Source of the DNA: Chthonomonas sp.
Lineage (GTDB): Bacteria; Armatimonadota; Fimbriimonadia; Fimbriimonadales; Fimbriimonadaceae
Assembly (NCBI GenBank): GCA_016788585.1
Contig: JAEURP010000018.1
Span: 1 to 64,000, forward strand
Length of the DNA: 64,000 nt
Direction of reading: 5' to 3'
Shown one piece after another: positions 1-64,000 of this stretch; position 1 is the first letter of the stretch; each line of letters begins with the position of its first letter. The position numbers and the translations under genes are program-made. The notes under the pieces are model-generated. The model did no database searches, was not told the origin of the DNA, and worked only from the letters and a program-made list of their open reading frames with translations.

Positions 1-1
1 C

Positions 2-172
2 TCCGGCGCGTTCGAACTCTCGATGCAAGAGGGGCGCCTCAAGATGTTCATGATGATCGAGGTCGTAAAGACGAACCAGTACATCCTCACGCTCACCGTG
101 CCGGCGAAGGCAGACATAGAGAAGGCCCGCGAGATCGCGCGTACTTCGTTCGAAGCGTTAGAAGGGAGGTGA
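2..172 (+). CDS. C-terminal fragment of an unidentified protein
   Basis: Only the last 56 codons lie in the window. The frame is open from base 2 and ends with TGA at 170-172. The fragment contains a Met-rich stretch (LKMFMMIEVV) followed by an amphipathic helix-like end (KADIEKAREIARTSFEALE). I do not recognise the family and assign no function. A set of hairpin repeats follows immediately after the stop codon. Confidence 0.55.
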   Translation, partial: SGAFELSMQEGRLKMFMMIEVVKTNQYILTLTVPAKADIEKAREIARTSFEALEGR

Positions 173-177
173 CTCGT

Positions 178-374
178 TCTCCCCTCCCAAGCTTGGGAGG
201 GGCCGGGGGAGGGTTGATGGTATGCCCACGATATTCAACTCTCACCCAACCTCTCCCGATCTCAGGAGAGGGGCTAGGGGTGAGGTGAAAAGCGGGAAAA
301 CCCCTCTCCTGTTCGAGCTTCCCTTGCTATCGCGCGGGACTCCTCGAACATCCTCTCCCACAAGGGGAGAGGAG
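178..374. repeat. cluster of three GC-rich hairpins of the CTCTCCC/GGGAGAG type
   Basis: Three inverted repeats follow one another. Bases 181-202 form a perfect 22-bp palindrome (CCCCTCCCAAGCTTGGGAGG plus GG). Bases 241-284 form an imperfect long hairpin with CTCACCC/GGGTGAG outer arms and CCTCTCC/GGAGAGG inner arms. Bases 352-372 pair CCTCTCCC with GGGAGAGG. The repeated CTCTCCC cores suggest a dispersed intergenic repeat family or terminators for the gene ending at 172. The rest of 173-464 holds the leader of pckA and no gene I can support. Confidence 0.6.
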
Positions 375-413
375 GGAATGCAGATTAGGACCCCAAAAAC
401 CTAGCGGGTATCC

Positions 414-419
414 TATACT
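414..419 (+). promoter_or_regulatory. possible -10 box of pckA
   Basis: TATACT lies 45 bases upstream of the pckA start codon, in the only non-repetitive part of the intergenic region. No convincing -35 was seen. This is a positional inference only. Confidence 0.35.
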
Positions 420-464
420 TACTCAATAACATCCCGGCGCAAGGGTGCGTCGTGACTAAAATCT

Positions 465-2003
465 ATGGCTGCTACAACTCCGAATACCACTGGCTTCAAT
501 GTCGAGGCCGCAAAGAACGTTTACCGAAATCTGACCACTCCTGAACTCATCGAGCACGCCATTAAGACCGGCGAAGGCATTCTGAGCGCAGACGGAGCCT
601 TGGTGGCCTACACCGGAAAATACACCGGCCGCACGCCGAAAGATAAGCGAACCGTGCGCGAGCCGAGCAGCGAAGCCAATATCTGGTGGGAAAACAACAC
701 CGCCATGGACGAGGCCGAATACGCCGCCCTTCGCGAGAAGGCGCAGGCCGCCCTCAACACCAAAGAAAGGCTCTATGTGGTGGATGCCTTTGGCGGCGCG
801 GATCCCGAGCACCGCATCAGCGTGCGCGTGATTACCGAGAACGCCTACCACGCGCAGTTTATCAAGACGATGCTGATTCGGCCTTCTTCTTCTGAGTTGG
901 CTGGGTTCATGCCGGAGTGGACGATCGTGAACTTGTCGCGCGAGTCTTATGTTCGCGACGTGAATGGCGAAAGCCGCGACGCCGTGATCGCGCTGAACTT
1001 CGCCGCAAAGGAAGTGCTGATCTTCGGCACGATGTATGCCGGCGAGATGAAGAAGTCGGTCTTTACGATTCTCAACTACCTGCTGCCGCTGAAGGGCGTG
1101 ATGAGCATGCACTGCTCGGCGAACATCGGCAAGGGCGGCGATACGGCTCTGTTCTTTGGCCTTAGCGGGACCGGCAAGACGACGCTTTCGGCTGATCCTG
1201 ATCGGTTCTTGATCGGCGACGACGAGCACGGCTGGACCGACAAGGGCGTTTTCAACTTCGAAGGCGGCTGCTACGCGAAGACGATCAAGCTGAGCAAGGA
1301 AGGCGAGCCCGAGATTTGGAACGCGATTCGCTACGGCTCGGTGCTGGAGAACGTGGTTCTCGACGATCGCCGCGTGCCGAATTACGACGATGTTTCTTTG
1401 ACTGAGAACACGCGCTGCGCGTATCCGCTGGAGTACATCGAAGGCGCGGTTTCGCCAAGCGTTGGCGGCCATCCGAAGAACATTTTCTTCTTGACCTGCG
1501 ACGCGTATGGCGTTCTGCCTCCGATCAGCAAATTGACCCCCGAGCAGGCGATGGAGCACTTCTTGAACGGTTACACCGCGAAGGTCGCGGGCACCGAGGC
1601 CGGCGTGACGGAGCCACAGCTCACGTTTAGCACCTGCTTTGGCGCACCGTTCTTGCCTCTGCATCCTTCCAAGTACGCCACGCTGCTCGCTTCGAAAATG
1701 AAGGAGCACGGCGCGAATGTTTGGCTGGTGAACACCGGTTGGACGGGCGGCGGGTATGGCGTTGGCCATCGCATGAGCCTCAAGCACACGCGCGCTCTCT
1801 TGAACGCGGCGCTTTCGGGTTCGCTGGCCGCGGGTTCGTTCGAGACCGACCCGATCTTTGGTCTTGCGATTCCGACGGCTTGCGAAGGCGTTCCTTCGGA
1901 GATTCTAAATCCGCGCAACACCTGGGCCGACAAAGGCGCTTACGACGCGGCGGCGACGAAGCTCAAGGGCCTCTTCGACGAAAACTCGAGGAAGTTTCAG
2001 TAA
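465..2003 (+). CDS. pckA: phosphoenolpyruvate carboxykinase (ATP)
   Basis: This gluconeogenic cytosolic enzyme converts oxaloacetate and ATP to phosphoenolpyruvate, CO2 and ADP. The 512-residue protein is close to the usual 520-540. It contains the substrate-binding [10 protein letters not shown] region (about 53-62), the kinase-1a P-loop [13 protein letters not shown] (232-244), the kinase-2 motif LIGDDEHGW (249-257) and the ENTRCAYPL segment (314-322). The P-loop type and length mark it as the ATP-dependent rather than the GTP-dependent family. The ATG at 465 is followed directly by the conserved N-terminus. It appears monocistronic, with hairpin repeats upstream and convergent genes downstream. 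A long reverse-strand open frame lies under it and is treated as a shadow. Confidence 0.97.
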
Positions 2004-2009
2004 GGTCGG

Positions 2010-2168
2010 CTACTTAGGGGCCTCGGTAGGATTGCCTTGCAGCTCGTTCTGCGATTCGCTAGTCAATTGGTCTAGTTGGTCTGGTCGGGCTGGCTCATTT
2101 GGCAGGCCCAGTCTTTCCATCGCGGCTTGGTGTAGCACTCTTTGGAAGGTTCTCATCACTGTCCACAT
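2010..2168 (-). CDS. possible small protein, 52 residues
   Basis: A short reverse-strand frame fills the gap between pckA and the cytochrome gene. It starts with ATG at 2168 (an inner ATG lies at 2156) and stops at 2010. The peptide begins MWTVMRTFQRVLHQ and is followed by a hydrophilic Gln/Glu/Pro-rich tail. TAGTAA lies five bases before the ATG, the arrangement seen at several other starts in this window. No family was recognised. The frame may be chance, or it may be a small gene at the end of the upstream reverse-strand operon. Confidence 0.3.
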   Translation of the reverse strand: MWTVMRTFQRVLHQAAMERLGLPNEPARPDQLDQLTSESQNELQGNPTEAPK

Positions 2169-2222
2169 GTCTATTACTACGAGGTGTTAACCTATTGCGG
2201 ACGCGAGGGGGGTTCGTTAGAC

Positions 2223-3725
2223 CTACTTTGGAACTGGGACGACGAGGAATGCTTCGAGCCTAGTTTCGTTCCATTTATCGCCAAAGGCGATGCTGCTCGG
2301 GCCCCGTTCTCCCGTGATGCTGTGTCCGCCGTAGGTGGCGTTAAGCGCGAGTTGCCCGACCAATGGCGAATTGGAGAAGCGGTGTGTGGGCATAAAGCTG
2401 TTTGGTGTGAATTCGCCAATGAGCCACGACTTGGTTGGACCCAACAAAGTCAACACATTTGGGCGGGGATCGCTGACCACCGTGATGCTGAGCGCATTGG
2501 TCGCTTCGGGAAGGACGACCAAGGATGTCTGTTCTACGGCACCGTCAAATGAAGGAAGCCGCCCCTTTTCGATAGGGAATCGGATTGATTTGGCTAATTG
2601 CGATTTTGCTATCGGAATTGGAATGAGATCGAATTTCAGCTTTCTGGGATCGCCAGTGCCATACAGTAGGAGCCGGACGACGGGCCTCCTACGATGCGAC
2701 TCGAAATAGGCACCTGTTGGCCGAAGCTGGTCTTGAGGTTGAGCGGCATGCACAAATTCCCAGTCGCTTGGTACCGGTTTCCAGCGTTCCCCATGGTCCA
2801 TAAAAGGCGGTGCATCTGTGGCGAGAAACGTCCAAGCCATTCGTATACTGCCTTGAGGCGCTCCGTTTATCAAGTATCCAGAGGTTTGATCGACTTGAGG
2901 CAAGGCGAGATCGACGAACCGAAAGCGACCCATCTTTGGCCAATTCAGAGTCTTGGCATGGGTTCCGGGCACGAACGCCTTTGTTTGCTTTGGTGAGGTG
3001 ACTTCCGGGTCGTCTCCGCCAGCGCCGAACTCTCGCCAGACACGGATGTTCTCCTTCTCAATCGAATTTGGCATCGGACTTGGGGCAGTAGGGCGCAGGC
3101 GATCGTAGAGTCGAACCGGTGGCATCTTTTGCCGATCGAGTACATCGAGAATCATGTGCGACCATCGGCGAACGTCGGCATGACGATCGAGCCGGAATGG
3201 GGCACCGCCTCCCGGTGCATGGCAAGGAAGACAATAGCGTCGGATCGTTGGTCGGACGTTCTTGAGATACGTCACAGGACTGCCTGCCTTTTCGATCATC
3301 GGATCGGGAATAGTGCAACCTTGTGGGTCTGATCTTGCTGGTTGCATCGGTTTGCTGGACACAGCAGCGGCATAAGCTTCGGCCAGTAAAAAGCGGCTAT
3401 CGGGCTCTGCCGCTTCGCCCACGCCGCCAACAAACACCGTGTCATTGCCGCGACGGACTACCGTTGAAGGGAAGCGGTCGAGAGCAAACCTAAAAGCAAG
3501 GTCCCCCCCTTTGAGAGGTTGGATTATTCCCTTCAGTCGAAATTTCTTGGCGTAGGCCCTTGACGCCGGCTCGTCGTCGACTGGAAACCACCAAATGACA
3601 CTTGCTGCTGGGTGAGCCGCTTGCCACGCTGCCACTTTTGTGACCCAACGTTGGGCGACGGGGCAATCGGTGCTCCAAATGAGGTCAACGGTTACCGGCG
3701 GCGGCGCGAGGAGAGGAAGGAGCAT
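2223..3725 (-). CDS. redoxin-like/cytochrome c fusion protein
   Basis: A 500-residue protein. Residues 1-120 resemble a thioredoxin/redoxin fold but keep a single Cys in the active-site position (STDCPVAQRW, C21), so classical disulfide exchange is doubtful. Residues 150-240 form a cytochrome c domain with heme site CLPCH (165-169) and a downstream KMPP (200-203) that can supply the Met ligand. The rest is beta-rich and unassigned. The same order (redoxin, c-heme, C-terminal oxidase-like part) occurs in exported proteins of other environmental bacteria. A periplasmic redox role is inferred. The start codon overlaps the stop of the upstream gene as TGATG, which indicates translational coupling. 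No strong signal peptide is visible from this start, although the first residues (MLLPLLAPPP) are hydrophobic. Confidence 0.7.
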   Translation of the reverse strand: MLLPLLAPPPVTVDLIWSTDCPVAQRWVTKVAAWQAAHPAASVIWWFPVDDEPASRAYAKKFRLKGIIQPLKGGDLAFRFALDRFPSTVVRRGNDTVFVGGVGEAAEPDSRFLLAEAYAAAVSSKPMQPARSDPQGCTIPDPMIEKAGSPVTYLKNVRPTIRRYCLPCHAPGGGAPFRLDRHADVRRWSHMILDVLDRQKMPPVRLYDRLRPTAPSPMPNSIEKENIRVWREFGAGGDDPEVTSPKQTKAFVPGTHAKTLNWPKMGRFRFVDLALPQVDQTSGYLINGAPQGSIRMAWTFLATDAPPFMDHGERWKPVPSDWEFVHAAQPQDQLRPTGAYFESHRRRPVVRLLLYGTGDPRKLKFDLIPIPIAKSQLAKSIRFPIEKGRLPSFDGAVEQTSLVVLPEATNALSITVVSDPRPNVLTLLGPTKSWLIGEFTPNSFMPTHRFSNSPLVGQLALNATYGGHSITGERGPSSIAFGDKWNETRLEAFLVVPVPK

Positions 3726-4282
3726 CAGGCCAGGCGGCGATACATACGCAGGTTGGTGTTGACTCGGATTGGGATCGCCTTTTCAGCCGCGGTGACATCG
3801 CTCCAAAAGGCAAGGGAATCAAGGCGGCTCGGCGTGATGAGACTGCGCCCCACGTATGCGCCGAGGAAGCCATTGATTTGCCAAAGCGAGTCCATGATGT
3901 ACTTGGACTCTTCGAGCTCATCGGAGACATGTCCGGGTGCGGCGAAGTAGTGGTTGGTGCTGCAATAGCCGTCGATAGGAACATCTTCGTGCGTTGCGCC
4001 TTGGTGGTGAATGATCTCGAACCGGTCGATATCCTCCGGTGCGTCGCCCTCCTCGACAAAGTCTTCGAATGCGTTGGACATGATGAAGGCGTTCTCGCTG
4101 GCGTTGAGGGTCTCAAGGTCATCGAACTCGCTGATCGCCATGACGCGCGTGCCGAACACGCGCTTCCAAAAGGTGACCTTGGCGGGGCCTGTCGCGGTGC
4201 GCATGTTAGCGTAGAATTCGTTGAGCAACTCAGGCGTGTCGTCGTGAAGCTGGTGAACGGAGAAGTTGAGAATGCCGGGCAC
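3725..4282 (-). CDS. conserved hypothetical protein, tandem dimeric alpha/beta-barrel (ABM-like)
   Basis: 185 residues with a GTG start at 4282. An upstream ATG at 4287 is in another frame. The sequence looks like two ferredoxin-like alpha/beta-barrel units: residues 1-90 with FYANMRTATGP, WKRVFGTRVMAISEFDD and ENAFIMSNAFEDF, and residues 105-185 with TNHYFAAPGHVSDELEESKY and LAFWSDVTAAEKAIP. This layout is typical of antibiotic-biosynthesis-monooxygenase or stress-responsive barrel proteins, but no catalytic signature was recognised, so the assignment is inference. It is the first gene of a two-gene operon with the redoxin/cytochrome c gene (one-base overlap) and is divergent from pheS. Confidence 0.6.
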   Translation of the reverse strand: MPGILNFSVHQLHDDTPELLNEFYANMRTATGPAKVTFWKRVFGTRVMAISEFDDLETLNASENAFIMSNAFEDFVEEGDAPEDIDRFEIIHHQGATHEDVPIDGYCSTNHYFAAPGHVSDELEESKYIMDSLWQINGFLGAYVGRSLITPSRLDSLAFWSDVTAAEKAIPIRVNTNLRMYRRLA

Positions 4283-4345
4283 GCCATTATTCTGGCATAG
4301 GCCCCGGTTGCTAATTACATCGGCGTTAGTTCATTCTTAGGGTAG

Positions 4346-5353
4346 ATGTCCACGACCCTAGATGCAATCGGAACGATTGAAGAGCGCGCAATGTCAGCTT
4401 TAGCCCAGGCTACGGGCACGGCGGCACTCAAAGAGGTCGAGGCAGCGTTTCTGGGGAAAAAAGGTGAGCTTTCTCTGCTCATGGGTGAACTGGGCGAGAT
4501 CCCTAATGAAGCGAGGCCAGCCTTCGGCAAGGCAGTGAATGAGGCCAAGAGCCGTGTTCAAGCGGCGCTTGATGAGAAGTTTGCTGCCGCGAAGGGCGGG
4601 GAGAGGGCTAAGCAGTTCGAGCGCGAGCGCATTGACATTTCGATGCCGGGTCGTCGGGCCACGGCTGGGCGCGAGCATATTCTGCAACTCACGACAAACA
4701 AGATCAAGGAGTTCTTTGTTGGCCTTGGTTTCGAATATCGCGAGAGTCCCGAGCTTGAGAAGTTCGAGTACAACTTTACTGCGCTAAATTATCCAGAAGA
4801 TCACCCAGCCATGGATGAGCAGGATACGTTCTACGTGACGGACGATGTGCTGTTGCGAACGCAGGCGACGTCGCTGCAGGGTCATGTGTTTGAAGATCGG
4901 AAGCCGCCGCTTCGCGTTTTCACGGTCAGTCGGACCTTCCGCAATGAAGCCGTCGACCGGACGCATAGCCACACCTTTCATCAAGTCGATGCCTTTATGA
5001 TCGATGAGGGGATTTCGATGGCGCATCTCAAGGGCACTCTCAACGCTTTTGCCAGCGCGATGTTTGGCGGCGAGGCCAAGGTGCGCTTCCGCCCCGACTT
5101 CTTCCCCTTTGTCGAGCCCGGCGTGGACTACGCGATCTCCACGCCAAAGTTGTTTGGCGGCAAATGGGTCGAACTAGGCGGGGCCGGGATGATTCACCCG
5201 AACATCCTGCGTCGGTACGGTATTGATACCGAGCGGTACACCGGCTGGGCGTTCGGGCTCGGCGTGGAGCGCATTCCGATGATGGCGACAGGGATTGATG
5301 ACCTGAGGAACTTCCTTGAGAACGACCTTCGGTTCTTGGACCAGTTTGCCTAG
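4346..5353 (+). CDS. pheS: phenylalanine-tRNA ligase alpha subunit
   Basis: Catalytic subunit of the alpha2-beta2 class II synthetase that charges tRNA-Phe in the cytosol. The 335 residues match the usual length. An N-terminal coiled-coil tRNA-binding arm (about 1-90) is followed by the catalytic domain with motif 2 (FRNEAVDRTHSHTFHQ, about 197-212) and motif 3 (GWAFGLGVERI, about 301-311). The ATG at 4346 has no clear Shine-Dalgarno. pheT, normally immediately downstream, is absent: the next gene is livG on the other strand, with a single base between the two stop codons. The beta subunit must therefore be encoded elsewhere. Confidence 0.97.
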   Translation: MSTTLDAIGTIEERAMSALAQATGTAALKEVEAAFLGKKGELSLLMGELGEIPNEARPAFGKAVNEAKSRVQAALDEKFAAAKGGERAKQFERERIDISMPGRRATAGREHILQLTTNKIKEFFVGLGFEYRESPELEKFEYNFTALNYPEDHPAMDEQDTFYVTDDVLLRTQATSLQGHVFEDRKPPLRVFTVSRTFRNEAVDRTHSHTFHQVDAFMIDEGISMAHLKGTLNAFASAMFGGEAKVRFRPDFFPFVEPGVDYAISTPKLFGGKWVELGGAGMIHPNILRRYGIDTERYTGWAFGLGVERIPMMATGIDDLRNFLENDLRFLDQFA

Positions 5354-5354
5354 T

Positions 5355-6125
5355 TTAGCAGGCCTCGCCGAGGTAGGCCTTGATGACCTCTGGATGGTTG
5401 CGGATTTCGGCGGGGACGCCGCGGGCGATTTCTTCGCCGTGGTCGAGCACCACCATACGCTCGCAGAGGTTCATTACGAACTTCATGTCGTGCTCGATGA
5501 GGAGCACGGTTTTGCCAAAGTCGTCTCGGAGCTTGCGCACCGTGTTCATGAGGTCCTCGCTCTCTTGAGGGTTCATGCCGGCGGCGGGCTCGTCGAGGAG
5601 GAGTAGGTCGGGTTGAGTCGCCATCGCGCGGGCGATTTCGAGGCGGCGCTGCTTGCCGTACGGAAGGTCTGATGAGCGACCGTGGGCTTCGTCGGCGAGA
5701 TCCATAACCTCAAGCAAAGCCATTGCGTTTTCTCGAAGCCGTTCTGTCTCCTTGATTGCTCCCGGCATGTAGCCGAGCGACGAAAAGATGTTCGTGCGGT
5801 TGCGCAGGAAGCCCCCGATTACGACATTCTCGAGCACGCTGAGCGCTCCGAACAGGCGGATGTTTTGGAAGGTACGGGCGATTCCGAGCTTGGCGACTTT
5901 GAAAGGGGGGATGCCATTGATTCGCTGGCCCTTGAAGATGATGTCGCCGCCGGTCGGTTTGTAGACACCGGTGACCATGTTGAAGCAGGTCGTTTTCCCG
6001 GCGCCGTTCGGGCCAATAAGTCCGAAGAGTTCGCCTTTCTGAATCTCGAATGAGACGTTATCCACGGCGACGAGGCCACCGAATTGGATCGTCGCATTGC
6101 GAAGCTCGAGAATGGGTTCGCTCAT
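5355..6125 (-). CDS. livG: branched-chain amino acid ABC transporter ATP-binding protein LivG
   Basis: 256 residues, a single nucleotide-binding domain. It has Walker A GPNGAGKTT (38-46), Q-loop TFQ (85-87), signature YGKQRRLEIARA (156-167), Walker B LLLLDEP (174-180) and switch His in LIEHD. The PYGKQRRLEIARA form and the family-typical C-terminal end identify LivG rather than LivF. Its ATG overlaps the livM stop (ATGA), so it is translated as the last gene of livK-livH-livM-livG. A second ATPase (LivF) would be expected next but is not here. Confidence 0.93.
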   Translation of the reverse strand: MSEPILELRNATIQFGGLVAVDNVSFEIQKGELFGLIGPNGAGKTTCFNMVTGVYKPTGGDIIFKGQRINGIPPFKVAKLGIARTFQNIRLFGALSVLENVVIGGFLRNRTNIFSSLGYMPGAIKETERLRENAMALLEVMDLADEAHGRSSDLPYGKQRRLEIARAMATQPDLLLLDEPAAGMNPQESEDLMNTVRKLRDDFGKTVLLIEHDMKFVMNLCERMVVLDHGEEIARGVPAEIRNHPEVIKAYLGEAC

Positions 6126-7294
6126 GCTTGCGCCCTCTTGAAGATTGACCCCAGGCCGAATTCGCGATGGCCGAAGATGCCCTGCGGGCGGAGAAGCATC
6201 ATGATTACCAGTACGGCCGAGAAGATCACCATGCGAAGTTCTGCGCTAGGAATCGTACGATTTGCCAATGCAGGAAGGAAATTTGCCAAGATCGAAACGA
6301 TTACTCCGCCAACTGCGGCGATCCCAAAGCCCATGTAGGTTTTCGGAGTTAGGAAGTCGCGCCCGAGCTTCTTCTGGTCTAAGGCAAGGCGGATGGTGCC
6401 TACAAGTAGGGCTACACCAGCTAGGGTCCCTAGGACAGCGTTAAGCGGCATCGGTGGAGCATCTCGCAGGAACTCGGGAAGCGTAAAAAGTGCAAGTGCA
6501 GCAATGATAGAACCAGTTATTGAGCCCGTTCCGCCGAGGACTACCATCGTGAGGATGATGAATGAAACGTCCATCGTGAACGAGTTGACATTGATGAATC
6601 CTTCGTTGAAAGTGAGCAAGGCGCCGGCTGCACCGGCAAACGCCGATCCGAGGACAAATGCCGCAACCTTTACCCGCGTAACGTTGACGCCCATTGCGCC
6701 GCTGGCAACTTCGTCTTCTCGCACCGAAAGAAACGAGAGTCCATGAGCCGTTTGGAGCAGGTTACGGCATGCCCCAATGCACAGGAAAGCGAGCATCCAG
6801 ACGTAAGGAACCACGAAGGCCTTTGGCGAATTGATTCCGTACGAACCCCCGAGTTGAGGAGTGTTCTGAATGATGATCCGTAAAATCTCGCCAAACCCCA
6901 AAGTTACGATCGCAAGATAGTCGCCACGAAGCCGAAGGGAGGGTAGGCCAATGAGGAATCCCGCAATGCCCGAAGTTACTATTGCGATGCCCACGGCCGC
7001 AAGGACCCAGGGAATTGGGGTGCCTAGGTTGTTGATGGTTCCTCTGGCCAAGAGCTGCGATGCGAGGAACGCTGCCGTGTAAGAGCCGACCTGATAGAAG
7101 GCGGCATGCCCGATCGAGAACTGACCGGTGATGCCATTAATCAGGTTTAGGCTGACGGCTAAGGTGACATAGAGTCCAGCCAAGGCAATGAGTCGAGAAA
7201 CGGTGCCACTCGATCCTTGGGCGACCATTCCGATGCCGTAAGACACAAGAACGGCCAACAAAATTGAACCCACCCGGATGGCCCAGAACTTCAT
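6122..7294 (-). CDS. livM: branched-chain amino acid ABC transporter permease LivM
   Basis: 390 residues with about nine to ten hydrophobic segments. The LivM hallmark regions are present: the N-terminal LNLINGITGQFSIGHAAF stretch (about 49-66), GLPSLRLRGDYLAIVTLGFGE (about 115-135) and the cytoplasmic EAA-like loop around SVREDEVASGAMGVNV. The C-terminus contains the usual RPQGIFG. It forms the inner-membrane channel together with LivH. The start codon overlaps the livH stop by four bases (ATGA) and its own stop overlaps the livG start, so the three genes are strictly co-translated. It is slightly longer than many LivM because of an extra hydrophobic region near residues 315-350. Confidence 0.93.
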   Translation of the reverse strand: MKFWAIRVGSILLAVLVSYGIGMVAQGSSGTVSRLIALAGLYVTLAVSLNLINGITGQFSIGHAAFYQVGSYTAAFLASQLLARGTINNLGTPIPWVLAAVGIAIVTSGIAGFLIGLPSLRLRGDYLAIVTLGFGEILRIIIQNTPQLGGSYGINSPKAFVVPYVWMLAFLCIGACRNLLQTAHGLSFLSVREDEVASGAMGVNVTRVKVAAFVLGSAFAGAAGALLTFNEGFINVNSFTMDVSFIILTMVVLGGTGSITGSIIAALALFTLPEFLRDAPPMPLNAVLGTLAGVALLVGTIRLALDQKKLGRDFLTPKTYMGFGIAAVGGVIVSILANFLPALANRTIPSAELRMVIFSAVLVIMMLLRPQGIFGHREFGLGSIFKRAQA

Positions 7295-8472
7295 ACTTTC
7301 TCCACCTTGGCCGAGCCGAGCAGCCCACCTGGCTTAACAAGAAGCACCAGGATTAAGATCACAAAAGCAATGGCGTCTTTATATTGGGATCCGCCGGCCC
7401 AAACCACCATGGTTTCAGCGACGCCAATGAGGAGCCCACCAAGCACGGCCCCTGGGATATTTCCGATTCCGCCAAGGACGGCGGCAACAAACGCCTTCAC
7501 ACCCCACGGCACGCCAACAAAGCTTGTAAGTTGAGTTCCGAGGAACGTCGCGCACATCATCGCGCCGGCACCGGCAAGGGAAGAGCCGATGATGAACGTG
7601 ATAGTCACAATCTTATCGACATTAATCCCCATCAGAGAGGCTGAATCGAAATCGTGGGCAACTGCACGCATTTGGCGACCAGTTTTGGTGAACATGACCA
7701 AATAAGTCAGCAATCCCATGAGGGCAAGCGTCGCAAGGAACATGATGCCTTGTCCATAAGGAATGTTGAGAGACATTCCACTTGCCAGGTACTTATTCTC
7801 GGCATCCCGTGTCGCCTGGGCCGCCGATTGGCTGGCAGATCGAATCTGTTTGCCCTCATCACTCAAATCGAATTCACTACTGACTCCCTCTTGCTTGATC
7901 CTTTGCTCAAGAGTCGCCTTTGCCGCGGCTTCGGCCTCCTTCGCCTTGGCAAACGCCGCGTTAAGTTCGCCGTCCCTGGGTTTGAGCGGGATGGAAAGGT
8001 TGCCATCGTACGGATTAACCTGCTCGAGAATCGACCTTGGCGGTGAAACTGGCAAGACAAGTGCTCCACCATATTGCAGGAGCATTGAAACGCCAATCGC
8101 GGTGATCAGCGAGGCAATGCGAGGCTGCTTTCTCATCGGGCGGTAGGCAAATCGCTCGATCAAGACGCCGAGAAATCCACAAACCACCATAGCGGTGATG
8201 AGCATTAGAATCAAAATCCCAGGATTGGTGGCACGAGTAAGGCCCGATGCGCCTTGAAAGTAGCCCATTTGCCAAGAGACAAAGAGGGCGGTATAGGCAC
8301 CAATCATAAATACCTCGCCGTGGGCGAAGTTAATCAGTTTCAGAACGCCATAAACCATCGTGTACCCGAGCGCAACCAATGCGTAGATGGCCCCGAACAT
8401 GAGGCCATTTAACAATTGTTGAGGCAGGGCTGTGGCGTCCAGCCCTGCCGTAAGGCTCAGGGGATCAATCAC
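7291..8472 (-). CDS. livH: branched-chain amino acid ABC transporter permease LivH with an inserted hydrophilic segment
   Basis: The N-terminal part (LNGLMFGAIYALVALGYTMV, YGVLKLINFAHGEVFMIGAY) and C-terminal part (DFDSASLMGINVDKIV, GGIGNIPGAVLGGLLIG) are typical LivH. At 393 residues, however, it is about 90 longer than usual. The excess is a charged Ala/Glu/Lys-rich, probably helical segment at about 155-233, placed between transmembrane segments on the predicted outer side. It could be a docking arm for the binding protein or for the cell envelope. The GTG start overlaps the livK stop (GTGA). Confidence 0.9.
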   Translation of the reverse strand: MIDPLSLTAGLDATALPQQLLNGLMFGAIYALVALGYTMVYGVLKLINFAHGEVFMIGAYTALFVSWQMGYFQGASGLTRATNPGILILMLITAMVVCGFLGVLIERFAYRPMRKQPRIASLITAIGVSMLLQYGGALVLPVSPPRSILEQVNPYDGNLSIPLKPRDGELNAAFAKAKEAEAAAKATLEQRIKQEGVSSEFDLSDEGKQIRSASQSAAQATRDAENKYLASGMSLNIPYGQGIMFLATLALMGLLTYLVMFTKTGRQMRAVAHDFDSASLMGINVDKIVTITFIIGSSLAGAGAMMCATFLGTQLTSFVGVPWGVKAFVAAVLGGIGNIPGAVLGGLLIGVAETMVVWAGGSQYKDAIAFVILILVLLVKPGGLLGSAKVEKV

Positions 8473-9704
8473 TCGAAGTGTTCGTATGCCTTTCGGAAGA
8501 CAACTCCCGAGGAAGTAACTTCGACAACCAGCGCCCGCTTGGGTGGGTTGCCTGCATGTCCCTTCAACGTAATCGTACCGCTCACACCTAGGAAGTTCTC
8601 GGTGCTGTCAATCGCAGCCATGAGGCCCTTGGCATCGGGGCTAGCGGCTCGCTTGACGGCATCAGCAACCAAGGCGACGCTATCGTAACCTAGTGCGCCC
8701 ATGGTGGTACCGGGGAGCTTGCCGTTGTACTTCGCTTTCCATTTGGTGAGAAAGTCCTTAACTTCTTGTCGATCTTCGTTGTCGTTATAGTGATTGCAGA
8801 AGTACCCGCCGAGGATTCCTTCGCCGCCACCGCTCACCAATTCTTGGCTATCCCAGCCGTCACCGCCAAGAAGCTTGACCTTAAGACCAACGTCTCGGGC
8901 TTGCCGCGCGATGAGGCCGACTTCAGTGAAGTATCCGCTGAGGAACAACCCGTCGGGGTTTTGCCCCTTGATGTTGGTGAGTTGCGCATTGAACTGTTGG
9001 TCGCCCGAGTTGTAGAACTCTTCGCTGATGATGGTTCCGCCTAGTTTCTTAAAAGTCTCGATATAGCTCTTGCTGAGGCCTTCGGAGTAGGGCTGGCGCT
9101 TATCGGTAAGCACCGCAACACGCCGAAGACCCAATTCTTCGAAACCAAATTTCGCCATCACAGGGCCTTGAAAGTCATCGGTGTAGCAAACGCGAAAGAT
9201 GTTCGAGCCGATGTCGGTGAGATCAGTTCGAGTAGCGCCGATTGCGACGACGGGAACGCCAGCCTGAAAGGCAGAATCAGCAATTTGAGCCGTGATGCCG
9301 CTGGCAACTTCGCCAACAATGCCGACCACGCCTTTGCTAATCAATCGATCAGTCGCAGTTTTGCCTTGCTCGGGCTTGCTGTTGCTGTCCTCGACAAGCA
9401 GCTCGATCTTTTTCCCATTGATCCCACCAGCCTTGTTGATTTCGTCGGCGGCAAGTTCAGCTCCCAGTTTACTATCGTCGCCCCATGGCTTTAGTTCACC
9501 ATTTAGGGACGCGACCAAGCCAATCTTAATGGTTTCACCAAAGGCGGGTCCATCCTTGGGTGGATTGGGTCGCTTTGCCGAAGTGTTCGGCGTGTCGGAA
9601 GACGAACTGCCCTTCGAAGTCGGGGTATCCGTCGATGGATTGCAGCCGGTGAGAAAGGCAGCGCTAGCGGCTAAAGTCAGCCAGACTCCCAATAGGTTTT
9701 TCAT
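8469..9704 (-). CDS. livK: branched-chain amino acid ABC transporter substrate-binding lipoprotein
   Basis: A 411-residue type I periplasmic binding protein. I chose the ATG at 9704 because GAGGA lies at proper spacing upstream and the translation then opens with a lipoprotein signal peptide ending in LTGC (Cys21). A longer frame extends to 9821 but has no such features. A Ser/Thr/Pro-rich linker (about 22-50) precedes the binding domain (IKIGLVASLNGELKPWGDD, AADEINKAGGINGKKIEL). Ligand preference among branched-chain amino acids, amides or urea cannot be read from the sequence. It is the first gene of the liv operon and is divergent from the aspartyl protease gene. Confidence 0.9.
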   Translation of the reverse strand: MKNLLGVWLTLAASAAFLTGCNPSTDTPTSKGSSSSDTPNTSAKRPNPPKDGPAFGETIKIGLVASLNGELKPWGDDSKLGAELAADEINKAGGINGKKIELLVEDSNSKPEQGKTATDRLISKGVVGIVGEVASGITAQIADSAFQAGVPVVAIGATRTDLTDIGSNIFRVCYTDDFQGPVMAKFGFEELGLRRVAVLTDKRQPYSEGLSKSYIETFKKLGGTIISEEFYNSGDQQFNAQLTNIKGQNPDGLFLSGYFTEVGLIARQARDVGLKVKLLGGDGWDSQELVSGGGEGILGGYFCNHYNDNEDRQEVKDFLTKWKAKYNGKLPGTTMGALGYDSVALVADAVKRAASPDAKGLMAAIDSTENFLGVSGTITLKGHAGNPPKRALVVEVTSSGVVFRKAYEHFE

Positions 9705-9850
9705 AAGCGTATGTCCTCGGACGATTGCGGGGCACCAAAATGATGTCGAATGCCTGCAATGTGGGCGATTTTTACCCCAGATCGGGGTTTGGTATGATGG
9801 GGCTATGCGAAACTGGTCCATTTCCGGTTCGTCCCAAACCTAGAAAAGCA

Positions 9851-11026
9851 ATGCTTGTTCCCGCCCTCTTAGCAGTTTCTGTAGTCTCGCAATCCGGCGC
9901 CGTTGAAGTTCCGTTCATTATTGGCGATAACGCAATCGTCGCGGAGGCCGTGATCAACGGCAAGAAAGTCTCGTGCATGTTCGACACTGGCTTTTCGGGG
10001 ACATTTGTTCTGAATGACAACATTAACATCGGAAAGCCCAGCGGCACGATGACGCTCAGAGACTTTGTGGGATCGTTTGAGGCCACCACCGTGCCCCTAA
10101 AGACGCTTTCGATCGGCAAGCAGAAGATCAACACTACCGAAGATATGGCCGTTGTTCAGCAACCCGGCGGAAGCCAATCGCTGAGCTATAACACGCATGC
10201 CAATGGGATCATGGGGATGGAAGTGATGCAGGACTTCGTCCTTGAAATCAATGTCCAACGAAGCTGCTTCGTCCTCCACCCACGAACGTACGACATCACC
10301 AAGAAGGTGCCAGATAACAAACGCACGTTTCTCGTAAAGATGCTTCCAAAGGGGGTCAACTCAATCGAGCTCACCACGGAAACCAAAGAAGGGAAGAAGC
10401 TCACCTTGGCCCTCGATACCGGTAACTCCTTTTATGCGACAACGCATAAGGATGTCCTTGAGCGTATTGGCCTTTGGACACCTGGGAGAAAGCCCCAATT
10501 CATGAGCCAATCGTTTGTCGCGAGCGGTGCTGTGGATGCGTGGAACTTAGAACTCAAAGATCTTAAGATTTTCGGTGTTCCAACTCCCCAGAGCGTGTGG
10601 AACATCATCGATCGGCCCAGTAGCTCGAGCGATCACGATGGCACGGTCGGATTTCAATTCCTGAAGAATTTCAACATGGTCATCGATATCAAGCGCCGGC
10701 GAGTATGGCTGGAAAACTTCACAGGCAAGACGGCAGAGCCGCCTAAAGCCAGTGCTGGTTTACAAGCCTGGTATTACGCGGAGTACCAAAGATACATCGT
10801 GACGAATGTAACTCCCAGTGGGCCAGCAGAAAAGGCAGGGATTCGGCCAGGCGATATGATCCTAGGGATTAATGGTGAGGACGCCTTGAATATCGGCTAT
10901 CGTGGCTTCGCCGAAAAAATGGAAGGCGAGTTGGACTCGGTCGTGAAGTTTGCAATCTCCCGGCGAGGAGTACTGCAGAACTTCGAAGTGAAGCGGGCAT
11001 ATCTCTTTAATCAGCCAAGTCCCTAA
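9851..11026 (+). CDS. secreted retropepsin-like aspartyl protease with C-terminal PDZ domain
   Basis: 391 residues from the ATG at 9851, which puts a hydrophobic signal-like segment (MLVPALLAVSVVSQSGA) at the N-terminus. An upstream in-frame ATG at 9794 is possible. Two DTG triads are visible, MFDTGFSGTFVL (about residue 43) and LALDTGNSFYAT (about residue 195). This is the pattern of bacterial two-lobed or duplicated retropepsin-like proteases. A PDZ domain follows near residues 290-380 (VTPSGPAEKAGIRPGDMILGINGE). Processing or quality control of envelope proteins is inferred. The last 20 bases overlap the convergent uracil-DNA glycosylase gene. Confidence 0.8.
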   Translation: MLVPALLAVSVVSQSGAVEVPFIIGDNAIVAEAVINGKKVSCMFDTGFSGTFVLNDNINIGKPSGTMTLRDFVGSFEATTVPLKTLSIGKQKINTTEDMAVVQQPGGSQSLSYNTHANGIMGMEVMQDFVLEINVQRSCFVLHPRTYDITKKVPDNKRTFLVKMLPKGVNSIELTTETKEGKKLTLALDTGNSFYATTHKDVLERIGLWTPGRKPQFMSQSFVASGAVDAWNLELKDLKIFGVPTPQSVWNIIDRPSSSSDHDGTVGFQFLKNFNMVIDIKRRRVWLENFTGKTAEPPKASAGLQAWYYAEYQRYIVTNVTPSGPAEKAGIRPGDMILGINGEDALNIGYRGFAEKMEGELDSVVKFAISRRGVLQNFEVKRAYLFNQPSP

Positions 11027-11651
11027 GGCGTTGCATCTGGGACCGTAGCATCTCGCGAGTCAACCGGCCCGTAAAGGTGTTTTGCTGGCTGGGGTGATAA
11101 CAGCCAATGATTCGCCCGCCCGTTTCTGCGCCATGCGCGAAGGGTGGAAGTGGTCGGATCTTCAGGAGTCGATGGGTCTCGCGCCAAGAGATAGCACCGA
11201 GGCATAGAATGCCCTTCCAGTCCCGTCCCTCGAGGAGGGCCGAGAGGTACTCACTGCAATTCCCGATTTCGTCCTTAGAGGGTTTGTTTTCGGGTGGAGC
11301 GCAGTGGGCGACAGCGGTAATGAGCACATTCTGCAAAGTTAGGCCATCGCTGGCATCGGTTGCGTTGGGTTGGCTCGCAAGTCCGATCGCATGAAGCGCA
11401 TCATAAAGCCAATCTCCGCTGCGATCCCCAGTAAACATGCGGCCCGTGCGGTTGGCCCCGTGGGCGGCAGGGGCCAGGCCCACAATGAGTAGCTCGGCGT
11501 TGGGGTCACCGAAGTTGGGAACTGGCTTCCCCCAGTATTCCTGCCCGGCAAAGGCTGCGCGACGTTCCGATGCCTTCGTTTCGCACCAAGTTCGTAACCG
11601 GGGGCAACGCGTACAACCAATAATTTGCTTATTTAGGCTCAGGAGGTTCAC
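11007..11651 (-). CDS. udgB: uracil-DNA glycosylase, family 5 (UdgB)
   Basis: 214 residues with a GTG start at 11651. This base-excision repair enzyme removes uracil, and in this family also some oxidised or deaminated bases, from DNA. Motif 1 is GLAPAAHGANRTGR (58-71), where the Ala/His pair in place of the usual acidic residue is typical of family 5, followed by MFTGDRSGD. Motif 3 is HPSQQNTFTGRLT (186-198). Iron-sulfur cluster ligands are probably C13, C16, C117 and C132. The 3' end overlaps the convergent protease gene by 20 bases. Confidence 0.92.
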   Translation of the reverse strand: MNLLSLNKQIIGCTRCPRLRTWCETKASERRAAFAGQEYWGKPVPNFGDPNAELLIVGLAPAAHGANRTGRMFTGDRSGDWLYDALHAIGLASQPNATDASDGLTLQNVLITAVAHCAPPENKPSKDEIGNCSEYLSALLEGRDWKGILCLGAISWRETHRLLKIRPLPPFAHGAETGGRIIGCYHPSQQNTFTGRLTREMLRSQMQRLRDLAD

Positions 11652-11699
11652 TGCCCTTCTAGCATGTCACCTTCCCGCTCTAGTTGTCGCAGGACCCAT

Positions 11700-11735
11700 A
11701 AAAGAAAAAACGGAGTCGAACTCCGTCCTTCTTTC
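11700..11735. terminator. bidirectional hairpin terminator
   Basis: The stem ACGGAGT/ACTCCGT (11710-11716 with 11720-11726, 3-base loop) is flanked by an A-rich run on the left (AAAGAAAAAA) and a T/C-rich run on the right. It lies between the start of udgB and the start of the FmdB gene. The remaining bases of this gap show nothing clear. Confidence 0.5.
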
Positions 11736-11859
11736 GTTGCATCTCTCAAGAGCCCCTGTTGTCTCAGGGCAGCAATTCAATGCAATGCAATGTATTGTCG
11801 GATGAAATCCTTGTGTGGTTCACCGAATTTGTGCCAGATTGCTATTAGACCTAGTAAGC

Positions 11860-12201
11860 ATGCCGCTCTACGAATACGAACCGACCGACTGGGACTGCCT
11901 GATTTGTAAGGGCAGGTTTGAGGTTTTGCAGGGCGTGAACGAGCCGCATCTCGACGTGTGTCCGACTTGCGGCATGCCTTGTCACAGAATCGTCAGCAAG
12001 ATACAGGTTCGGACAAAGAAGTACCTTGGGGCGGACCAAGCTGGCATGAAGGGATTTACGACGTTCAAGAAGACGCAGAAAGGCGTTTGGGAGAAAGTAG
12101 CCGGGGAAGGAGTCGACGCCATCGTTGGGTCTTCGGCCGATGTTGAGGCGGTTGAAGCAGAAAAGAAGCCAAAGAAGGTGATCAACCTTGATAGCGACTA
12201 G
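11860..12201 (+). CDS. FmdB-type zinc ribbon protein
   Basis: 113 residues. The start ATG at 11860 gives the family's conserved MPLYEYE N-terminus. Two CxxC knuckles form a zinc ribbon (DCLICKGRFEV, about 12-22, and CPTCGMPCHRI, about 34-44). The remainder is lysine-rich and acidic and probably disordered, ending in NLDSD. FmdB-type proteins are widespread putative regulators with no firmly known target. TATTAG ten bases upstream may be a -10 element giving a very short leader. Confidence 0.85.
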   Translation: MPLYEYEPTDWDCLICKGRFEVLQGVNEPHLDVCPTCGMPCHRIVSKIQVRTKKYLGADQAGMKGFTTFKKTQKGVWEKVAGEGVDAIVGSSADVEAVEAEKKPKKVINLDSD

Positions 12202-12263
12202 TAAAAACACTGGTAAAGACAAATAAGTGAACATTCGGCCCGTGATTCGCCCTCTTATTATTC

Positions 12264-14039
12264 GTGCAAGGCAGAGTTTGTTTTAGTTTGCTGGTGGCGT
12301 TGGCGGCAGGTGCCGCCACTTTTGTGGGCCACCATCGGGTCGCGGTAGGTAAGGGTTGCGAACTGGTTGACTTCGCCGCGAAGGAAAAGTTTGCAAAGCA
12401 ACTCGAAAACCGTCCAGAAGCCAGGCGACTGGGACCGGTCGCCGCGTGCTTTGCGGAAGGCACCGATCCGCAGGTCATGGCGGCTTTTCATCAGGCGCTA
12501 CAAGAGGCCCAAGATGGAGCATGGCCAAATCCTGACGAACGATACAACTTAACTAGTCGATGGTCTGGCGCACAGGGTAGCCCCCGCGTAATCCGCTGGA
12601 GCTTCGTTCCAGACGGTCTTTCGATTCCATCTGGGGTTGGCGAGGCCGTCGCGAACAGCACTCTTTTCGCCAGTATGGACGCCAAGTTTAGCGGGAACCG
12701 CGCACTTTGGATCAGCAAATTTGAAGAGGTCTTCAACCGCTGGAGCCAAGTGACTGGATTGACATACGTACGCGTAACCTCTGGGGGCAATGATTGGGAT
12801 GATGGCGCTGATTGGGGGCAGGCAGGTGCAGATGGACTGCGAGGTGATGTTCGGATTTCATCAAAGAACATCGACGGTGCTAGCAGCACCCTCGCCTATA
12901 ACTTCTTCCCATCGAACGGTGATATGGTCATCGACTCTAGCGAGAACTGGGGCAGTTCGACCAACGACTACCGCTTCTTGAGGAACACTCTTTCCCACGA
13001 GCACGGTCACGGCATGGGCCTTCTTCACGTTTGCCCAATCGATTCAACTAAACTCATGGAGCCATATTTGAACACGGGTTTCAACGGTCCTCAGCAGGAT
13101 GATATAAGGGCTGGCACAAGGCATTACGGGGATTCTAATGAACCGGATAATACTGCGGCCACGGCGACGCCAGTGGGAGCCGTGGGCGTTGGAACAAGTG
13201 TGACCTTAGGCACCTATAGTAGCGCTGCAAATTCCTCCACCCTTTCGATTGACGCTGATGGAGAAGAGGATTACTACCAGATCACGACGTCCGGCCCAGT
13301 TAGACTGACTGCAACGGCGACACCAGTCGGATCAAGCTATAACTCGGCGACCGCAAACCCTTGCGGGACTAACGCTGTCATTGCCGCACAATCGCAAGCC
13401 AATTTGGCGATAGAGGTTCAGAATTCGACGGGAACCGTTCTGGCTTCTGCGAGTGGTGGAGGACTTGCAATTGCCGAATCCGTAATCCTCGACATTTCTG
13501 CAGCGGGTACGTACAACGTCCGAGTGTATGAAACCAATAGTCCGACTCAGTCTCAATTGTATCGACTAGATTTACTTGGTGAAGCCATTCCTACAGCGAC
13601 GATCAGCGGTCGAATCACTTTCCTAGATTGGGTAAATCCGAATTCAACCCATCCGGTGATAATCGAAGTCATTCGGATCTCTGATGGCGCCCAGATTGCA
13701 CTAGCAAGCACGACGACTGACTCTGACGGGGACTACACGATTAGCGTTCCGTCGTTGGTGGCTGGAACTGGCTATTTGGTTCGCGTTTCGAGCCTGGTTT
13801 GGCTGCGGAAATCCACACCAACCATCGGCGCAGCAACGATAAGCAACTTGAACTTTAGCCTTTTTAACGGTGACGCGGACCAATCGGGAGAAGTTGACGC
13901 TGCAGACATCGACGATGTCATTGCTGCCTTCGGTGGCACGGGCGTTGGCCCAACCGGTGGCGACCTAGATGGCTCCGGCGAAGTGGATGCTTCCGACATC
14001 GACGTTGCGATTGCCAATTTCGGCCAAATCGACAACTGA
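12264..14039 (+). CDS. secreted matrixin-like metalloprotease with dockerin-like C-terminal module (copy 1)
   Basis: 591 residues with a GTG start and an N-terminal signal peptide (VCFSLLVALAAGAATF). The zinc site HEHGHGMGLLH (H245, H249, H255) followed by KLMEPYL, a Met-turn candidate, places it in the metzincin/M10 group. Residues about 290-440 form a pre-peptidase-C-type beta domain (IDADGEEDYYQI). Residues 445-535 are a carboxypeptidase-regulatory-like beta domain with VWLRKS. The C-terminus holds two EF-hand loops (DADQSGEVDAAD and DLDGSGEVDASD), each followed by ID-VIAxFG-type sequence, ending IANFGQIDN. Extracellular proteolysis is inferred. It is followed by a paralogue with the same layout. 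Confidence 0.88.
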   Translation: MQGRVCFSLLVALAAGAATFVGHHRVAVGKGCELVDFAAKEKFAKQLENRPEARRLGPVAACFAEGTDPQVMAAFHQALQEAQDGAWPNPDERYNLTSRWSGAQGSPRVIRWSFVPDGLSIPSGVGEAVANSTLFASMDAKFSGNRALWISKFEEVFNRWSQVTGLTYVRVTSGGNDWDDGADWGQAGADGLRGDVRISSKNIDGASSTLAYNFFPSNGDMVIDSSENWGSSTNDYRFLRNTLSHEHGHGMGLLHVCPIDSTKLMEPYLNTGFNGPQQDDIRAGTRHYGDSNEPDNTAATATPVGAVGVGTSVTLGTYSSAANSSTLSIDADGEEDYYQITTSGPVRLTATATPVGSSYNSATANPCGTNAVIAAQSQANLAIEVQNSTGTVLASASGGGLAIAESVILDISAAGTYNVRVYETNSPTQSQLYRLDLLGEAIPTATISGRITFLDWVNPNSTHPVIIEVIRISDGAQIALASTTTDSDGDYTISVPSLVAGTGYLVRVSSLVWLRKSTPTIGAATISNLNFSLFNGDADQSGEVDAADIDDVIAAFGGTGVGPTGGDLDGSGEVDASDIDVAIANFGQIDN

Positions 14040-14117
14040 TTTTTGTGCCAGTCTTCAGGTCTTGACCTTGGAGATTGGCACGATAAGTGATAGACTAAAT
14101 AACCTTTGAGATAACTC

Positions 14118-15908
14118 ATGATCCGTCCTGTATTTATTGCCCTTTCTCTTGTCGGGATCGCCACCTCTGGGGTGATTTTCAAATCAAGACCATTCAATTC
14201 CAAGTCAAACTGTGCGCTAGAAGTTGACGCGGCAGCGTACAAGGAATACAAGGCAAAGCTAAAGAACGTCAATCGGGAAATTTACAAGGACCCGATTGCA
14301 GTGTGCTTTGCTCCTGGGACTCCGCCCTCGGTGGTGAATGCCTTTACCCAAGCAATGCAAGCGACTCAGGGGTGGCCCACTCCTTCCCAAAACCAGTACC
14401 AACTTGGGACGCGCTGGACGGGTAACCAGGGCGACCCATTTACCGTTCGATGGAGTTTTGTTCCCGATAACTTACAAATTCCTGGTGGCGCTGGGGAACC
14501 AGACGCTGGAAGTACTTTGTTTGCCAGCATGGATGCCAAGTTTGGCGGTAACCGAGCTGCATGGATCGCGAAGTTCGAAGAAATGTTTGCCCGATGGTCC
14601 GAAGTTTCAGGACTCAAATACGTTCGAGTCCAAAGTGGGACCGATCCATGGGACGACAATGCCGCCTGGGGACAACCGGGTGCCGATGGCTTGCGCGGAG
14701 ATGTCCGAATTGGAATGCATACGATCGACGGACCGAGCGGCATTCTTGGATACAACCAGTTCCCGCAAAACGGAGATATGGTGATCGATGCTGCTGAATC
14801 GTGGGGGCAATCGAACGGCAATTACCGATTCCTATTTAACGTGCTTGCCCATGAACACGGGCATGGCATGGGACTTTTCCACGTGTGCCCGATTCAGGGA
14901 ACGAAGTTGATGGAGCCGTTTTATGATGACGGCTACTATGGACCTCAGCAAGACGACATCCGAGCGAGCCAGCGATTGTATGGTGATAATCGAGAACCGG
15001 ACAATAGCATCGCAACCGCTTCTCTTGTCGGGGCATTCACGCAGACCTCTGATATCACTCTTGGAAATATCATCAATGCGAACAACGCAACGAGTCTGTC
15101 TATCGATGCCAATGGCGAAGAGGACTTCTTCAAGATCACGCTCACGTCGGCAGCTCGATTAACTGCTACGGTAACTCCAGTGGGCACGACTTACCAATCT
15201 GGACCCCAGCAGGGTAACTGCGATACAGGTACATCGACTAACGCACTCAACCAAGCTGACTTGGCGATTGAGATCCAGAACAGCTCAGGAGCGGTCCTAG
15301 CTAGTGCCTCCTCGAACCCATCCAGCCAAGCAGAAGTTGCTGCTGCTGATTTGGTTGCTGCTGGTACTTACTACGTTCGAGTACATGAAACAAATGCTCC
15401 GACCCAGAGCCAACTCTACCGGCTTCGTCTACAGGGTAGCAATGCTTCAGGAATCATCACCGGAACAGTGACATTCCAAGATTGGGTTAGCGCCAACTCG
15501 AGCCTGCCGATTACCGTCGAAGTGCGAAACGCGACGACACAAGCACTGGTCGGAGCCGTAAACACGACAACGAATAGCCTGGGTCAGTACTATGTTGTCA
15601 TTCCTGGAATGTCTGCAAACACGAGCTACAAGGTCTCGGTCAACGGCTTGATGTGGCTACGACGATCTCAAACCGTCACCACACCCGGAACCATCAGTAT
15701 TAGTGGCCTGAATTTCACCGTACCGAACGGCGACACCGACGGCTCTGGAGAGGTTGATGCCTCTGATATCGATGCAGTAATCGCCGCCTTTGGCCTGTCG
15801 ATCGGTGCCCCAGGGTTCCAGTTCGTTCGAGACATCGATGGCTCTGGCGAAGTTGATGCATCTGACATCGACGTCGTCATCGCTAACTTCGGAACGACCG
15901 ACGACTAA
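14118..15908 (+). CDS. secreted matrixin-like metalloprotease with dockerin-like C-terminal module (copy 2)
   Basis: A 596-residue paralogue of the gene 78 bases upstream, with the same domain order. An N-terminal hydrophobic signal segment is followed by zinc motif HEHGHGMGLFH (H245, H249, H255, at the same residue number as copy 1) and KLMEPFYDDG. Then come a pre-peptidase-like domain (IDANGEEDFFKI), a beta domain with MWLRRS and two EF-hand loops (DTDGSGEVDASD and DIDGSGEVDASD), ending IANFGTTDD. The two copies differ throughout, so the duplication is not recent. A strong hairpin follows the stop codon. Confidence 0.88.
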   Translation: MIRPVFIALSLVGIATSGVIFKSRPFNSKSNCALEVDAAAYKEYKAKLKNVNREIYKDPIAVCFAPGTPPSVVNAFTQAMQATQGWPTPSQNQYQLGTRWTGNQGDPFTVRWSFVPDNLQIPGGAGEPDAGSTLFASMDAKFGGNRAAWIAKFEEMFARWSEVSGLKYVRVQSGTDPWDDNAAWGQPGADGLRGDVRIGMHTIDGPSGILGYNQFPQNGDMVIDAAESWGQSNGNYRFLFNVLAHEHGHGMGLFHVCPIQGTKLMEPFYDDGYYGPQQDDIRASQRLYGDNREPDNSIATASLVGAFTQTSDITLGNIINANNATSLSIDANGEEDFFKITLTSAARLTATVTPVGTTYQSGPQQGNCDTGTSTNALNQADLAIEIQNSSGAVLASASSNPSSQAEVAAADLVAAGTYYVRVHETNAPTQSQLYRLRLQGSNASGIITGTVTFQDWVSANSSLPITVEVRNATTQALVGAVNTTTNSLGQYYVVIPGMSANTSYKVSVNGLMWLRRSQTVTTPGTISISGLNFTVPNGDTDGSGEVDASDIDAVIAAFGLSIGAPGFQFVRDIDGSGEVDASDIDVVIANFGTTDD

Positions 15909-15930
15909 GCGTTCGACAAGTTAGTCCCAA

Positions 15931-15962
15931 AACGCGCCCTTCCAGTTTTGGAAGGGCGCGTT
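15931..15962 (+). terminator. hairpin terminator between metalloprotease copy 2 and pruA
   Basis: A perfect 14-bp stem (AACGCGCCCTTCCA with its complement, 15931-15944 and 15949-15962) closes a GTTT tetraloop. No long T-run follows on the plus strand, so termination strength is uncertain, but its position just after the stop codon and before the next start fits a terminator. Confidence 0.6.
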
Positions 15963-15980
15963 GCTGAGTACACTCTCGGT

Positions 15981-17600
15981 ATGAGCTTCGGCACCTTCTC
16001 CTATCCAATCCCCACCAATGAACCAGTATTGGCGTACGGGCCAGGAACGCCTGAGCGGGAACTGCTCAAGAAGGCCCTGGATGAGCATCGAGGCAGGGAA
16101 GTAGAGATCCCGATGGTTATCGGCGGACAAGACGCCAAGAGCGGCAACCTGAAGCGGATGCATCCACCGCATGATATCGCCCACACTCTGGGCCAATTTC
16201 ACGCCGGGGATGCCAGCCATGCGAAGGCAGCCATAGATTCGGCCCTGAAGGCAAAAGAAGACTGGGCGTCCATGTCTTGGGAGAACCGCGCCGGCATCTT
16301 CCTTAAGGCAGCCGACCTGCTTGCGACGAAATATCGCTTCAAAATGAACGCGGCGACAATGCTGGCTCAGAGCAAGAATGCCTATCAGGCCGAGATCGAT
16401 GCCGCCTGCGAGTTGATCGACTTTCTCCGCTTTAACGTGCACTTTTTGAGCGAGATCTACGCGCAGCAGCCCCTTAGCGGGCCAGGAATGCATAACCGGA
16501 TGGAGTACCGCGCGCTTGAGGGATTTGTCCTTGCAGTGACGCCGTTTAACTTTACGGCAATTGGCGGAAACCTGCCAACGAGCGCGGCAATGTGCGGCAA
16601 CGTTGTGGTTTGGAAGCCAGCCAACACTCAAATTTTCAGCGCCGCGCTATTCATGGAGATTCTTCGCGAGGCAGGACTGCCCGATGGCGTTATCAACCTC
16701 GTGTTTGTGGATGGCCCAACTATTGGCGAGGTCTGCTTCAGTCATCCTGAGTTTGCCGGAGTCCATTTCACCGGTTCGACCGGAGTGTTCAACCACATGT
16801 GGAAGACGATTGGGGCAAACGTGGGGAGTTATAGAAGCTACCCTCGAATCGTGGGTGAGACTGGAGGTAAGGACTTCGTGATCGCGCACTCCAGCGCCGA
16901 TCCCGACGTGGTGGCCACGGCATTGCTACGGGGTGCCTTTGAGTATCAGGGTCAAAAGTGTAGCGCCGCGAGTCGAGCTTACATCCCCTCGAACATTGCA
17001 ACTCAGGTCAAGGACAAGCTAGTGGCAGGCATTCAGTCCTTCAAAATGGGACCGCCGGAAGACTTTACAAATTTTATCAATGCAGTGATAGATGAAAAGG
17101 CATTTGATTCCATTGCCGCCTATATCGACGAGGCAAAGGTCAGCGCACACATTTTGGTCGGCGGCGGATACGACAAGTCAAAGGGATTCTTCATCGAGCC
17201 GACCGTTATTGAAACCAATGACCCCAGTTATCGCACCATGTGCGAAGAAATCTTTGGGCCGGTGCTCACTCTTTACGTCTATCCGGAACAGGACTTTGAG
17301 CAAACATTGGAACTCGTTGACTCAACTTCGGGATACGCCCTGACAGGCGCAGTAATCGCACGCGACAGAGCAGCGGTTGAACTTGCCACAGTAAAGTTGA
17401 GAAACGCTGCAGGAAACTTCTACATTAATGACAAGCCAACCGGAGCGGTGGTTGGTCAGCAACCCTTTGGAGGAGCTCGAAAGAGCGGTACGAACGACAA
17501 GGCTGGCTCCATGCTAAACCTTTTCCGCTGGCTCAGCGCTCGAACGATTAAGGAGACCTTCAATCCGGCAGCGGACTACCGATATCCATTTCACCAGTGA
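15981..17600 (+). CDS. pruA: L-glutamate gamma-semialdehyde dehydrogenase (1-pyrroline-5-carboxylate dehydrogenase)
   Basis: 539 residues from the ATG at 15981. An in-frame start at 15948 would lie inside the terminator hairpin and was rejected. The enzyme oxidises glutamate semialdehyde to glutamate with NAD+, the second step of proline catabolism. Visible features are the AVTPFNFTAIGGNLP region, the Rossmann FTGSTGVF turn, the general-base Glu in VGETGGKD (E293) and the catalytic Cys in GQKCSAASR (C327). Length and motifs match the stand-alone eukaryotic/Deinococcus-type P5CDH. No proline dehydrogenase is adjacent. The stop codon overlaps the GTG start of the next gene. Confidence 0.95.
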   Translation: MSFGTFSYPIPTNEPVLAYGPGTPERELLKKALDEHRGREVEIPMVIGGQDAKSGNLKRMHPPHDIAHTLGQFHAGDASHAKAAIDSALKAKEDWASMSWENRAGIFLKAADLLATKYRFKMNAATMLAQSKNAYQAEIDAACELIDFLRFNVHFLSEIYAQQPLSGPGMHNRMEYRALEGFVLAVTPFNFTAIGGNLPTSAAMCGNVVVWKPANTQIFSAALFMEILREAGLPDGVINLVFVDGPTIGEVCFSHPEFAGVHFTGSTGVFNHMWKTIGANVGSYRSYPRIVGETGGKDFVIAHSSADPDVVATALLRGAFEYQGQKCSAASRAYIPSNIATQVKDKLVAGIQSFKMGPPEDFTNFINAVIDEKAFDSIAAYIDEAKVSAHILVGGGYDKSKGFFIEPTVIETNDPSYRTMCEEIFGPVLTLYVYPEQDFEQTLELVDSTSGYALTGAVIARDRAAVELATVKLRNAAGNFYINDKPTGAVVGQQPFGGARKSGTNDKAGSMLNLFRWLSARTIKETFNPAADYRYPFHQ

Positions 17601-19681
17601 GCTTAACGCATCTTCCCCAGGCCAAGGTCAAGAGTTCCCGCCGAACCAAATGGCGCATAGGCGTCCTTTTGCTTATTCATGTTGTAGCGGCAATTCGCAT
17701 TGCAGCCTACAATCGCACAGGCTCGACTATGACACCTGTCGAACCCAGCGAGGCGATGCAAACGCTGGAATCTGGCTTGGTGAACGCCGGCTTCGTTTTC
17801 TTCCTCCTCGCCATTTTGAGCACGGCGCTTCTCGGTCGGTTTTTCTGTGGCTGGGGTTGCCACATCGTGGCACTGCAAGACATCTGCGGGCACCTCATGG
17901 CCAAGCTCGGCTTGAAGCCCAAGCCCTTTCGATCGAGAGTCCTGGTACTGGTCCCAATCTTTGCCTTTCTATATATGTTTGTTTGGCCATCGGTTGTTCG
18001 TTTGTGGGCTAGGCAGCCGATGCCGCCGCTGGTTGCGCACTTTCAGACCGATGACTTCTGGGCGACTTTTCCTCCTCCAGGCATAGCCATCCTTACGTTC
18101 GTAGTATGCGGATTCTTGGCCGTAATCTTCCTCGGAAACAAAGGCTTTTGCACGTATGCCTGCCCTTATGGAGCAGCTTTCTATTTTGCGGATCGGTTCG
18201 CTAAGGGAAGAATCCGAGTGACTGATGCATGCCAAGGTTGCGGCCACTGTACAGCGGTTTGCACCTCAAACGTTCGCGTCCATGAAGAAGTCAAGCTCCA
18301 CAAAATGGTTGTCGACGCAGGCTGCATGAAATGCTTCGATTGCGTTGATGTTTGCCCAACCAACGCCTTGTACTTTGGATTTGGTAAGGGAGTTCAAAAG
18401 CAAAAGCCGAAGCGACAGTTAGACTTCAGTTGGGCCGAGGAACTCCTCATGGTGGGGGCCTTTGCCTTCAGCTTTTATGCCGTCCGTGGCCTTTACGAAC
18501 AGATTCCATTCTTACTCACGCTTGGCTGGTGCGGAATCTTCTCTTACCTATCGGTGACACTGCTTAGACTTTTCACCAAGCCCCAAGTAAGAATGCAACG
18601 CCTTGGCTTGAAGGAGAAGTCGAAGCTCTCGCCCATTGGGGTTGGTTACGTCGTGTTCATGCTGCTTTTGACTTCCTTCACAGTCCATTCGTCCATGGTT
18701 CAGTTTCGGTCGAAAGAGGCGCTCAAAGAGCTCAGTCTGGCTCAGCATATATTCGATAACAAGATCGCTGCAAGAGAAGCGGAAGCAGACGACGCCGCAA
18801 GAGCAAGCTACTCCCATTATCAGGCTGCTTCGGCAATGGCTCTTGTCAAAGTGCCGATTTGGGAAGCCCGAATGGGCATGATCCAGCAATACCTTGGAAG
18901 CGACGAAAAGGCGGAGCAACATTTGAAGGCGGCTCTCGCGGGTGATGCCAACTTGAGAGTAGCAATCGATCACCTCTATAAGCTCTATGAGCGCCAGAAT
19001 CGCTGGTCGGAGGCTGAACCTCTAGCTAAGCGTTGGGTGGAACTTTTCCCCAAGAGCGTTCAAGCTCAGCGCGCCTATGGGCTCTCTCTTTACAGCATGC
19101 AGAAATTGACCGAAGCGGAGCCGTGGCTCCGTTCGGCGCTCTTGGCGGAGAAGCATGATCCGGCTTTACCCGCAGCCCTTGCAATGGTGATTGCGGAGCG
19201 CGGAGACAATGCCGCTGCCGAGCTGATGCTTCGCACCGCACTCTCGGAGCACAAGGACGATCTGCGACTCATGTTTAATCTCGCCGTGGTTCTTTCTAGA
19301 AAGGAGGATACGAGTGAGGCGCTAGGTACCTTAAATCAGCTTGTTGCCCGGTACCCAGACTTCCTAGAGGCTCACCAGTTTAGGGCGCAGCTTGCAACCC
19401 AGATGCAAGATTGGCGAATCGCTTTAGAGTCCTCAAATGCGCTGCGTTATCGGGGCATTGTGCAGCCCCAGTTGGCGGCCCTTTGGGCAGAGAGTGTCGT
19501 GCAGGCCAAGCAGACCAAGGAGGCCTTTGCAGCTCTTACTGGCTCGTTCCCGGATCGGTATTTCAGGGCAGCTCTACTCTATAGGCTTGGCCAGAGGTCT
19601 GAAGCCGAGACCGCTATGAAATCACTGGACAAAGAGCAGAATGCACCTGTGCCTAGGCCCTGGCAGCCACCTACTGAATAG
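17597..19681 (+). CDS. NapH/CcoG-like 4Fe-4S membrane protein fused to TPR repeats
   Basis: 694 residues with a GTG start overlapping the pruA stop (GTGA). Residues 1-370 form a polyferredoxin membrane protein. It has hydrophobic segments near 20-35, 62-80, 113-132 and 162-180, the paired CGWGC (84-88) and CTYACP (185-190) motifs, and two 4Fe-4S ferredoxin motifs with Cys at 212/215/218/222 and 243/246/249/253. Further transmembrane segments lie near 285-360. Residues 375-690 are TPR helices. NapH, CcoG/RdxA and NosR-like proteins move electrons at the membrane, but a TPR tail is not part of those families. Coupling to pruA suggests a role linked to electrons from proline oxidation, but that is inference. 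Confidence 0.82.
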   Translation: MSLTHLPQAKVKSSRRTKWRIGVLLLIHVVAAIRIAAYNRTGSTMTPVEPSEAMQTLESGLVNAGFVFFLLAILSTALLGRFFCGWGCHIVALQDICGHLMAKLGLKPKPFRSRVLVLVPIFAFLYMFVWPSVVRLWARQPMPPLVAHFQTDDFWATFPPPGIAILTFVVCGFLAVIFLGNKGFCTYACPYGAAFYFADRFAKGRIRVTDACQGCGHCTAVCTSNVRVHEEVKLHKMVVDAGCMKCFDCVDVCPTNALYFGFGKGVQKQKPKRQLDFSWAEELLMVGAFAFSFYAVRGLYEQIPFLLTLGWCGIFSYLSVTLLRLFTKPQVRMQRLGLKEKSKLSPIGVGYVVFMLLLTSFTVHSSMVQFRSKEALKELSLAQHIFDNKIAAREAEADDAARASYSHYQAASAMALVKVPIWEARMGMIQQYLGSDEKAEQHLKAALAGDANLRVAIDHLYKLYERQNRWSEAEPLAKRWVELFPKSVQAQRAYGLSLYSMQKLTEAEPWLRSALLAEKHDPALPAALAMVIAERGDNAAAELMLRTALSEHKDDLRLMFNLAVVLSRKEDTSEALGTLNQLVARYPDFLEAHQFRAQLATQMQDWRIALESSNALRYRGIVQPQLAALWAESVVQAKQTKEAFAALTGSFPDRYFRAALLYRLGQRSEAETAMKSLDKEQNAPVPRPWQPPTE

Positions 19682-21323
19682 CGCCAGGGTTGACCACATG
19701 CGCCAGCGTGACGGGTTGACCATTGATGAGGTTGCCCTGATTCACCCAACTTGCTGTGGAAGAAGTACTGAAGTTTGCGATGTACTGACCTGGGAGATTG
19801 AAGACATTGTCTCTAAGGTCTAGATTCCAACGCCCACCTTCACTCGGGCCGAAGAAAATGGAGGCACTGTACTCATAAACATTCTGGAAATTGCAGTTTG
19901 TGATGGAGATATTGGGAGAATTCGTTGTGCGATTGAACTTCAAGTTGCCAATTAATTCATACAGCACCTTGAAAGTCCAGTTTCGAATGGTCAATGATCC
20001 CAAAACTGAAGTTCCATCTGGAGCTGTGGACATTTGGAAGTTATAGCCGCTAGTTGGCGTGCTGATGGTAACTCCATTCTCAAGTGTGAGAGAGCGCACA
20101 TAGCTGGTCCCACTGGGATACCCAGTTCCCCCCGTTTGGGTTGTGGTGTAGATTTGGGGAGTTGTTATCGTCTGACCCGGATAACGCCCTTTGATCAGGA
20201 CATTTGATGCATTGCCATGGACCGCAATCGAATGAAGGGCGGTGCAGTCTTCGAGGGTTACGTCTTCGACTCCTCGTCGCCAACTGGAGTTGGCAATCGT
20301 AAACAGATTGCCAAGAACCCTGCGATAGGTCAGTCGGCGCTCGCCTTGACCATGCCCTCCGTCGAAGTTCAGTGTCGATCCCGTGCAATCCTCTACCAAG
20401 CCATCCATCGTGCCGCTTTGAAAAAGCACACCCGTACGGGTAGTTGAGAAAACAGAGTTTCGAACGGTAACGAATCGACTTCCTCCAAACTCAATCCCGT
20501 AGCCCATTACTTCCAGGTTTCCCTGGGAAACCCGAGCACGATTGATCGTCACGCCTTTCGACATCTGCACCGAGATGCCGGAGGTCCCGAAGTTCGAAAC
20601 GGAAATGTCATCGATATAGACGCCAGATGAGAGGCCCACAATTAGCACCTTGGCGGCTTTGGTGCCATCAATTGTGGAAGCTCCATCGAGGACAAGATTT
20701 CGAAGTGTGATCCGTTGGCAAACCTGGGGCGATACAGTTTGGGGCAAGTTGTCAGCCTCAACAAGCCGTAACTCGGCATTGTCAAATGGCCTTCCTACAG
20801 GTCCGTCGAGTGTCGCGACGTTTCCAGAAACGTTTGTGACTCTTACAAGTTCACGTTTGAAGTAGTTTGTTGAGACCCCATCGGCTGTCCGTACAATATC
20901 GTTTAGCGAGTGAGTACCGATAATTGCGTACCAGCCCTTCTCCAGAGCTTGGCCCGCAGTCCTCGTAACAGTCGTCGCGCCCTCGGGCACCGGACTGACC
21001 GTAGTCGATGCACCCGTAAAGGCGGTGTTGTCATAGGCATGCTTGCCATGGGTGCCGACAATGATTAGAGGAAAGTCGACGGTCGTGTTACGGACAAGCC
21101 TGGTCCCAGTTTGCCCCATTAACGTGAAGTTCTTCGTCCCACCCATTACTCGCAAAGAAGTCGTGAGATTGATTCGACCAGGAGGGAGCGTATAGGACGT
21201 TGCGCCCGAGTTAACCGCCGCTTGCAAAGCGGTCTGGACATCAGCGCCCTCATAAACCGTTTGTGCCCTCGCGACGCATGCGAAGGCAATTGTTAGCAGG
21301 GGCAATGCACGCAAAAACTCCAT
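19671..21323 (-). CDS. secreted right-handed beta-helix (pectate-lyase-fold) protein
   Basis: 550 residues from the ATG at 21323, which gives a good signal peptide (LRALPLLTIAFACVARA). A TTG at 21347 is a poorer alternative. The N-terminus (VQTALQAAVNSGATSYTLPPG) and the many short beta repeats with Asn/Ser ladders (about residues 200-500) are typical of pectate-lyase-like or phage-tailspike-like beta-helices. No catalytic residues could be assigned, so the substrate is unknown. The 3' end overlaps the convergent polyferredoxin-TPR gene by 11 bases. Confidence 0.8.
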   Translation of the reverse strand: MEFLRALPLLTIAFACVARAQTVYEGADVQTALQAAVNSGATSYTLPPGRINLTTSLRVMGGTKNFTLMGQTGTRLVRNTTVDFPLIIVGTHGKHAYDNTAFTGASTTVSPVPEGATTVTRTAGQALEKGWYAIIGTHSLNDIVRTADGVSTNYFKRELVRVTNVSGNVATLDGPVGRPFDNAELRLVEADNLPQTVSPQVCQRITLRNLVLDGASTIDGTKAAKVLIVGLSSGVYIDDISVSNFGTSGISVQMSKGVTINRARVSQGNLEVMGYGIEFGGSRFVTVRNSVFSTTRTGVLFQSGTMDGLVEDCTGSTLNFDGGHGQGERRLTYRRVLGNLFTIANSSWRRGVEDVTLEDCTALHSIAVHGNASNVLIKGRYPGQTITTPQIYTTTQTGGTGYPSGTSYVRSLTLENGVTISTPTSGYNFQMSTAPDGTSVLGSLTIRNWTFKVLYELIGNLKFNRTTNSPNISITNCNFQNVYEYSASIFFGPSEGGRWNLDLRDNVFNLPGQYIANFSTSSTASWVNQGNLINGQPVTLAHVVNPGAIQ

Positions 21324-21380
21324 AATGACAAGAGGAAAATTCCACAACTCCGAAGCTGAGTTGCCCAGTAATATGACGGA

Positions 21381-22109
21381 TTACTGGCCTTCGATGATAC
21401 GATTCATCGTCGGATAATTGTCGTGACTAATCAATTCGCGATATGTTCCGCAATCTCGCCAGACAAGCGACTCAAATCCTTTTTTACCGCTGTTGCGTAG
21501 TTGCCTCTGTGACGACGGAATTGTAAAGGACCGTGGCTCGGTCACCGACCGAATCTCTTCGTAAACTCGTAGTGGCTTAGCGGTACTGCTCGCTGTCAGA
21601 ATCTGAAAGGTGATTCGATCCTGATGGATTATCCCCTTGATCTGGATCGGGGCGTTGAGTGGGTTGATAAAGCGTAGGTCGATATTCTCGAAGGCAACTG
21701 CGGCATCTCGCCCTGGGGGAATGTAGCTGGGTGCAAAGTGGTGGCGATTCCTTTCGACGATTTCCATCCCTGCGATGAGGGCAGCGTTATAAAGGGTAGT
21801 GCTGGCTTGGCAAACGCCGCCGCCCCATGCTACGACCAGTTGGCCGTTGTAGCTTACAGGAGCCTTGCGGTAGCCCCGGTCTTTCGTCCATCCCTTGATG
21901 CGTTGGTTGAAGCTAAGGGTCTCGCCCGGCTTGATCCAGATACCGTCAAGCTCTTGAGTGGCCTGGATCGCGTTGTGGCGCTGGTTAGGAGTACGACCAG
22001 CTAGGCTGGTCGAGTATTCGCCGATCTCGTGCATTTGGGGCCGAGACGCTAAGAAGCCAGCCGCCGCGAGTCCGACGGTTAATAAGCCAATTCCAGAAAG
22101 GAAAGTCAA
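21381..22109 (-). CDS. VanW family protein
   Basis: 242 residues. A hydrophobic N-terminal segment is followed by the VanW core: Y(S)TSLAGRTPNQRHNA, GETLSFNQRIKGWTKDRGY and the signature GGGVCQASTTLYNAAL (about 95-110), then YIPPGRDAAVAF. VanW proteins are envelope-associated and accompany some vancomycin-resistance and sporulation loci, and their biochemical role is not established. The TTG start overlaps the stop of the alpha-2-macroglobulin gene (TTGA), so the two are translationally coupled. No vanHAX-type genes are present. Confidence 0.9.
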   Translation of the reverse strand: MTFLSGIGLLTVGLAAAGFLASRPQMHEIGEYSTSLAGRTPNQRHNAIQATQELDGIWIKPGETLSFNQRIKGWTKDRGYRKAPVSYNGQLVVAWGGGVCQASTTLYNAALIAGMEIVERNRHHFAPSYIPPGRDAAVAFENIDLRFINPLNAPIQIKGIIHQDRITFQILTASSTAKPLRVYEEIRSVTEPRSFTIPSSQRQLRNSGKKGFESLVWRDCGTYRELISHDNYPTMNRIIEGQ

Positions 22110-25100
22110 CGGCGAACCTCTAGTTTCATGCTCTCGGAAGCGGCTTGGCGATCGGGGGCGTACATTTCGATGACCTGAGCGGGCAGGATGCTACTCGTTC
22201 CAACCGCTTCGGCACGTAGGTTGAACTCGATGACGCTAAGGCCCGCTGGAACATGCGTTGCGAAATACGTGATCTTGTCGTCGAGCACGCTCATGCCGGA
22301 GTACCAGAAGCTCCAATCGTAGAAGTCATCTCGGACACTAACCTTAGCGTTGCTTGGGAGCGGGATTTCGATCATTGCGTAGCTCATTGGCTGCTTCGCA
22401 TTGATCTCGACCTTGCACCGGAAGGCTTCACCGCTGGGTACTGAGGTCACCGCGTTCTTGCTCGGCTGCAGACTCATACTTCCATCCTCTAGTCTTGTTG
22501 CGCCAAGGGTGTGGAAGGTGCGCTTGATCTGTATGCCGCCACTAGGCTCAGCTGCAAATGTTGGCTTCATGGGGGTCTGAGTCATCGTCCAACTGGCAAA
22601 CCCAGTCCCTTCGCCCGTCTTCCAGATCGAGACCTTATTGCTGCCCGATTTGAGCTCTGATGCAGGCACCGTAGCTTCCTTGTAGGTTGAGCCAGTCATT
22701 ACTAGGTCGGATTCGTTCACCTGCACCGAGACGAGGCTCGGCCCAGCCCCTCGAGACTGGACGTACGGAATCAAGGCTTGAACTGAGAGGGCCGTATCCA
22801 TCGTGGATTGCCATCGGTTGCCCTTGCTGAGCATGAATAGGCCGCGGGCAACCTTCGGGATTCGAGGGTCTTCTGGGCTCGCCGACATGAGGGCTTCGAG
22901 GGCGAGGGCCGTTGTCCTGGCTCCCCAAGAGTCGTCCCAGGTGATTGTGTCTTGGCGGACGTTTGCCTTGCTCCAAAGTGTTTGTAGCCGAACGTCGCGA
23001 AGGGAAGTCATGTCGCCCCAGTGCTTGCTTATCAGTTCGTGGCAAATCGCGACCAAAGGCAACGTGCCATCTTTGTAGATAGCACCGACATGCTGCTTGG
23101 CTAAGGCGTCACTCGGATTCCATTTGAGCAGAGCAGCGGCCAAAGGCACTCGGTCGTTGTTTTGGACTCTTGCGTCCTCCGTGGGTAGATACTTGTGAGC
23201 CCACTCGATGCCGCGGGCGACCATCGCTTCGTCAACCTGAACACCAGCTTGCTTTGCACGGTAGAGGCCATCCAGGACTGTTGCGGTTGTCCAAGGCATG
23301 GGTTCGTCGTGCTCGAACCATCCCCAGCCCCCTTGGCTGGTTTGTAGTTCGCGGAGCCTTTGCAAGCTGAGGGCCGTGACCTTGTCAATCTTGGCTTCCA
23401 ACTCGGGCTTGCTTACTCCCATGCTTCGCATGGCTTGCCGTGCGACCACTGCGGGCACGAATCGGCTCATGGTTTGCTCGGCGCAGCCGTAGGGGTAGTC
23501 CACCAACTGTTCCAATGAAGGAATAACGGCGACCAATAGGTTCGGAGCCACTGAAATCTTGAGCTCGCCCGACTTCGATGACGGATCGAGATTGACCTCG
23601 AACTCGCTCTTTGCCGCCGACAATTCCAAGGCGCCACCTTCGACTTGCAACTTACCGTGAACCTTGATGGGCACTTCGACGCGCATTCCATCGCGCAGGG
23701 CTCCGCCCGTTGCCACGACTTCGAACTGAGCACTGCCGGAGTTCGGCATTTCGATTTGCCAAACCACCTGAGCCGATTGCTCGGCCTCTATCCTCACCTG
23801 CTTCTTCACTGCGTCAGTGATCGAAACGCCATTTGCTCGTAGGGAAACTTCGGCCTGAATCGGCTCCTTAGTGGTGTTGTTCACCGTCGCAGTAAGAGCC
23901 AGTTTGTCGAATTGGGTGAGGAACATCGGTGTGGCCAAGCGAACCATAAGGTCTTTCTTGGCGATCATGTTGGAGGTCGCTTTTCCTACCTTAGTGTCAG
24001 CGGTCAGGGCAGTTGCCGTCGCTCGCCAACTCGTGAGGTTATCGGGCAGTTTAACTTCAATCGTTGCCTTGCCCTCTGCGTTAGTGACCACCCTTGGTGC
24101 CCACAACGCAGTGTCTTCGAAGACCTTGCGGATGTCCTGCTCGCCGTCGCCTTTATCACCGCCGTCTAGGTATAGCTCGGGGAACGAGTTGTAGGTGTTG
24201 ATCATGGAGTAGCGCGTCGGATAGAAGCTATCCACGGGGTTGTCTTCATCCTCCATGATCGCGTAGATCGCTTCATCCACGACGCCGAGAGCGACCTCAG
24301 CTTGAACGGGGGCGCCCACGTTGTTTTTCGTCGAAATGGTGTAGCGTGCCGTGTCGCCGGGCTTGTAGACCGCCTTGTCAGACTTGACAGATACATTGAG
24401 GATTTCGCTGGTGAGCTTAACAGTTACGCGTCGCTGGGCCGTGGAGAGCTGCTTCTCATTGATCAAGCTTAGTGAGACAAAGGCATTGGGCTTGAGGTTC
24501 TCGGTGACCAGGAACGAGACCTTACCGACGCCACCTTTGAGCGGCACAACTTTCTCGGCCAGGATGTCATCGGTCTCCAGCGTCACCCAAACACTTCCGG
24601 TCTTTGCGCCACTGCGAACGAGTGCGTTGATAGTGTCCCCAGGCTCGTAGCTACGCTTGTCGAGCATAACTTGTAGCGCAGGTGCAGGGCCACTGAATGC
24701 ATAGCCGTCGCGATAAACGGTGACCCAGCCGCTTGCCTGAACGATGGAACCGCGGCGATCTCGAGTCGAGGCTCTAACTCTGAAGTCACCGGGGTTCTTT
24801 GGGGTGACCTTGATCCTCGCTTTGCCCTCGGCGTCGGTCGTGACGGTCGTCTTGCCCTCAGGGGTATAGGTCGAGCGATTCTCATCCCACACTTCGTATC
24901 CGGTTTCCACCGTGATTTCTCGGTTTTTGATCGCTTCTGAACCCGCATCGGGTGTCACTAGCTCGAAAGTGAATTCGGTTTCTTCGCCTGGACCGACGAC
25001 CCACCTGTCCTGCTCGCTGATGATGGAAATATCACCCTGCAGCAACTTGACTCGACCGCGACCATCGAACCACCGGTCGTCGCCTTCAGAACCTGAAATG

Positions 25101-26743
25101 TCAAAGATCAACTCCTGGTCCACGGTGTCCCATTGGCCCCAGGTGATTTCTTTCGTGTCGATCGTCAAGATCGCTTCGCCATTGTTATCGGTGACCGCCT
25201 CTGCGTCGGCGACATATTCCGACCAGTCGCCGCCGTAGGATTCTTCTTCGCCCGTTTCAGGGTCGACCCAAGACCAAAGTGGTGTCTTGCCGACGCTTGC
25301 GGTGAGTTCAGCACCCACGACAGGGCCGCCAAAGTAATACTCGCACTTCACCTTCATTTGGGCCTTGTCGCCACGCAAATAGAACTCCTTGACGGGTGTC
25401 GCCGTGATCTTGAACTCAGGCTTGCGATAGGCTTCGACGGAGATCGTCTTGGTCTCGGATTTGCCGTCAATCGTAACATTGAGCGTCACGGCTTCAGTCG
25501 ATCCTTCTGGCAACAAGAAATCGCCACTGAAGGTGCCGAAACTGGTTACATTCGCGTCGGACTTCTTTAGAGTTTTGCCGTTGGAATCTTCGATCTCGTA
25601 ACTAGCGGTTGTGGCGGTCGGAAGGGCATAGCCGGCACCATCCGGACGGCGCGCGGCGGCGCGGAATTGAACTTTGTCGCCCGGCCGATAGATTGGGCGG
25701 TCGGTTTGAATAAAAAATCGCATGCCGAGAGGGCTGCCACTGTAGTCGTTAAAGGTGACGATTGCGGTGGATTCGCCACGTCGGCCCACGATCGCGCTTG
25801 GCACCGAGGTTCCACCCGCCTCATTCGAGGCGAGTGGGGCTTGGAGTGTGCCGTCTGACGACGTGACGCCGAGGTTGCGGATGGAGTCGCCGTGAGCCAG
25901 TTGCACGGGCACGCCTATCACCGGTTCACCAGTCTTTAGGTTCGTTGCGAAGACGTGAATCTTATCTTTGGCTCGTTTGGCGACGAGAGCCAAGTCAGTG
26001 ACCAAAAGATAAGTGCCGCGGAACTCGGGTGCCTTCTGGTTTTGGAATGGTGGGGCCGAGAACTGGACGAAGTAAATGCCAGGATCTAGCTTGCCAAAGT
26101 CCATCGTGTGCTGGAAAGTGCCTTCGGCGTCGTCAGCCTCAACATCCCATGACTTCTCGAAAACGACATGCGAGTTCAGCTTCTCGCGGCTCTGCGACAT
26201 CGGCGAAAGGACGCGGTAAAAGTCACGCTCGCGGATGATGTCTTCGTTCGGCACCTTATAAACGCGAACATCGAGCTTGTTGCTTCGAACAAAGCCATGG
26301 ATTTGAACGTTCGGCTCTTCCTCTGGCATAAAGACATGCTGGTTCGCATAGAGCGTCAAGTATTCCGGCAAGGGATCAAGCTCGAAGCGGATATCCTTGG
26401 ACTTGCCTTCCTCGACCAAAAGGGAGCGTGCGGTCTTCTTTAGCTCATGCGCGTTAGCGCTGATTTCCACTTCGTAGAGTCCAGCGGGAATTCCTCGCAG
26501 ACTAAACTTACCGTTCTTATCAGCGCGAAAGAACCGCACGCGAGCAGTCTGCAAATCGTCGTTTGTCTTGGGGCGAATGATGATCGCGGCTTCGGGGAGG
26601 GGCCGTCCGTTCTCGGTCATGATGACCTGCCCAGTCACACTGCCGATTGGCACCTCGGTCGTCACGCCATAGGCGAGAAAAACCGCCGCCAGACAAACCA
26701 AAACCGCTAAGGCGGCCGCTCCACCACTTCTTAAGAGATTCAC
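22106..26743 (-). CDS. alpha-2-macroglobulin family protein with thioester motif
   Basis: 1545 residues with a GTG start overlapping the previous stop (GTGA). After an N-terminal membrane or signal segment comes a carboxypeptidase-regulatory-like domain (about 30-110, GKFSLRGIPAGLYEVEISA). Then follow macroglobulin domains with the MG2 sequence TDRPIYRPGDKVQFR and the A2M signature region DNLTSWRATATALT (about 910). The thioester domain carries YPYGCAEQTMSRF with C1087 and Q1090. Bacterial A2Ms are thought to trap attacking proteases at the cell envelope. The Cys and Gln needed for the thioester are retained. The usual partner pbpC (PBP1C) is absent, and the neighbours are a polytopic membrane protein and VanW. 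Confidence 0.94.
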   Translation of the reverse strand: MNLLRSGGAAALAVLVCLAAVFLAYGVTTEVPIGSVTGQVIMTENGRPLPEAAIIIRPKTNDDLQTARVRFFRADKNGKFSLRGIPAGLYEVEISANAHELKKTARSLLVEEGKSKDIRFELDPLPEYLTLYANQHVFMPEEEPNVQIHGFVRSNKLDVRVYKVPNEDIIRERDFYRVLSPMSQSREKLNSHVVFEKSWDVEADDAEGTFQHTMDFGKLDPGIYFVQFSAPPFQNQKAPEFRGTYLLVTDLALVAKRAKDKIHVFATNLKTGEPVIGVPVQLAHGDSIRNLGVTSSDGTLQAPLASNEAGGTSVPSAIVGRRGESTAIVTFNDYSGSPLGMRFFIQTDRPIYRPGDKVQFRAAARRPDGAGYALPTATTASYEIEDSNGKTLKKSDANVTSFGTFSGDFLLPEGSTEAVTLNVTIDGKSETKTISVEAYRKPEFKITATPVKEFYLRGDKAQMKVKCEYYFGGPVVGAELTASVGKTPLWSWVDPETGEEESYGGDWSEYVADAEAVTDNNGEAILTIDTKEITWGQWDTVDQELIFDISGSEGDDRWFDGRGRVKLLQGDISIISEQDRWVVGPGEETEFTFELVTPDAGSEAIKNREITVETGYEVWDENRSTYTPEGKTTVTTDAEGKARIKVTPKNPGDFRVRASTRDRRGSIVQASGWVTVYRDGYAFSGPAPALQVMLDKRSYEPGDTINALVRSGAKTGSVWVTLETDDILAEKVVPLKGGVGKVSFLVTENLKPNAFVSLSLINEKQLSTAQRRVTVKLTSEILNVSVKSDKAVYKPGDTARYTISTKNNVGAPVQAEVALGVVDEAIYAIMEDEDNPVDSFYPTRYSMINTYNSFPELYLDGGDKGDGEQDIRKVFEDTALWAPRVVTNAEGKATIEVKLPDNLTSWRATATALTADTKVGKATSNMIAKKDLMVRLATPMFLTQFDKLALTATVNNTTKEPIQAEVSLRANGVSITDAVKKQVRIEAEQSAQVVWQIEMPNSGSAQFEVVATGGALRDGMRVEVPIKVHGKLQVEGGALELSAAKSEFEVNLDPSSKSGELKISVAPNLLVAVIPSLEQLVDYPYGCAEQTMSRFVPAVVARQAMRSMGVSKPELEAKIDKVTALSLQRLRELQTSQGGWGWFEHDEPMPWTTATVLDGLYRAKQAGVQVDEAMVARGIEWAHKYLPTEDARVQNNDRVPLAAALLKWNPSDALAKQHVGAIYKDGTLPLVAICHELISKHWGDMTSLRDVRLQTLWSKANVRQDTITWDDSWGARTTALALEALMSASPEDPRIPKVARGLFMLSKGNRWQSTMDTALSVQALIPYVQSRGAGPSLVSVQVNESDLVMTGSTYKEATVPASELKSGSNKVSIWKTGEGTGFASWTMTQTPMKPTFAAEPSGGIQIKRTFHTLGATRLEDGSMSLQPSKNAVTSVPSGEAFRCKVEINAKQPMSYAMIEIPLPSNAKVSVRDDFYDWSFWYSGMSVLDDKITYFATHVPAGLSVIEFNLRAEAVGTSSILPAQVIEMYAPDRQAASESMKLEVRR

Positions 26744-28074
26744 GCTGATACCTCAGACTTCTGACGATTCATGAACATCGCCGCCACGAACAAAATGAGT
26801 ACGATTCCCGCCCCCCACATGAGCAGCGGCAGGCGTTCATCTCGGGTGAGGTTCATTTGGTCTTTGAGAAGGCCATAACCCAGCAACGATGCCCCGATGT
26901 AGCTGGCGCCGACGGTCAGGCTGTTTCGAGTTTGTTGGCTGGATTGTCCTAGCGCACCAGCGAATCCAAGGCCGATCAAAACACCCACGGCACCCTTCGC
27001 CCCGATGACGAGGGGAGAGAAACCGCAGATGAGGGCTCCCATGGTCCAGCCCACCATCGTGGCGGGGAACTTGGCGGTTTGCGATCGAGCCGAACCGAGG
27101 AAGGCGAGAAGCACGCCGAGCATGACGCCGATGATGCCGTAGTGCTGGCCGATGTCGAGCGCTTTCGCGGCTTCTGGATACATCACGCCGAAGGCGCGGT
27201 AAATCGCGAGGATGGCGAGGGGAGAAATCGCCGCGGCGACGCGAGGGCGATCGGAAAGCAGAGCGACACCGAGCGCTCCCAAAGCCGCCGCTGCCATGCC
27301 CATACCGCGCGCTTCGGAGAACGCCGCCGTTCCGACTGCGACCATCAAGATTCCGCCGACCAACGGTACGAATCCGGCATCTTCTGTCTCGGCGGGCATG
27401 GCCCACACGATCGCTGCCGCAACCAAGGCCCCGACCAAAGCCGCAAGCCCGGAATCATTAAAGTACAGCACCTTGCTGCACGCAAAGAAGCCCAGCGCCG
27501 CCATAAGCGCTGCGCCCAAACCAAAGGCTTTTGGCCAAGATTTCAGCATCGCCGACAGCCCAATAAACACAAGCAGGGCCGAGGCAACCGCCGCCGCCAA
27601 GACCAGACCAGGAGGCGACTCGGGATTGATCAACTGCGTCCGCCCTAAGGTATCGGCGGCCCCAAGCACGGCACAGGTCAGCGCGACTCCGCCGCCGACC
27701 GCGCCGTAACCCAAAACCAGACTCCCCATTCCGACTCCCGACGCGAAAAGCGCTGCTCGAATGAAGAAGTCGTTACCGGCGACGACGCTGCCGCAGACCA
27801 CACCGCACGCCAAAATTAGCAACAACGAAGGCACCGCTGCGCCATCTTCGGACAACCCAAAGAGCGGCGAGAGCCCCAGGCCAATTCCCAGACAAGCCAG
27901 AGGCGAAGCCCACATCGGAGCGTCCGCGCCGAACGCCATCCCCGTACCGATCAAGGCCAAACCGACCCCAACCCAACCCGGAACGACACGCGAGCGCTTG
28001 TTCAATGCCGAGACCGCCGCCGCCAAAACCACGCCGATCACCAATTGCCAATTCGAGAGCGAATCCACGATCAA
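26740..28074 (-). CDS. polytopic membrane protein of unknown function
   Basis: 444 residues with a TTG start at 28074. The protein is almost entirely hydrophobic, with about fourteen Gly/Ala-rich transmembrane segments separated by very short loops, and a basic C-terminal end (MNRQKSEVSA). I do not recognise a transporter signature. It is the first gene of a tightly overlapping operon with the alpha-2-macroglobulin and VanW genes, so an envelope-related role is plausible but unproven. A divergent start lies 36 bases upstream. Confidence 0.75.
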   Translation of the reverse strand: MIVDSLSNWQLVIGVVLAAAVSALNKRSRVVPGWVGVGLALIGTGMAFGADAPMWASPLACLGIGLGLSPLFGLSEDGAAVPSLLLILACGVVCGSVVAGNDFFIRAALFASGVGMGSLVLGYGAVGGGVALTCAVLGAADTLGRTQLINPESPPGLVLAAAVASALLVFIGLSAMLKSWPKAFGLGAALMAALGFFACSKVLYFNDSGLAALVGALVAAAIVWAMPAETEDAGFVPLVGGILMVAVGTAAFSEARGMGMAAAALGALGVALLSDRPRVAAAISPLAILAIYRAFGVMYPEAAKALDIGQHYGIIGVMLGVLLAFLGSARSQTAKFPATMVGWTMGALICGFSPLVIGAKGAVGVLIGLGFAGALGQSSQQTRNSLTVGASYIGASLLGYGLLKDQMNLTRDERLPLLMWGAGIVLILFVAAMFMNRQKSEVSA

Positions 28075-28109
28075 GAGACGTGCGGTTTAGGCTACAATTG
28101 TTAGACAAA

Positions 28110-28430
28110 ATGAACATGCCGGCCAAGAAAATGGAGTTTCAGAGCCAGAGCTATCAAACCTTCTGGCCCGCGGTACTCGTCAGCGAGCGCGCCGAGGCCA
28201 AATCGAAGGAGCTCGAGATCCTTTACGACGGGTTCGCCCGATCTTTCCAAGCCACCATCGTCGGTGTGCTGAATGAATCGAAAAGAGCGAAAGCGAAAGA
28301 CAAAATCCAGGTCGTCGAATTGATGCACGACCAGAAAATGCCGTCGGGAATCAAGCTGAGCTACCGCATCGACGGGCAAAACCTGTTCATTTGCGACCTC
28401 TGGTTGCCCGTCCAGCCAACTTTGTTCTGA
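28110..28430 (+). CDS. small hypothetical protein
   Basis: 106 residues, soluble, with a lysine-rich middle (ESKRAKAKDKIQVVELM) and an aromatic C-terminus (ICDLWLPVQPTLF). A TACAAT box lies 11 bases before the ATG at 28110, so I prefer this start to an in-frame start at 28005, which would lie inside the divergent gene. No family was recognised. It is convergent with the MetH gene, 20 bases apart. Confidence 0.6.
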   Translation: MNMPAKKMEFQSQSYQTFWPAVLVSERAEAKSKELEILYDGFARSFQATIVGVLNESKRAKAKDKIQVVELMHDQKMPSGIKLSYRIDGQNLFICDLWLPVQPTLF

Positions 28431-28450
28431 CGGAAGCCTTGTGCAGGGCG

Positions 28451-30385
28451 CTAAACTGCGGCGTATTCGCGCTTGTCGTAGACCAGGTCGCTCGCCATCT
28501 TCCAAACATCCGCGTCGATTTGGTTCTCTGGCTTGATCTTGCTGAAGTGCACGATGGCCGAGGACAAACCGGCCTCGCGGGCGTAGTGGAGGAAGGCCGA
28601 ATTGACGACCATTCGGAGCGCGGGTTTGAGGCCAAACGAGATGTTTGAGACGCCCAGCGTGGTGTTGACGCGCGGGTGGCGCTTCAGGAGTTCTTCGATG
28701 GCGCGGATCGTTTCGATTCCGGCCTGGCGGAACTCCTCATCGCCGGAGCCCAGCGTGAAGGTGAGGCAGTCCACGAAGACATCGTGGTCGGGCACGCCAT
28801 ATTCGCGCGTCATGGCGAGGATGCGCTCGGCGATTTCGACCTTCTTTTGCCAGGATTTGGCCATTCCGTCCTCATCGATGGTGAGCGCGACGACGCCCGC
28901 GCCATATTGCTGGCAAAGGGCGAGAACCTTGCGCGTGCGCGCCTCGCCATCCTCGAAATTGATGCTGTTGATGATGGGCTTGCCGGCCAAACACTGCAGC
29001 GCGCGCTCGATAACGGGGACCTCCGTGGAGTCAATCATGATTGGCACGGTGACTTTGGTGTTGTAGCGGCTGAGAACCTCGGTCATGTCGCGAACTTCGT
29101 CGCGGCCCACGTACGCGGTGCAGACATCTAGGACGTGCGAGCCCTCGCCTTCCTGCTCGCGGGCGAGCTCGGTGAGACCTTCCCAATTCTCCGCGGCGAG
29201 CATTTCCTTGAAGGCCCTGGAACCATTGGCGTTCGTCTTCTCGCCGATGATGAGATAGCTGGGCGCCTGGTCGTACGGCTGGAATTGGTAAAGGCTGCTG
29301 CACCCGACGAGCTTGAGCGCGCTGGCTTTCTCGTCCGTGTTCAGGTTGAAGTCGAAATTCTTGTACGTTTCGCGTTGCGATATCCAATGGGCGGGGGCGT
29401 TGTGCTTGGCTCCTTTGAGTCTTTCGCTCACTGCCTTGATGTGCTCGGGCGTGGTGCCGCAGCAACCGCCGCACATGGCGACGCCGAACTCATTGACGAA
29501 GCGCTCGTGGTGCTGCGCGAGGTCCTCGGGGCCGAGTTTGTAGACGGCCTTGCCCTTTTCCATGACGGGCAGGCCGGCATTGGGCTGGATGCTGATCGGG
29601 CGGGTGCTGTTTTGCCCGAGGAAGCGGATGTGCTCGGCCATTTCGACTGGGCCGGTGGCGCAATTCATGCCGAGCGCGACAACTTCGGGGAAGCACTCAA
29701 GCATATTAAGCGCCGCACCGATTTCGGAGCCGACAAGCATGGTGCCGGTCTGTTCCATCGTGACCTGAACGATAACCGGCTTGAGCGTTTCGGTCTCCGC
29801 CATGGCGCGCTTGGCCGCGACGACGCCGGCCTTGACCATGAGCAGGTCTTGCAGGGTTTCGAGCATGAGGACATCGACGCCGCCCTCGATGAGCCCGACG
29901 AAGCAGCGCTGGTAAGTCGCGACGAGTTCGTCCCAACTGGTTTGGCCGAGGCTGATGAGCTTGGTGCCTGGGCCGAGCGCTCCGGCGACGAACTTGTTTT
30001 CGAACTGATTGGCGGCGCGGCGGGCGACAATCGCGGCCTGTTTGGAGAGCTCGTAGTCGAGCTCAGGAATGTCGTAGTCCGCGAGGACAAGGCCACTGGA
30101 GCCAAAGGTGTTGGTTTCGACAATATCGCTACCGGCGGCGAAGTAACGGCGGTGAATGTCCTCGATGAGATCCGGGCGGCTGACGCAAAGGGCCTCGTTG
30201 CAGCCTTCCATATCGGCCCCGTTGAGCCGAATTGCGGCGTCGCGGATGACTTGGGCGACGCCTTCGGTCGGGAGGTCGAAGTCCGCTCGAGTCAGCCCGG
30301 CGCCTTGGATTTGCGTGCCCATCGCGCCGTCCCAAATGAGGACACACTCGGCAAGAGCATCAAGGAATGCGGACTGAAACTTCAC
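28451..30385 (-). CDS. metH: methionine synthase, homocysteine and folate modules only (truncated MetH)
   Basis: 644 residues with a GTG start. The homocysteine-binding barrel (about 1-330) has zinc ligands in MNCATGP (C242) and CGGCCGTTPEH (C308, C309). The pterin-binding barrel begins near YLIIGEKTNANGSRAF (about 388) and runs to the end. The protein stops at DLVYDKREYAAV, about where full-length MetH passes into the cobalamin-binding domain. The B12-binding and SAM-activation modules (another ~500-600 residues) are missing, and I see no continuation downstream in any frame. A split enzyme with a separate cobalamin subunit is likely. CATAAT lies five bases before the GTG. No cobalamin riboswitch was seen. 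Confidence 0.93.
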   Translation of the reverse strand: MKFQSAFLDALAECVLIWDGAMGTQIQGAGLTRADFDLPTEGVAQVIRDAAIRLNGADMEGCNEALCVSRPDLIEDIHRRYFAAGSDIVETNTFGSSGLVLADYDIPELDYELSKQAAIVARRAANQFENKFVAGALGPGTKLISLGQTSWDELVATYQRCFVGLIEGGVDVLMLETLQDLLMVKAGVVAAKRAMAETETLKPVIVQVTMEQTGTMLVGSEIGAALNMLECFPEVVALGMNCATGPVEMAEHIRFLGQNSTRPISIQPNAGLPVMEKGKAVYKLGPEDLAQHHERFVNEFGVAMCGGCCGTTPEHIKAVSERLKGAKHNAPAHWISQRETYKNFDFNLNTDEKASALKLVGCSSLYQFQPYDQAPSYLIIGEKTNANGSRAFKEMLAAENWEGLTELAREQEGEGSHVLDVCTAYVGRDEVRDMTEVLSRYNTKVTVPIMIDSTEVPVIERALQCLAGKPIINSINFEDGEARTRKVLALCQQYGAGVVALTIDEDGMAKSWQKKVEIAERILAMTREYGVPDHDVFVDCLTFTLGSGDEEFRQAGIETIRAIEELLKRHPRVNTTLGVSNISFGLKPALRMVVNSAFLHYAREAGLSSAIVHFSKIKPENQIDADVWKMASDLVYDKREYAAV

Positions 30386-30390
30386 ACCCT

Positions 30391-30396
30391 ATTATG
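30391..30396 (-). promoter_or_regulatory. -10 box placed for a leaderless metH transcript
   Basis: CATAAT on the minus strand is followed by five bases and then the GTG start of metH. It overlaps the stop region of the upstream gene. Confidence 0.4.
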
Positions 30397-31507
30397 AGCC
30401 GTCGAAAGTCAAACTGAACTGATCATTGTCGCCCTTGCCATAGAAACGGACGCGGAGTAGCCGGCTCCCCGAAACCTCGATCGTGCCGCCGCCAAAGGCG
30501 TTTTGGTACGTTCCAGAGCGGATAGAGGTGACGTTAAAGCCATAAACATTGGGCTCGTGTTGCATCCAGCGGCCCTTGATCTCCCGCCGCAGACCACGAT
30601 CACCGTCCAATGTGAGGGTCAAAACCCCATCCGCGCCCAGCGAGACGGTTACCTTGTTGTAGTTCTCCAACGGCATTGCCGGTAAGTCGGCCCGGTTCGG
30701 CGTCATTTTGAATTTGCCAACGCCTCGTTGGGAAAAAAGTTGGGTGGTTGGCGAAGTGGTTCCCGTTGCGTTGACGCGCCAGCGAAATCGTATTGGCTGT
30801 GGGCGCGTTGCAGATGTTGCGCCCTCGAACGTGGAATCAACGACACTTCCCGCTGAGTTGAGATAAAGCAACCCTCGAATGACGGCTTTCTCGCCGCCAA
30901 CTTCGGTCAGGATGATGTTGGTGTTGCGGTCACTTCCATCGATCACTGCGTAGCCAAAGGCACTCAGCGGCGACGTCATGGTGACCGTGCTGTCGGCGCG
31001 GATTTGGAGGGTGAAGTCAGCGAACTCATAGGTTCGATCTCCATTCGTCATGTTGCCCGATCCCGTCAATCGATAGTTTTGCGCAGCGCTGTATAGCATC
31101 GGCGAGGCGAGTTCGCTTCGCCGCACCAGAATAAGGCTTTGGGCGTCTTGGCTTGGGGCAGGTGTAAATCTTAGCGATCGTGCTTCGCCATCAATCCTAA
31201 TCAAGGTGAAGCTCGCCCCTTCTTGAGTTGGAATCGTCGCGTCTTCAATCCGAAAAGTTGTGGTGGTTCCTGCTCCCGTCCACCGCCCGAAGAAGTAGGC
31301 GTTTGTGAAGTTCTCCCCCATCAGCCGAACAACACCGCGGCCCCCTTCCTTGAGTTCAACCCGAACAGAGGATGGTCGGCCCGAGTATCTTCCTATTCTG
31401 AATTCGCCTCGGCCGGTCGAGAATTCGGCCCTAAATGGAGCGGGCTGCGACAGAGCGAACTGGGTGAGAGCGAGCAGTAGTCCAATAATTGCGAGAACGC
31501 GGAGCAT
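30392..31507 (-). CDS. secreted hypothetical protein
   Basis: 371 residues from the ATG at 31507, which gives a clean signal peptide (LRVLAIIGLLLALTQFALS). The longer frame to 31570 would run into the divergent mazG and was rejected. The mature part is beta-rich with many Thr, Ser and Arg, and contains two similar stretches (GEFRIGRYSG early and GKFKMTPNRAD late) that may reflect an internal duplication. No family was recognised. The start is preceded by TATACT and six bases. metH follows six bases after its stop. Confidence 0.65.
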   Translation of the reverse strand: MLRVLAIIGLLLALTQFALSQPAPFRAEFSTGRGEFRIGRYSGRPSSVRVELKEGGRGVVRLMGENFTNAYFFGRWTGAGTTTTFRIEDATIPTQEGASFTLIRIDGEARSLRFTPAPSQDAQSLILVRRSELASPMLYSAAQNYRLTGSGNMTNGDRTYEFADFTLQIRADSTVTMTSPLSAFGYAVIDGSDRNTNIILTEVGGEKAVIRGLLYLNSAGSVVDSTFEGATSATRPQPIRFRWRVNATGTTSPTTQLFSQRGVGKFKMTPNRADLPAMPLENYNKVTVSLGADGVLTLTLDGDRGLRREIKGRWMQHEPNVYGFNVTSIRSGTYQNAFGGGTIEVSGSRLLRVRFYGKGDNDQFSLTFDGS

Positions 31508-31513
31508 GAACTT

Positions 31514-31519
31514 AGTATA
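31514..31519 (-). promoter_or_regulatory. -10 box TATACT, six bases before the start codon
   Basis: TATACT-N6-ATG on the minus strand. This is the spacing expected if the transcript starts at the A of the start codon. The same box and spacing occurs before the start at 38033. Confidence 0.5.
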
Positions 31520-31533
31520 GAGGACGAATGCGC

Positions 31534-31539
31534 TACGAT
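31534..31539 (+). promoter_or_regulatory. -10 box TACGAT, five bases before mazG
   Basis: TACGAT-N5-ATG. It shares the 37-base intergenic region with the divergent TATACT box of the secreted protein gene, so the two promoters overlap. Confidence 0.4.
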
Positions 31540-31544
31540 GAACT

Positions 31545-32564
31545 ATGATTCGAACTGTTGAGGATGCCATCGCGCAAATCGCTGAGCGCAGGGAAGGGCA
31601 GATTGTTTTGGCATCGAGTCGAGCTATTACGGATTTGCGTGTGGATCGATTAATTCTGGGACCAGCTACGAAGGAAGATTTGGATTGGTACTTGGTCGGC
31701 TGGCCAGAGGGCGCGGCCTTTCAGCTCTTGTCGGCAAGGGTGGACAAGGTGGACTTAGAGGAGGGGGAAGCGCTTTTTCTCCCGGCCCAGAGGGACGCCA
31801 TTCACCGCGGCGGATTGCAGGGTCTCGCCGACGTCGTCGCGCGGCTGATGGAGCCCGATACCGGCTGCCCATGGGATCTCGAGCAGACTCATGTGACCCT
31901 CAAGAAGTACTTAATCGAGGAAGCCTATGAACTGATCGAGGCGATTGATCAGGAAGATCGCGAGGGCATGATCGAGGAGCTTGGCGATGTGCTACTACAG
32001 CCGATGATGCACGCTGAATACGCGCAGCGACGCGGCGAATTCGACCTTCCGCTTATTGCCCAGCAACAAGCCGAGAAGTTGGTTCGGCGGCACCCGCATG
32101 TTTTCGGCGACAAGGTTGCGAACACGGCCGAGGAAGTACTGGCAAATTGGGACAGGGTCAAGCGAGCTGAGAAGGAACGGCATAGCATTCTTGAGGGTAT
32201 TCCCGCCGCGATGCCTCAGCTCTTGAGGGCTCTGGAAACCAGCAAACGAGCAGCTCGGGCCGGGTTCGAATGGCCCGACTTGGAGGGTGTCTTTGCGAAG
32301 CTGAACGAGGAGATCGATGAACTTGATCGGGCCATTGAGGAAGGCAATGTGAAGGAGCAAAGCGACGAGCTGGGCGACCTCTTATTCACTGTCGTCAACA
32401 TCGCCCGCTGGCTCAAAGTGGACCCTGAAGAAGCCTTGCGGACGATGTTAACTCGCTTCACGGCAAGATTTCAGCAGATGGAGCAAAGCTCGGACAAGCC
32501 CCTTAGCGAACTGAGCCCTGAACGCTGGGATGAGCTGTGGGAGAAAGCAAAGGCTGGGGAATAG
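31545..32564 (+). CDS. mazG: MazG-family nucleoside triphosphate pyrophosphohydrolase
   Basis: 339 residues. It hydrolyses NTPs or dNTPs to monophosphates and pyrophosphate (house-cleaning). Two MazG helical units are visible. The first has GCPWDLEQTH, LIEEAYELIEAID (about 125-137) and EELGDVLLQ, which provide the Mg-binding acidic residues. The second has LNEEIDELDRAI and DELGDLLFTVVN. Residues 1-95 are an extra N-terminal region (LILGPATKEDLDWYLVGWP) of unknown fold, where some MazG proteins carry a tetrapyrrole methylase domain. It is convergent with pepF. Confidence 0.92.
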   Translation: MIRTVEDAIAQIAERREGQIVLASSRAITDLRVDRLILGPATKEDLDWYLVGWPEGAAFQLLSARVDKVDLEEGEALFLPAQRDAIHRGGLQGLADVVARLMEPDTGCPWDLEQTHVTLKKYLIEEAYELIEAIDQEDREGMIEELGDVLLQPMMHAEYAQRRGEFDLPLIAQQQAEKLVRRHPHVFGDKVANTAEEVLANWDRVKRAEKERHSILEGIPAAMPQLLRALETSKRAARAGFEWPDLEGVFAKLNEEIDELDRAIEEGNVKEQSDELGDLLFTVVNIARWLKVDPEEALRTMLTRFTARFQQMEQSSDKPLSELSPERWDELWEKAKAGE

Positions 32565-32645
32565 CTGGGTTTTGCCGAGTGTGGCTGGGAAATTGTCAGC
32601 AAGACCCAGCCATTCCAAGCTATTCCCAGCAACACCCAGCGACTC
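32562..32645. repeat. short GCTGGG/CCCAGC repeats between convergent genes
   Basis: GCTGGGTTTTGC (32564-32575) is nearly complementary to GCAACACCCAGC (32629-32640). Further GCTGGGA and CCCAGC units lie between. It probably forms a bidirectional terminator for mazG and pepF. No T-run is evident. Confidence 0.4.
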
Positions 32646-32649
32646 CAGC

Positions 32650-34440
32650 TTAACCAACTAACCGATCAAATTCGTTAACATCCGCCTCGATCATTGCCAG
32701 GCTGTTCTCCCAGAACTTCGAGGTTGTAATGTCGATGTTGAACCGCCGAGCCAGAGTCGGTGCATCAGCAAGACCAGTCGAGGACAACAGATCATCGTAG
32801 GAGCTCTTAAATGCTTCCGGATCCTGTTTATAGATCGCATAGAGACCGAGCGAGAAGAGCAGTCCGAACATGTAGGGGAAGTTGTAGTAGCTTCTGCCGC
32901 CACTGTAATAGTGGCCTTTGACCGCCCACATGTAGGGGTGGCGATGCTCGGATAGCCCATCACCGTAGGTTTGACCTTGGGCCCACAGCATCGTGTCGCA
33001 CAATTCATTGGGGCTCATTGCACGGATCGATCGCTTCTCAAAAACGGCTTGCTCAAAGAGGAAGCGACTGCTGATATCGACGACAGTTTGCGTCGCTCTT
33101 TGTAAGCTTTGCTCAAGAATGCTAATCTTTTCTGCGTCATTTGCGTTCGCCATGGCGGCATTCGAGATGATCGTTTCGCAGAAGATACTTGCAGTCTCGG
33201 CCAAGGTCATCGGAGTCTCTTTCTGCAGTTCCGTGCGCCCGTGGAGGCAAAGGTTGTGGTAGCCGTGACCAAGCTCGTGGGCCAGAGTGCTGACCGAGCC
33301 AAAGGAAGGCTTCCAAGTCATCAAGATGCGGCTCTCATCGGCGCGGATGCCCATGCAGAAAGCGCCATCTCGCTTACCAGCGGCAGGTTGCGCGTCTATC
33401 CAGTTCTCTCGGAAAGATCGGTCGGCGAACTCGCCCATGCGCTGGGAATAGGAATGGAACTGCTTAGAAACAAACGCCGCACCTTGATCATATTGCCATT
33501 CGGTCGTTTCCTCACCGACCGGGGCGAAGAGGTCATACCAATCCAATCCGGCTTCACCAGACAAAGCTCGCGCTTTTGCCTTGAGGTACTTGCGCATGGC
33601 CGGGAAGGCGTCTCTCGCCGCGCCCATCATGGCGTCAAGCGTAGCTAAGTCCATATTCGTATCGAAGACGGCGGCCTCAAGAGGTGAATTCCATCCTCGC
33701 TTGCTGGAAAGCAAGCCGACTTCGCCCTTGATCGCGTTCATCGATGCGGCAAGGGGAACTTCAAACTCCTTCCAACGCGCCAGTTCAGCCTCGTAAGCCA
33801 GCCGCCGGACGGTTCGGTTAGGATCGTATGCCATCGCTCGACACACCGGCATTGGAACGGTTTGCGTGCCGTCAGGCAGTTCAACAACAACCGAAATTTG
33901 GGAAGTCACGTCGCCATGTAAGCGCGAGAAAGCGGTCGAACCGGTGCGGGTGAGGTCGGCGGCGAGAGCCTCCTCGGCGGGGCTCATCTGATGCTTCGCT
34001 AAGGAGCTGCACCTCTTAATAAAGAATTCGTGAGCCTTGGCAACCTCCGAATTAGCAAGAAGGGCAGCCGAGTCTTGCGCCCCAACCCAAGCGATCAGTC
34101 GGCTTTCAAGCTTGGTGGCCTTCGAGAACATCGGCTCCATCTCGCTTAGCTTTGCTTGGGCGAGTTCATTCTTTGCATCTGTTGAGACGAACTGATAGAT
34201 GAAACCGCGGACGGTGCGCGCATCAGATTCAAACTGGTTCCATTGCGGAAGCAATTTATCGAGAACGAAATGAGCTTGACTAGACGTCATTCCGCCGTGC
34301 ACTTCGGCTGCGTCGAAGTTCTGCTCCAATTCCTCCAGAAATTTCTGGAGCCCTTCAAAGGCGGCTGAGAACTCGGAGCTATCGAGCGAAGGAAAGATGG
34401 ACTGAGTGTCCCACTTTGGGGCTGAGATTGTTGTTGACAT
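32650..34440 (-). CDS. pepF: oligoendopeptidase F (M3B metallopeptidase)
   Basis: 596 residues, the usual length. It is a cytosolic zinc endopeptidase that degrades short peptides. The zinc motif HELGH is at 388-392 in STLAHELGHGYH, and the downstream Glu ligand lies in TLAETASIFCE. The N-terminus (KWDTQSIFPS) and the C-terminal GLADAPTLARRF region fit the family. It is divergent from an Lrp-type regulator, which is a natural candidate to control it, though no operator was identified. Confidence 0.94.
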   Translation of the reverse strand: MSTTISAPKWDTQSIFPSLDSSEFSAAFEGLQKFLEELEQNFDAAEVHGGMTSSQAHFVLDKLLPQWNQFESDARTVRGFIYQFVSTDAKNELAQAKLSEMEPMFSKATKLESRLIAWVGAQDSAALLANSEVAKAHEFFIKRCSSLAKHQMSPAEEALAADLTRTGSTAFSRLHGDVTSQISVVVELPDGTQTVPMPVCRAMAYDPNRTVRRLAYEAELARWKEFEVPLAASMNAIKGEVGLLSSKRGWNSPLEAAVFDTNMDLATLDAMMGAARDAFPAMRKYLKAKARALSGEAGLDWYDLFAPVGEETTEWQYDQGAAFVSKQFHSYSQRMGEFADRSFRENWIDAQPAAGKRDGAFCMGIRADESRILMTWKPSFGSVSTLAHELGHGYHNLCLHGRTELQKETPMTLAETASIFCETIISNAAMANANDAEKISILEQSLQRATQTVVDISSRFLFEQAVFEKRSIRAMSPNELCDTMLWAQGQTYGDGLSEHRHPYMWAVKGHYYSGGRSYYNFPYMFGLLFSLGLYAIYKQDPEAFKSSYDDLLSSTGLADAPTLARRFNIDITTSKFWENSLAMIEADVNEFDRLVG

Positions 34441-34486
34441 GCGGTAACTCTGTAAGGCGGTGTATCCGTAGTATGGCTTGGAGAGA

Positions 34487-34984
34487 ATGAACTTGGTATC
34501 AAGAGATGGAAATCTGAAATCGAAGATTAAGCTAGACGAGACCGATGTGGCAATTCTTCGTCTGCTTCAAAGTGACGGGCGAATCACCAATGCAGATCTC
34601 GCTCGAAAAGTTCAGCTTTCGCCCCCCAGCATTTTGCAACGAGTTCGCCGACTTGAGGATGCTGGCCTCGTCGACAAGTACGTTGCAATTCTTTCGGCTC
34701 GTCGGCTTGGATATCACATTACGGTATACGCGCAGATTAGCCTCCAACTGCACCAAGATCAGCCAATCGAAGCCTTCCGTGATTCAGTGGCCTCAATTCC
34801 GCAGATCATGGAGTGCTATCACGTCAGTGGCGAATTCGACTTCTTGCTCAAGATTTTAGTTGAAGACATGTCAGCCTATGAGGCCCTAGTACGAGAGAAA
34901 CTAAGCACGATTAAGGGTGTGGGCAAGATCCAGAGCTGCTTTGTTCTGGGCACAGCCAAACACACAACAGAAGTTTCGCTGTGA
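34487..34984 (+). CDS. Lrp/AsnC family transcriptional regulator
   Basis: 165 residues from the ATG at 34487 (a TTG at 34478 is also possible). The N-terminal helix-turn-helix (LDETDVAILRLLQSDGRITN, LARKVQLSPPSILQRVRRLE) is followed by the RAM effector domain (about 80-160), including MECYHVSGEFDFLLKI. Such proteins form octamers and usually sense amino acids. It is divergent from pepF, so amino-acid- or peptide-responsive control of that gene is a reasonable inference. Confidence 0.92.
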   Translation: MNLVSRDGNLKSKIKLDETDVAILRLLQSDGRITNADLARKVQLSPPSILQRVRRLEDAGLVDKYVAILSARRLGYHITVYAQISLQLHQDQPIEAFRDSVASIPQIMECYHVSGEFDFLLKILVEDMSAYEALVREKLSTIKGVGKIQSCFVLGTAKHTTEVSL

Positions 34985-35008
34985 CTTTTCTGTTATGATG
35001 ATTTCGTT

Positions 35009-35476
35009 TTGGAGCACGAAGACCTAAGTAAGTCTCACTTGAGGGCATGGGAGGCCCTTGTTCGGTCGCACGGTGCGCTCATAAAGTCGATTGGGACAAG
35101 AATGGACGCCCAGTGCGCCATTGGCTTGGCCACATATGAAGTTCTCCTGAGTTTGGAGCAGGCTCCGGGCGCCAAAATGACCATGGGTGAACTTGCTGGC
35201 ATTGTGATTCTTAGCCCAAGTGGTGTCACGCGGCTCGTCGATCGCCTCGAAAAGCAAGGGCTGGTCGCACGAGAAACTAATGCGGCCGATAAGCGTAGCT
35301 TCTACACGGTTCTAACACCAGCCGGCCGCGCCGCAAGGGAGAAAGCATGGCCCGTCTTTCGCGATGGCATTCGAGAGCACTTTGTGGCTGGGCTCTCTGA
35401 TGATGAAGCGGATGCACTGACAAACTTACTCCTCAAGTTCGTCAAGAAAGGGGTCGGTACGACTGTTCACCTTTGA
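35009..35476 (+). CDS. MarR family transcriptional regulator
   Basis: 155 residues with a TTG start. The winged helix contains KMTMGELAGIVILSPSGVTR and LVDRLEKQGLVARETN, followed by the wing ADKRSFYTVLTPAG. Dimerisation helices lie at both ends. The ligand is unknown. TATGAT lies nine bases before the start codon. It sits immediately upstream of the rpsL promoter, and no efflux or catabolic target gene is adjacent. Confidence 0.9.
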   Translation: MEHEDLSKSHLRAWEALVRSHGALIKSIGTRMDAQCAIGLATYEVLLSLEQAPGAKMTMGELAGIVILSPSGVTRLVDRLEKQGLVARETNAADKRSFYTVLTPAGRAAREKAWPVFRDGIREHFVAGLSDDEADALTNLLLKFVKKGVGTTVHL

Positions 35477-35482
35477 ACGGTC

Positions 35483-35512
35483 TTGACAGCATGAGCGAAC
35501 CTCGTTCATAAT
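35483..35512 (+). promoter_or_regulatory. rpsL promoter
   Basis: TTGACA (35483-35488) and CATAAT (35507-35512) are separated by 18 bases, close to the vegetative sigma consensus. Transcription would begin near 35519, about 13 bases before the rpsL ATG. Confidence 0.75.
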
Positions 35513-35531
35513 CGCTGGGCTACACAACTTT

Positions 35532-35915
35532 ATGCCGACCGTAAACCAACTCGTCCGCAAGGGCCGCCAGACGGCCAAGGTGAAATCGAAGTCACCGGCG
35601 CTCAAGTCGAATCCATTTCGACGTGGCGTATGCACGATTGTGCGAACCCAAACCCCGAAGAAGCCAAACTCCGCTCTTCGTAAGGTCGCTCGTGTTCGCC
35701 TTACCAATGGCACTGAAGTTACCGCCTACATTCCTGGCGTTGGCCACAACCTCCAGGAGCACTCGGTTGTGCTCGTTCGGGGCGGCCGTGTAAAGGACCT
35801 TCCTGGTGTGCGCTACCACATCGTTCGAGGAACTCAGCAAACCGCGGGCACCACGAACCGGATGCAGGGGCGATCGAAGTACGGGACCAAGCGGCCCAAG
35901 GCACCCAAGTCCTAA
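35532..35915 (+). CDS. rpsL: 30S ribosomal protein S12
   Basis: 127 residues. It lies at the decoding centre of the small subunit. The conserved [17 protein letters not shown] and [19 protein letters not shown] stretches are present. The streptomycin-sensitivity lysine regions (KKPNS and RVKDLPG) look wild type. It is first in a two-gene transcript with rpsG, 16 bases apart. The leader is short and has no clear Shine-Dalgarno. Confidence 0.98.
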
Positions 35916-35931
35916 GGAGATTTAGAAGAAC

Positions 35932-36402
35932 ATGCCACGAAAAGGACCAGCACCCAAGCGAATCATCACTCCGGACCCTGTTTATAACAGCGAAATGGTC
36001 CAGCGGTTCATCAACCGCATGATGCTCGGCGGCAAGAAGACCATCGCCGAAAAGATCTTTTACACCGCCCTTGCTCGTTGCGAAGAGCAAGCTGGCGTGC
36101 CTGCCATCGAGGTTTTCGATAAGGCCATCGCGAACGTGATGCCAAACGTTGAAGTTCGGGCTCGCCGGGTTGGTGGTCAGAACTACCAAGTCCCGATGGA
36201 AGTGCGCCCGGTTCGTCGCCGCACCCTCGCCCTTCGCTGGCTCGTCGAGAATGCCCGCAAGAAGAGCGGTAAGACCATGATTGACAAGCTTTCCGCGGAA
36301 CTTCTTGATGCCTACAATGGCACGGGAACAAGCGTTAAGAAGAAGGACGATACCCACCGAATGGCCGAAGCCAACAAGGCTTTCGCTCACTACCGGTTCT
36401 GA
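35932..36402 (+). CDS. rpsG: 30S ribosomal protein S7
   Basis: 156 residues. It is the primary 16S rRNA 3'-domain binder and contacts the E site. It has the typical [10 protein letters not shown] start, [17 protein letters not shown] and [21 protein letters not shown] end. A GGAG precedes the ATG by 12 bases. The next gene's conserved reading frame overlaps the TGA stop. fusA, which normally follows, lies almost 7 kb downstream. Confidence 0.98.
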
Positions 36403-36911
36403 AACCCAGACTTTTCCACTTCAGCGAGGAGCGAAACATTCAGGTGTTCGTTCCTCGTTCTCCTTTGGCCCGCCCGGAAGTTGAACCTCTGGTCTGGAGC
36501 GTGGCAGAATGGAACGCGCCGCAATACTATGTTCCGCGGGATTGCCCGCGCATGGTGTTTTGGGCTGGCCCGGAGACTTCTGCGTCTGATTGCATCGAGT
36601 TCTTGGGTTCGGCACGGCGGGTGATGGCAGTGGAGCCAGGCTGGCTTCAGAAGATTCACTCAGCGACAATCGTTCGCTATGAGTTCGAGCCAGGCTCTTT
36701 CGCGTGCATCGATGAAGTCGCCGGAACGTGGGTGAGTCGAGAAACCTTGGCCCCGACAGCTGAAGAAGTTCTAATGCACTTGCCCGACCGCATCGCCGCA
36801 GAAGGCATCGAGCTGAGGGCAGTCGAAAACCTGTTTGGCCTTAGCCAGCGAATCGCCGGCACAACGCTCCGGTTCTCAGGCAATCGGCTCCGCAACTGCC
36901 TCGGCGCCTAG
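36399..36911 (+). CDS. conserved protein of the DUF6886 type, probably CTG start
   Basis: From the first conventional start (GTG 36444) the protein is 155 residues and lacks the family's N-terminus. Reading upstream in frame gives [16 protein letters not shown], which matches the N-terminal pattern I know for this family (LxHFSEExxIxxFxPR). No ATG, GTG or TTG precedes it. CTG at 36399 overlaps the rpsG stop (CTGA) and would give 170 residues, as expected by coupling. Other conserved parts are [26 protein letters not shown] and [10 protein letters not shown]. The family name is from memory and its function is unknown. The stop abuts the convergent gene with no spacer. Confidence 0.7.
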
Positions 36912-38033
36912 TTACCACGCCTGCCGCTGCGCTTCAGCCAGGCAGTACGGGCACTGAACCCGGTTCTTGCCCGCCGGGAAGCTGATCAAGCCCGCGCAGT
37001 TGATGCAGTTCACTTCAGGATGCTCGATATCCACCACGGTGCCGCAGTCTTCGCAGACCATTTTCTTGCCGCCCTTCATGGCGTTCAGGTCGCCGCCGCA
37101 GCCGCCGCAGTGGCGCAGATCGGTTTCGGTCGGTTCGAGCTTGCTGTATTCGCCCTTCAAGCCCGTCTTCTCGATCATCTTCTCGGAGTCGGCTTCTTGC
37201 AAAGTCGGGAGCCAGCCTTGGCAGAACATCGAGATCGCCATGCGGCGCTGGAGCGATTGCGGCGCTTGGTCAGGATGCATGTCGATCACGCCCTGATCCT
37301 TCAACACGGCAAAGCTATGATCAAGCTGCGCGATCACGGTGTCGAACATCGGCCAAAACGTCTCGCTTTTCGCGGTCACGCGAGGGAACATGCCCTCCCA
37401 TTGAATCCCGCGCACTTGCTCGTTCACCTTCGCCGCGAGCTCCTGATACTGCGCGTCGAACTCGTTCACCGTCGCGCTGGTCGCCATGTACTTCACCAGC
37501 TGCGCGCGGTACTCGGGGTCTTTCTTAGCGCGGGGCGAAACCGCGTTCGGGCAAAGCTCCACCCATCGGTCGTAGAGCCGCTCCTGAATCGCAAAGAACT
37601 TGTCGCGGTCTTTGGTTTGCCGGGCCAGTTGCGCGTCGGCATTGGTCTGCCGCACGAGCTCCTCATAGGCCGGCCCCGGCATCGCCGACTGCGGGTTCTC
37701 GCAGGCTTTCTGAAAGTCGTAGTCGGTCAGGCTCCCGCAGAAGTCGCAGTACACATAGGCCGTCTTGGTGGGCAGGGTCTTCGCGCCGCCGCAGGTGTGG
37801 CAGGTGGTCTTCTTCACAAACGCCGTGCGCGCCTCGGCCTTCTGCCCGGTCAGCATCTCTATGTTCTGCGTGGCCGCCGCCATCATCTCGGAGTTTGACA
37901 TCTGCGACCAGTCCTGCTTGGTTTGGTCTTGAAAGGCGGCCTGCATCTCCTTGGCCTGCTTGATGATGTCCATCAATCCCGGGTCATTCTCCTTCCCATC
38001 CCCGCCGCCAAAGATCTTCTTGAAGATGCTCAT
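36912..38033 (-). CDS. multi-zinc-ribbon hypothetical protein
   Basis: 373 residues from the ATG at 38033. The longer frame starting at 38216 has low-complexity translation and was rejected. Eight CxxC pairs form four zinc knuckles: CHTC (78-81) and CDFC (96-99) in the N-terminal half, and CGGC, CEDC, CINC and CPYC in the C-terminal 60 residues. The centre is helical. The N-terminus MSIFKKIFGGG may be a membrane-associating amphipathic helix. No family was recognised. The start is preceded by TATACT and six bases. Confidence 0.7.
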   Translation of the reverse strand: MSIFKKIFGGGDGKENDPGLMDIIKQAKEMQAAFQDQTKQDWSQMSNSEMMAAATQNIEMLTGQKAEARTAFVKKTTCHTCGGAKTLPTKTAYVYCDFCGSLTDYDFQKACENPQSAMPGPAYEELVRQTNADAQLARQTKDRDKFFAIQERLYDRWVELCPNAVSPRAKKDPEYRAQLVKYMATSATVNEFDAQYQELAAKVNEQVRGIQWEGMFPRVTAKSETFWPMFDTVIAQLDHSFAVLKDQGVIDMHPDQAPQSLQRRMAISMFCQGWLPTLQEADSEKMIEKTGLKGEYSKLEPTETDLRHCGGCGGDLNAMKGGKKMVCEDCGTVVDIEHPEVNCINCAGLISFPAGKNRVQCPYCLAEAQRQAW

Positions 38034-38039
38034 GAGGTT

Positions 38040-38045
38040 AGTATA
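38040..38045 (-). promoter_or_regulatory. -10 box TATACT, six bases before the start codon
   Basis: TATACT-N6-ATG on the minus strand. It is nearly identical to the arrangement at 31507-31519, consistent with a leaderless mRNA. Confidence 0.5.
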
Positions 38046-38140
38046 GAGGGAGTTTGGTGAAATGTGGAGGGATGTTGAGGGATGTGGCGGGACATGGCGG
38101 GATGATTGATGGATAATGGCAAAGTAGGGTGTGAACGACG

Positions 38141-38530
38141 ATGAAAAAGCTAACGAAACGGGACAAGTGGGTTCTTTCGTTCGCCTTCCTGCTTTGCAGC
38201 CTAGCTCTGGTCGCAAGTGATGCCGTCTGGCGAAGTTCAGATACAGCAGTCGTGCGCGTCCGGCTCGAAAGTGACAGTGCTTCGCCGGTTTCCCTCCATT
38301 ACAACACGCCGATGCTGTTTTCGCAAACCCGGCCAGCGGACGTGGTGGTCGCCAATGCGACGGAGATTCAGATCGAGATTCCGGCCGGCCGTTCTGTGGT
38401 CGAGATGAGGTCTGGCGGTCGATCCAAGAAACTCACAATTGACGCGCCGCCGGAGCCCTCGGATGACTGGGTTTTGAATGGAGATCGACTCACGATTGAC
38501 GCCTCATTTAGCCTCGTAGATGCTTTGTGA
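38141..38530 (+). CDS. small exported or membrane-anchored hypothetical protein
   Basis: 129 residues. A basic N-terminus and one hydrophobic segment (WVLSFAFLLCSLALVAS) are followed by a short beta-rich domain with VVRVRLESDSASPVSLHY and TEIQIEIPAGRSVVEM. It may be anchored in the membrane or secreted. No family was recognised. It is divergent from the zinc-ribbon gene. Confidence 0.55.
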   Translation: MKKLTKRDKWVLSFAFLLCSLALVASDAVWRSSDTAVVRVRLESDSASPVSLHYNTPMLFSQTRPADVVVANATEIQIEIPAGRSVVEMRSGGRSKKLTIDAPPEPSDDWVLNGDRLTIDASFSLVDAL

Positions 38531-38566
38531 GGCTGGACCCCTGAGTTGATTTTGTACGGTGATCAG

Positions 38567-38663
38567 TAAGCCCCAACGGGGCGGGATATCATAGCGAAGG
38601 GCGTAGCCCTGGACACCGGCACCACCCAACCTCAAGCCCTGAAGGGGCGGCGTAGCTACGACG
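38567..38663. repeat. intergenic repeat with CCCCAACGGGG, GAAGGGCGTAGCCCTGG and CCCTGAAGGGG hairpins
   Basis: Three short self-complementary units occur in a row: CCCCAACGGGG, GGGCGTAGCCC and CCCTGAAGGGG. This resembles a repeat that is common between genes in several environmental phyla and is often mis-annotated as small proteins. That match is from memory. No coding frame is supported here. Confidence 0.5.
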
Positions 38664-38713
38664 TCCTTCTTTCAATAATCCGGTCAAAAAAATTGTTCTC
38701 CCAGCAAAAAACC

Positions 38714-38722
38714 CTATAGAAT
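38714..38722 (+). promoter_or_regulatory. CTATAGAAT promoter element
   Basis: The same nine bases lie 35-41 bases upstream of the start codons of three exported-protein genes in this window (here, and at 60695-60703 and 61790-61798 on the minus strand). It probably contains the -10 box. Confidence 0.45.
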
Positions 38723-38763
38723 AGTTACGAGGGAAACGGTTGCGTTGCCCTTTGAGGATTGAA

Positions 38764-39807
38764 ATGAGGAGTACGTTATTGAGTTTTGGCGTTGTGGCTG
38801 CGTTACTTTCGCCACAAATTAGTTCGGCAAGTTTCGCAAATCACGATCCGAACGATCCACTAACCGGTTTTGATGCAAGCAGTCAAACCGTAGGAGGGTT
38901 CCTAAACTCGTGGTCGCAGGATTCTTCGGTTCGAGTTATGAATACGAACTACTCGGGCAGTGGAACGCTTATCGGTCGGAGAAGCAACATTACGATCAAT
39001 GGCGAGAAGTACCATAAGCTCAGCTTCGTCACCGCGGACCACGTGATGAACAATCGGACGTTGCATAGCATAGGCTTTGAAGGGAGCCAGTACTTTGATC
39101 TTGTGACCCTTCTTCCGGTCACCGTGGGCCGATTTTCGGCCAATGTCGGTGCGGCGACGAACTGGGAATACACCTATTCTCTTGGCCTGCGCGATATGGG
39201 CTTCTTGGGCGTCACCATTAAATACTCGAACCTTACTGCTGCCCAAAATAAGTACTTAGAGCAACTGAGTCCGCTCCAGATCGGCGTGGTTGGCGACGAT
39301 TATCGAGGCGCGGCGCGAAGCTATGGCTATGGGGTCTCGGGAACCTACCAATACGACTTTAACTTCAACAAGATTGGCTTTACGGTGACCAGTGATCGGC
39401 CCTACGGCACCCACCGCTACGTGAACCACAACATCCTTCGGGGCGGCAACGTGGAGACCAGTGGCGGTCTATATAACTACGGTCAGCTCAGTTGGAACTG
39501 CAGTTCGGTGATTGGCGAAGGGCAATTGGCTGCAGGCGATTCTGGCGGTTCACTTGTCGTCAATGGCAAGCTCGCCGGCGTGAACACTTACGTTCAATCT
39601 ACGACCAGCGCCTTGTATGGCACGTATTATGCATACGGTCTGCATGGCGGCGCATACCGTCTTACAGATGACGATAAGACATGGCTGCTTCAATCAGCCG
39701 CGACTTATCAGGCTGCCGTTCCAGAACCGGCAACGATGGCAACTCTTGGGTTAGGTGTCGCGGCGATGCTTCGAAGGCGGCGATCCGCGAAGAGAGCCAA
39801 GCGTTGA
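38764..39807 (+). CDS. PEP-CTERM serine protease (trypsin-like)
   Basis: 347 residues from the ATG at 38764, with AGGA at proper spacing. The order is signal peptide (STLLSFGVVAALLSPQISSA), then a chymotrypsin-fold domain with probable triad H93 (VTADHVM), D144 (LRDMGF) and S260 in AAGDSGGS. At the C-terminus, VPEPATMATLGLGVAAMLRR is followed by basic residues. The PEP-CTERM tail is a sorting signal cut by exosortase in other bacteria, and no exosortase is encoded here. Surface or matrix-associated proteolysis is inferred. A hairpin terminator follows. Confidence 0.85.
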   Translation: MRSTLLSFGVVAALLSPQISSASFANHDPNDPLTGFDASSQTVGGFLNSWSQDSSVRVMNTNYSGSGTLIGRRSNITINGEKYHKLSFVTADHVMNNRTLHSIGFEGSQYFDLVTLLPVTVGRFSANVGAATNWEYTYSLGLRDMGFLGVTIKYSNLTAAQNKYLEQLSPLQIGVVGDDYRGAARSYGYGVSGTYQYDFNFNKIGFTVTSDRPYGTHRYVNHNILRGGNVETSGGLYNYGQLSWNCSSVIGEGQLAAGDSGGSLVVNGKLAGVNTYVQSTTSALYGTYYAYGLHGGAYRLTDDDKTWLLQSAATYQAAVPEPATMATLGLGVAAMLRRRRSAKRAKR

Positions 39808-39814
39808 AACACAA

Positions 39815-39843
39815 AGAGCCCGAAGGCATCGCCTTCGGGCTCT
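39815..39843. terminator. bidirectional hairpin terminator
   Basis: A 13-bp stem (AGAGCCCGAAGGC and its complement) with an ATC loop lies between two convergent genes. The minus-strand reading is followed by CTTTGTGTTT. Confidence 0.7.
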
Positions 39844-39861
39844 CGAACTCACGAACTAAAC

Positions 39862-40500
39862 CTACGCCGCCTGTTGCAGGAAGAACTCGCCGCCGCTTGG
39901 GTAGATCAGCGCCTCGTTGCTGGGGCCGGAGACTTGCTCGTTGCGCGTCGAGGTGACGCGGAAGAACTTCTCTTGCCCTGGCGCGAAGCCGTTCAGCTTG
40001 ATGCGCGTGGTCGTAAAGTTGCCCAGGGCCGTCCAGCCGCCGGTCGAACCGCGCACTTCCACCGTAAAGACGGCGTTCGGCGGGTTGCCATTGCGCTTCC
40101 ACTTTAGCTCCACATCGCCATTCGCAAAGGGCGTGGCGACGAGGTCGGTTGGCGTGGTCGCATTGCGCTTCACGGGCGGGTTTCGCTCGGAAAGGCCAGC
40201 CGCCTTCAGCATCGCATTGGTCACGCTTTGCTTGGCATAAATGCGCTTGGTGAACTCGGCAGTGAGGTCTAAGACCTCCGCCCAAGCCATGTTTCGGGTC
40301 TCGAACATGGCCAGCTTGTGCTGATTGGCGTCCTGAGCCGTTTCGTACTTGACCAACAAGTCTGTCTTGAGATCGCCCAACGCTTCGCACTCCGAAGTGG
40401 TGACGCCATAGTTGGTCGGTGCCTCGATGACGACGCTGAGCATCGTGTTGATCTGTTCTACTAGATTTGGAATGTCGACTTGTCTAAAATCGTTGGCCAT
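39862..40500 (-). CDS. hypothetical protein with C-terminal fibronectin type III domain
   Basis: 212 residues. Residues 1-110 are helical (ECEALGDLKTDLLVKYETAQ) with no recognised family. Residues 115-200 form a fibronectin III fold (ATPFANGDVELKWKRNGNPP, FFRVTSTRNEQVSGPSNEAL). No signal peptide is visible, so it may be intracellular or exported by another route. AAGGAGG eight bases before the ATG is the strongest Shine-Dalgarno in the window, suggesting high expression. The long upstream region may be its leader. Confidence 0.65.
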   Translation of the reverse strand: MANDFRQVDIPNLVEQINTMLSVVIEAPTNYGVTTSECEALGDLKTDLLVKYETAQDANQHKLAMFETRNMAWAEVLDLTAEFTKRIYAKQSVTNAMLKAAGLSERNPPVKRNATTPTDLVATPFANGDVELKWKRNGNPPNAVFTVEVRGSTGGWTALGNFTTTRIKLNGFAPGQEKFFRVTSTRNEQVSGPSNEALIYPSGGEFFLQQAA

Positions 40501-40982
40501 GTTAGGACCTCCTTGGGAGGGGTTGCCTCCATGTGAGTTCTTCCACGCCGGTAAGGTTTTTGGGGAAAGCCCCGCCCAAACCTGGCACGATTGCCGGGCC
40601 GTTGAGCGTGAATGAAATTCGGCAAACGTAAATTAAACTGATTTCCACCGCGAAGCAACTTCCTTCCATCAAGGAGGGAGCTAATCCCTAGAGGATGGAA
40701 CGGTGTTCCACGACCAACTCCCTCGCTCCCATCGCGAAGAGCCCGCCTCGCTCCAGCAACCTCCTCACCCCCTTTCCGATGGAAAGGGTTTCCACGTTGG
40801 AGTGAGCGGATCGCATGGCCGATGGAAGGTCTTACGGCTTCAGGGCTTGCGTGACGGGGCGTGGCAGCTTGGTGCACATGCCCGATACCGTCACCCAAAC
40901 CCTGGCACGCCTGGAGGAATAACCCGGCCACGCGAGCGGGCTCCCTTCCAGTTTCTAAGAATTTTAGTGTAAAGTCCGCTTT
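40501..40982. other. non-coding interval with repeated, self-complementary elements
   Basis: No convincing gene lies in these 482 bases. They contain two 19-mers, 40694-40712 and 40778-40796, of the form GATGGAAnGGnnTTCCACG, each an internal dyad, 84 bases apart, and a weaker third at 40821. They also contain two copies of CCCAAACC(C)TGGCACG near 40573 and 40894. This suggests a structured leader RNA or a duplicated regulatory element serving one or both flanking divergent genes. Confidence 0.45.
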
Positions 40983-42101
40983 ATGGTTCGTAGCGCAATA
41001 TTTGCCTCTCTTCTGGTATCCGGTTCAGTCTATGCACAGGAGGTTTACAAGGGAACACCGATTGACAGCGAAGTTGCTGAGGCTGAACTCGAAGTTATGA
41101 AAGGGGCAATCGATTCAGCTGACGACGGACCATATGACCTGGTGTATGTTGTCGATCTGGATGGGGAAATCACGTGTTCGGACGAGGCTGGCAGGAAGAC
41201 TATCTGCGAATCTACTCCGACCGCCGATCCGATGGTTTGGATAAACGATGTTGAAGGGCCGTTTACCGCTTCAAGCCATGGTACTGAGCTCATGTTTGAG
41301 CCGCTCCAGCTAAACCCGTTTTCTTATCTTGTAGTCGGTCCTACCTTGCCATCCGCCCCACCTAGCGCACATAAGGGCACGGGCCCATATGTTCGTACCT
41401 TCTTGAAAGTTGCGCAGGGTAACGCGGCGACTAATACTGTGTCCTCAATGATGGTGTCCGGCAACCTTGCAGGTAGTCACCATTCTCACCAAACCCAACT
41501 GCTCAGCCCTTACCGACCAATGAACTACACGTACATCAGCCCTTGGTCTTTCAGCACGAGTAGATGGCGATCAGGCGGCGACTTCGGCTTCATCTTCAGT
41601 CACATGCGACGCGTTTGGGATCTATATTTTTTACGTAGCGGTAGTAAGCCCATCACGGTTTCCAGGGGAATATTGCCTGGTGCCTTTTTCCGGATCACGG
41701 CCCGATACACATATAGTCAGACCACAAACGCCCCTCTATTAAGTATGACTTTCGAGTATCAGCAACCGTCGGGTGGCATGCGGAAGGAACTGTTCAACTT
41801 TCATTTGCAAAATATTGGATGGGGTAACGCGAGTTTCGCAAGGCTGACTACAATTGCAATGGCCCCTAACGAGGGGGCTGATAACAGTTTGCACCTTTCT
41901 ACGTCATGGCTAACTGACTGGGTGAAGTCGGGCTCTCAATCGTGGGCATGGAGTGCATGGCCAGACGGAGTCGCTGTTCAATGTTATCCCTCGACTCATA
42001 CGGGTGTCAACGTGCCGTGGCCGCAGAACGTGTTCCCGGTCTCTACACATTCGTGGGCCGGTTCATCCGCTACTGACTCAGTTGACACGAGGGTCAAATG
42101 A
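40983..42101 (+). CDS. secreted hypothetical protein (first of a coupled pair)
   Basis: 372 residues. An N-terminal signal peptide (VRSAIFASLLVSGSVYA) is followed by an acidic region (EVAEAELEVMKGAIDSADD) and a large aromatic- and Ser/Thr-rich part with tryptophans near the C-terminus (SQSWAWSAWPDGV). No family was recognised. The stop overlaps the start of the next gene as ATGA, which indicates one functional unit. The composition looks less biased at third positions than in the housekeeping genes, consistent with an accessory origin. Confidence 0.6.
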   Translation: MVRSAIFASLLVSGSVYAQEVYKGTPIDSEVAEAELEVMKGAIDSADDGPYDLVYVVDLDGEITCSDEAGRKTICESTPTADPMVWINDVEGPFTASSHGTELMFEPLQLNPFSYLVVGPTLPSAPPSAHKGTGPYVRTFLKVAQGNAATNTVSSMMVSGNLAGSHHSHQTQLLSPYRPMNYTYISPWSFSTSRWRSGGDFGFIFSHMRRVWDLYFLRSGSKPITVSRGILPGAFFRITARYTYSQTTNAPLLSMTFEYQQPSGGMRKELFNFHLQNIGWGNASFARLTTIAMAPNEGADNSLHLSTSWLTDWVKSGSQSWAWSAWPDGVAVQCYPSTHTGVNVPWPQNVFPVSTHSWAGSSATDSVDTRVK

Positions 42102-42952
42102 ATGCAATCGTCCTCGCCGCAGTGCTTTCGGCACAGGGTTCACCTGCGCGATATGAGACCGGAAAGGTATTGTCTTATTCTGGGAACTTACAGTTCCTAG
42201 TTCTCCTGGATAACGGGGAGAAGAGAACCCATTCATTGCCTGATACGGTTCCGGCGAAGAATCCGCGAGTTCGACTCAAGGCAGATTCGCTTTGCAGAAA
42301 GCTTGTCGTCGGTCGGAGAGTGCGCATTGATCGTGTGCTTGGAGGGCGCATGAGCTTAGAGGGTTCTGCTGACATCCACACCTCATTCGAACTCGCATTG
42401 ATCACGACTGGGCTCGCGAGGAACTCGAGACCCGGGAATGACTGGAACAGAGTTGCAGAGGAAATTGCACGGGTGGCCTACGCTGGTGATTGGGAAGGAC
42501 CAATCCCTCGTGTGAAGGCTGCCCTCGCCCCCCCTGTATATCAACGCAAAGGGGTCGTGCTTGTTGCAAATAGAAACTACGAGGTGGACTTTCTTTCTTA
42601 CAGGGGCGACTTTAAGGTGCGGTTGCGCTTCCTGCCAATCTATTTTGAACGCCCATATCCCGTTATTGACTGCTTACTAGATGACATCAGACCTTCATCA
42701 CGTTCGTCTGTTCGGACCAAGGCTGATCGCCTGATCAAGCACTGGTCGACCACCGGAATCTGGACGGCGTATGTTCGACCCGGTGGTACCGTGCCGAGAG
42801 TTCGCTTGTACGTTGGCGAAGACGGGCAGCCAGATATGCCTAACACTCTTCTGTTGCTGGGATTAGGAGTTGCTTCCCCAGAAGCTAGTAAGGAAGCCCG
42901 GGTGCTCGAGACTTTTGCAAAAGCTATGGAGCAAGGTCATTGGTCCAAATGA
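42098..42952 (+). CDS. hypothetical protein coupled to the upstream secreted protein
   Basis: 284 residues, possibly exported (short hydrophobic N-terminus NAIVLAAVLSAQG). Residues 15-115 could be an OB-like fold: VRLKADSLCRKLVVGRRVRI followed by an L-TTGLARN sequence has the spacing of nuclease-like (SNase) domains, but the catalytic Arg/Glu pattern is not evident, so this is weak inference. The rest is unassigned. It is translated by ATGA coupling from the gene before it. Confidence 0.5.
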   Translation: MNAIVLAAVLSAQGSPARYETGKVLSYSGNLQFLVLLDNGEKRTHSLPDTVPAKNPRVRLKADSLCRKLVVGRRVRIDRVLGGRMSLEGSADIHTSFELALITTGLARNSRPGNDWNRVAEEIARVAYAGDWEGPIPRVKAALAPPVYQRKGVVLVANRNYEVDFLSYRGDFKVRLRFLPIYFERPYPVIDCLLDDIRPSSRSSVRTKADRLIKHWSTTGIWTAYVRPGGTVPRVRLYVGEDGQPDMPNTLLLLGLGVASPEASKEARVLETFAKAMEQGHWSK

Positions 42953-43021
42953 CCCCCAAGGGTGGGCCGCAGGCCTAAAGTCACACCGCACCCCTGTGGC
43001 AAGAGAGGGGAGAAGAAAACC

Positions 43022-43051
43022 TTGCATTGAACCCAAGCCGCCTGCCATAAT
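43022..43051 (+). promoter_or_regulatory. fusA promoter
   Basis: TTGCAT (43022-43027) and CATAAT (43046-43051) are separated by 18 bases, the same spacing as at rpsL and tuf. The leader to the fusA ATG would be about 160 bases. Confidence 0.55.
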
Positions 43052-43145
43052 CTTGCATGGCAAAACACCCCAGTTCTGCCCCAAAAACCATGAAGGAGGC
43101 TGAGACCCAGGTTTTAGCGTAAGACAACGGCCCGCAAGCCGCCCT

Positions 43146-43171
43146 TGCCGCGAGTTCGGCATGGGTTTTTT
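43146..43171 (+). terminator. possible attenuator in the fusA leader
   Basis: TGCCG-CGAGTT-CGGCA is followed by TGGG and six T residues, 45 bases before the fusA start. The stem is only five base pairs. It may be a regulatory terminator within the leader or the end of an upstream transcript. Confidence 0.35.
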
Positions 43172-43216
43172 GTTGAACCGCGACAACCGAAATCTCGAAT
43201 CCAGAGAAACAAGAAT

Positions 43217-45352
43217 ATGCCCCGCTCGCACCCTCTAGAACTGCTCCGAAACATTGGCATCGCTGCGCACATCGACGCCGGTAAGACCACCACGACCGAG
43301 CGCATCCTTTTTTACACCGGCAAGTCCCACAAGATTGGGGAAGTGCACGATGGCGCCGCCACGATGGACTGGATGGAGCAAGAGCAAGAGCGCGGTATCA
43401 CGATTACTTCGGCTGCGACCTCGTGCTTCTGGTCGGGCAGCAAGAAGGATAAGCCTGAGCACAAGATCAACATCATTGATACGCCGGGCCACGTGGACTT
43501 CACGGTGGAAGTGGAGCGCTCGCTGCGCGTTTTGGACGGCCTGGTTGCCGTTTACTGCGCCGTGGGTGGCGTTCAGCCTCAGTCCGAAACGGTTTGGCGT
43601 CAGGCGAACAAGTACAAGGTTCCTCGTATTGCTTACATCAACAAGATGGACCGCCTCGGCGCGGACTTCTTTACCGTCGTTCAGCGCATGCGCGAGCGAT
43701 TGGGCGCGAACGCGGCTCCGATCCAGATTCCGATCGGCGCGGAAAGCGACTACAAGGGCTACATTGACCTGATCACCATGAAGGCCGCGCTTTATGACAA
43801 GGACGACGACACGGGCAAGACCTTCAAGGAAACCGATATTCCTGCCGACATGACCGACCTCGCCGCCGAATGGCGCGAGAAGATGATCGAGTCGATTGCC
43901 GACTACGATGAATCCATCATGGAGCGCTTCCTGGAAGGTGAAGAGATCAGCGAGGCCGACATCCGCAAGGCCCTGCGCGAAGGCACCTTGGCCAACAAGA
44001 TCGTGCCTTGCATCTCGGGTTCGTCGTTCAAGAACAAGGGCGTGCAGGCGATGGTCGACTGCGTGATCGACTTCTTGCCGTCGCCGCTCGATGTGGATGC
44101 CGCCAAGGGCGTTGATCCGCACACCGACGAAGATCTCGTGCGCACCGCGAGCGACAAGGAGCCGTTCACGGCGCTTGCGTTCAAGATCATGAGCGACAAG
44201 TTCGTGGGTCGTCTCACGTTCATCCGCGTTTACTCGGGCACCCTCAAGAAGGGAACTCCCGTTTCGGTGAGCTTCCGTGATCCGGTCAGCAACGAGTTCC
44301 GAATCCGAACCGAGCGCGTGGGCCGCATTCTTGAAATGCACGCCAACGACCGAAAGGACATCGACGAAGTCTATGCCGGCGAAATCGTTGGCGTGATCGG
44401 CGTGAGCGACGTTCGCACGGGTTACACCCTCGCGACGGAAGATGATCCGATCTCGCTTGAGTCGATCAAGTTCCCCGAGCCGGTCATTCAGATCGCGATC
44501 GAGCCGAAGAGCCGCGCCGACCAAGAGAAGCTAGGCACCAGCCTTCAGCGCCTCGCCGAGGAAGATCCGACTTTCCGCGTCTTTACTGACCAGGATTCCG
44601 GCCAGACGATCATCAGCGGCATGGGCGAGCTCCACCTCGAAATCATCGTGGACCGCTTGAACCGAGAATTCGGCGTTCAGGCCAACCAGGGCAAGCCTCA
44701 GGTTGCTTATCGCGAGACGGTGAAGCAGAAGAGCAAGGCGACCGGAAAGTTCGTCCGCCAGACGGGTGGTTCGGGTCAATACGGCCACTGCGACATCGAG
44801 CTCGAGCCGCTCGAAGCCGGCCAAGGCTTTGTGTTCGAGAACAAGACCGTTGGTGGTTCGATTCCGAAGGAATACATCCCCGCCGTCGAAAAGGGCGTTC
44901 GCGAGGCTTTGCTGAGTGGCGTGCTCGCTGGTTACCCAGTCGTGGACGTGAAGGTAGCGGTCGTTCATGGTAGCTACCACGAAGTCGACTCGAACGAAAA
45001 TGCGTTCAAGCAAGCTGGCATCATCGCATTCAAGGAAGCGATGAAGCAAGCGAAGCCGGTGATCAAGGAGCCGATCATGCACGTGGAGGTTACGACCCCC
45101 GAGCAAAACGTTGGTGACGTGATTGGTGACCTCAACAAGCGACGCGGCCGAATCGAGGGTCAAGAACTCGTTGTTGGCGGCACGGTTGTCATCAACTCGC
45201 AGGTTCCTCTGTCTGAGATGTTTGGCTACGTGACGACGCTTCGCTCGCTCACTCAGGGCCGAGCGACTCCGAACGTGACGCCTTCGCACTACGAAGAAGT
45301 GCCGAATAACATCGCGACGGAAATCATCGCGAAGTCGCAAGCCGGTCGGTAG
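43217..45352 (+). CDS. fusA: translation elongation factor G
   Basis: 711 residues from the ATG at 43217. The frame extends upstream to 43145, but that part covers the leader hairpin. It is the GTPase that drives tRNA-mRNA translocation. GTP-binding motifs [22 protein letters not shown] and NKMD, and domain IV/V sequences ([34 protein letters not shown]) are intact. It stands alone with its own promoter and a double hairpin terminator, separated from rpsL-rpsG and from tuf. A long antisense open frame reflects codon bias only. Confidence 0.98.
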
Positions 45353-45358
45353 TGCCAG

Positions 45359-45408
45359 GCAGACTTTAGTCTGCAATAACGGACGCAAGCGTTACGCTTG
45401 CGTCCGTT
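45359..45408 (+). terminator. double hairpin terminator after fusA
   Basis: GCAGACT/AGTCTGC (45359-45374) is followed by a perfect 14-bp stem AACGGACGCAAGCG with its complement and a TTA loop (45378-45408), starting seven bases after the stop codon. Confidence 0.7.
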
Positions 45409-45453
45409 CCTATTGGGAGCGTCATTGGGATAGAATGCGCCAAGGAGAACCCC

Positions 45454-45975
45454 ATGAGTACCGATCAATTAGAACCTACACAAGACGATACGCACGGCCC
45501 AACAAAGCCAGAGAAGGAGCATGCTTGGCTCCAGCAACTGGTCGGCGAGTGGAATGTGAGTACGGAAATGACGATGCCCGACGGCAGTGCTGCAACCGGC
45601 ACTGGCCATGAATCGGTCAAGAGTTTGAACGGCCTTTGGGCTTATGTCGAGGGAGAGGGCAATATGCCCGATGGCGGCAAGATGCGCTACTTCTCGGGCA
45701 TTGGCTTTGATGTCACGTTTAAGAAGTACACGGGCTTCTGGATCGCCGATGTGTCTTCGCACATGTGGAAATATGATTGCGAACTCAGCGCCGATGGTAA
45801 GAGGCTCACCATGAACTGCGTTGGCCCGAACATGATGGGTGGGGAGGGCGAGACGGCAAATTATCGCGATGTCATCGAGATCATCGACGCCAACACGCGA
45901 ACGCTGACAGCATCGGGCGAGTTCGCCAATGGCGAATGGGTCCAGTTCATGAAGTCGACGCTTACGCGAGCGTAG
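45454..45975 (+). CDS. DUF1579 family protein
   Basis: 173 residues, cytosolic. The DUF1579 core is recognisable from HAWLQQLVGEWNVSTEMTMP through GHESVKSLNGLWAYVEGEG and MRYFSGIGFDVTFKKYTGFW. The fold is expected to be a small lipocalin-like beta-barrel, and its role is unknown. AAGGAG lies at good spacing before the ATG. TAGAAT further upstream may be its -10. Confidence 0.82.
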   Translation: MSTDQLEPTQDDTHGPTKPEKEHAWLQQLVGEWNVSTEMTMPDGSAATGTGHESVKSLNGLWAYVEGEGNMPDGGKMRYFSGIGFDVTFKKYTGFWIADVSSHMWKYDCELSADGKRLTMNCVGPNMMGGEGETANYRDVIEIIDANTRTLTASGEFANGEWVQFMKSTLTRA

Positions 45976-46085
45976 TCCCGACGTCCCGACGTCCTGTAAT
46001 TAATAAAAGAGATTCTCCCTTCGCTTCCGCGGAGAGTGAAACGGTCGGTGGAATCCCAGGGCGTTAAATGTGCGATGATCGCCGT

Positions 46086-46742
46086 ATGGCGAGCGAATCG
46101 CGCAAAGAGATTGATGTGCCCCTTTTGGTCACTTGGGTCGCGACTGTAGTGGTCGGAATCTGGCTGAAGGCGCACTTGCAAGGACTTTGGCCGGACACCA
46201 TGATTGGTCAAACCGACTCGTCAGATGAATCTAGTTTCAACCGAAACTTGGCGTTACCAATTCTTGCGTCGTCTCTCCCTCCTTTGTTGGTCTTGCTCCT
46301 CCAAGGCGGGGTTCTGCTATGGCGATTCGCGAGATTTCCAGTTATTGTCTGGACGGCTCTAGGGTTCATTGTTTCCATCTCGGCCCAGTCAGCGGGAATA
46401 CTGGTTTTCAACGTTGTCATGGCGATTACCGGCAAGTCGATACCCGATCAAGGGATGTGGACTTTTGGGTTAGGGATGCTCATTACGGGCCTGCTTTGCG
46501 TCCTGATCCAGTCGTTTTTCCTGGCTTCAATCTTTAAGCGCGCCGAAGTGTGGCTCTATATTGGCGCAGCATATTACGGCCTTTGGTTCACGTTCGTGAT
46601 CTTGATTCGCGCTTTTGAGCTACCACTGCCTCAGATGCTGGTTACTTGGTTGATCCCACTGCTCGGTGCAGTCGCGCAGGGGTATTGGCTTGCCGCAGAA
46701 GACTTAGCGGAGGAGCCCCATCCGGTGGTTGCGAGAAGTTAA
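46086..46742 (+). CDS. integral membrane protein of unknown function
   Basis: 218 residues from the ATG at 46086. Five or six hydrophobic segments are visible (near residues 13-28, 55-75, 80-100, 120-145, 150-170 and 175-195). No signature was recognised. It lies between the DUF1579 gene and tuf on the same strand but probably outside the tuf transcript, because tuf has its own promoter. Confidence 0.6.
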   Translation: MASESRKEIDVPLLVTWVATVVVGIWLKAHLQGLWPDTMIGQTDSSDESSFNRNLALPILASSLPPLLVLLLQGGVLLWRFARFPVIVWTALGFIVSISAQSAGILVFNVVMAITGKSIPDQGMWTFGLGMLITGLLCVLIQSFFLASIFKRAEVWLYIGAAYYGLWFTFVILIRAFELPLPQMLVTWLIPLLGAVAQGYWLAAEDLAEEPHPVVARS

Positions 46743-46795
46743 TGGCGCCATTTGCAAACTCACTGCGAACGCCATGCGCCAACCTGACTTATCCC

Positions 46796-46825
46796 TTGAA
46801 ATTGCTCGTGTATTCCAAGTACAAT
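46796..46825 (+). promoter_or_regulatory. tuf promoter
   Basis: TTGAAA (46796-46801) and TACAAT (46820-46825) are separated by 18 bases. The predicted leader of about 90 bases has no obvious Shine-Dalgarno close to the ATG. Confidence 0.65.
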
Positions 46826-46921
46826 CTATCCCGTCATTAGCCCCTCCGTGTGGTTGGGGTGAGACCGAAATCGGGCGACGGGTCGCCCTACCCTAACCAC
46901 AAGGAATAGAACTGAAGAAAA

Positions 46922-48154
46922 ATGGCAAGAGCTAAATTCGAAAGAAACAAGCCTCACGTCAACATCGGCACCATTGGCCACGTTGACCACGGCAAGACCT
47001 CGTTGACCGCGGCTATCACGGGCGTGATGTCGCAAAAGATCGCGACCAACAAGAAGGTTTCCTACGCGGAAATCGACTCGGCGCCTGAAGAAAAGGCCCG
47101 TGGTATTACGATCAACATTTCGCACCAGGAGTACGAAACCGACACGCGACACTACGCGCACGTCGACTGCCCTGGCCACGCTGACTTTATCAAGAACATG
47201 ATCACGGGTGCCGCCCAGATGGACGGCGCGATCCTCGTTGTTGCTTCGACCGACGGTCCGATGCCACAGACTCGCGAGCACATTCTTTTGGCTCGTCAGG
47301 TCGGTGTGCCTTACATCGTGGTCTTCATGAACAAGACAGACCTCGTTGACGACGCCGAATTGCTCGAGCTCGTCGAGATGGAAATCCGCGAATTGCTCAG
47401 CAAGTACGGCTTCCCAGGCGACGACACTCCAGTCATCATGGGTTCGGCCGTGAAGGCTATCGAAGCTCTCGAAGCCGGCAAGGGTCTCGACGATCCGGCA
47501 TTCAAGCCGATCATCGACCTCATGGACGCGGTTGACAGCTTCATCCCAACCCCAGAGCGCGACAACGAAAAGCCATTCTTGATGGCTGTCGAAGACGTGT
47601 TCACCATTACGGGTCGCGGTACGGTTGCTACCGGTCGCTGCGAGCGCGGAAAGCTTCTCGTGAACACTGAAGTTGAGATCGTTGGTCTTGCTCCAGAATC
47701 GCGAAAGACGACCTGCACGGGTATCGAAATGTTCCGCAAGCTTCTGGACGAGTGCCAAGCTGGCGACAACGTCGGTCTCTTGCTCCGCGGTGTTGAGCGA
47801 AGCGACATCGAGCGCGGCATGGTTATTGCCAAGCCCGGTTCGATCAAGCCACACACCAAGTTCAAGGGCGAAGTTTACGTTCTGTCGAAGGAAGAGGGCG
47901 GACGACACACCCCGTTCGTCCCCGGCTACCGACCACAGTTCTACTTCCGAACGACGGACGTTACCGGTACGATCGACGGCATCTTCACGACCGGTGGCGA
48001 TGCTGCTGAAATGTGTATGCCTGGCGACAACGTTCAGATGGCGATTTCGCTTCTGGATGACAAGCCGATCGCTATGGAGCAGGGCTCCAAGTTTGCTATC
48101 CGAGAGGGTGGCCGAACGGTCGGCGCAGGCACGATTACCGAAATCATCAAGTAA
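46922..48154 (+). CDS. tuf: translation elongation factor Tu
   Basis: 410 residues. It delivers aminoacyl-tRNA to the ribosome. Motifs [22 protein letters not shown] and NKTD are present; the last is the D-variant of the usual NKCD. The effector loop [15 protein letters not shown] and the family end ([11 protein letters not shown]) are intact. It is a single gene with its own promoter and terminator, about 1.6 kb after fusA. Confidence 0.98.
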
Positions 48155-48169
48155 TCGAACCCGCCAAGA

Positions 48170-48201
48170 AAATCGCCCCTCTCGATTGAGAGGGGCGATT
48201 T
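48170..48201 (+). terminator. tuf terminator
   Basis: A perfect 14-bp stem (AAATCGCCCCTCTC with its complement) with a GATT loop is followed by CATTTTGTTT. It may also serve the convergent glycosyltransferase gene. Confidence 0.85.
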
Positions 48202-48220
48202 CATTTTGTTTGGCTGAGGG

Positions 48221-49189
48221 TCATGCCATGGCAGATTGGCGCGCCTGCATGGCGATTGCGCTCAGGATGGCTTCGGTCAAGTCGTCGAGGTCAAATGTCT
48301 CTGTACAAGTGTTATCGGGGTAGGGAGGACGGTGGCAGCGACCTCGGGCCAAACAAGAGGCACATCCATTCTTTGGCCGAAGGAGGGTCACCCTTTCGGC
48401 AAGCGGTCGCCATCGCTCCGAAGGAAGAAACACCTTGCAGGAAAGGTCGATGACGGGCACCCGAAGGGCTGCAGCAAGGTGAGCCGGACCGGTATCGGGA
48501 CTAATCACCAATTGGGCGCGGGAGAGCACTGATGCCAACTGCTCGATACCAGTCGGATGAAGGCGTTCTGAATCAGGAAATCTGATGCTGAGTTGTTGCG
48601 CCAAGGCTGACTCAGGCGAACTTGTTATGAGGGCGCCGAGGCCCAGAAGCTGGCAGACTTCAATTGCCTGAGTGAGGACGTCAAAACTTGGAGGTCGGTT
48701 TGATTTTCCAGTATCTGTGTGAACCACTACGTATTCCCGATCAATCCCGATTGGTTCAACCAAGGAGCGGAGATCAGGGTAGCGTGTGATGATCGGCAGT
48801 TCAGGGAAAGCGCAACGAAAATAGATGCCCCAAATGTTAGCCTGATGCAGGTTGCGTGGCAACCCTCGAGGCACGAGATCACTTGCAAACCAGCGATAGG
48901 CACCTCGGTCTTCCGCGATGATTCTCTTGGCCCTTAGCCTCTTGGCCAATTGGATGAATCTAAGATCAGGCTTGCCGAACTGGATGAGAACATCTATGGG
49001 GTGGGGAATGTCCTGAATGGTCGGGGCTACCAGTAGATTGGGGAAAAACTTGGCCACCCATCTAGTAGATTCCCCATCGTTGCAAATGACCTTGAGGTCA
49101 GGGTACCGAGGCATCAACTCGGCAAAAATGGACGCTAATACAATCGTATCTCCGAGCCTGTCGGCTGGCTTTGTGAGATAAGCAAGCAT
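48221..49189 (-). CDS. glycosyltransferase family 9 (heptosyltransferase-like)
   Basis: 322 residues from the ATG at 49189 (TTG at 49198 is possible). The GT-B fold of family 9 is shown by DRLGDTIVLASIF near the N-terminus and by the C-terminal nucleotide-sugar site VISPDTGPAHLAAALRVP (about 225-242). A Cys cluster near the end (CASCLARGRC, then DNTC) matches the CxxC-type clusters of this family. It probably adds a sugar to lipopolysaccharide or another envelope glycan, and the acceptor is unknown. No other lipopolysaccharide genes are adjacent. TAGAAT lies eight bases before the ATG. Confidence 0.85.
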   Translation of the reverse strand: MLAYLTKPADRLGDTIVLASIFAELMPRYPDLKVICNDGESTRWVAKFFPNLLVAPTIQDIPHPIDVLIQFGKPDLRFIQLAKRLRAKRIIAEDRGAYRWFASDLVPRGLPRNLHQANIWGIYFRCAFPELPIITRYPDLRSLVEPIGIDREYVVVHTDTGKSNRPPSFDVLTQAIEVCQLLGLGALITSSPESALAQQLSIRFPDSERLHPTGIEQLASVLSRAQLVISPDTGPAHLAAALRVPVIDLSCKVFLPSERWRPLAERVTLLRPKNGCASCLARGRCHRPPYPDNTCTETFDLDDLTEAILSAIAMQARQSAMA

Positions 49190-49261
49190 CTCTCTCAATT
49201 CTACAGGACGCGGAGCCTTGCGATGGTTGACGGAAATTAGGGGTTTAGGGCATTGCTATGT

Positions 49262-49267
49262 TAGTAT
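49262..49267 (+). promoter_or_regulatory. -10 box TAGTAT, six bases before the subtilase start
   Basis: TAGTAT-N6-ATG, the leaderless arrangement. The divergent glycosyltransferase promoter (TAGAAT on the minus strand, 49198-49203) lies about 60 bases away. Confidence 0.45.
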
Positions 49268-49273
49268 TGAGTC

Positions 49274-51919
49274 ATGAAAAGAGCAATATTCGTTTGTGCG
49301 CTTGCGTTTGGAACCGGAAGAGGCGCCTTTGGACAACTCAAGGGTGATCAGTACATTGCCTGTCCTTTGCCCGTAACGAACTCTCGCTCTCTCTCTCAAT
49401 TGGCCCTTACAATTGATCTTGTCGACCAATTGCCCCTCTCTAAGACATGGATTGTTCGCGCCAAACGAGGAGAAACCGGCGAAGCCATGGCAAGGCGCCT
49501 TCGAAGATCCGGCCAATTCTCATTTGTCACCAAGGATAGGGTGCTCGCTCCTGCTGTTAGTCCAAACGATCCTCTTTTCAACCAGCAATGGCACTTGGCG
49601 CAGATCTCCGCCCCACGAGCCTGGGACTTCGTAATTGGCGCCCAGGCTCCCATCGTGGCGTTTGTAGATACCGGTGTTGACGTCAACCATCCGGACCTGA
49701 TCCCAAACCTCATCCCTGGTTACAACTCCGTTCTAGATCAGTATCAGTCAAATGGCGCCACGGTGAGTGACAATACGGCCTCCTTTGCTCACGGAACCTT
49801 TGTAGCCGGCGTTATTTCCGCCAAAGGGAACAATGGAATAGGGGTTTCTGGCGTAGGGTGGAATATTCGGCTCCTACCAGTCAAGGCGAGCCACGACCCT
49901 AGCGGAGATGCTTTTGAGTCCGATCTCCTGCAAGGAGCTGAGGTGGCCGCTACCATGGGAGCAAAAGTAGTCAATGTCAGCTATTCAGGAGTCGAAGAGC
50001 CAGCAGTTCAAGTAACTGGTGCCGCCCTTAGGGCAAACGGTGTAAATCTCGTTTGGGCCGCTGGGAATGACGGTGTAAACCTCTCGGGATTTGACTGGCC
50101 GGACGTCACCGTCGTTGGAGCAACGCAATCTAATGATGTGAAGTCTGGATTTTCAAACTTTGGCCTTGCAGTTGACTGCTTTGCGCCGGGGTCTGCAATT
50201 CGCTCGACTTACAGGAATGGGCTGTACACAGTTGGCGACGGTACCAGCTTTGCCGCGCCAGCCGTTTCAGCGGCCCTCGCATTGATGGCCGAACGACAAC
50301 CGGCCCTTACGCCGGCTCAAAGAGAGAATCAGATATTGCGGCGTTGCCGTGATTTAGGAGCGACTGGAAATGACGTCTACTGGGGATGGGGTCGTGTAAA
50401 TCTAGCGTCAGCGATTGAAAGCCCAATCCGCAAGTATCACCTTTCGATTGTTGCGACTCCCTTCCCGGATTCGAACACGTGGGGTACATGGATGGATGAC
50501 CAAGGAAACTTGCTTATGGAGCTTGCTACTCCATTAGAAGGCTCCCACCATTACCGTGCCTTGAATGGGATGCTGACTGGTCCGGTTCCGCCGCCCTATC
50601 CAATCCCAAGCCCGGTTTCTGCACCCATTACCGATGTGAGTAACAATGGACTGGCTGTAGGATTTGCCTACGATCAATCGACTAGTAATGGCTTTTGGGG
50701 AAGCCTTGGTGGTTCGCAAGGATTCACGAACTACCCGATCGTCAATGGTTATTCTTGGGTTCAACCTTTGGGAGTGAACGACCTAGGCGATTCTGTCGGG
50801 CGATACGCCCACGTGGGCGACTTCAGCGCAGAAGTCGGTTTTATTCGAAGGGCCAATGGAACGACGTCCTTCCCGGCGCCGGTCGCCACCTTTGGGCGCA
50901 ATTCCCTCTACGGCATCAATGATTTGGGGCAATGTGTGGGCCAGTTCTTCGGACCAACCCCGCTTTACACTGACGGAACGGCTCTCATCCAATTGCCCGT
51001 TCAGAACGGCTTTAATCTCGGTCACGCGAATCGGATAAACAACAATGGTTTCATCGTTGGCTCAGTTTCAGCAAGCAACACCAATTTCCACGCCGTTTGG
51101 TGGCAGCTTGGGCAACTATCTGACATGTTCATGTTCGACTCGCCCGCAAATTGCTTTGCCGACGACGTCAATGATCGCGGAGAAGTTGTCGGCCGCGAAT
51201 ACACGTCTCCGGCCCTTGCTGCGACATACGCTTACGTTTTCGAAGGTCACTCCAAAGGACGGCTTCAAGATCTGCTTACCGCGCCTATGCCGGTAGGAAT
51301 TGTGAGAATCGGCGGGTCGCCAACGATTACGAGGAGTGGTGTGATCACGGCCTCGGCCTTTACCGAGAATGGTCGCGCCCTGCCTTGCTATGCCACCCCC
51401 ATCGACTCATCAACGATGACAGTATCGGTCGGACAAATGGGAAGTTCTCCAGTCTATGTGGGTTCGATCCCACCCTCGCTATCAGTAGAGTTTGCTACGC
51501 CCGATGGAGTCGACATACCCGGAACTGCATATCAAGCGTCGTATTCCGGCGTTACCGGGCGAGCCAACCTCGTCGTTCCTCTCTCGGTGACAGGGGATTT
51601 CAGACTTCGGCTACGGCTTAACTCCTCAGTCGTACCCGGGTATTCAGGTTGCCCTTACTTGTCACGGCTTTATCCGCCCTTGGCAGAACCTCCGCTACCT
51701 TTCGACACGTACACAACTCCCTTGATTGAGATGTATCCAGGTGACGTCAATGGTTCAGGCGAGATTGATGCGGCTGACATCGATGGGGTTATCGAACAAT
51801 TTGGGACAGTATCTGGTGGACCGGGATGGTTGGGTACCGGTGATGCCGATGGCTCTTCCGAAGTCGACGCAGGCGATATCGACTTAGTGATTGCCAATTT
51901 TGGGCTAGCGGCCGAGTAA
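49274..51919 (+). CDS. secreted subtilisin-like protease with HAF repeats and dockerin-like tail
   Basis: 881 residues. Signal peptide [19 protein letters not shown] is followed by an S8 protease domain with D132 ([12 protein letters not shown]), H173 ([11 protein letters not shown]) and S325 (GDGTSFAAP). Residues about 450-680 carry at least four HAF-type repeats of the form (V/I)N(D/N)xGxxVG ([55 protein letters not shown]), predicted to fold as a propeller-like beta structure. The last 60 residues are two EF-hand loops ([24 protein letters not shown]), ending IANFGLAAE. An extracellular protease is inferred, possibly attached through the C-terminal module. Confidence 0.88.
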
Positions 51920-51925
51920 CTCGGG

Positions 51926-51931
51926 TACAAT
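51926..51931 (+). promoter_or_regulatory. possible -10 box of rpsJ
   Basis: TACAAT lies seven bases after the stop of the subtilase gene and 64 bases before the rpsJ ATG. The -35 region is not clear. Confidence 0.4.
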
Positions 51932-51995
51932 TCCGCCTGTCGTAAGGTTGGGGATGGGCATGCCGCCCTCTTGGAATTTACGATCTGAGAAACTT

Positions 51996-52304
51996 ATGAA
52001 GGCACCACGAGTACGTATTCGTTTGCGCGGCTATGACCACCGCGTCTTGGACATTTCGGCTGAGAAGATCGCCGAAACCGCCCGCCGCACCGGCGCGCGA
52101 ATTAGCGGCCCAATTCCGCTTCCGACCAACATCCGCAAGTTCTGCGTGATCCGCGGCCCCCATATCGACAAGGAGTCGATGGAGCACTTCGAAATTCGAA
52201 CTCATAATCGCTTGATCGACATCAACGAGCCCAACAATAAGACGATTGACGCTCTAATGCGCCTGGACCTTCCCAGTGGCGTAGACATTCAGATCAAGAC
52301 CTGA
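51996..52304 (+). CDS. rpsJ: 30S ribosomal protein S10
   Basis: 102 residues from the ATG at 51996; the in-frame extension to 51948 is not conserved. S10 binds the 30S head and also acts in transcription antitermination with NusB. The conserved [34 protein letters not shown] and THNRLIDI are present. It normally leads the S10 operon (rplC and following genes), but a hairpin terminator follows immediately and no further ribosomal gene is present. Confidence 0.97.
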
Positions 52305-52327
52305 CCTCGTCAGATGCAGATTCTTGG

Positions 52328-52355
52328 AACGGGTTGCCCGACTGGGCAACCCGTT
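52328..52355 (+). terminator. rpsJ terminator
   Basis: A perfect 12-bp stem AACGGGTTGCCC with its complement and a GACT loop, followed by CTGTG. It separates rpsJ from everything downstream. Confidence 0.75.
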
Positions 52356-52542
52356 CTGTGCATCTAAGGGGTATTCCAACAAAGCGGATAAGGGTTAACA
52401 TTCGCATAGCCCCCTATTCTTACTGGGTTCATGCAGATTCTGGCTTTGAGCCCGCTAGGCTGAGAGGAATTGATTTACAATGGAGTTGACGCAGTTTGGC
52501 GTCCGCTCAGCCATTATTTGGGTTGGCGTTTTTTTGAGGATT

Positions 52543-53283
52543 ATGAAAAAGCTACTTTGGATTAGTGCGACGTTGGCGTTGGCTGGCTCAGCCATGGCTT
52601 GGCAAGTGTCTCTGGGTATCCGCGAAACCAATGCCGCCGGCGGTCTCGACGTCGGCGTTGGAAACAATGGTGGGACGGCAGGTGGTATCGAGTGGATCAA
52701 CCTGGATCAAACGACCTTAATCACCGACGGCGCCTGGCACCTTTACACCTGGAACTTCACTGGAGCAACTGTTACGGGGTTTGCGGGAGGAACAGCGAAC
52801 GGGACTCTGCAGGGCAACTATGGTGTTCTTGAGAATATCAGAGTTCGGAACAATGGTGGCACTACGAACGCGATCACCTTATGGATTGATGATGTGACCA
52901 GCGCCAACGATGCCGGAAGTACTACTTTCGGTACCTTCGAAGGTTACGCGAACAATGCTGTGGCCCGATTCCAGCGTGCGAACTTTTCGGGTTCATCGAC
53001 CAACGTTGCAGGTGGAGCTACTGCCGGCGTCGACGGATCGACTGCTTACTCCGGTAGCAAGTCATACAAGTTCAACTGGAGCCATACCACCAATGCCACG
53101 ACGAACTGGGCTCGGCTGACATCGGGCGCGGGCGGCGGATTGCTCGACCCCAACTCGATGGTTCGACTAGATGGCAATGCTCGTGTAAGTTTCTGGGCGA
53201 AGGCGACGGTCGTTCCTGAACCTGCTTCCATGGCTGCCCTTGGACTTGGCATTGCCGCCTTGCTTCGCCGCCGCAGAAAGTGA
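52543..53283 (+). CDS. PEP-CTERM protein of unknown function
   Basis: 246 residues from the ATG at 52543, with GAGGA upstream. The signal peptide (KKLLWISATLALAGSAMA) is followed by a Gly/Asn/Thr-rich beta domain with WHLYTWNFTGATVTGF and a second part resembling a carbohydrate-binding jelly roll (YSGSKSYKFNWSHTT). The tail is VPEPASMAALGLGIAALLRR plus RRK. The tail marks it for exosortase-type sorting. Surface or matrix localisation is inferred. Confidence 0.8.
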   Translation: MKKLLWISATLALAGSAMAWQVSLGIRETNAAGGLDVGVGNNGGTAGGIEWINLDQTTLITDGAWHLYTWNFTGATVTGFAGGTANGTLQGNYGVLENIRVRNNGGTTNAITLWIDDVTSANDAGSTTFGTFEGYANNAVARFQRANFSGSSTNVAGGATAGVDGSTAYSGSKSYKFNWSHTTNATTNWARLTSGAGGGLLDPNSMVRLDGNARVSFWAKATVVPEPASMAALGLGIAALLRRRRK

Positions 53284-53301
53284 AGTAGCAACTAGCGTGG
53301 A

Positions 53302-53328
53302 AATGGGAGGTCGAATTGGCCTCCCATT
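53302..53328. terminator. bidirectional terminator between the PEP-CTERM gene and tkt
   Basis: AATGGGAGG and CCTCCCATT form a 9-bp stem, followed by CTTATTTTA on the plus strand, one base before the tkt stop codon. Confidence 0.75.
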
Positions 53329-53329
53329 C

Positions 53330-55267
53330 TTATTTTAGGAGGGCCTTGGCTTGCTTAGCAACGTTCTCCGGCGTGAATCCAAAGGCTCGGAAAATGTCGC
53401 TAGCGGGAGCGCTGGCGCCGAAGTGATCAATGCCGATGTGGACCTGGGCGTATTTTGTCCAACCTGAGGTAGATCCAGCTTCGATGCTCAAAGTTGGAAT
53501 ATTCTTTGGTAGGATTGAGTCTCGATAGCTTTGATCTTGCTGCTCGAATAAGAACCAACTTGGCAGGCTCACCACGCGCGTCGCAATTCCTTCGGATTCC
53601 AACAGCCTAGCTGCCTCGACGGCAAGCCCGACCTCACTGCCGGTTGCGACAAGACAGGCCTTCGGACTTGGGCTATCGATGAGCACGTATCCTCCATTGA
53701 AAGCCGGGTGTGTAGGTGAGGCTGGCGGGGAAACTACTGGGACCGCTTGCCTCGATGTGACGATCGTTGTGGGCGTCTTTTTGCTTTGCATTGCGACCGC
53801 CCACGCCACAGCAGTTTCGTGAGCATCTGCTGGGCGGAAGAGGTTAAAGTTTGGAATCGCCCGGCAGGCGGCGAGGTGCTCGATCGGTTGGTGAGTCGGG
53901 CCGTCTTCGCCCAAGCCAATCGAGTCGTGGCTGAAGCAGAAGATGGTCGGGCACTCCATCAGCGCCGCGAGTCGAAGCGATGGACGACAGTAGTCGCTAA
54001 AGATAAAAAATGTGCCGCCAAATCCACGCGTGAGCCCGTGCAGAGTCAAACCATTAGCAGCGGCGGCCATGGCGTGCTCTCGAACACCGAAGTTGATGTT
54101 TCGACCGGTTGGGTCGTCGCTTGAGAATGTGCCCGATCCCTTAATCTCCGTCATCACATTGTGCGTAAGGTCGGCACTGCCTCCAATCAGGTGCGAGCTC
54201 TCGGCGGCAAGCTGGAGTGCAACGCCGTTACTCGCTCTGGTCGCCGAAGGTTCGGTTGCGATAGGGAAGTCGGAAATCCAACTTGTGTCAGGCTGGCCTT
54301 GCAGGAGTTCTAAGAAATGTTGGGGAGCAGCGGCAAGCCACTTGGCCTCCCAATCAGAGCCACGAGCGATCGCGCGGCGAAATTCCTCTTGTGCATCCTC
54401 GGGGATCCAGAATGGCTCGCCTGGAATCCCAAGTGCAGCCTTTGCCAGTGCCAGTTCTTCTGCCCCCAACGGGGAGCCATGAGATTTGGGACTGTTGGAT
54501 TTGTTGGGGCTACCAAATCCGATCACGGTCTTCGCACAGATCAGACTCGGCCTGTCTTTCACTTGCTTTGCCGCGGTCAAGGCTTTGTCGACAGCGTCGA
54601 CATCCATGCCATCGATTTTTTGAACATGCCAGCCCATTGCCTCGAACTTAGCGACTGTATTCTCGGTGAAGGCGAGCGATGTGTTTCCATCGATCGTGAT
54701 GTTGTTGTCGTCGTACAAGACGATTAACCGGCTAAGGCCCAAATGGCCGGCAAGAGAGCAGGCCTCTTGAGCAACGCCTTCCATCAAGTCGCCATCGGAA
54801 GCGATGACATAGGTGAAATGCGAGCATGCATTTTCACCGTACACTGCGCGAAGGTGCTCTTCGGCGATCGCCATGCCAACCGAAGTGGCGAGGCCCTGCC
54901 CCAATGGGCCGGTTGCCATTTCGACCCCGGGCGTGGCGAAGTTCTCCGGATGGCCGGGGGTCTTTGAATGTAGCTGGCGGAACGCCTTGATGTCATCCAG
55001 CGAAACATCATAGCCTGTGAGATGGAGCAAGGCATAAAGCAACATCGACCCGTGCCCTGCACTAAGGATAAACCGGTCGCGATTAAACCAATTGGGGTTC
55101 TTTGGGTTGTGTCTTAGGTGCCGGGTCCAAAGTGCAAAGGCCATTGGAGCGCAACCCATTGGCATGCCCGGGTGCCCGCTCTTGGCATGCTCGACTGCAT
55201 CCATCGCGAGCCCTCGAATGACATTGATGCACTTTGCCTGAAGATCGTTTGAAACCACCGTGCTCAC
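53330..55267 (-). CDS. tkt: transketolase
   Basis: 645 residues with a GTG start. This thiamine-diphosphate enzyme of the non-oxidative pentose phosphate pathway transfers two-carbon units. The ThDP motif ([14 protein letters not shown] to DDNNITIDG), the N-terminal [16 protein letters not shown] and [14 protein letters not shown] regions, and the middle-domain motif [14 protein letters not shown] with [19 protein letters not shown] are all present. TACGCT lies six bases before the GTG, with no Shine-Dalgarno. No neighbouring pentose-phosphate gene is seen. Confidence 0.97.
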
Positions 55268-55273
55268 TGATTC

Positions 55274-55279
55274 AGCGTA
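55274..55279 (-). promoter_or_regulatory. -10 box TACGCT, six bases before the tkt start
   Basis: TACGCT-N6-GTG on the minus strand, another candidate leaderless start. Confidence 0.4.
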
Positions 55280-55300
55280 CCCGCGAACCCAGCCAGTGAT

Positions 55301-57646
55301 TTGAAACGTCGTTCTGGCAGGTACCCTTCACATCGAATGACCGCCGCGTTGCTTGCCGGGCTCTTTTTTGCCCAAACACCCAATTGGAAAGTTGACCCTA
55401 GTGGCACCTTGCTTTGGGGTGGTGTGCCCTATGTTCCAATAGGTGCGCGGATTCCTGGCACAGTGGATGCCGTTGAGCAGGCCTCGAAGGCAGGGGTCAA
55501 AGACCTCCTTGTAGAGTTACCAGCAGACGGCCGATCATGGCCAGCGGTCTTTGACGCACTTCGAAAAAGTGAATCGAGGTTCTTTGTCGAAATTAACTCG
55601 ATGGTCCCTTCTTCCGTGGGTGTCGCGGTTGAGCCGGAGTCCTATCGCTTAGGGGGTATCTCTGCCAAGACCCGCCTGCAAGCATCAGTGCCGGGCGCGA
55701 GATCTGCACTCATCGTCATGGCGACGGCTGATGGCACGATCCAACAAACTAAGCTCGTAGTCGCCGACCCTAGCGGGCTCATTAGCGAGGACTTAGATCC
55801 TCTAAACACAGTGGAGCACACTGCCTTGGTTTATCCAACTTTGAAAGATGCCCGAGTACCCGACGGCTGGGACGGCTTGGACGAGCACAGAGACCAATTG
55901 ATTTCGGCGTTTACGAAGGCAGGTAATGCTCCTGGATTCCGTGGCGTACTCAATCCCCTTGGATCAATTGCGCGGTTTCCGGACGCGGGCATGAGGTTCG
56001 TGCCGACTTCGGAGCGCTTCAGAACTGAGCTTGAGGTGTACTTAAAACGAAAGTACGGGACGCAAAAGCGGGTCGAACAGGCTTGGGGCATGCAGGCTCC
56101 CGACTTCACGTCCATCGCCCAAATGACGCACCTAGTGCCGCTTTGGTCCCCTAAACGTGGCTTGAATGCTTTTTGGGATTCTGATTCCAGTCACACCTAC
56201 TTGGCGATCAGCCGAAATAGCACTGCCTGGGGCGACATTCAGACCGTTTTTAATACTGCGGTCCGCCGACGCATGATCAACCTCTGCCAAGCTCTGCAGG
56301 GCAAGCTTGGTGTACCGGTCATTCAAACTTGGAGCGGCTGGAATGGTCCTTACGAGGGCAACGCGGCCGGCCTCGCCGGAGTGGCCGTGAGGCTTGAAGG
56401 AGACACCATTAGTGATCTCAATCGAGGTACGGCAAAGGCGGCGAGCACGCTCAGTCGCTGGGATAGGGCAGGGCTCCTCATCGCAACGGATGTCCAACTC
56501 GAAGGTGAGTTAGGGGAGACCATTGCCCAGAGCCGACAACTGGGAATGCGCGGTTGGTTCTTCGAAGCGGTGACCGAAGCCGAACTTCAGAAGGTAGCCG
56601 CAGTGGCCGCCCAAGACCACGGGGACTGGTTGACTCCACGACCGACCTTCTTGAACTTTCCCGAATCGGCCCAGAATCCGGCGGTGCCAATGCAACTGGG
56701 GAGCAATGCTTGGTGGGTGCCGGCGCCACTCGACGGCAATCGAATCGACTATGGCAGAAAGATCAGCGGCTACGTGATGCGGACTTCCGACGGCGACGAA
56801 ACCGTTCTATGGTCGAACCAATCGTCTCAAAAGGTCCGGCTGCGATTCATTGATCCAAAGAAAGCCGTGGTTAGGACGATGACTGGCGGAACAGTGCCGA
56901 CAAAGATTACCAAAACCACGGTTGAGCTAACCTTGGGAACGGAGCCGATCGTCATCGCGGGCGCGGAAGTGCCAGTTCCCCAGGAGAGCATCGACGAGAC
57001 GATGCAAGAGTTTACGACTTTGGTCGGATTGGTGCCGCAACAAGTTCAAAACGTCATCGACGACATTGAGTCGTTTCGGCAAGTGTCGTCAATGGTGAAT
57101 GAGAATCCAGCTGCCGCTTACATTACGATGCGGTACCGACTGGAGCGCCTCCGTCGATCGTTGGCTCCGATGGTTTGGATCGAAGCGGAGAACAGTCGAG
57201 AGCACAATTGGAGTGAGGTGCAGCAGGATTCGAGCGCATCGGGCGAGAGCGTCTTGATGCTAAGCACTCGGGTAAATCCCATCGAGAACCTCTTCCGAGC
57301 GAAGTACCTTGTCAATCCACGGACTCCAGGAGGGCATGACCTCTGGGCAAGTGTGAAGGGAAGTAACGCCGCAATTGGCCAACTCTATGTGGAGATTAAC
57401 GGCGAGCGCAAAGAGGCCGCGCCTCCTCCTCTTGTGAGCGTCTATGGCAATGGATTTGGGTGGGTTAAGCTTGGCTCACTAACGGTCACTGGGCCGCAGC
57501 AATTGACCATCGAAGTCAAGTGCCCCTCGCCTATTGTCGGCCCCATCGCCCTAGACTCTCTTTTGCTCGCAACGCCAAATTATAAGCCAAGCGGCCCCTT
57601 CCTCAATTGGTACCCGCCGCTCTCACCCGTCCCACCCAAGCGCTAG
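55301..57646 (+). CDS. secreted protein with glycosidase-like barrel and C-terminal beta domain
   Basis: 781 residues from TTG 55301, which supplies the basic KRR before the hydrophobic segment [11 protein letters not shown]. The ATG at 55337 would give a shorter, less charged signal peptide. Residues about 20-420 look like a TIM-barrel hydrolase of the GH42 sort ([29 protein letters not shown], then [19 protein letters not shown]), but I cannot place the catalytic acids. Residues 620-760 form a jelly-roll-like domain ([13 protein letters not shown]). Polysaccharide degradation is a guess. Its stop overlaps the convergent dehydrogenase stop in a shared CTAG. Confidence 0.6.
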
Positions 57647-59133
57647 TTGGCTCGAGATATCTTGACTACGGTATCAGGTTGGTTCAGGAGAACATAGATT
57701 TCGCCGGTTAATGGGTGCACGGCCACGTCGCGCACGCGACCCATGTTCCAGATAAGCTCTTCTTGATCCACGTATTTGCCGTCCTTGACCCGTATTCGCC
57801 GTACGGTTTGGCCCGCCAATCCACCTGCGATGAGGTCGCCCCGCCACTGGGGAAAGGCGCCACCACGAATTACATCGAGACCGCATGCAGCGATGCTAGG
57901 TAGCCACCGCATCTCGGGTTGAACAAACTTCTGGCTTGCGCTTGGCCAAGGCGTCGCCAAGGGAGCATCGTTGTAGTTGATACTGAATGCAACCAGTGGC
58001 CAGCCATAGTTTCCACCTTTGACGACCTTGTTCAGCTCGTCACCTCCTCGTGGACCATGCTCAGTGTCCCAAAGAACGCCATCGAGACCCATTACAAGTC
58101 CCTGCGGATTTCTATGCCCATACGACCAGATTGCTTTGACGGCTCCTGGGCTGTTTACAAATGGGTTGTCGGCCGGAATCGTGCCGTCTTCTTTAAGTCT
58201 CAGGATCTTGCCATTGGTTTTTGTAAGATCTTGGCTGAGGTTCCCCTGACCGCGTTCACCATAGCAAACGTAGATGTGGCCCTTCCCATCGAATACGGTT
58301 CGATTTCCAAAATGGACGCCCCCACCAGAATACATCTCTTGAGGAGCTTGGTAAATGGTTTGCTGCTCTGTCCATTCAGCGTCAGAACCGGTCCATTTCA
58401 GCTTCCCGCGCACGATCTTTGTAAAAGCCGTGCCTGATCGCTGTCCCGGATCGCTATAGGATAGGTAGATCCAGCCATTCTCACGGTACTTTGGATGGAC
58501 GGCGACATCCATCAGCCCGCCTTGACCGATAACTGCAACTGTTGGCAAACCAGAAACCGAGCCCAGAATGCGATCTTCACGCGTAACCAAAATCGTTCCG
58601 GCCTTGTTGGTGATTAAGGAACGACCATCGGGCAGCCAGTCGATGCCCCATGGAGTGCTGAGTCCACCGCCTCGCGGCAATACAGTCGTAACCTTGTAAC
58701 TGTGGCCTTGAGCTTGATAGACGCCGTCCTTCGCCTTCGGTCCGCCGTTTTCACGCCGGTACGCCTCATATTGCAGCTCCCGGATATGGACGACCAATCC
58801 CCAAATCTGCTGATCCGTGAGGGTCTCGGCATATGCCTCCATACCCATGTCCTTCACGCCGTTCTTAATGGCATCAAAGTAAGGTCTGTCGTATTTCTGG
58901 TGGAATTTCTCAGTAGTGTTTAGGCTCTGAGTTCCCCCGCCCCCTCCTTGGCCCCGGTCGCCGTGACACTTGGCGCAGGTGCGATCGTAGATCCCGGAGA
59001 CGCTACTGTTTTGAGCAAAGGCGACGAGTTCGGCTTCAGGAGCCGAATTCGTTTGAGCAACTTCTTGGTCTGAAGAGGGAATTGCTGTACATCCGACTGC
59101 AATGGAAGCAAAGGCGGTGATCCACTTGATCAT
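57643..59133 (-). CDS. cytochrome c/PQQ-type sugar dehydrogenase lipoprotein
   Basis: 496 residues. The signal peptide ends in a lipobox-like IAVGC (Cys15). An N-terminal cytochrome c domain has the heme site CAKCH (53-57) and a Met-rich DMGMEAY segment for the distal ligand. The rest is a six-bladed beta-propeller of the glucose/sorbosone dehydrogenase family (TPWGIDWLPDGRSLITNKAG, GGLMDVAVHP, HRNPQGLVMGLDGVLWDTEHGPRGGDELN). Such proteins oxidise sugars with PQQ and pass electrons to cytochromes. The fused heme domain would be the direct acceptor. Substrate is not determinable. Confidence 0.87.
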   Translation of the reverse strand: MIKWITAFASIAVGCTAIPSSDQEVAQTNSAPEAELVAFAQNSSVSGIYDRTCAKCHGDRGQGGGGGTQSLNTTEKFHQKYDRPYFDAIKNGVKDMGMEAYAETLTDQQIWGLVVHIRELQYEAYRRENGGPKAKDGVYQAQGHSYKVTTVLPRGGGLSTPWGIDWLPDGRSLITNKAGTILVTREDRILGSVSGLPTVAVIGQGGLMDVAVHPKYRENGWIYLSYSDPGQRSGTAFTKIVRGKLKWTGSDAEWTEQQTIYQAPQEMYSGGGVHFGNRTVFDGKGHIYVCYGERGQGNLSQDLTKTNGKILRLKEDGTIPADNPFVNSPGAVKAIWSYGHRNPQGLVMGLDGVLWDTEHGPRGGDELNKVVKGGNYGWPLVAFSINYNDAPLATPWPSASQKFVQPEMRWLPSIAACGLDVIRGGAFPQWRGDLIAGGLAGQTVRRIRVKDGKYVDQEELIWNMGRVRDVAVHPLTGEIYVLLNQPDTVVKISRAN

Positions 59134-59166
59134 GAGCTATTGTAGCTACATTCCCAAGGCAAAGAG

Positions 59167-59194
59167 AATGGGAGTGAGTTTCCTCACTCCCATT
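59167..59194. terminator. hairpin terminator for the dockerin-tail gene
   Basis: AATGGGAGTGAG and its complement form a 12-bp stem with a TTTC loop. On the minus strand it lies 23 bases after the stop codon and is followed by CTCTTTG. Confidence 0.65.
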
Positions 59195-59216
59195 GGGTTT
59201 AGTTCAGACCAAAGGG

Positions 59217-60659
59217 TTAGACGTCGTCCGTACCACCGAAGTTGGCAATGACGATGTCGATATCTGCTGCGTCGACTTCACCATTAGCGTCAGTGTCAGA
59301 GTTAATGTCGCTCGTCGAACCAAAGTCAGCAATCACTTGGTCGATGTCAGCCGCGTCAACCTCGCCCGATTCATCGACGTCGCCGTTTTGCATCATGACA
59401 TTACCAACCGCTTGATTGGAGCCAGTCAATGAAACCGCAGTATGCCGCCTAAGGAACGAGCTACCATTCCAAACGATAGTAGCGGCGCCCGTTGCAGCGG
59501 CGGGAACATCGACATCGAACGAGGTATTTGGCGAGTTGGCGACAACGGAACCGCTTGCAAGAACGGTCGTTCCCTGCATTACGTCGTAGCTGATGTTTCT
59601 GGCGAAACCGAACGTACCAACCGTATCACCCAGCGAGAGGGTGCCCGTGACATGCTGGTCCGGAGCCGTCATTGTCACGCGAAGGTTATCGACCAGCATA
59701 AAGTTAAGGCCAGTTGAGTCAACTGCGGCATTGCCGTTACTGTCCATCATGGCAACCAAGAGGTTTGGATTCGCTGAGACGGTGCAGAAGGTCAAGTCCA
59801 CCGTTCCAATAAGGACATCATCAATGTGAAATGTTAAGGTGTCGCCGGTCTTCGTAACTTTCCAAACTCGCCACTTGAAACCGACTGATCCGGGGTTGGT
59901 AGTACCCGTCTGGCTCGGATAATTGAGCGCTTGATCCGCCGGCAAGGCAATCGAAGGATAAGCTGTCGACCAATAGGAATGGGCGCTATTAAGGTTGGCA
60001 CCCGTGTCACCCGAGGCATAGACGCCGGACACGACGTTAGTGCTCGAGTTACCAGCTCCATAGTAGTAGCCGTTTGCAACGGTGAACCGACTGTCTTTTG
60101 CGTAGATTCGCCAGTCAACCGCGGAGCCACCGTCGAGAGTGGTCGCAAGGAAGACGCTGTCTCGACCGCTGAGGCTGTTGGCATTCGTTTGGGCTACAGT
60201 GCCTTCGGTGCCCCATCCCATTGCAGCGAGTTGAGTCGTTCCGCTACCACCAACTGGGCCGGGACCGAGGTAGTTGAGCCAGACGTCTGCTGTCATGACG
60301 AAGTTGCCCGTAAAGACCTGACCGATTGCCGAGGTGCTGAGGCCGCTGACGATGGAAGCGGATGCGTTGTTTACCAGATTCGTTCGAAGCAATAGTCCCT
60401 TCGTGGTTCCACCTGTCGAATTTGGTGCGCTGGGGATCTTGAATCCGGGAATGGTGATAGGGTTGCCAAAGATGTCGAAACCCGAGCGATCGTTGAAATA
60501 GTCAAGCGAAAAGTTTGCTTCGTGATCGGTTTGACCGTCGGAGGTTAAGACAATCCAATTTGCTGAAGTGTCTGTATCGAAGTCCTCAAAAAAGTCGGCC
60601 CACGCTACCGAAGTGATGCCGAGTGCGGCGCCAAACGCCAAAAGTGATAGTGCCTTCAT
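59217..60659 (-). CDS. secreted protein with dockerin-like tail, paralogue of the next gene
   Basis: 480 residues. The signal peptide (KALSLLAFGAALGITSVAWA) is followed by an ectodomain of about 330 residues beginning FFEDFDTDTSANW and containing FVMTADVWLNYLGPG and QLAAMGWGTEGT. It resembles a lectin/laminin-G-type jelly roll. Then come a beta domain with SSFLRRHTAVSL and two EF-hand loops (DVDESGEVDAAD, DTDANGEVDAAD), ending IANFGGTDDV. The neighbouring upstream gene has the same ectodomain but a PEP-CTERM tail. A hairpin-containing leader lies upstream of the start. Confidence 0.82.
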   Translation of the reverse strand: MKALSLLAFGAALGITSVAWADFFEDFDTDTSANWIVLTSDGQTDHEANFSLDYFNDRSGFDIFGNPITIPGFKIPSAPNSTGGTTKGLLLRTNLVNNASASIVSGLSTSAIGQVFTGNFVMTADVWLNYLGPGPVGGSGTTQLAAMGWGTEGTVAQTNANSLSGRDSVFLATTLDGGSAVDWRIYAKDSRFTVANGYYYGAGNSSTNVVSGVYASGDTGANLNSAHSYWSTAYPSIALPADQALNYPSQTGTTNPGSVGFKWRVWKVTKTGDTLTFHIDDVLIGTVDLTFCTVSANPNLLVAMMDSNGNAAVDSTGLNFMLVDNLRVTMTAPDQHVTGTLSLGDTVGTFGFARNISYDVMQGTTVLASGSVVANSPNTSFDVDVPAAATGAATIVWNGSSFLRRHTAVSLTGSNQAVGNVMMQNGDVDESGEVDAADIDQVIADFGSTSDINSDTDANGEVDAADIDIVIANFGGTDDV

Positions 60660-60671
60660 TGTGCTTTAACC

Positions 60672-60703
60672 TGCGCCGACAATGGCGCACGTTCATTCTA
60701 TAG
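60672..60703 (-). promoter_or_regulatory. promoter element CTATAGAAT plus leader hairpin
   Basis: On the minus strand, CTATAGAAT (60703-60695) is followed after five bases by the hairpin TGCGCC-ATTGTC-GGCGCA (60689-60672), then 12 bases to the ATG. The next gene has the same arrangement. Confidence 0.5.
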
Positions 60704-60753
60704 TAAATTCTAGCTTGCCTGCCTCGTAAGAATACTGGTATTCAACAGAGAAA

Positions 60754-60775
60754 GCCCCCACTTTTCAGAGGGGGC
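60754..60775 (-). terminator. terminator of the PEP-CTERM paralogue
   Basis: GCCCCC and GGGGGC form a stem around a 10-base loop, about 20 bases after the stop codon on the minus strand, followed by TTTCTCTG. Confidence 0.5.
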
Positions 60776-60794
60776 CATTTTTGAACGGATGGAG

Positions 60795-61751
60795 TTACTT
60801 TCGACGTCGTCGAAGTAGAGCTGCAACCCCCAAGCCGAGGGCGGCCATTGAGCCAGGCTCAGGAACCACCTGAACGCGGACATTGTCAACGATCATCGTG
60901 TTCAGACCGTGTGGATCGCCGGTCGTGCTGCTCCCATTGGTATCAGCCATTCCGATAAGAATGTTCTGAGCTGCCGCGGTTGTGACGGTGGTTAGGTCAA
61001 CCGTCGCAATCAACAGGTTGTCGATGGAATATGAAAGGTTGTTTCCGCTCTTTTCAACGCGCCATGTACGCCACTTGAAGGCAGTTTCGCCTGCGTCAGT
61101 GGTGCCTGATTGACTAGGAAACAAACTAAGTTGGGCAGAAGGAGCACTGACGGGTGCAAATGCGGTCGTGTAGTAACTGGCCGAATTATTGATGGCTCCA
61201 CCAGGCGCTGCATAAACGGGACTGCCTGCAACATAGCTTGTGAGCCCGGCGGCATTATTGGAATAGGCGCGGTAGTCGCTTGCGGATCCGCCATCCAATG
61301 TTGTACCGAAGAACACACTGTCTCTCTGAGCGAGCGAGTTCCCAAGCCACTGTGCGGTTGTTCCCGCGGTACCCCATCCCATGACACCGAGTTGCGTAGA
61401 ACCGCTACCGCCAGGTCCGAGTGGTCCAACATAATTAAGCCACACGCTTGCCGTCATGACAAAGTCGGTCGTAAATGACTGACCATTGGGCGAGACGCTC
61501 AATCCACTCAGGACGCCGCCAGCGATGTTCGTCTGAAGTCGCAACCCACGCGTAGTGCCGCCTGAACCATTGGCGCTATCAATACCCAACTGGGAGTAGT
61601 CGTAGTTAAAGGTCGCGATGTTGTTCGCGTTGTTGCCCGATTTGAGGACGGTCCACATGCTGGTGGTGTCCGTATCAAAGTCCTCAAAGAATGCCGAGGC
61701 CATCGGCGAGACGACGCATAGCGTCGCCAGAAGTAGTAATCCTCGATTCAT
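60795..61751 (-). CDS. PEP-CTERM protein, paralogue of the preceding dockerin-tail protein
   Basis: 318 residues from the ATG at 61751, giving signal peptide NRGLLLLATLCVVSPMASA. The ectodomain begins FFEDFDTDTTSMW and has FVMTASVWLNYVGPLG and QLGVMGWGTAGT, clearly homologous to the protein encoded at 59217-60659. It ends with VPEPGSMAALGLGVAALLRR plus RRK instead of the EF-hand tail. Jelly-roll, carbohydrate- or surface-binding function is inferred only. Confidence 0.84.
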   Translation of the reverse strand: MNRGLLLLATLCVVSPMASAFFEDFDTDTTSMWTVLKSGNNANNIATFNYDYSQLGIDSANGSGGTTRGLRLQTNIAGGVLSGLSVSPNGQSFTTDFVMTASVWLNYVGPLGPGGSGSTQLGVMGWGTAGTTAQWLGNSLAQRDSVFFGTTLDGGSASDYRAYSNNAAGLTSYVAGSPVYAAPGGAINNSASYYTTAFAPVSAPSAQLSLFPSQSGTTDAGETAFKWRTWRVEKSGNNLSYSIDNLLIATVDLTTVTTAAAQNILIGMADTNGSSTTGDPHGLNTMIVDNVRVQVVPEPGSMAALGLGVAALLRRRRK

Positions 61752-61765
61752 CGTACAGTCCAATC

Positions 61766-61798
61766 GCGCCAACAAGGGCGCATGACCATATTCTATAG
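61766..61798 (-). promoter_or_regulatory. promoter element CTATAGAAT plus leader hairpin
   Basis: On the minus strand, CTATAGAAT (61798-61790) is followed after eight bases by GCGCC-CTTGTT-GGCGC (61781-61766), then the ATG at 61751. The loops and stems match the leader at 60672-60703. Confidence 0.5.
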
Positions 61799-61844
61799 GA
61801 CATTTCACGATTTCGGGCCCGTATGTTTACGGGGTTTCGCCGCT

Positions 61845-62687
61845 TCAAATCTTGCCTAGACCGGATGGTGCCTTGGTCCGACCAACAAGGCCCGCCATGG
61901 CGATCAGAGTGATCAGGAAGGGCAGGGATTTCCAGAAGGCCGCAGGCAATTGATAGCCCAGCACGGGGGCGCCTTGGAACTGAATCTGTGCCGCCTCGAA
62001 GGCTGCAAAAGCCAAGCAAGCCAGCGCAACCGAAAGTGGGCGCCATCCTCCTAATATGAGCGCAGCCAAGGCAATGAACCCCCTACCTGCAGTGAGGTTG
62101 TCGCCAAAGGATCCTGAGTTCGTCACGATCAAGGAGCCGCTAAGTCCACAAAGAATGCCAGCAAGAACCAGTGCCCATAGCCGCACTTGAAGTGGCTCAA
62201 TACCGGTCGTCCTCGCTTTATCTGGGTTTTCGCCTACCGCTAGGAGCCGGAGGCCGGCGCGCATGCGGCTAAACATAAACCAGCTTGCTCCGATCGAAAG
62301 TGCGAGGCATCCGAAGTAGAAGGGAATCGGCAAGAATTGGTTGGGCACTTCTGGCTTGATGAAAGTGAGCGCGATGAAGTTCGTTGCTCCATAGGCAAAC
62401 AGGTTAATCCCCATGCCGCTGACGATATGATCGACTTGATAGAACTGTGTTAGCGCCCAGTGGCTCAAGCTCAACAAGACGGCGGAAGCAAGGCCAGCGG
62501 ACAGGCCGAGAATTGGTGAGCCTGACACCCCGCCAACGAGGGCCGTAATGCAGGCTGCCATCAGCATTTTGCCTTCCAGCGCGATGTTGACGATTCCAGA
62601 GCGCTCGCTAAACATGCCACCCAGGGCGGCGAGCCCAAGGATCGCCGTAAACATCCCCCAGTTAGTGACAAAGCTAAGATCACCCAT
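61845..62687 (-). CDS. nucleoside-type ABC transporter permease (YufQ/NupC-like)
   Basis: 280 residues with about eight to nine hydrophobic segments. The N-terminal GGMFSERSGIVNIALEGKML and the loop RLLAVGENPDKARTTGIEP are hallmarks of the second permease in BmpA-type purine nucleoside importers. It pairs with the permease encoded just upstream, whose 3' end it overlaps by eight bases. The substrate-binding protein is outside the window. Confidence 0.88.
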   Translation of the reverse strand: MGDLSFVTNWGMFTAILGLAALGGMFSERSGIVNIALEGKMLMAACITALVGGVSGSPILGLSAGLASAVLLSLSHWALTQFYQVDHIVSGMGINLFAYGATNFIALTFIKPEVPNQFLPIPFYFGCLALSIGASWFMFSRMRAGLRLLAVGENPDKARTTGIEPLQVRLWALVLAGILCGLSGSLIVTNSGSFGDNLTAGRGFIALAALILGGWRPLSVALACLAFAAFEAAQIQFQGAPVLGYQLPAAFWKSLPFLITLIAMAGLVGRTKAPSGLGKI

Positions 62688-63690
62688 TGCTGTGCCTCAC
62701 TTTCGCATACCTGAATGCAGAGAAGAGGATGACAAGTAGCGACAAGATCAGGGTGGCAATGCCGGGGGGAACGTGAAGGGTTTGTACCGCCAGTGCTCCT
62801 TGCTGGAGCAAGCCATAGGCAAAGGCGCTAGGTATGATCCCGAGCGGATTACTACCGGCCAAGATCGCAACGCCGAGGGCATCGAACCCATATCCCGTGC
62901 TGAAACCCATGAAGAAGCGCCCTTCAAACGCTACTGCCTGCAGCCCGCCGCCGAGTCCTGCCACAGCACCGGATGCCATCAGTGCTGAGAAAGTTGTACG
63001 GCGAACATCGATGCCAGCAAAGGCTCCAGCTGTGCTGTTAGCGCCAGTGACGCTTAACTCGTATCCGGCCACGGTCCGTCGGAGCCACCATCCAAATGCC
63101 ACCACAATTCCAATGCCGAGCCCAAGTGCCCAGTTAACGTTCACGTCGCCAATTTGAATCCCACTCAGCATGGATTCTGGCGGTAACGTTTTGGTCGTAG
63201 GGAAGCCGGCCTCGGGATCCATGATAGGCCCCGAGACAAGGTGATTCGAGAGTTGAAACGCAATCATGTTGAGCATGATCGTGCTGATCACTTCATGACC
63301 GCCCCGATATGCTCGAATCCAGGCTGCTGGAAGTGCCCATAGAGCCCCGACAAGCGTTCCCGCGAGCGCACCCAAGATGACGCCCCCCAAGCCGCCAATT
63401 TGAAGAGCGACCACGGTCCCCGCCATTCCCCCCATCAGGAACTGACCCTCGACACCGATATTGAATAGTCCGGCGCGCAGAGCCCAAAAAACCGCTACGC
63501 CAAGAATCATGTAGGGGCAGAATCGTTTAAGTGTGTCGGCAAAGGCGGTGGGCGATCGGAACGTGTCGGTCAGCAGCGCGGTCATGACCTCAGCCGGATT
63601 TGCCCCCGACGTCATCAGTGCAATGAGAACGATAATGGCGCAGGTCAACCCCAAGATTCCTATCCGCATAGCGAGAGGAAGCGGCTTCAT
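62680..63690 (-). CDS. nucleoside-type ABC transporter permease (YufP/NupB-like)
   Basis: 336 residues, multi-spanning. The segment ALRAGLFNIGVEGQFLMGGM (about 70-90) and the coupling loop ELSVTGANSTAGAFAGIDV (about 213-231) identify the first permease of the BmpA-type family. The start overlaps the ATPase stop (ATGA) and the end overlaps the second permease, so the ATPase, this permease and the second permease form one tightly coupled operon. Confidence 0.88.
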   Translation of the reverse strand: MKPLPLAMRIGILGLTCAIIVLIALMTSGANPAEVMTALLTDTFRSPTAFADTLKRFCPYMILGVAVFWALRAGLFNIGVEGQFLMGGMAGTVVALQIGGLGGVILGALAGTLVGALWALPAAWIRAYRGGHEVISTIMLNMIAFQLSNHLVSGPIMDPEAGFPTTKTLPPESMLSGIQIGDVNVNWALGLGIGIVVAFGWWLRRTVAGYELSVTGANSTAGAFAGIDVRRTTFSALMASGAVAGLGGGLQAVAFEGRFFMGFSTGYGFDALGVAILAGSNPLGIIPSAFAYGLLQQGALAVQTLHVPPGIATLILSLLVILFSAFRYAKVRHSNG

Positions 63691-64000
63691 TTGGCACCTA
63701 CCATCAGCTGACCAATTTCAGCCCGTTTCTTTGCGGCTGGGCTCGAGATGAGTCCGCCATTGATCACCAAAATTCTGTCGCAAAACTCAAGCAGCTCGTC
63801 TAAGTCAAAGCTCACAATGAGGGCTCCGGCGCCGCGTTCGCAAACTTCGCGGAGCCCTTGGTAAACCGCGCGTGTCGCATCGATGTCGAGGCCGCGGGCG
63901 GGCTGAAAAGCAAGCACTAGGGAAGGGGACTCGCCGAGAGCGCGGGCCGCGACAAAACGTTGCTGGTTGCCGCCGCTCAGGCTACCTATCGGCTGGGCTG
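63687..64000 (-). CDS. nucleoside-type ABC transporter ATP-binding protein, C-terminal part
   Basis: The frame is open to the window edge, so only the last 104 residues are seen. They contain the signature LSGGNQQR, a Walker-B region ending AFQPARGLD and the switch region IVSFDLDELLEFCDRILVINGG. The FQPxRGLD variant (Gln instead of the catalytic acid) is normal for the second nucleotide-binding half of the duplicated ATPases in sugar and nucleoside importers (RbsA/YufO type). The full protein is expected to be about 500 residues. Confidence 0.88.
   Translation of the reverse strand, partial: AQPIGSLSGGNQQRFVAARALGESPSLVLAFQPARGLDIDATRAVYQGLREVCERGAGALIVSFDLDELLEFCDRILVINGGLISSPAAKKRAEIGQLMVGAK

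Follow-up and report, generated by a model that had tools for sequence, protein, structure and literature searches.

Neighbouring paralogues in a Fimbriimonadaceae genome share a lectin-like ectodomain but end in different C-terminal tails, PEP-CTERM and X-module-dockerin

The PEP-CTERM signal was described as a modular protein suffix by Haft et al. 2006 (PMC1569441). Homologous cargo proteins with alternative sorting tails (GlyGly-CTERM, LPXTG, and PEP-CTERM) were found across species by Haft and Varghese 2011 (PMC3237569), and owing to this precedent tail swapping is already known as a principle. The pair analysed here likewise belongs to one cargo family with different C-terminal sorting signals. 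However, the earlier case concerns different species and transmembrane-type signals, whereas the present proteins are neighbouring paralogues in one genome, the direction of the change is resolved, and a transmembrane signal appears to have been replaced by a folded calcium-loop dyad. Such a dyad is known from Clostridia as the cellulosomal type II X-module-dockerin (XDoc) of CipA, CipB, and ScaA (PDB 2b59, 5m0y, and 4wi0). Our literature search, which was not exhaustive, found no description of the replacement of PEP-CTERM by X-module-dockerin in neighbouring paralogues or of a cohesin-less XDoc expansion in this class, and no paper naming PEP-CTERM and dockerin together.

The source assembly, G000, is a 2.38-Mb genome in 27 contigs, and the window, the whole stretch of 64,000 nucleotides that was analysed, lies on its contig C2. 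The genes of P0001 and P0002 are adjacent and in the same orientation, at the positions reported in the initial annotation. Their features are as follows.

59217..60659, minus strand: P0001, 480 aa, secreted; Sec-type leader, lectin-like ectodomain, and XDoc tail
59220..59390, minus strand: dockerin-like calcium-loop pair of P0001, DVDESGEVDAAD and DTDANGEVDAAD, up to the C-terminus
59391..59651, minus strand: X-module-like seven-strand beta-sandwich of P0001, first ~87 residues of the swapped tail (AlphaFold2 pLDDT 97.7; PDB matches)
59670..60593, minus strand: P0001 ectodomain, homologous to that of P0002 (profile match 1-309)
60597..60659, minus strand: Sec-type leader of P0001, MKALSLLAFGAALGITSVAWA, read by eye
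60673..60688, minus strand: palindrome GCGCCATTGTCGGCGC in the 5' leader of the P0001 gene, within an 18-base palindrome starting 30 bases before the start codon
60695..60702, minus strand: -10-like TATAGAAT before P0001 (sequence, alignment)
60795..61751, minus strand: P0002, 318 aa from ATG, secreted; Sec-type leader, lectin-like ectodomain, and PEP-CTERM tail
60801..60866, minus strand: PEP-CTERM exosortase signal of P0002
60867..61691, minus strand: P0002 ectodomain, concanavalin-like / GH16-like jelly roll (pLDDT 90.9)
61766..61781, minus strand: palindrome GCGCCCTTGTTGGCGC, at the equivalent position before P0002
61790..61797, minus strand: -10-like TATAGAAT before P0002 (sequence, alignment)

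The two proteins had been annotated as neighbouring paralogues sharing one ectodomain, and the comparison bore this out. The ectodomains align with 45% identity and 61% positives over 339 columns (~310 residues; BLASTP E=4e-77), far above chance, which rules out a merely superficial similarity. The alignment starts in the leader and extends to residues ~331 (P0001) and ~292 (P0002), and homology breaks off directly after '(M/I)(L/I)VDN(L/V)RV', at the tail boundary, so that the exact breakpoint is located. No Pfam family matched the ectodomain, and P0001 and P0002 are its only copies in G000. The folds nearest to the P0002 ectodomain model were concanavalin-like lectins and GH16 glucanases, with best E of about 6e-7 to 1e-6 and TM-scores of only 0.36-0.55; the term lectin-like jelly roll is a statement on the predicted fold, not on catalysis or sugar binding. 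Among named relatives, the Fimbriimonadaceae MAGs SJ800 and SJ46 are nearest; identity to P0002 is 74%.

P0002 starts with the leader MNRGLLLLATLCVVSPMASA, a signal peptide by eye-reading, and continues after the breakpoint as VPEPGSMAALGLGVAALLRRRRK. This C-terminus has the PEP motif, hydrophobic helix, and basic cluster of PEP-CTERM and scored 28.7 bits with the Pfam PEP-CTERM model (cut-off 20.7). G000 encodes one exosortase (E 8e-51) with the conserved Cys, Arg, and His in the motifs PCSG, NGLR, and HDFHDYSG. An EpsI-like reading frame comes next, and genes for a UDP-sugar dehydrogenase and a glycosyltransferase, which are of EPS type and were named by sequence reading, lie nearby. There are 42 PEP-CTERM matches in G000, 40 of them above the curated cut-off. 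P0002 thus resembles the described PEP-CTERM/exosortase system (PMC1569441) in having the signal, one exosortase beside an EpsI-like frame and EPS-type genes, and ~40 substrates. P0001 differs in that the signal is wholly absent and a large folded module stands instead. An exosortase is present in 99 of the 113 genomes of the class. Loss of the exosortase, as an event that freed XDoc genomes from PEP-CTERM, was considered and rejected: genome G077 apparently has no exosortase, yet at least one of its proteins ends in PEP-CTERM, and for this reason the apparent absence is probably an assembly gap.

The tail of P0001 comprises ~144 residues (337-480), modelled by AlphaFold2 as a sandwich of seven strands with two calcium-loop helices after it. 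The initial annotation was right that the two tails differ, but its EF-hand module corresponds to no more than the final third of what was exchanged, the rest being the beta-sandwich. The last ~55 residues matched Dockerin_1 weakly, with 17.6 bits in the full-length protein and 22.9 bits when the tail alone was used (Pfam cut-off 22.9); this profile matched 45 of 64 tails from G000 at E below 0.01. A profile built from the 64 tails matched PDB chains of cellulosomal X-module-dockerins (2b59_B, E=4e-6; also 3kcp, 4wi0, 5g5d, and 4u3s). In a fold search with the P0001 tail, the ten best PDB matches were all type II X-dockerins (E 5e-7 to 6e-6, TM-score 0.61-0.72). By sequence profile and fold, the P0001 tail is an X-module-dockerin dyad, and it resembles the clostridial ones in having a beta-sandwich X-module before a C-terminal dockerin with two calcium loops. 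In this member of the Fimbriimonadaceae, both loops follow the consensus D-x-D-x-S-G-E-V-D-A-A-D, and D1, D3, S5, E7, D9, and D12 are nearly invariant among the 64 tails. Mean entropy across these tails was 1.10 bits in the dockerin part and 2.61 bits in the X-module. Since the dockerin part is far better conserved, a single partner may be bound by all XDoc tails. Elsewhere in the window, a subtilisin-like protease (49274-51919) has a dockerin-like end with no recognisable X-module upstream, and its relatives L111, L112, and L113 show the same variant.

A search with the P0001 tail gave 81 matches in G000, or about 80 XDoc tails; the G000 inventories rest on searches and fetched stretches. XDoc-type tails occur patchily, in 56 of the 113 genomes of the class. 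The exosortase system is therefore general in the class, and the XDoc tail is an overlay abundant in some genera only. XDoc tails are common in some genomes that have no member of the window's family (for example, G044 and G080), and in G078 only a PEP copy of the family is found, indicating that the tail swap is not compulsory.

Cohesin (PF00963) was found neither in G000 nor, above the cut-off, in any of the 113 genomes, and the control genome, Methanosarcina acetivorans, was positive. A cohesin hidden below the cut-off was also sought and discarded: only short sub-threshold matches appeared, in 12 genomes (best E 0.009) and none in G000. Because the defining cohesin was searched for and not found, we do not class the P0001 tail as part of a cellulosome; this genome departs from the cellulosomal case in showing neither cohesin nor scaffoldin and in carrying ~80 copies on varied cargo. 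Some bacterial genomes encode dockerins but no cohesin that can be recognised, a feature for which there is no explanation. In G000, an orphan dockerin tail sits precisely where the other copy has a known sorting signal, in pairs matched for ectodomain, leader, and promoter, and its near-invariant face on ~80 proteins could serve as bait for the missing receptor.

The XDoc copy might instead be built into a soluble or EPS-embedded, cellulosome-like complex on an undiscovered scaffold, the PEP copy being the cell-bound form. Dockerins are assembly modules, and ~80 varied proteins with nearly the same dockerin face would fit such a complex. We nevertheless regard it as rather unlikely, as no cohesin or scaffoldin turned up in G000 or the 113 genomes and the closest structures are type II dyads, whose cohesin-dockerin pairs serve mostly for surface attachment in clostridia (PMC12484212). 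We favour attachment of both proteins to the envelope. P0002 would cross the inner membrane by Sec and be held there by its C-terminal helix, and the single exosortase would then cut it and pass it to the envelope or exopolysaccharide. P0001, also exported by Sec, would be held non-covalently, and probably in a calcium-dependent manner, through its dockerin face. All XDoc proteins of the cell would share one receptor, other than a recognisable PF00963 cohesin.

The direction and age of the swap were inferred from the homologues of the ectodomain, which we found in 24 of the 113 genomes. Outside the genus of the window, 21 homologues were read, and all but one (G045b, a truncated second copy) end in PEP-CTERM, a few residues past '(V/I)DNVxV'; the homologue in G071 is PEP-tailed. 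The adjacent XDoc/PEP pair is limited to G000, G048, and G049, all three of the window's genus. The three XDoc copies group in one clade of the tree (100/100), which is sister to the PEP copies of the same genomes, and the support for this sister relation is moderate (94/85). Both sets are nested among PEP-only sequences, and the XDoc stem is the longer one (0.48 vs 0.17). As the outgroup homologues are PEP-tailed and the XDoc copies form one nested clade, the PEP-CTERM tail is most likely ancestral. The XDoc tail was most likely gained once, on one duplicate, before the three species split. The tail swapping on one cargo that had been proposed is thus upheld, with PEP-CTERM to XDoc as its direction. 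The second copy in G045 (L161/L162, contig C72), which belongs to another, otherwise PEP-tailed clade, has a non-PEP, sandwich-like tail cut by the contig end and is perhaps an independent second tail change.

The 5' regions of the pair were also compared. In all six genes of the genus (in G000, G048, and G049), a -10-like box is present and a palindrome or stem-loop begins 29-30 bases upstream of the start codon; both copies of the pair keep TATAGAAT/TATACACT and the stem-loop at equal distance to the start. Because the box and the stem-loop position are kept in all six, the duplication probably included the 5' end of the gene, and replacement of the 3' end is likelier than insertion of the ectodomain into an XDoc gene. 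The palindrome GCGCC-N-TTGT-N-GGCGC occurs exactly before both genes and at no other site in the window. A LacI-type operator was considered and not adopted, as the stem varies in a paired way in the sister species with its position kept, and in other family members this position is often taken by stem-loops of unrelated sequence. The palindrome is as likely to be a 5'-leader stem-loop as an operator. In many PEP and XDoc genes for surface proteins, a stem-loop separates the -10-like box from the start codon; a rough control gave a stem-loop in 35 of 400 random windows.

Further tail-swapped pairs were sought in an all-against-all comparison of 74 XDoc and 43 PEP ectodomains of G000. Besides the window's family, three more with cross-tail paralogues were found, the four having mutually unrelated ectodomains and best E of 2e-86 to 5e-25; a weaker fifth is a metalloprotease family (E 5e-7). 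Since many, indeed most, of the tandem paralogues in G000 hold to a single tail type, tail swaps are the exception. Family 2 (contig C4, adjacent genes) has the same history as the window's family: its XDoc/PEP pair occurs only in G000, G048, and G049, its XDoc clade is supported at 100/100, and ten other genomes have single PEP copies. Several tail changes have occurred across the class in family 3, a repeat protein with a poorly resolved tree. The junction of one XDoc member (L040) reads QPVPRHD, against QPVPEPG in the PEP member, and may perhaps be a remnant of a former PEP-CTERM signal. Members of families 3 and 4 in G071 (L202), G013 (L235), and G015 (L213) have neither a PEP-CTERM nor an XDoc tail, or are tailless.

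Six genomes from four genera have family 4, and in each a PEP-tailed and an otherwise-tailed copy are found together. The non-PEP tail is of XDoc or dockerin type in five of them, and G013 has a third kind; the tree was read without its duplicate partial rows (names ending in '2'). In G000, G049, and G079, which represent two genera, the two copies flank a common cluster of ~16 kb, as read at three loci (L236, contig C15 of G000, 2545-20000; L238 in G049; L239 in G079). According to a Pfam run on the G000 cluster only, it encodes a LacI-family regulator, a pseudopilin-like protein, two ABC transporters, an ADP-ribosylglycohydrolase, a GH127-like enzyme, an HpcH/HpaI aldolase, CitF, and a PfkB kinase. 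The 18-bp palindrome TGACCAAACATTTGGTCA (two differences at most) precedes the PEP gene, the LacI gene, and the XDoc gene in all three genomes, near a -10 box; 0.01 occurrences per locus were expected by chance. The simplest reading is that one LacI regulon would make both tailed forms simultaneously. This suggests, at the sequence level, shared control of the PEP and XDoc copies for family 4, but not for the window pair.

The source of the new tail may lie in the XDoc genes themselves. XDoc tails share near-identical DNA, and several G000 contigs (C11, C13, C19, C20, and C24) end inside such tails. The stretches at the contig ends are 100% identical over 66 to 141 bases, and the ends of C20 and C24 are 97% identical over 196 bases, which suggests that the tail was recently copied or underwent gene conversion. 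At the DNA level, P0001 shares 82% identity with these tails in its dockerin end. Homologous recombination between XDoc tails, for which the near-identical stretches offer many partners, would be a plausible route of the swap in P0001.

Taken together, it is probable that a gene for a PEP-CTERM lectin-like protein was duplicated and that one copy was given an XDoc tail, so that the same domain is placed in two ways. A tandem duplication of this envelope protein, of concanavalin/GH16 fold, would have occurred at the stem of the Fimbriimonadaceae genus. One duplicate would then have lost its ~24-residue PEP-CTERM and received the ~144-residue XDoc dyad, with leader, promoter, and ectodomain retained. 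The homology, breakpoint, direction, and conservation in three assemblies are the part of this explanation that the sequences support. As a result, the cell would have the same binding domain in two places, or in two attachment states, at once. Each pair can be regarded as a natural controlled experiment with one cargo and two tails in one cell; because the cargo is the same within the pair, a difference in localisation or partner could largely be assigned to the tail.

The initial annotation had regarded the tails as interchangeable solutions to surface placement, in which case they would be redundant and the tail of each copy would be a matter of neutral drift. It is true that one ectodomain family tolerates either tail and that at least four families changed tail. 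However, in families 1 (the window's) and 2 the tail has almost never changed in the outgroups, most G000 tandem paralogues keep one tail type, and both copies are retained in 3/3 genomes with the window pair and 6/6 for family 4. Because the family-4 copies are kept together and, in the three loci read, share one operator-like palindrome with the LacI gene, redundant tails are unlikely. The retention pattern fits two non-equivalent placements used together, with functional equivalence less favoured, and the tails seem to give versions of a single domain that are deployed together but placed differently. Beyond this, we tentatively suggest that XDoc might be, in this class, a second, parallel C-terminal surface-attachment system with a single receptor that is no recognisable cohesin, spread by repeated replacement of PEP-CTERM on duplicates and used in co-controlled double deployment.

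It is very unlikely that the XDoc tail is an export signal recognised by a secretion machine of the outer membrane, as the type IX C-terminal domain is, and not a binding module. Its place at the extreme C-terminus of diverse cargo in a genus with PEP-CTERM would suit such a signal. On the other hand, the tail matches XDoc dyads in fold as well as in sequence, its two calcium loops are conserved, which is not required of an export signal, and an NCBIfam scan of P0001 gave no family, the type IX sorting models (type A/B) included. An assembly chimera, conceivable in a 27-contig genome with several contigs ending inside XDoc repeats, can be dismissed together with superficial similarity (E=4e-77), as the identical pair architecture in two other assemblies of the genus rules out assembly error as the origin of the swap.

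The window contains a further tandem of metalloprotease-like paralogues (12264-14039 and 14118-15908), which are 59% identical and both carry an XDoc tail. A weaker homologue of these proteins elsewhere in G000 (L058) ends in PEP-CTERM.
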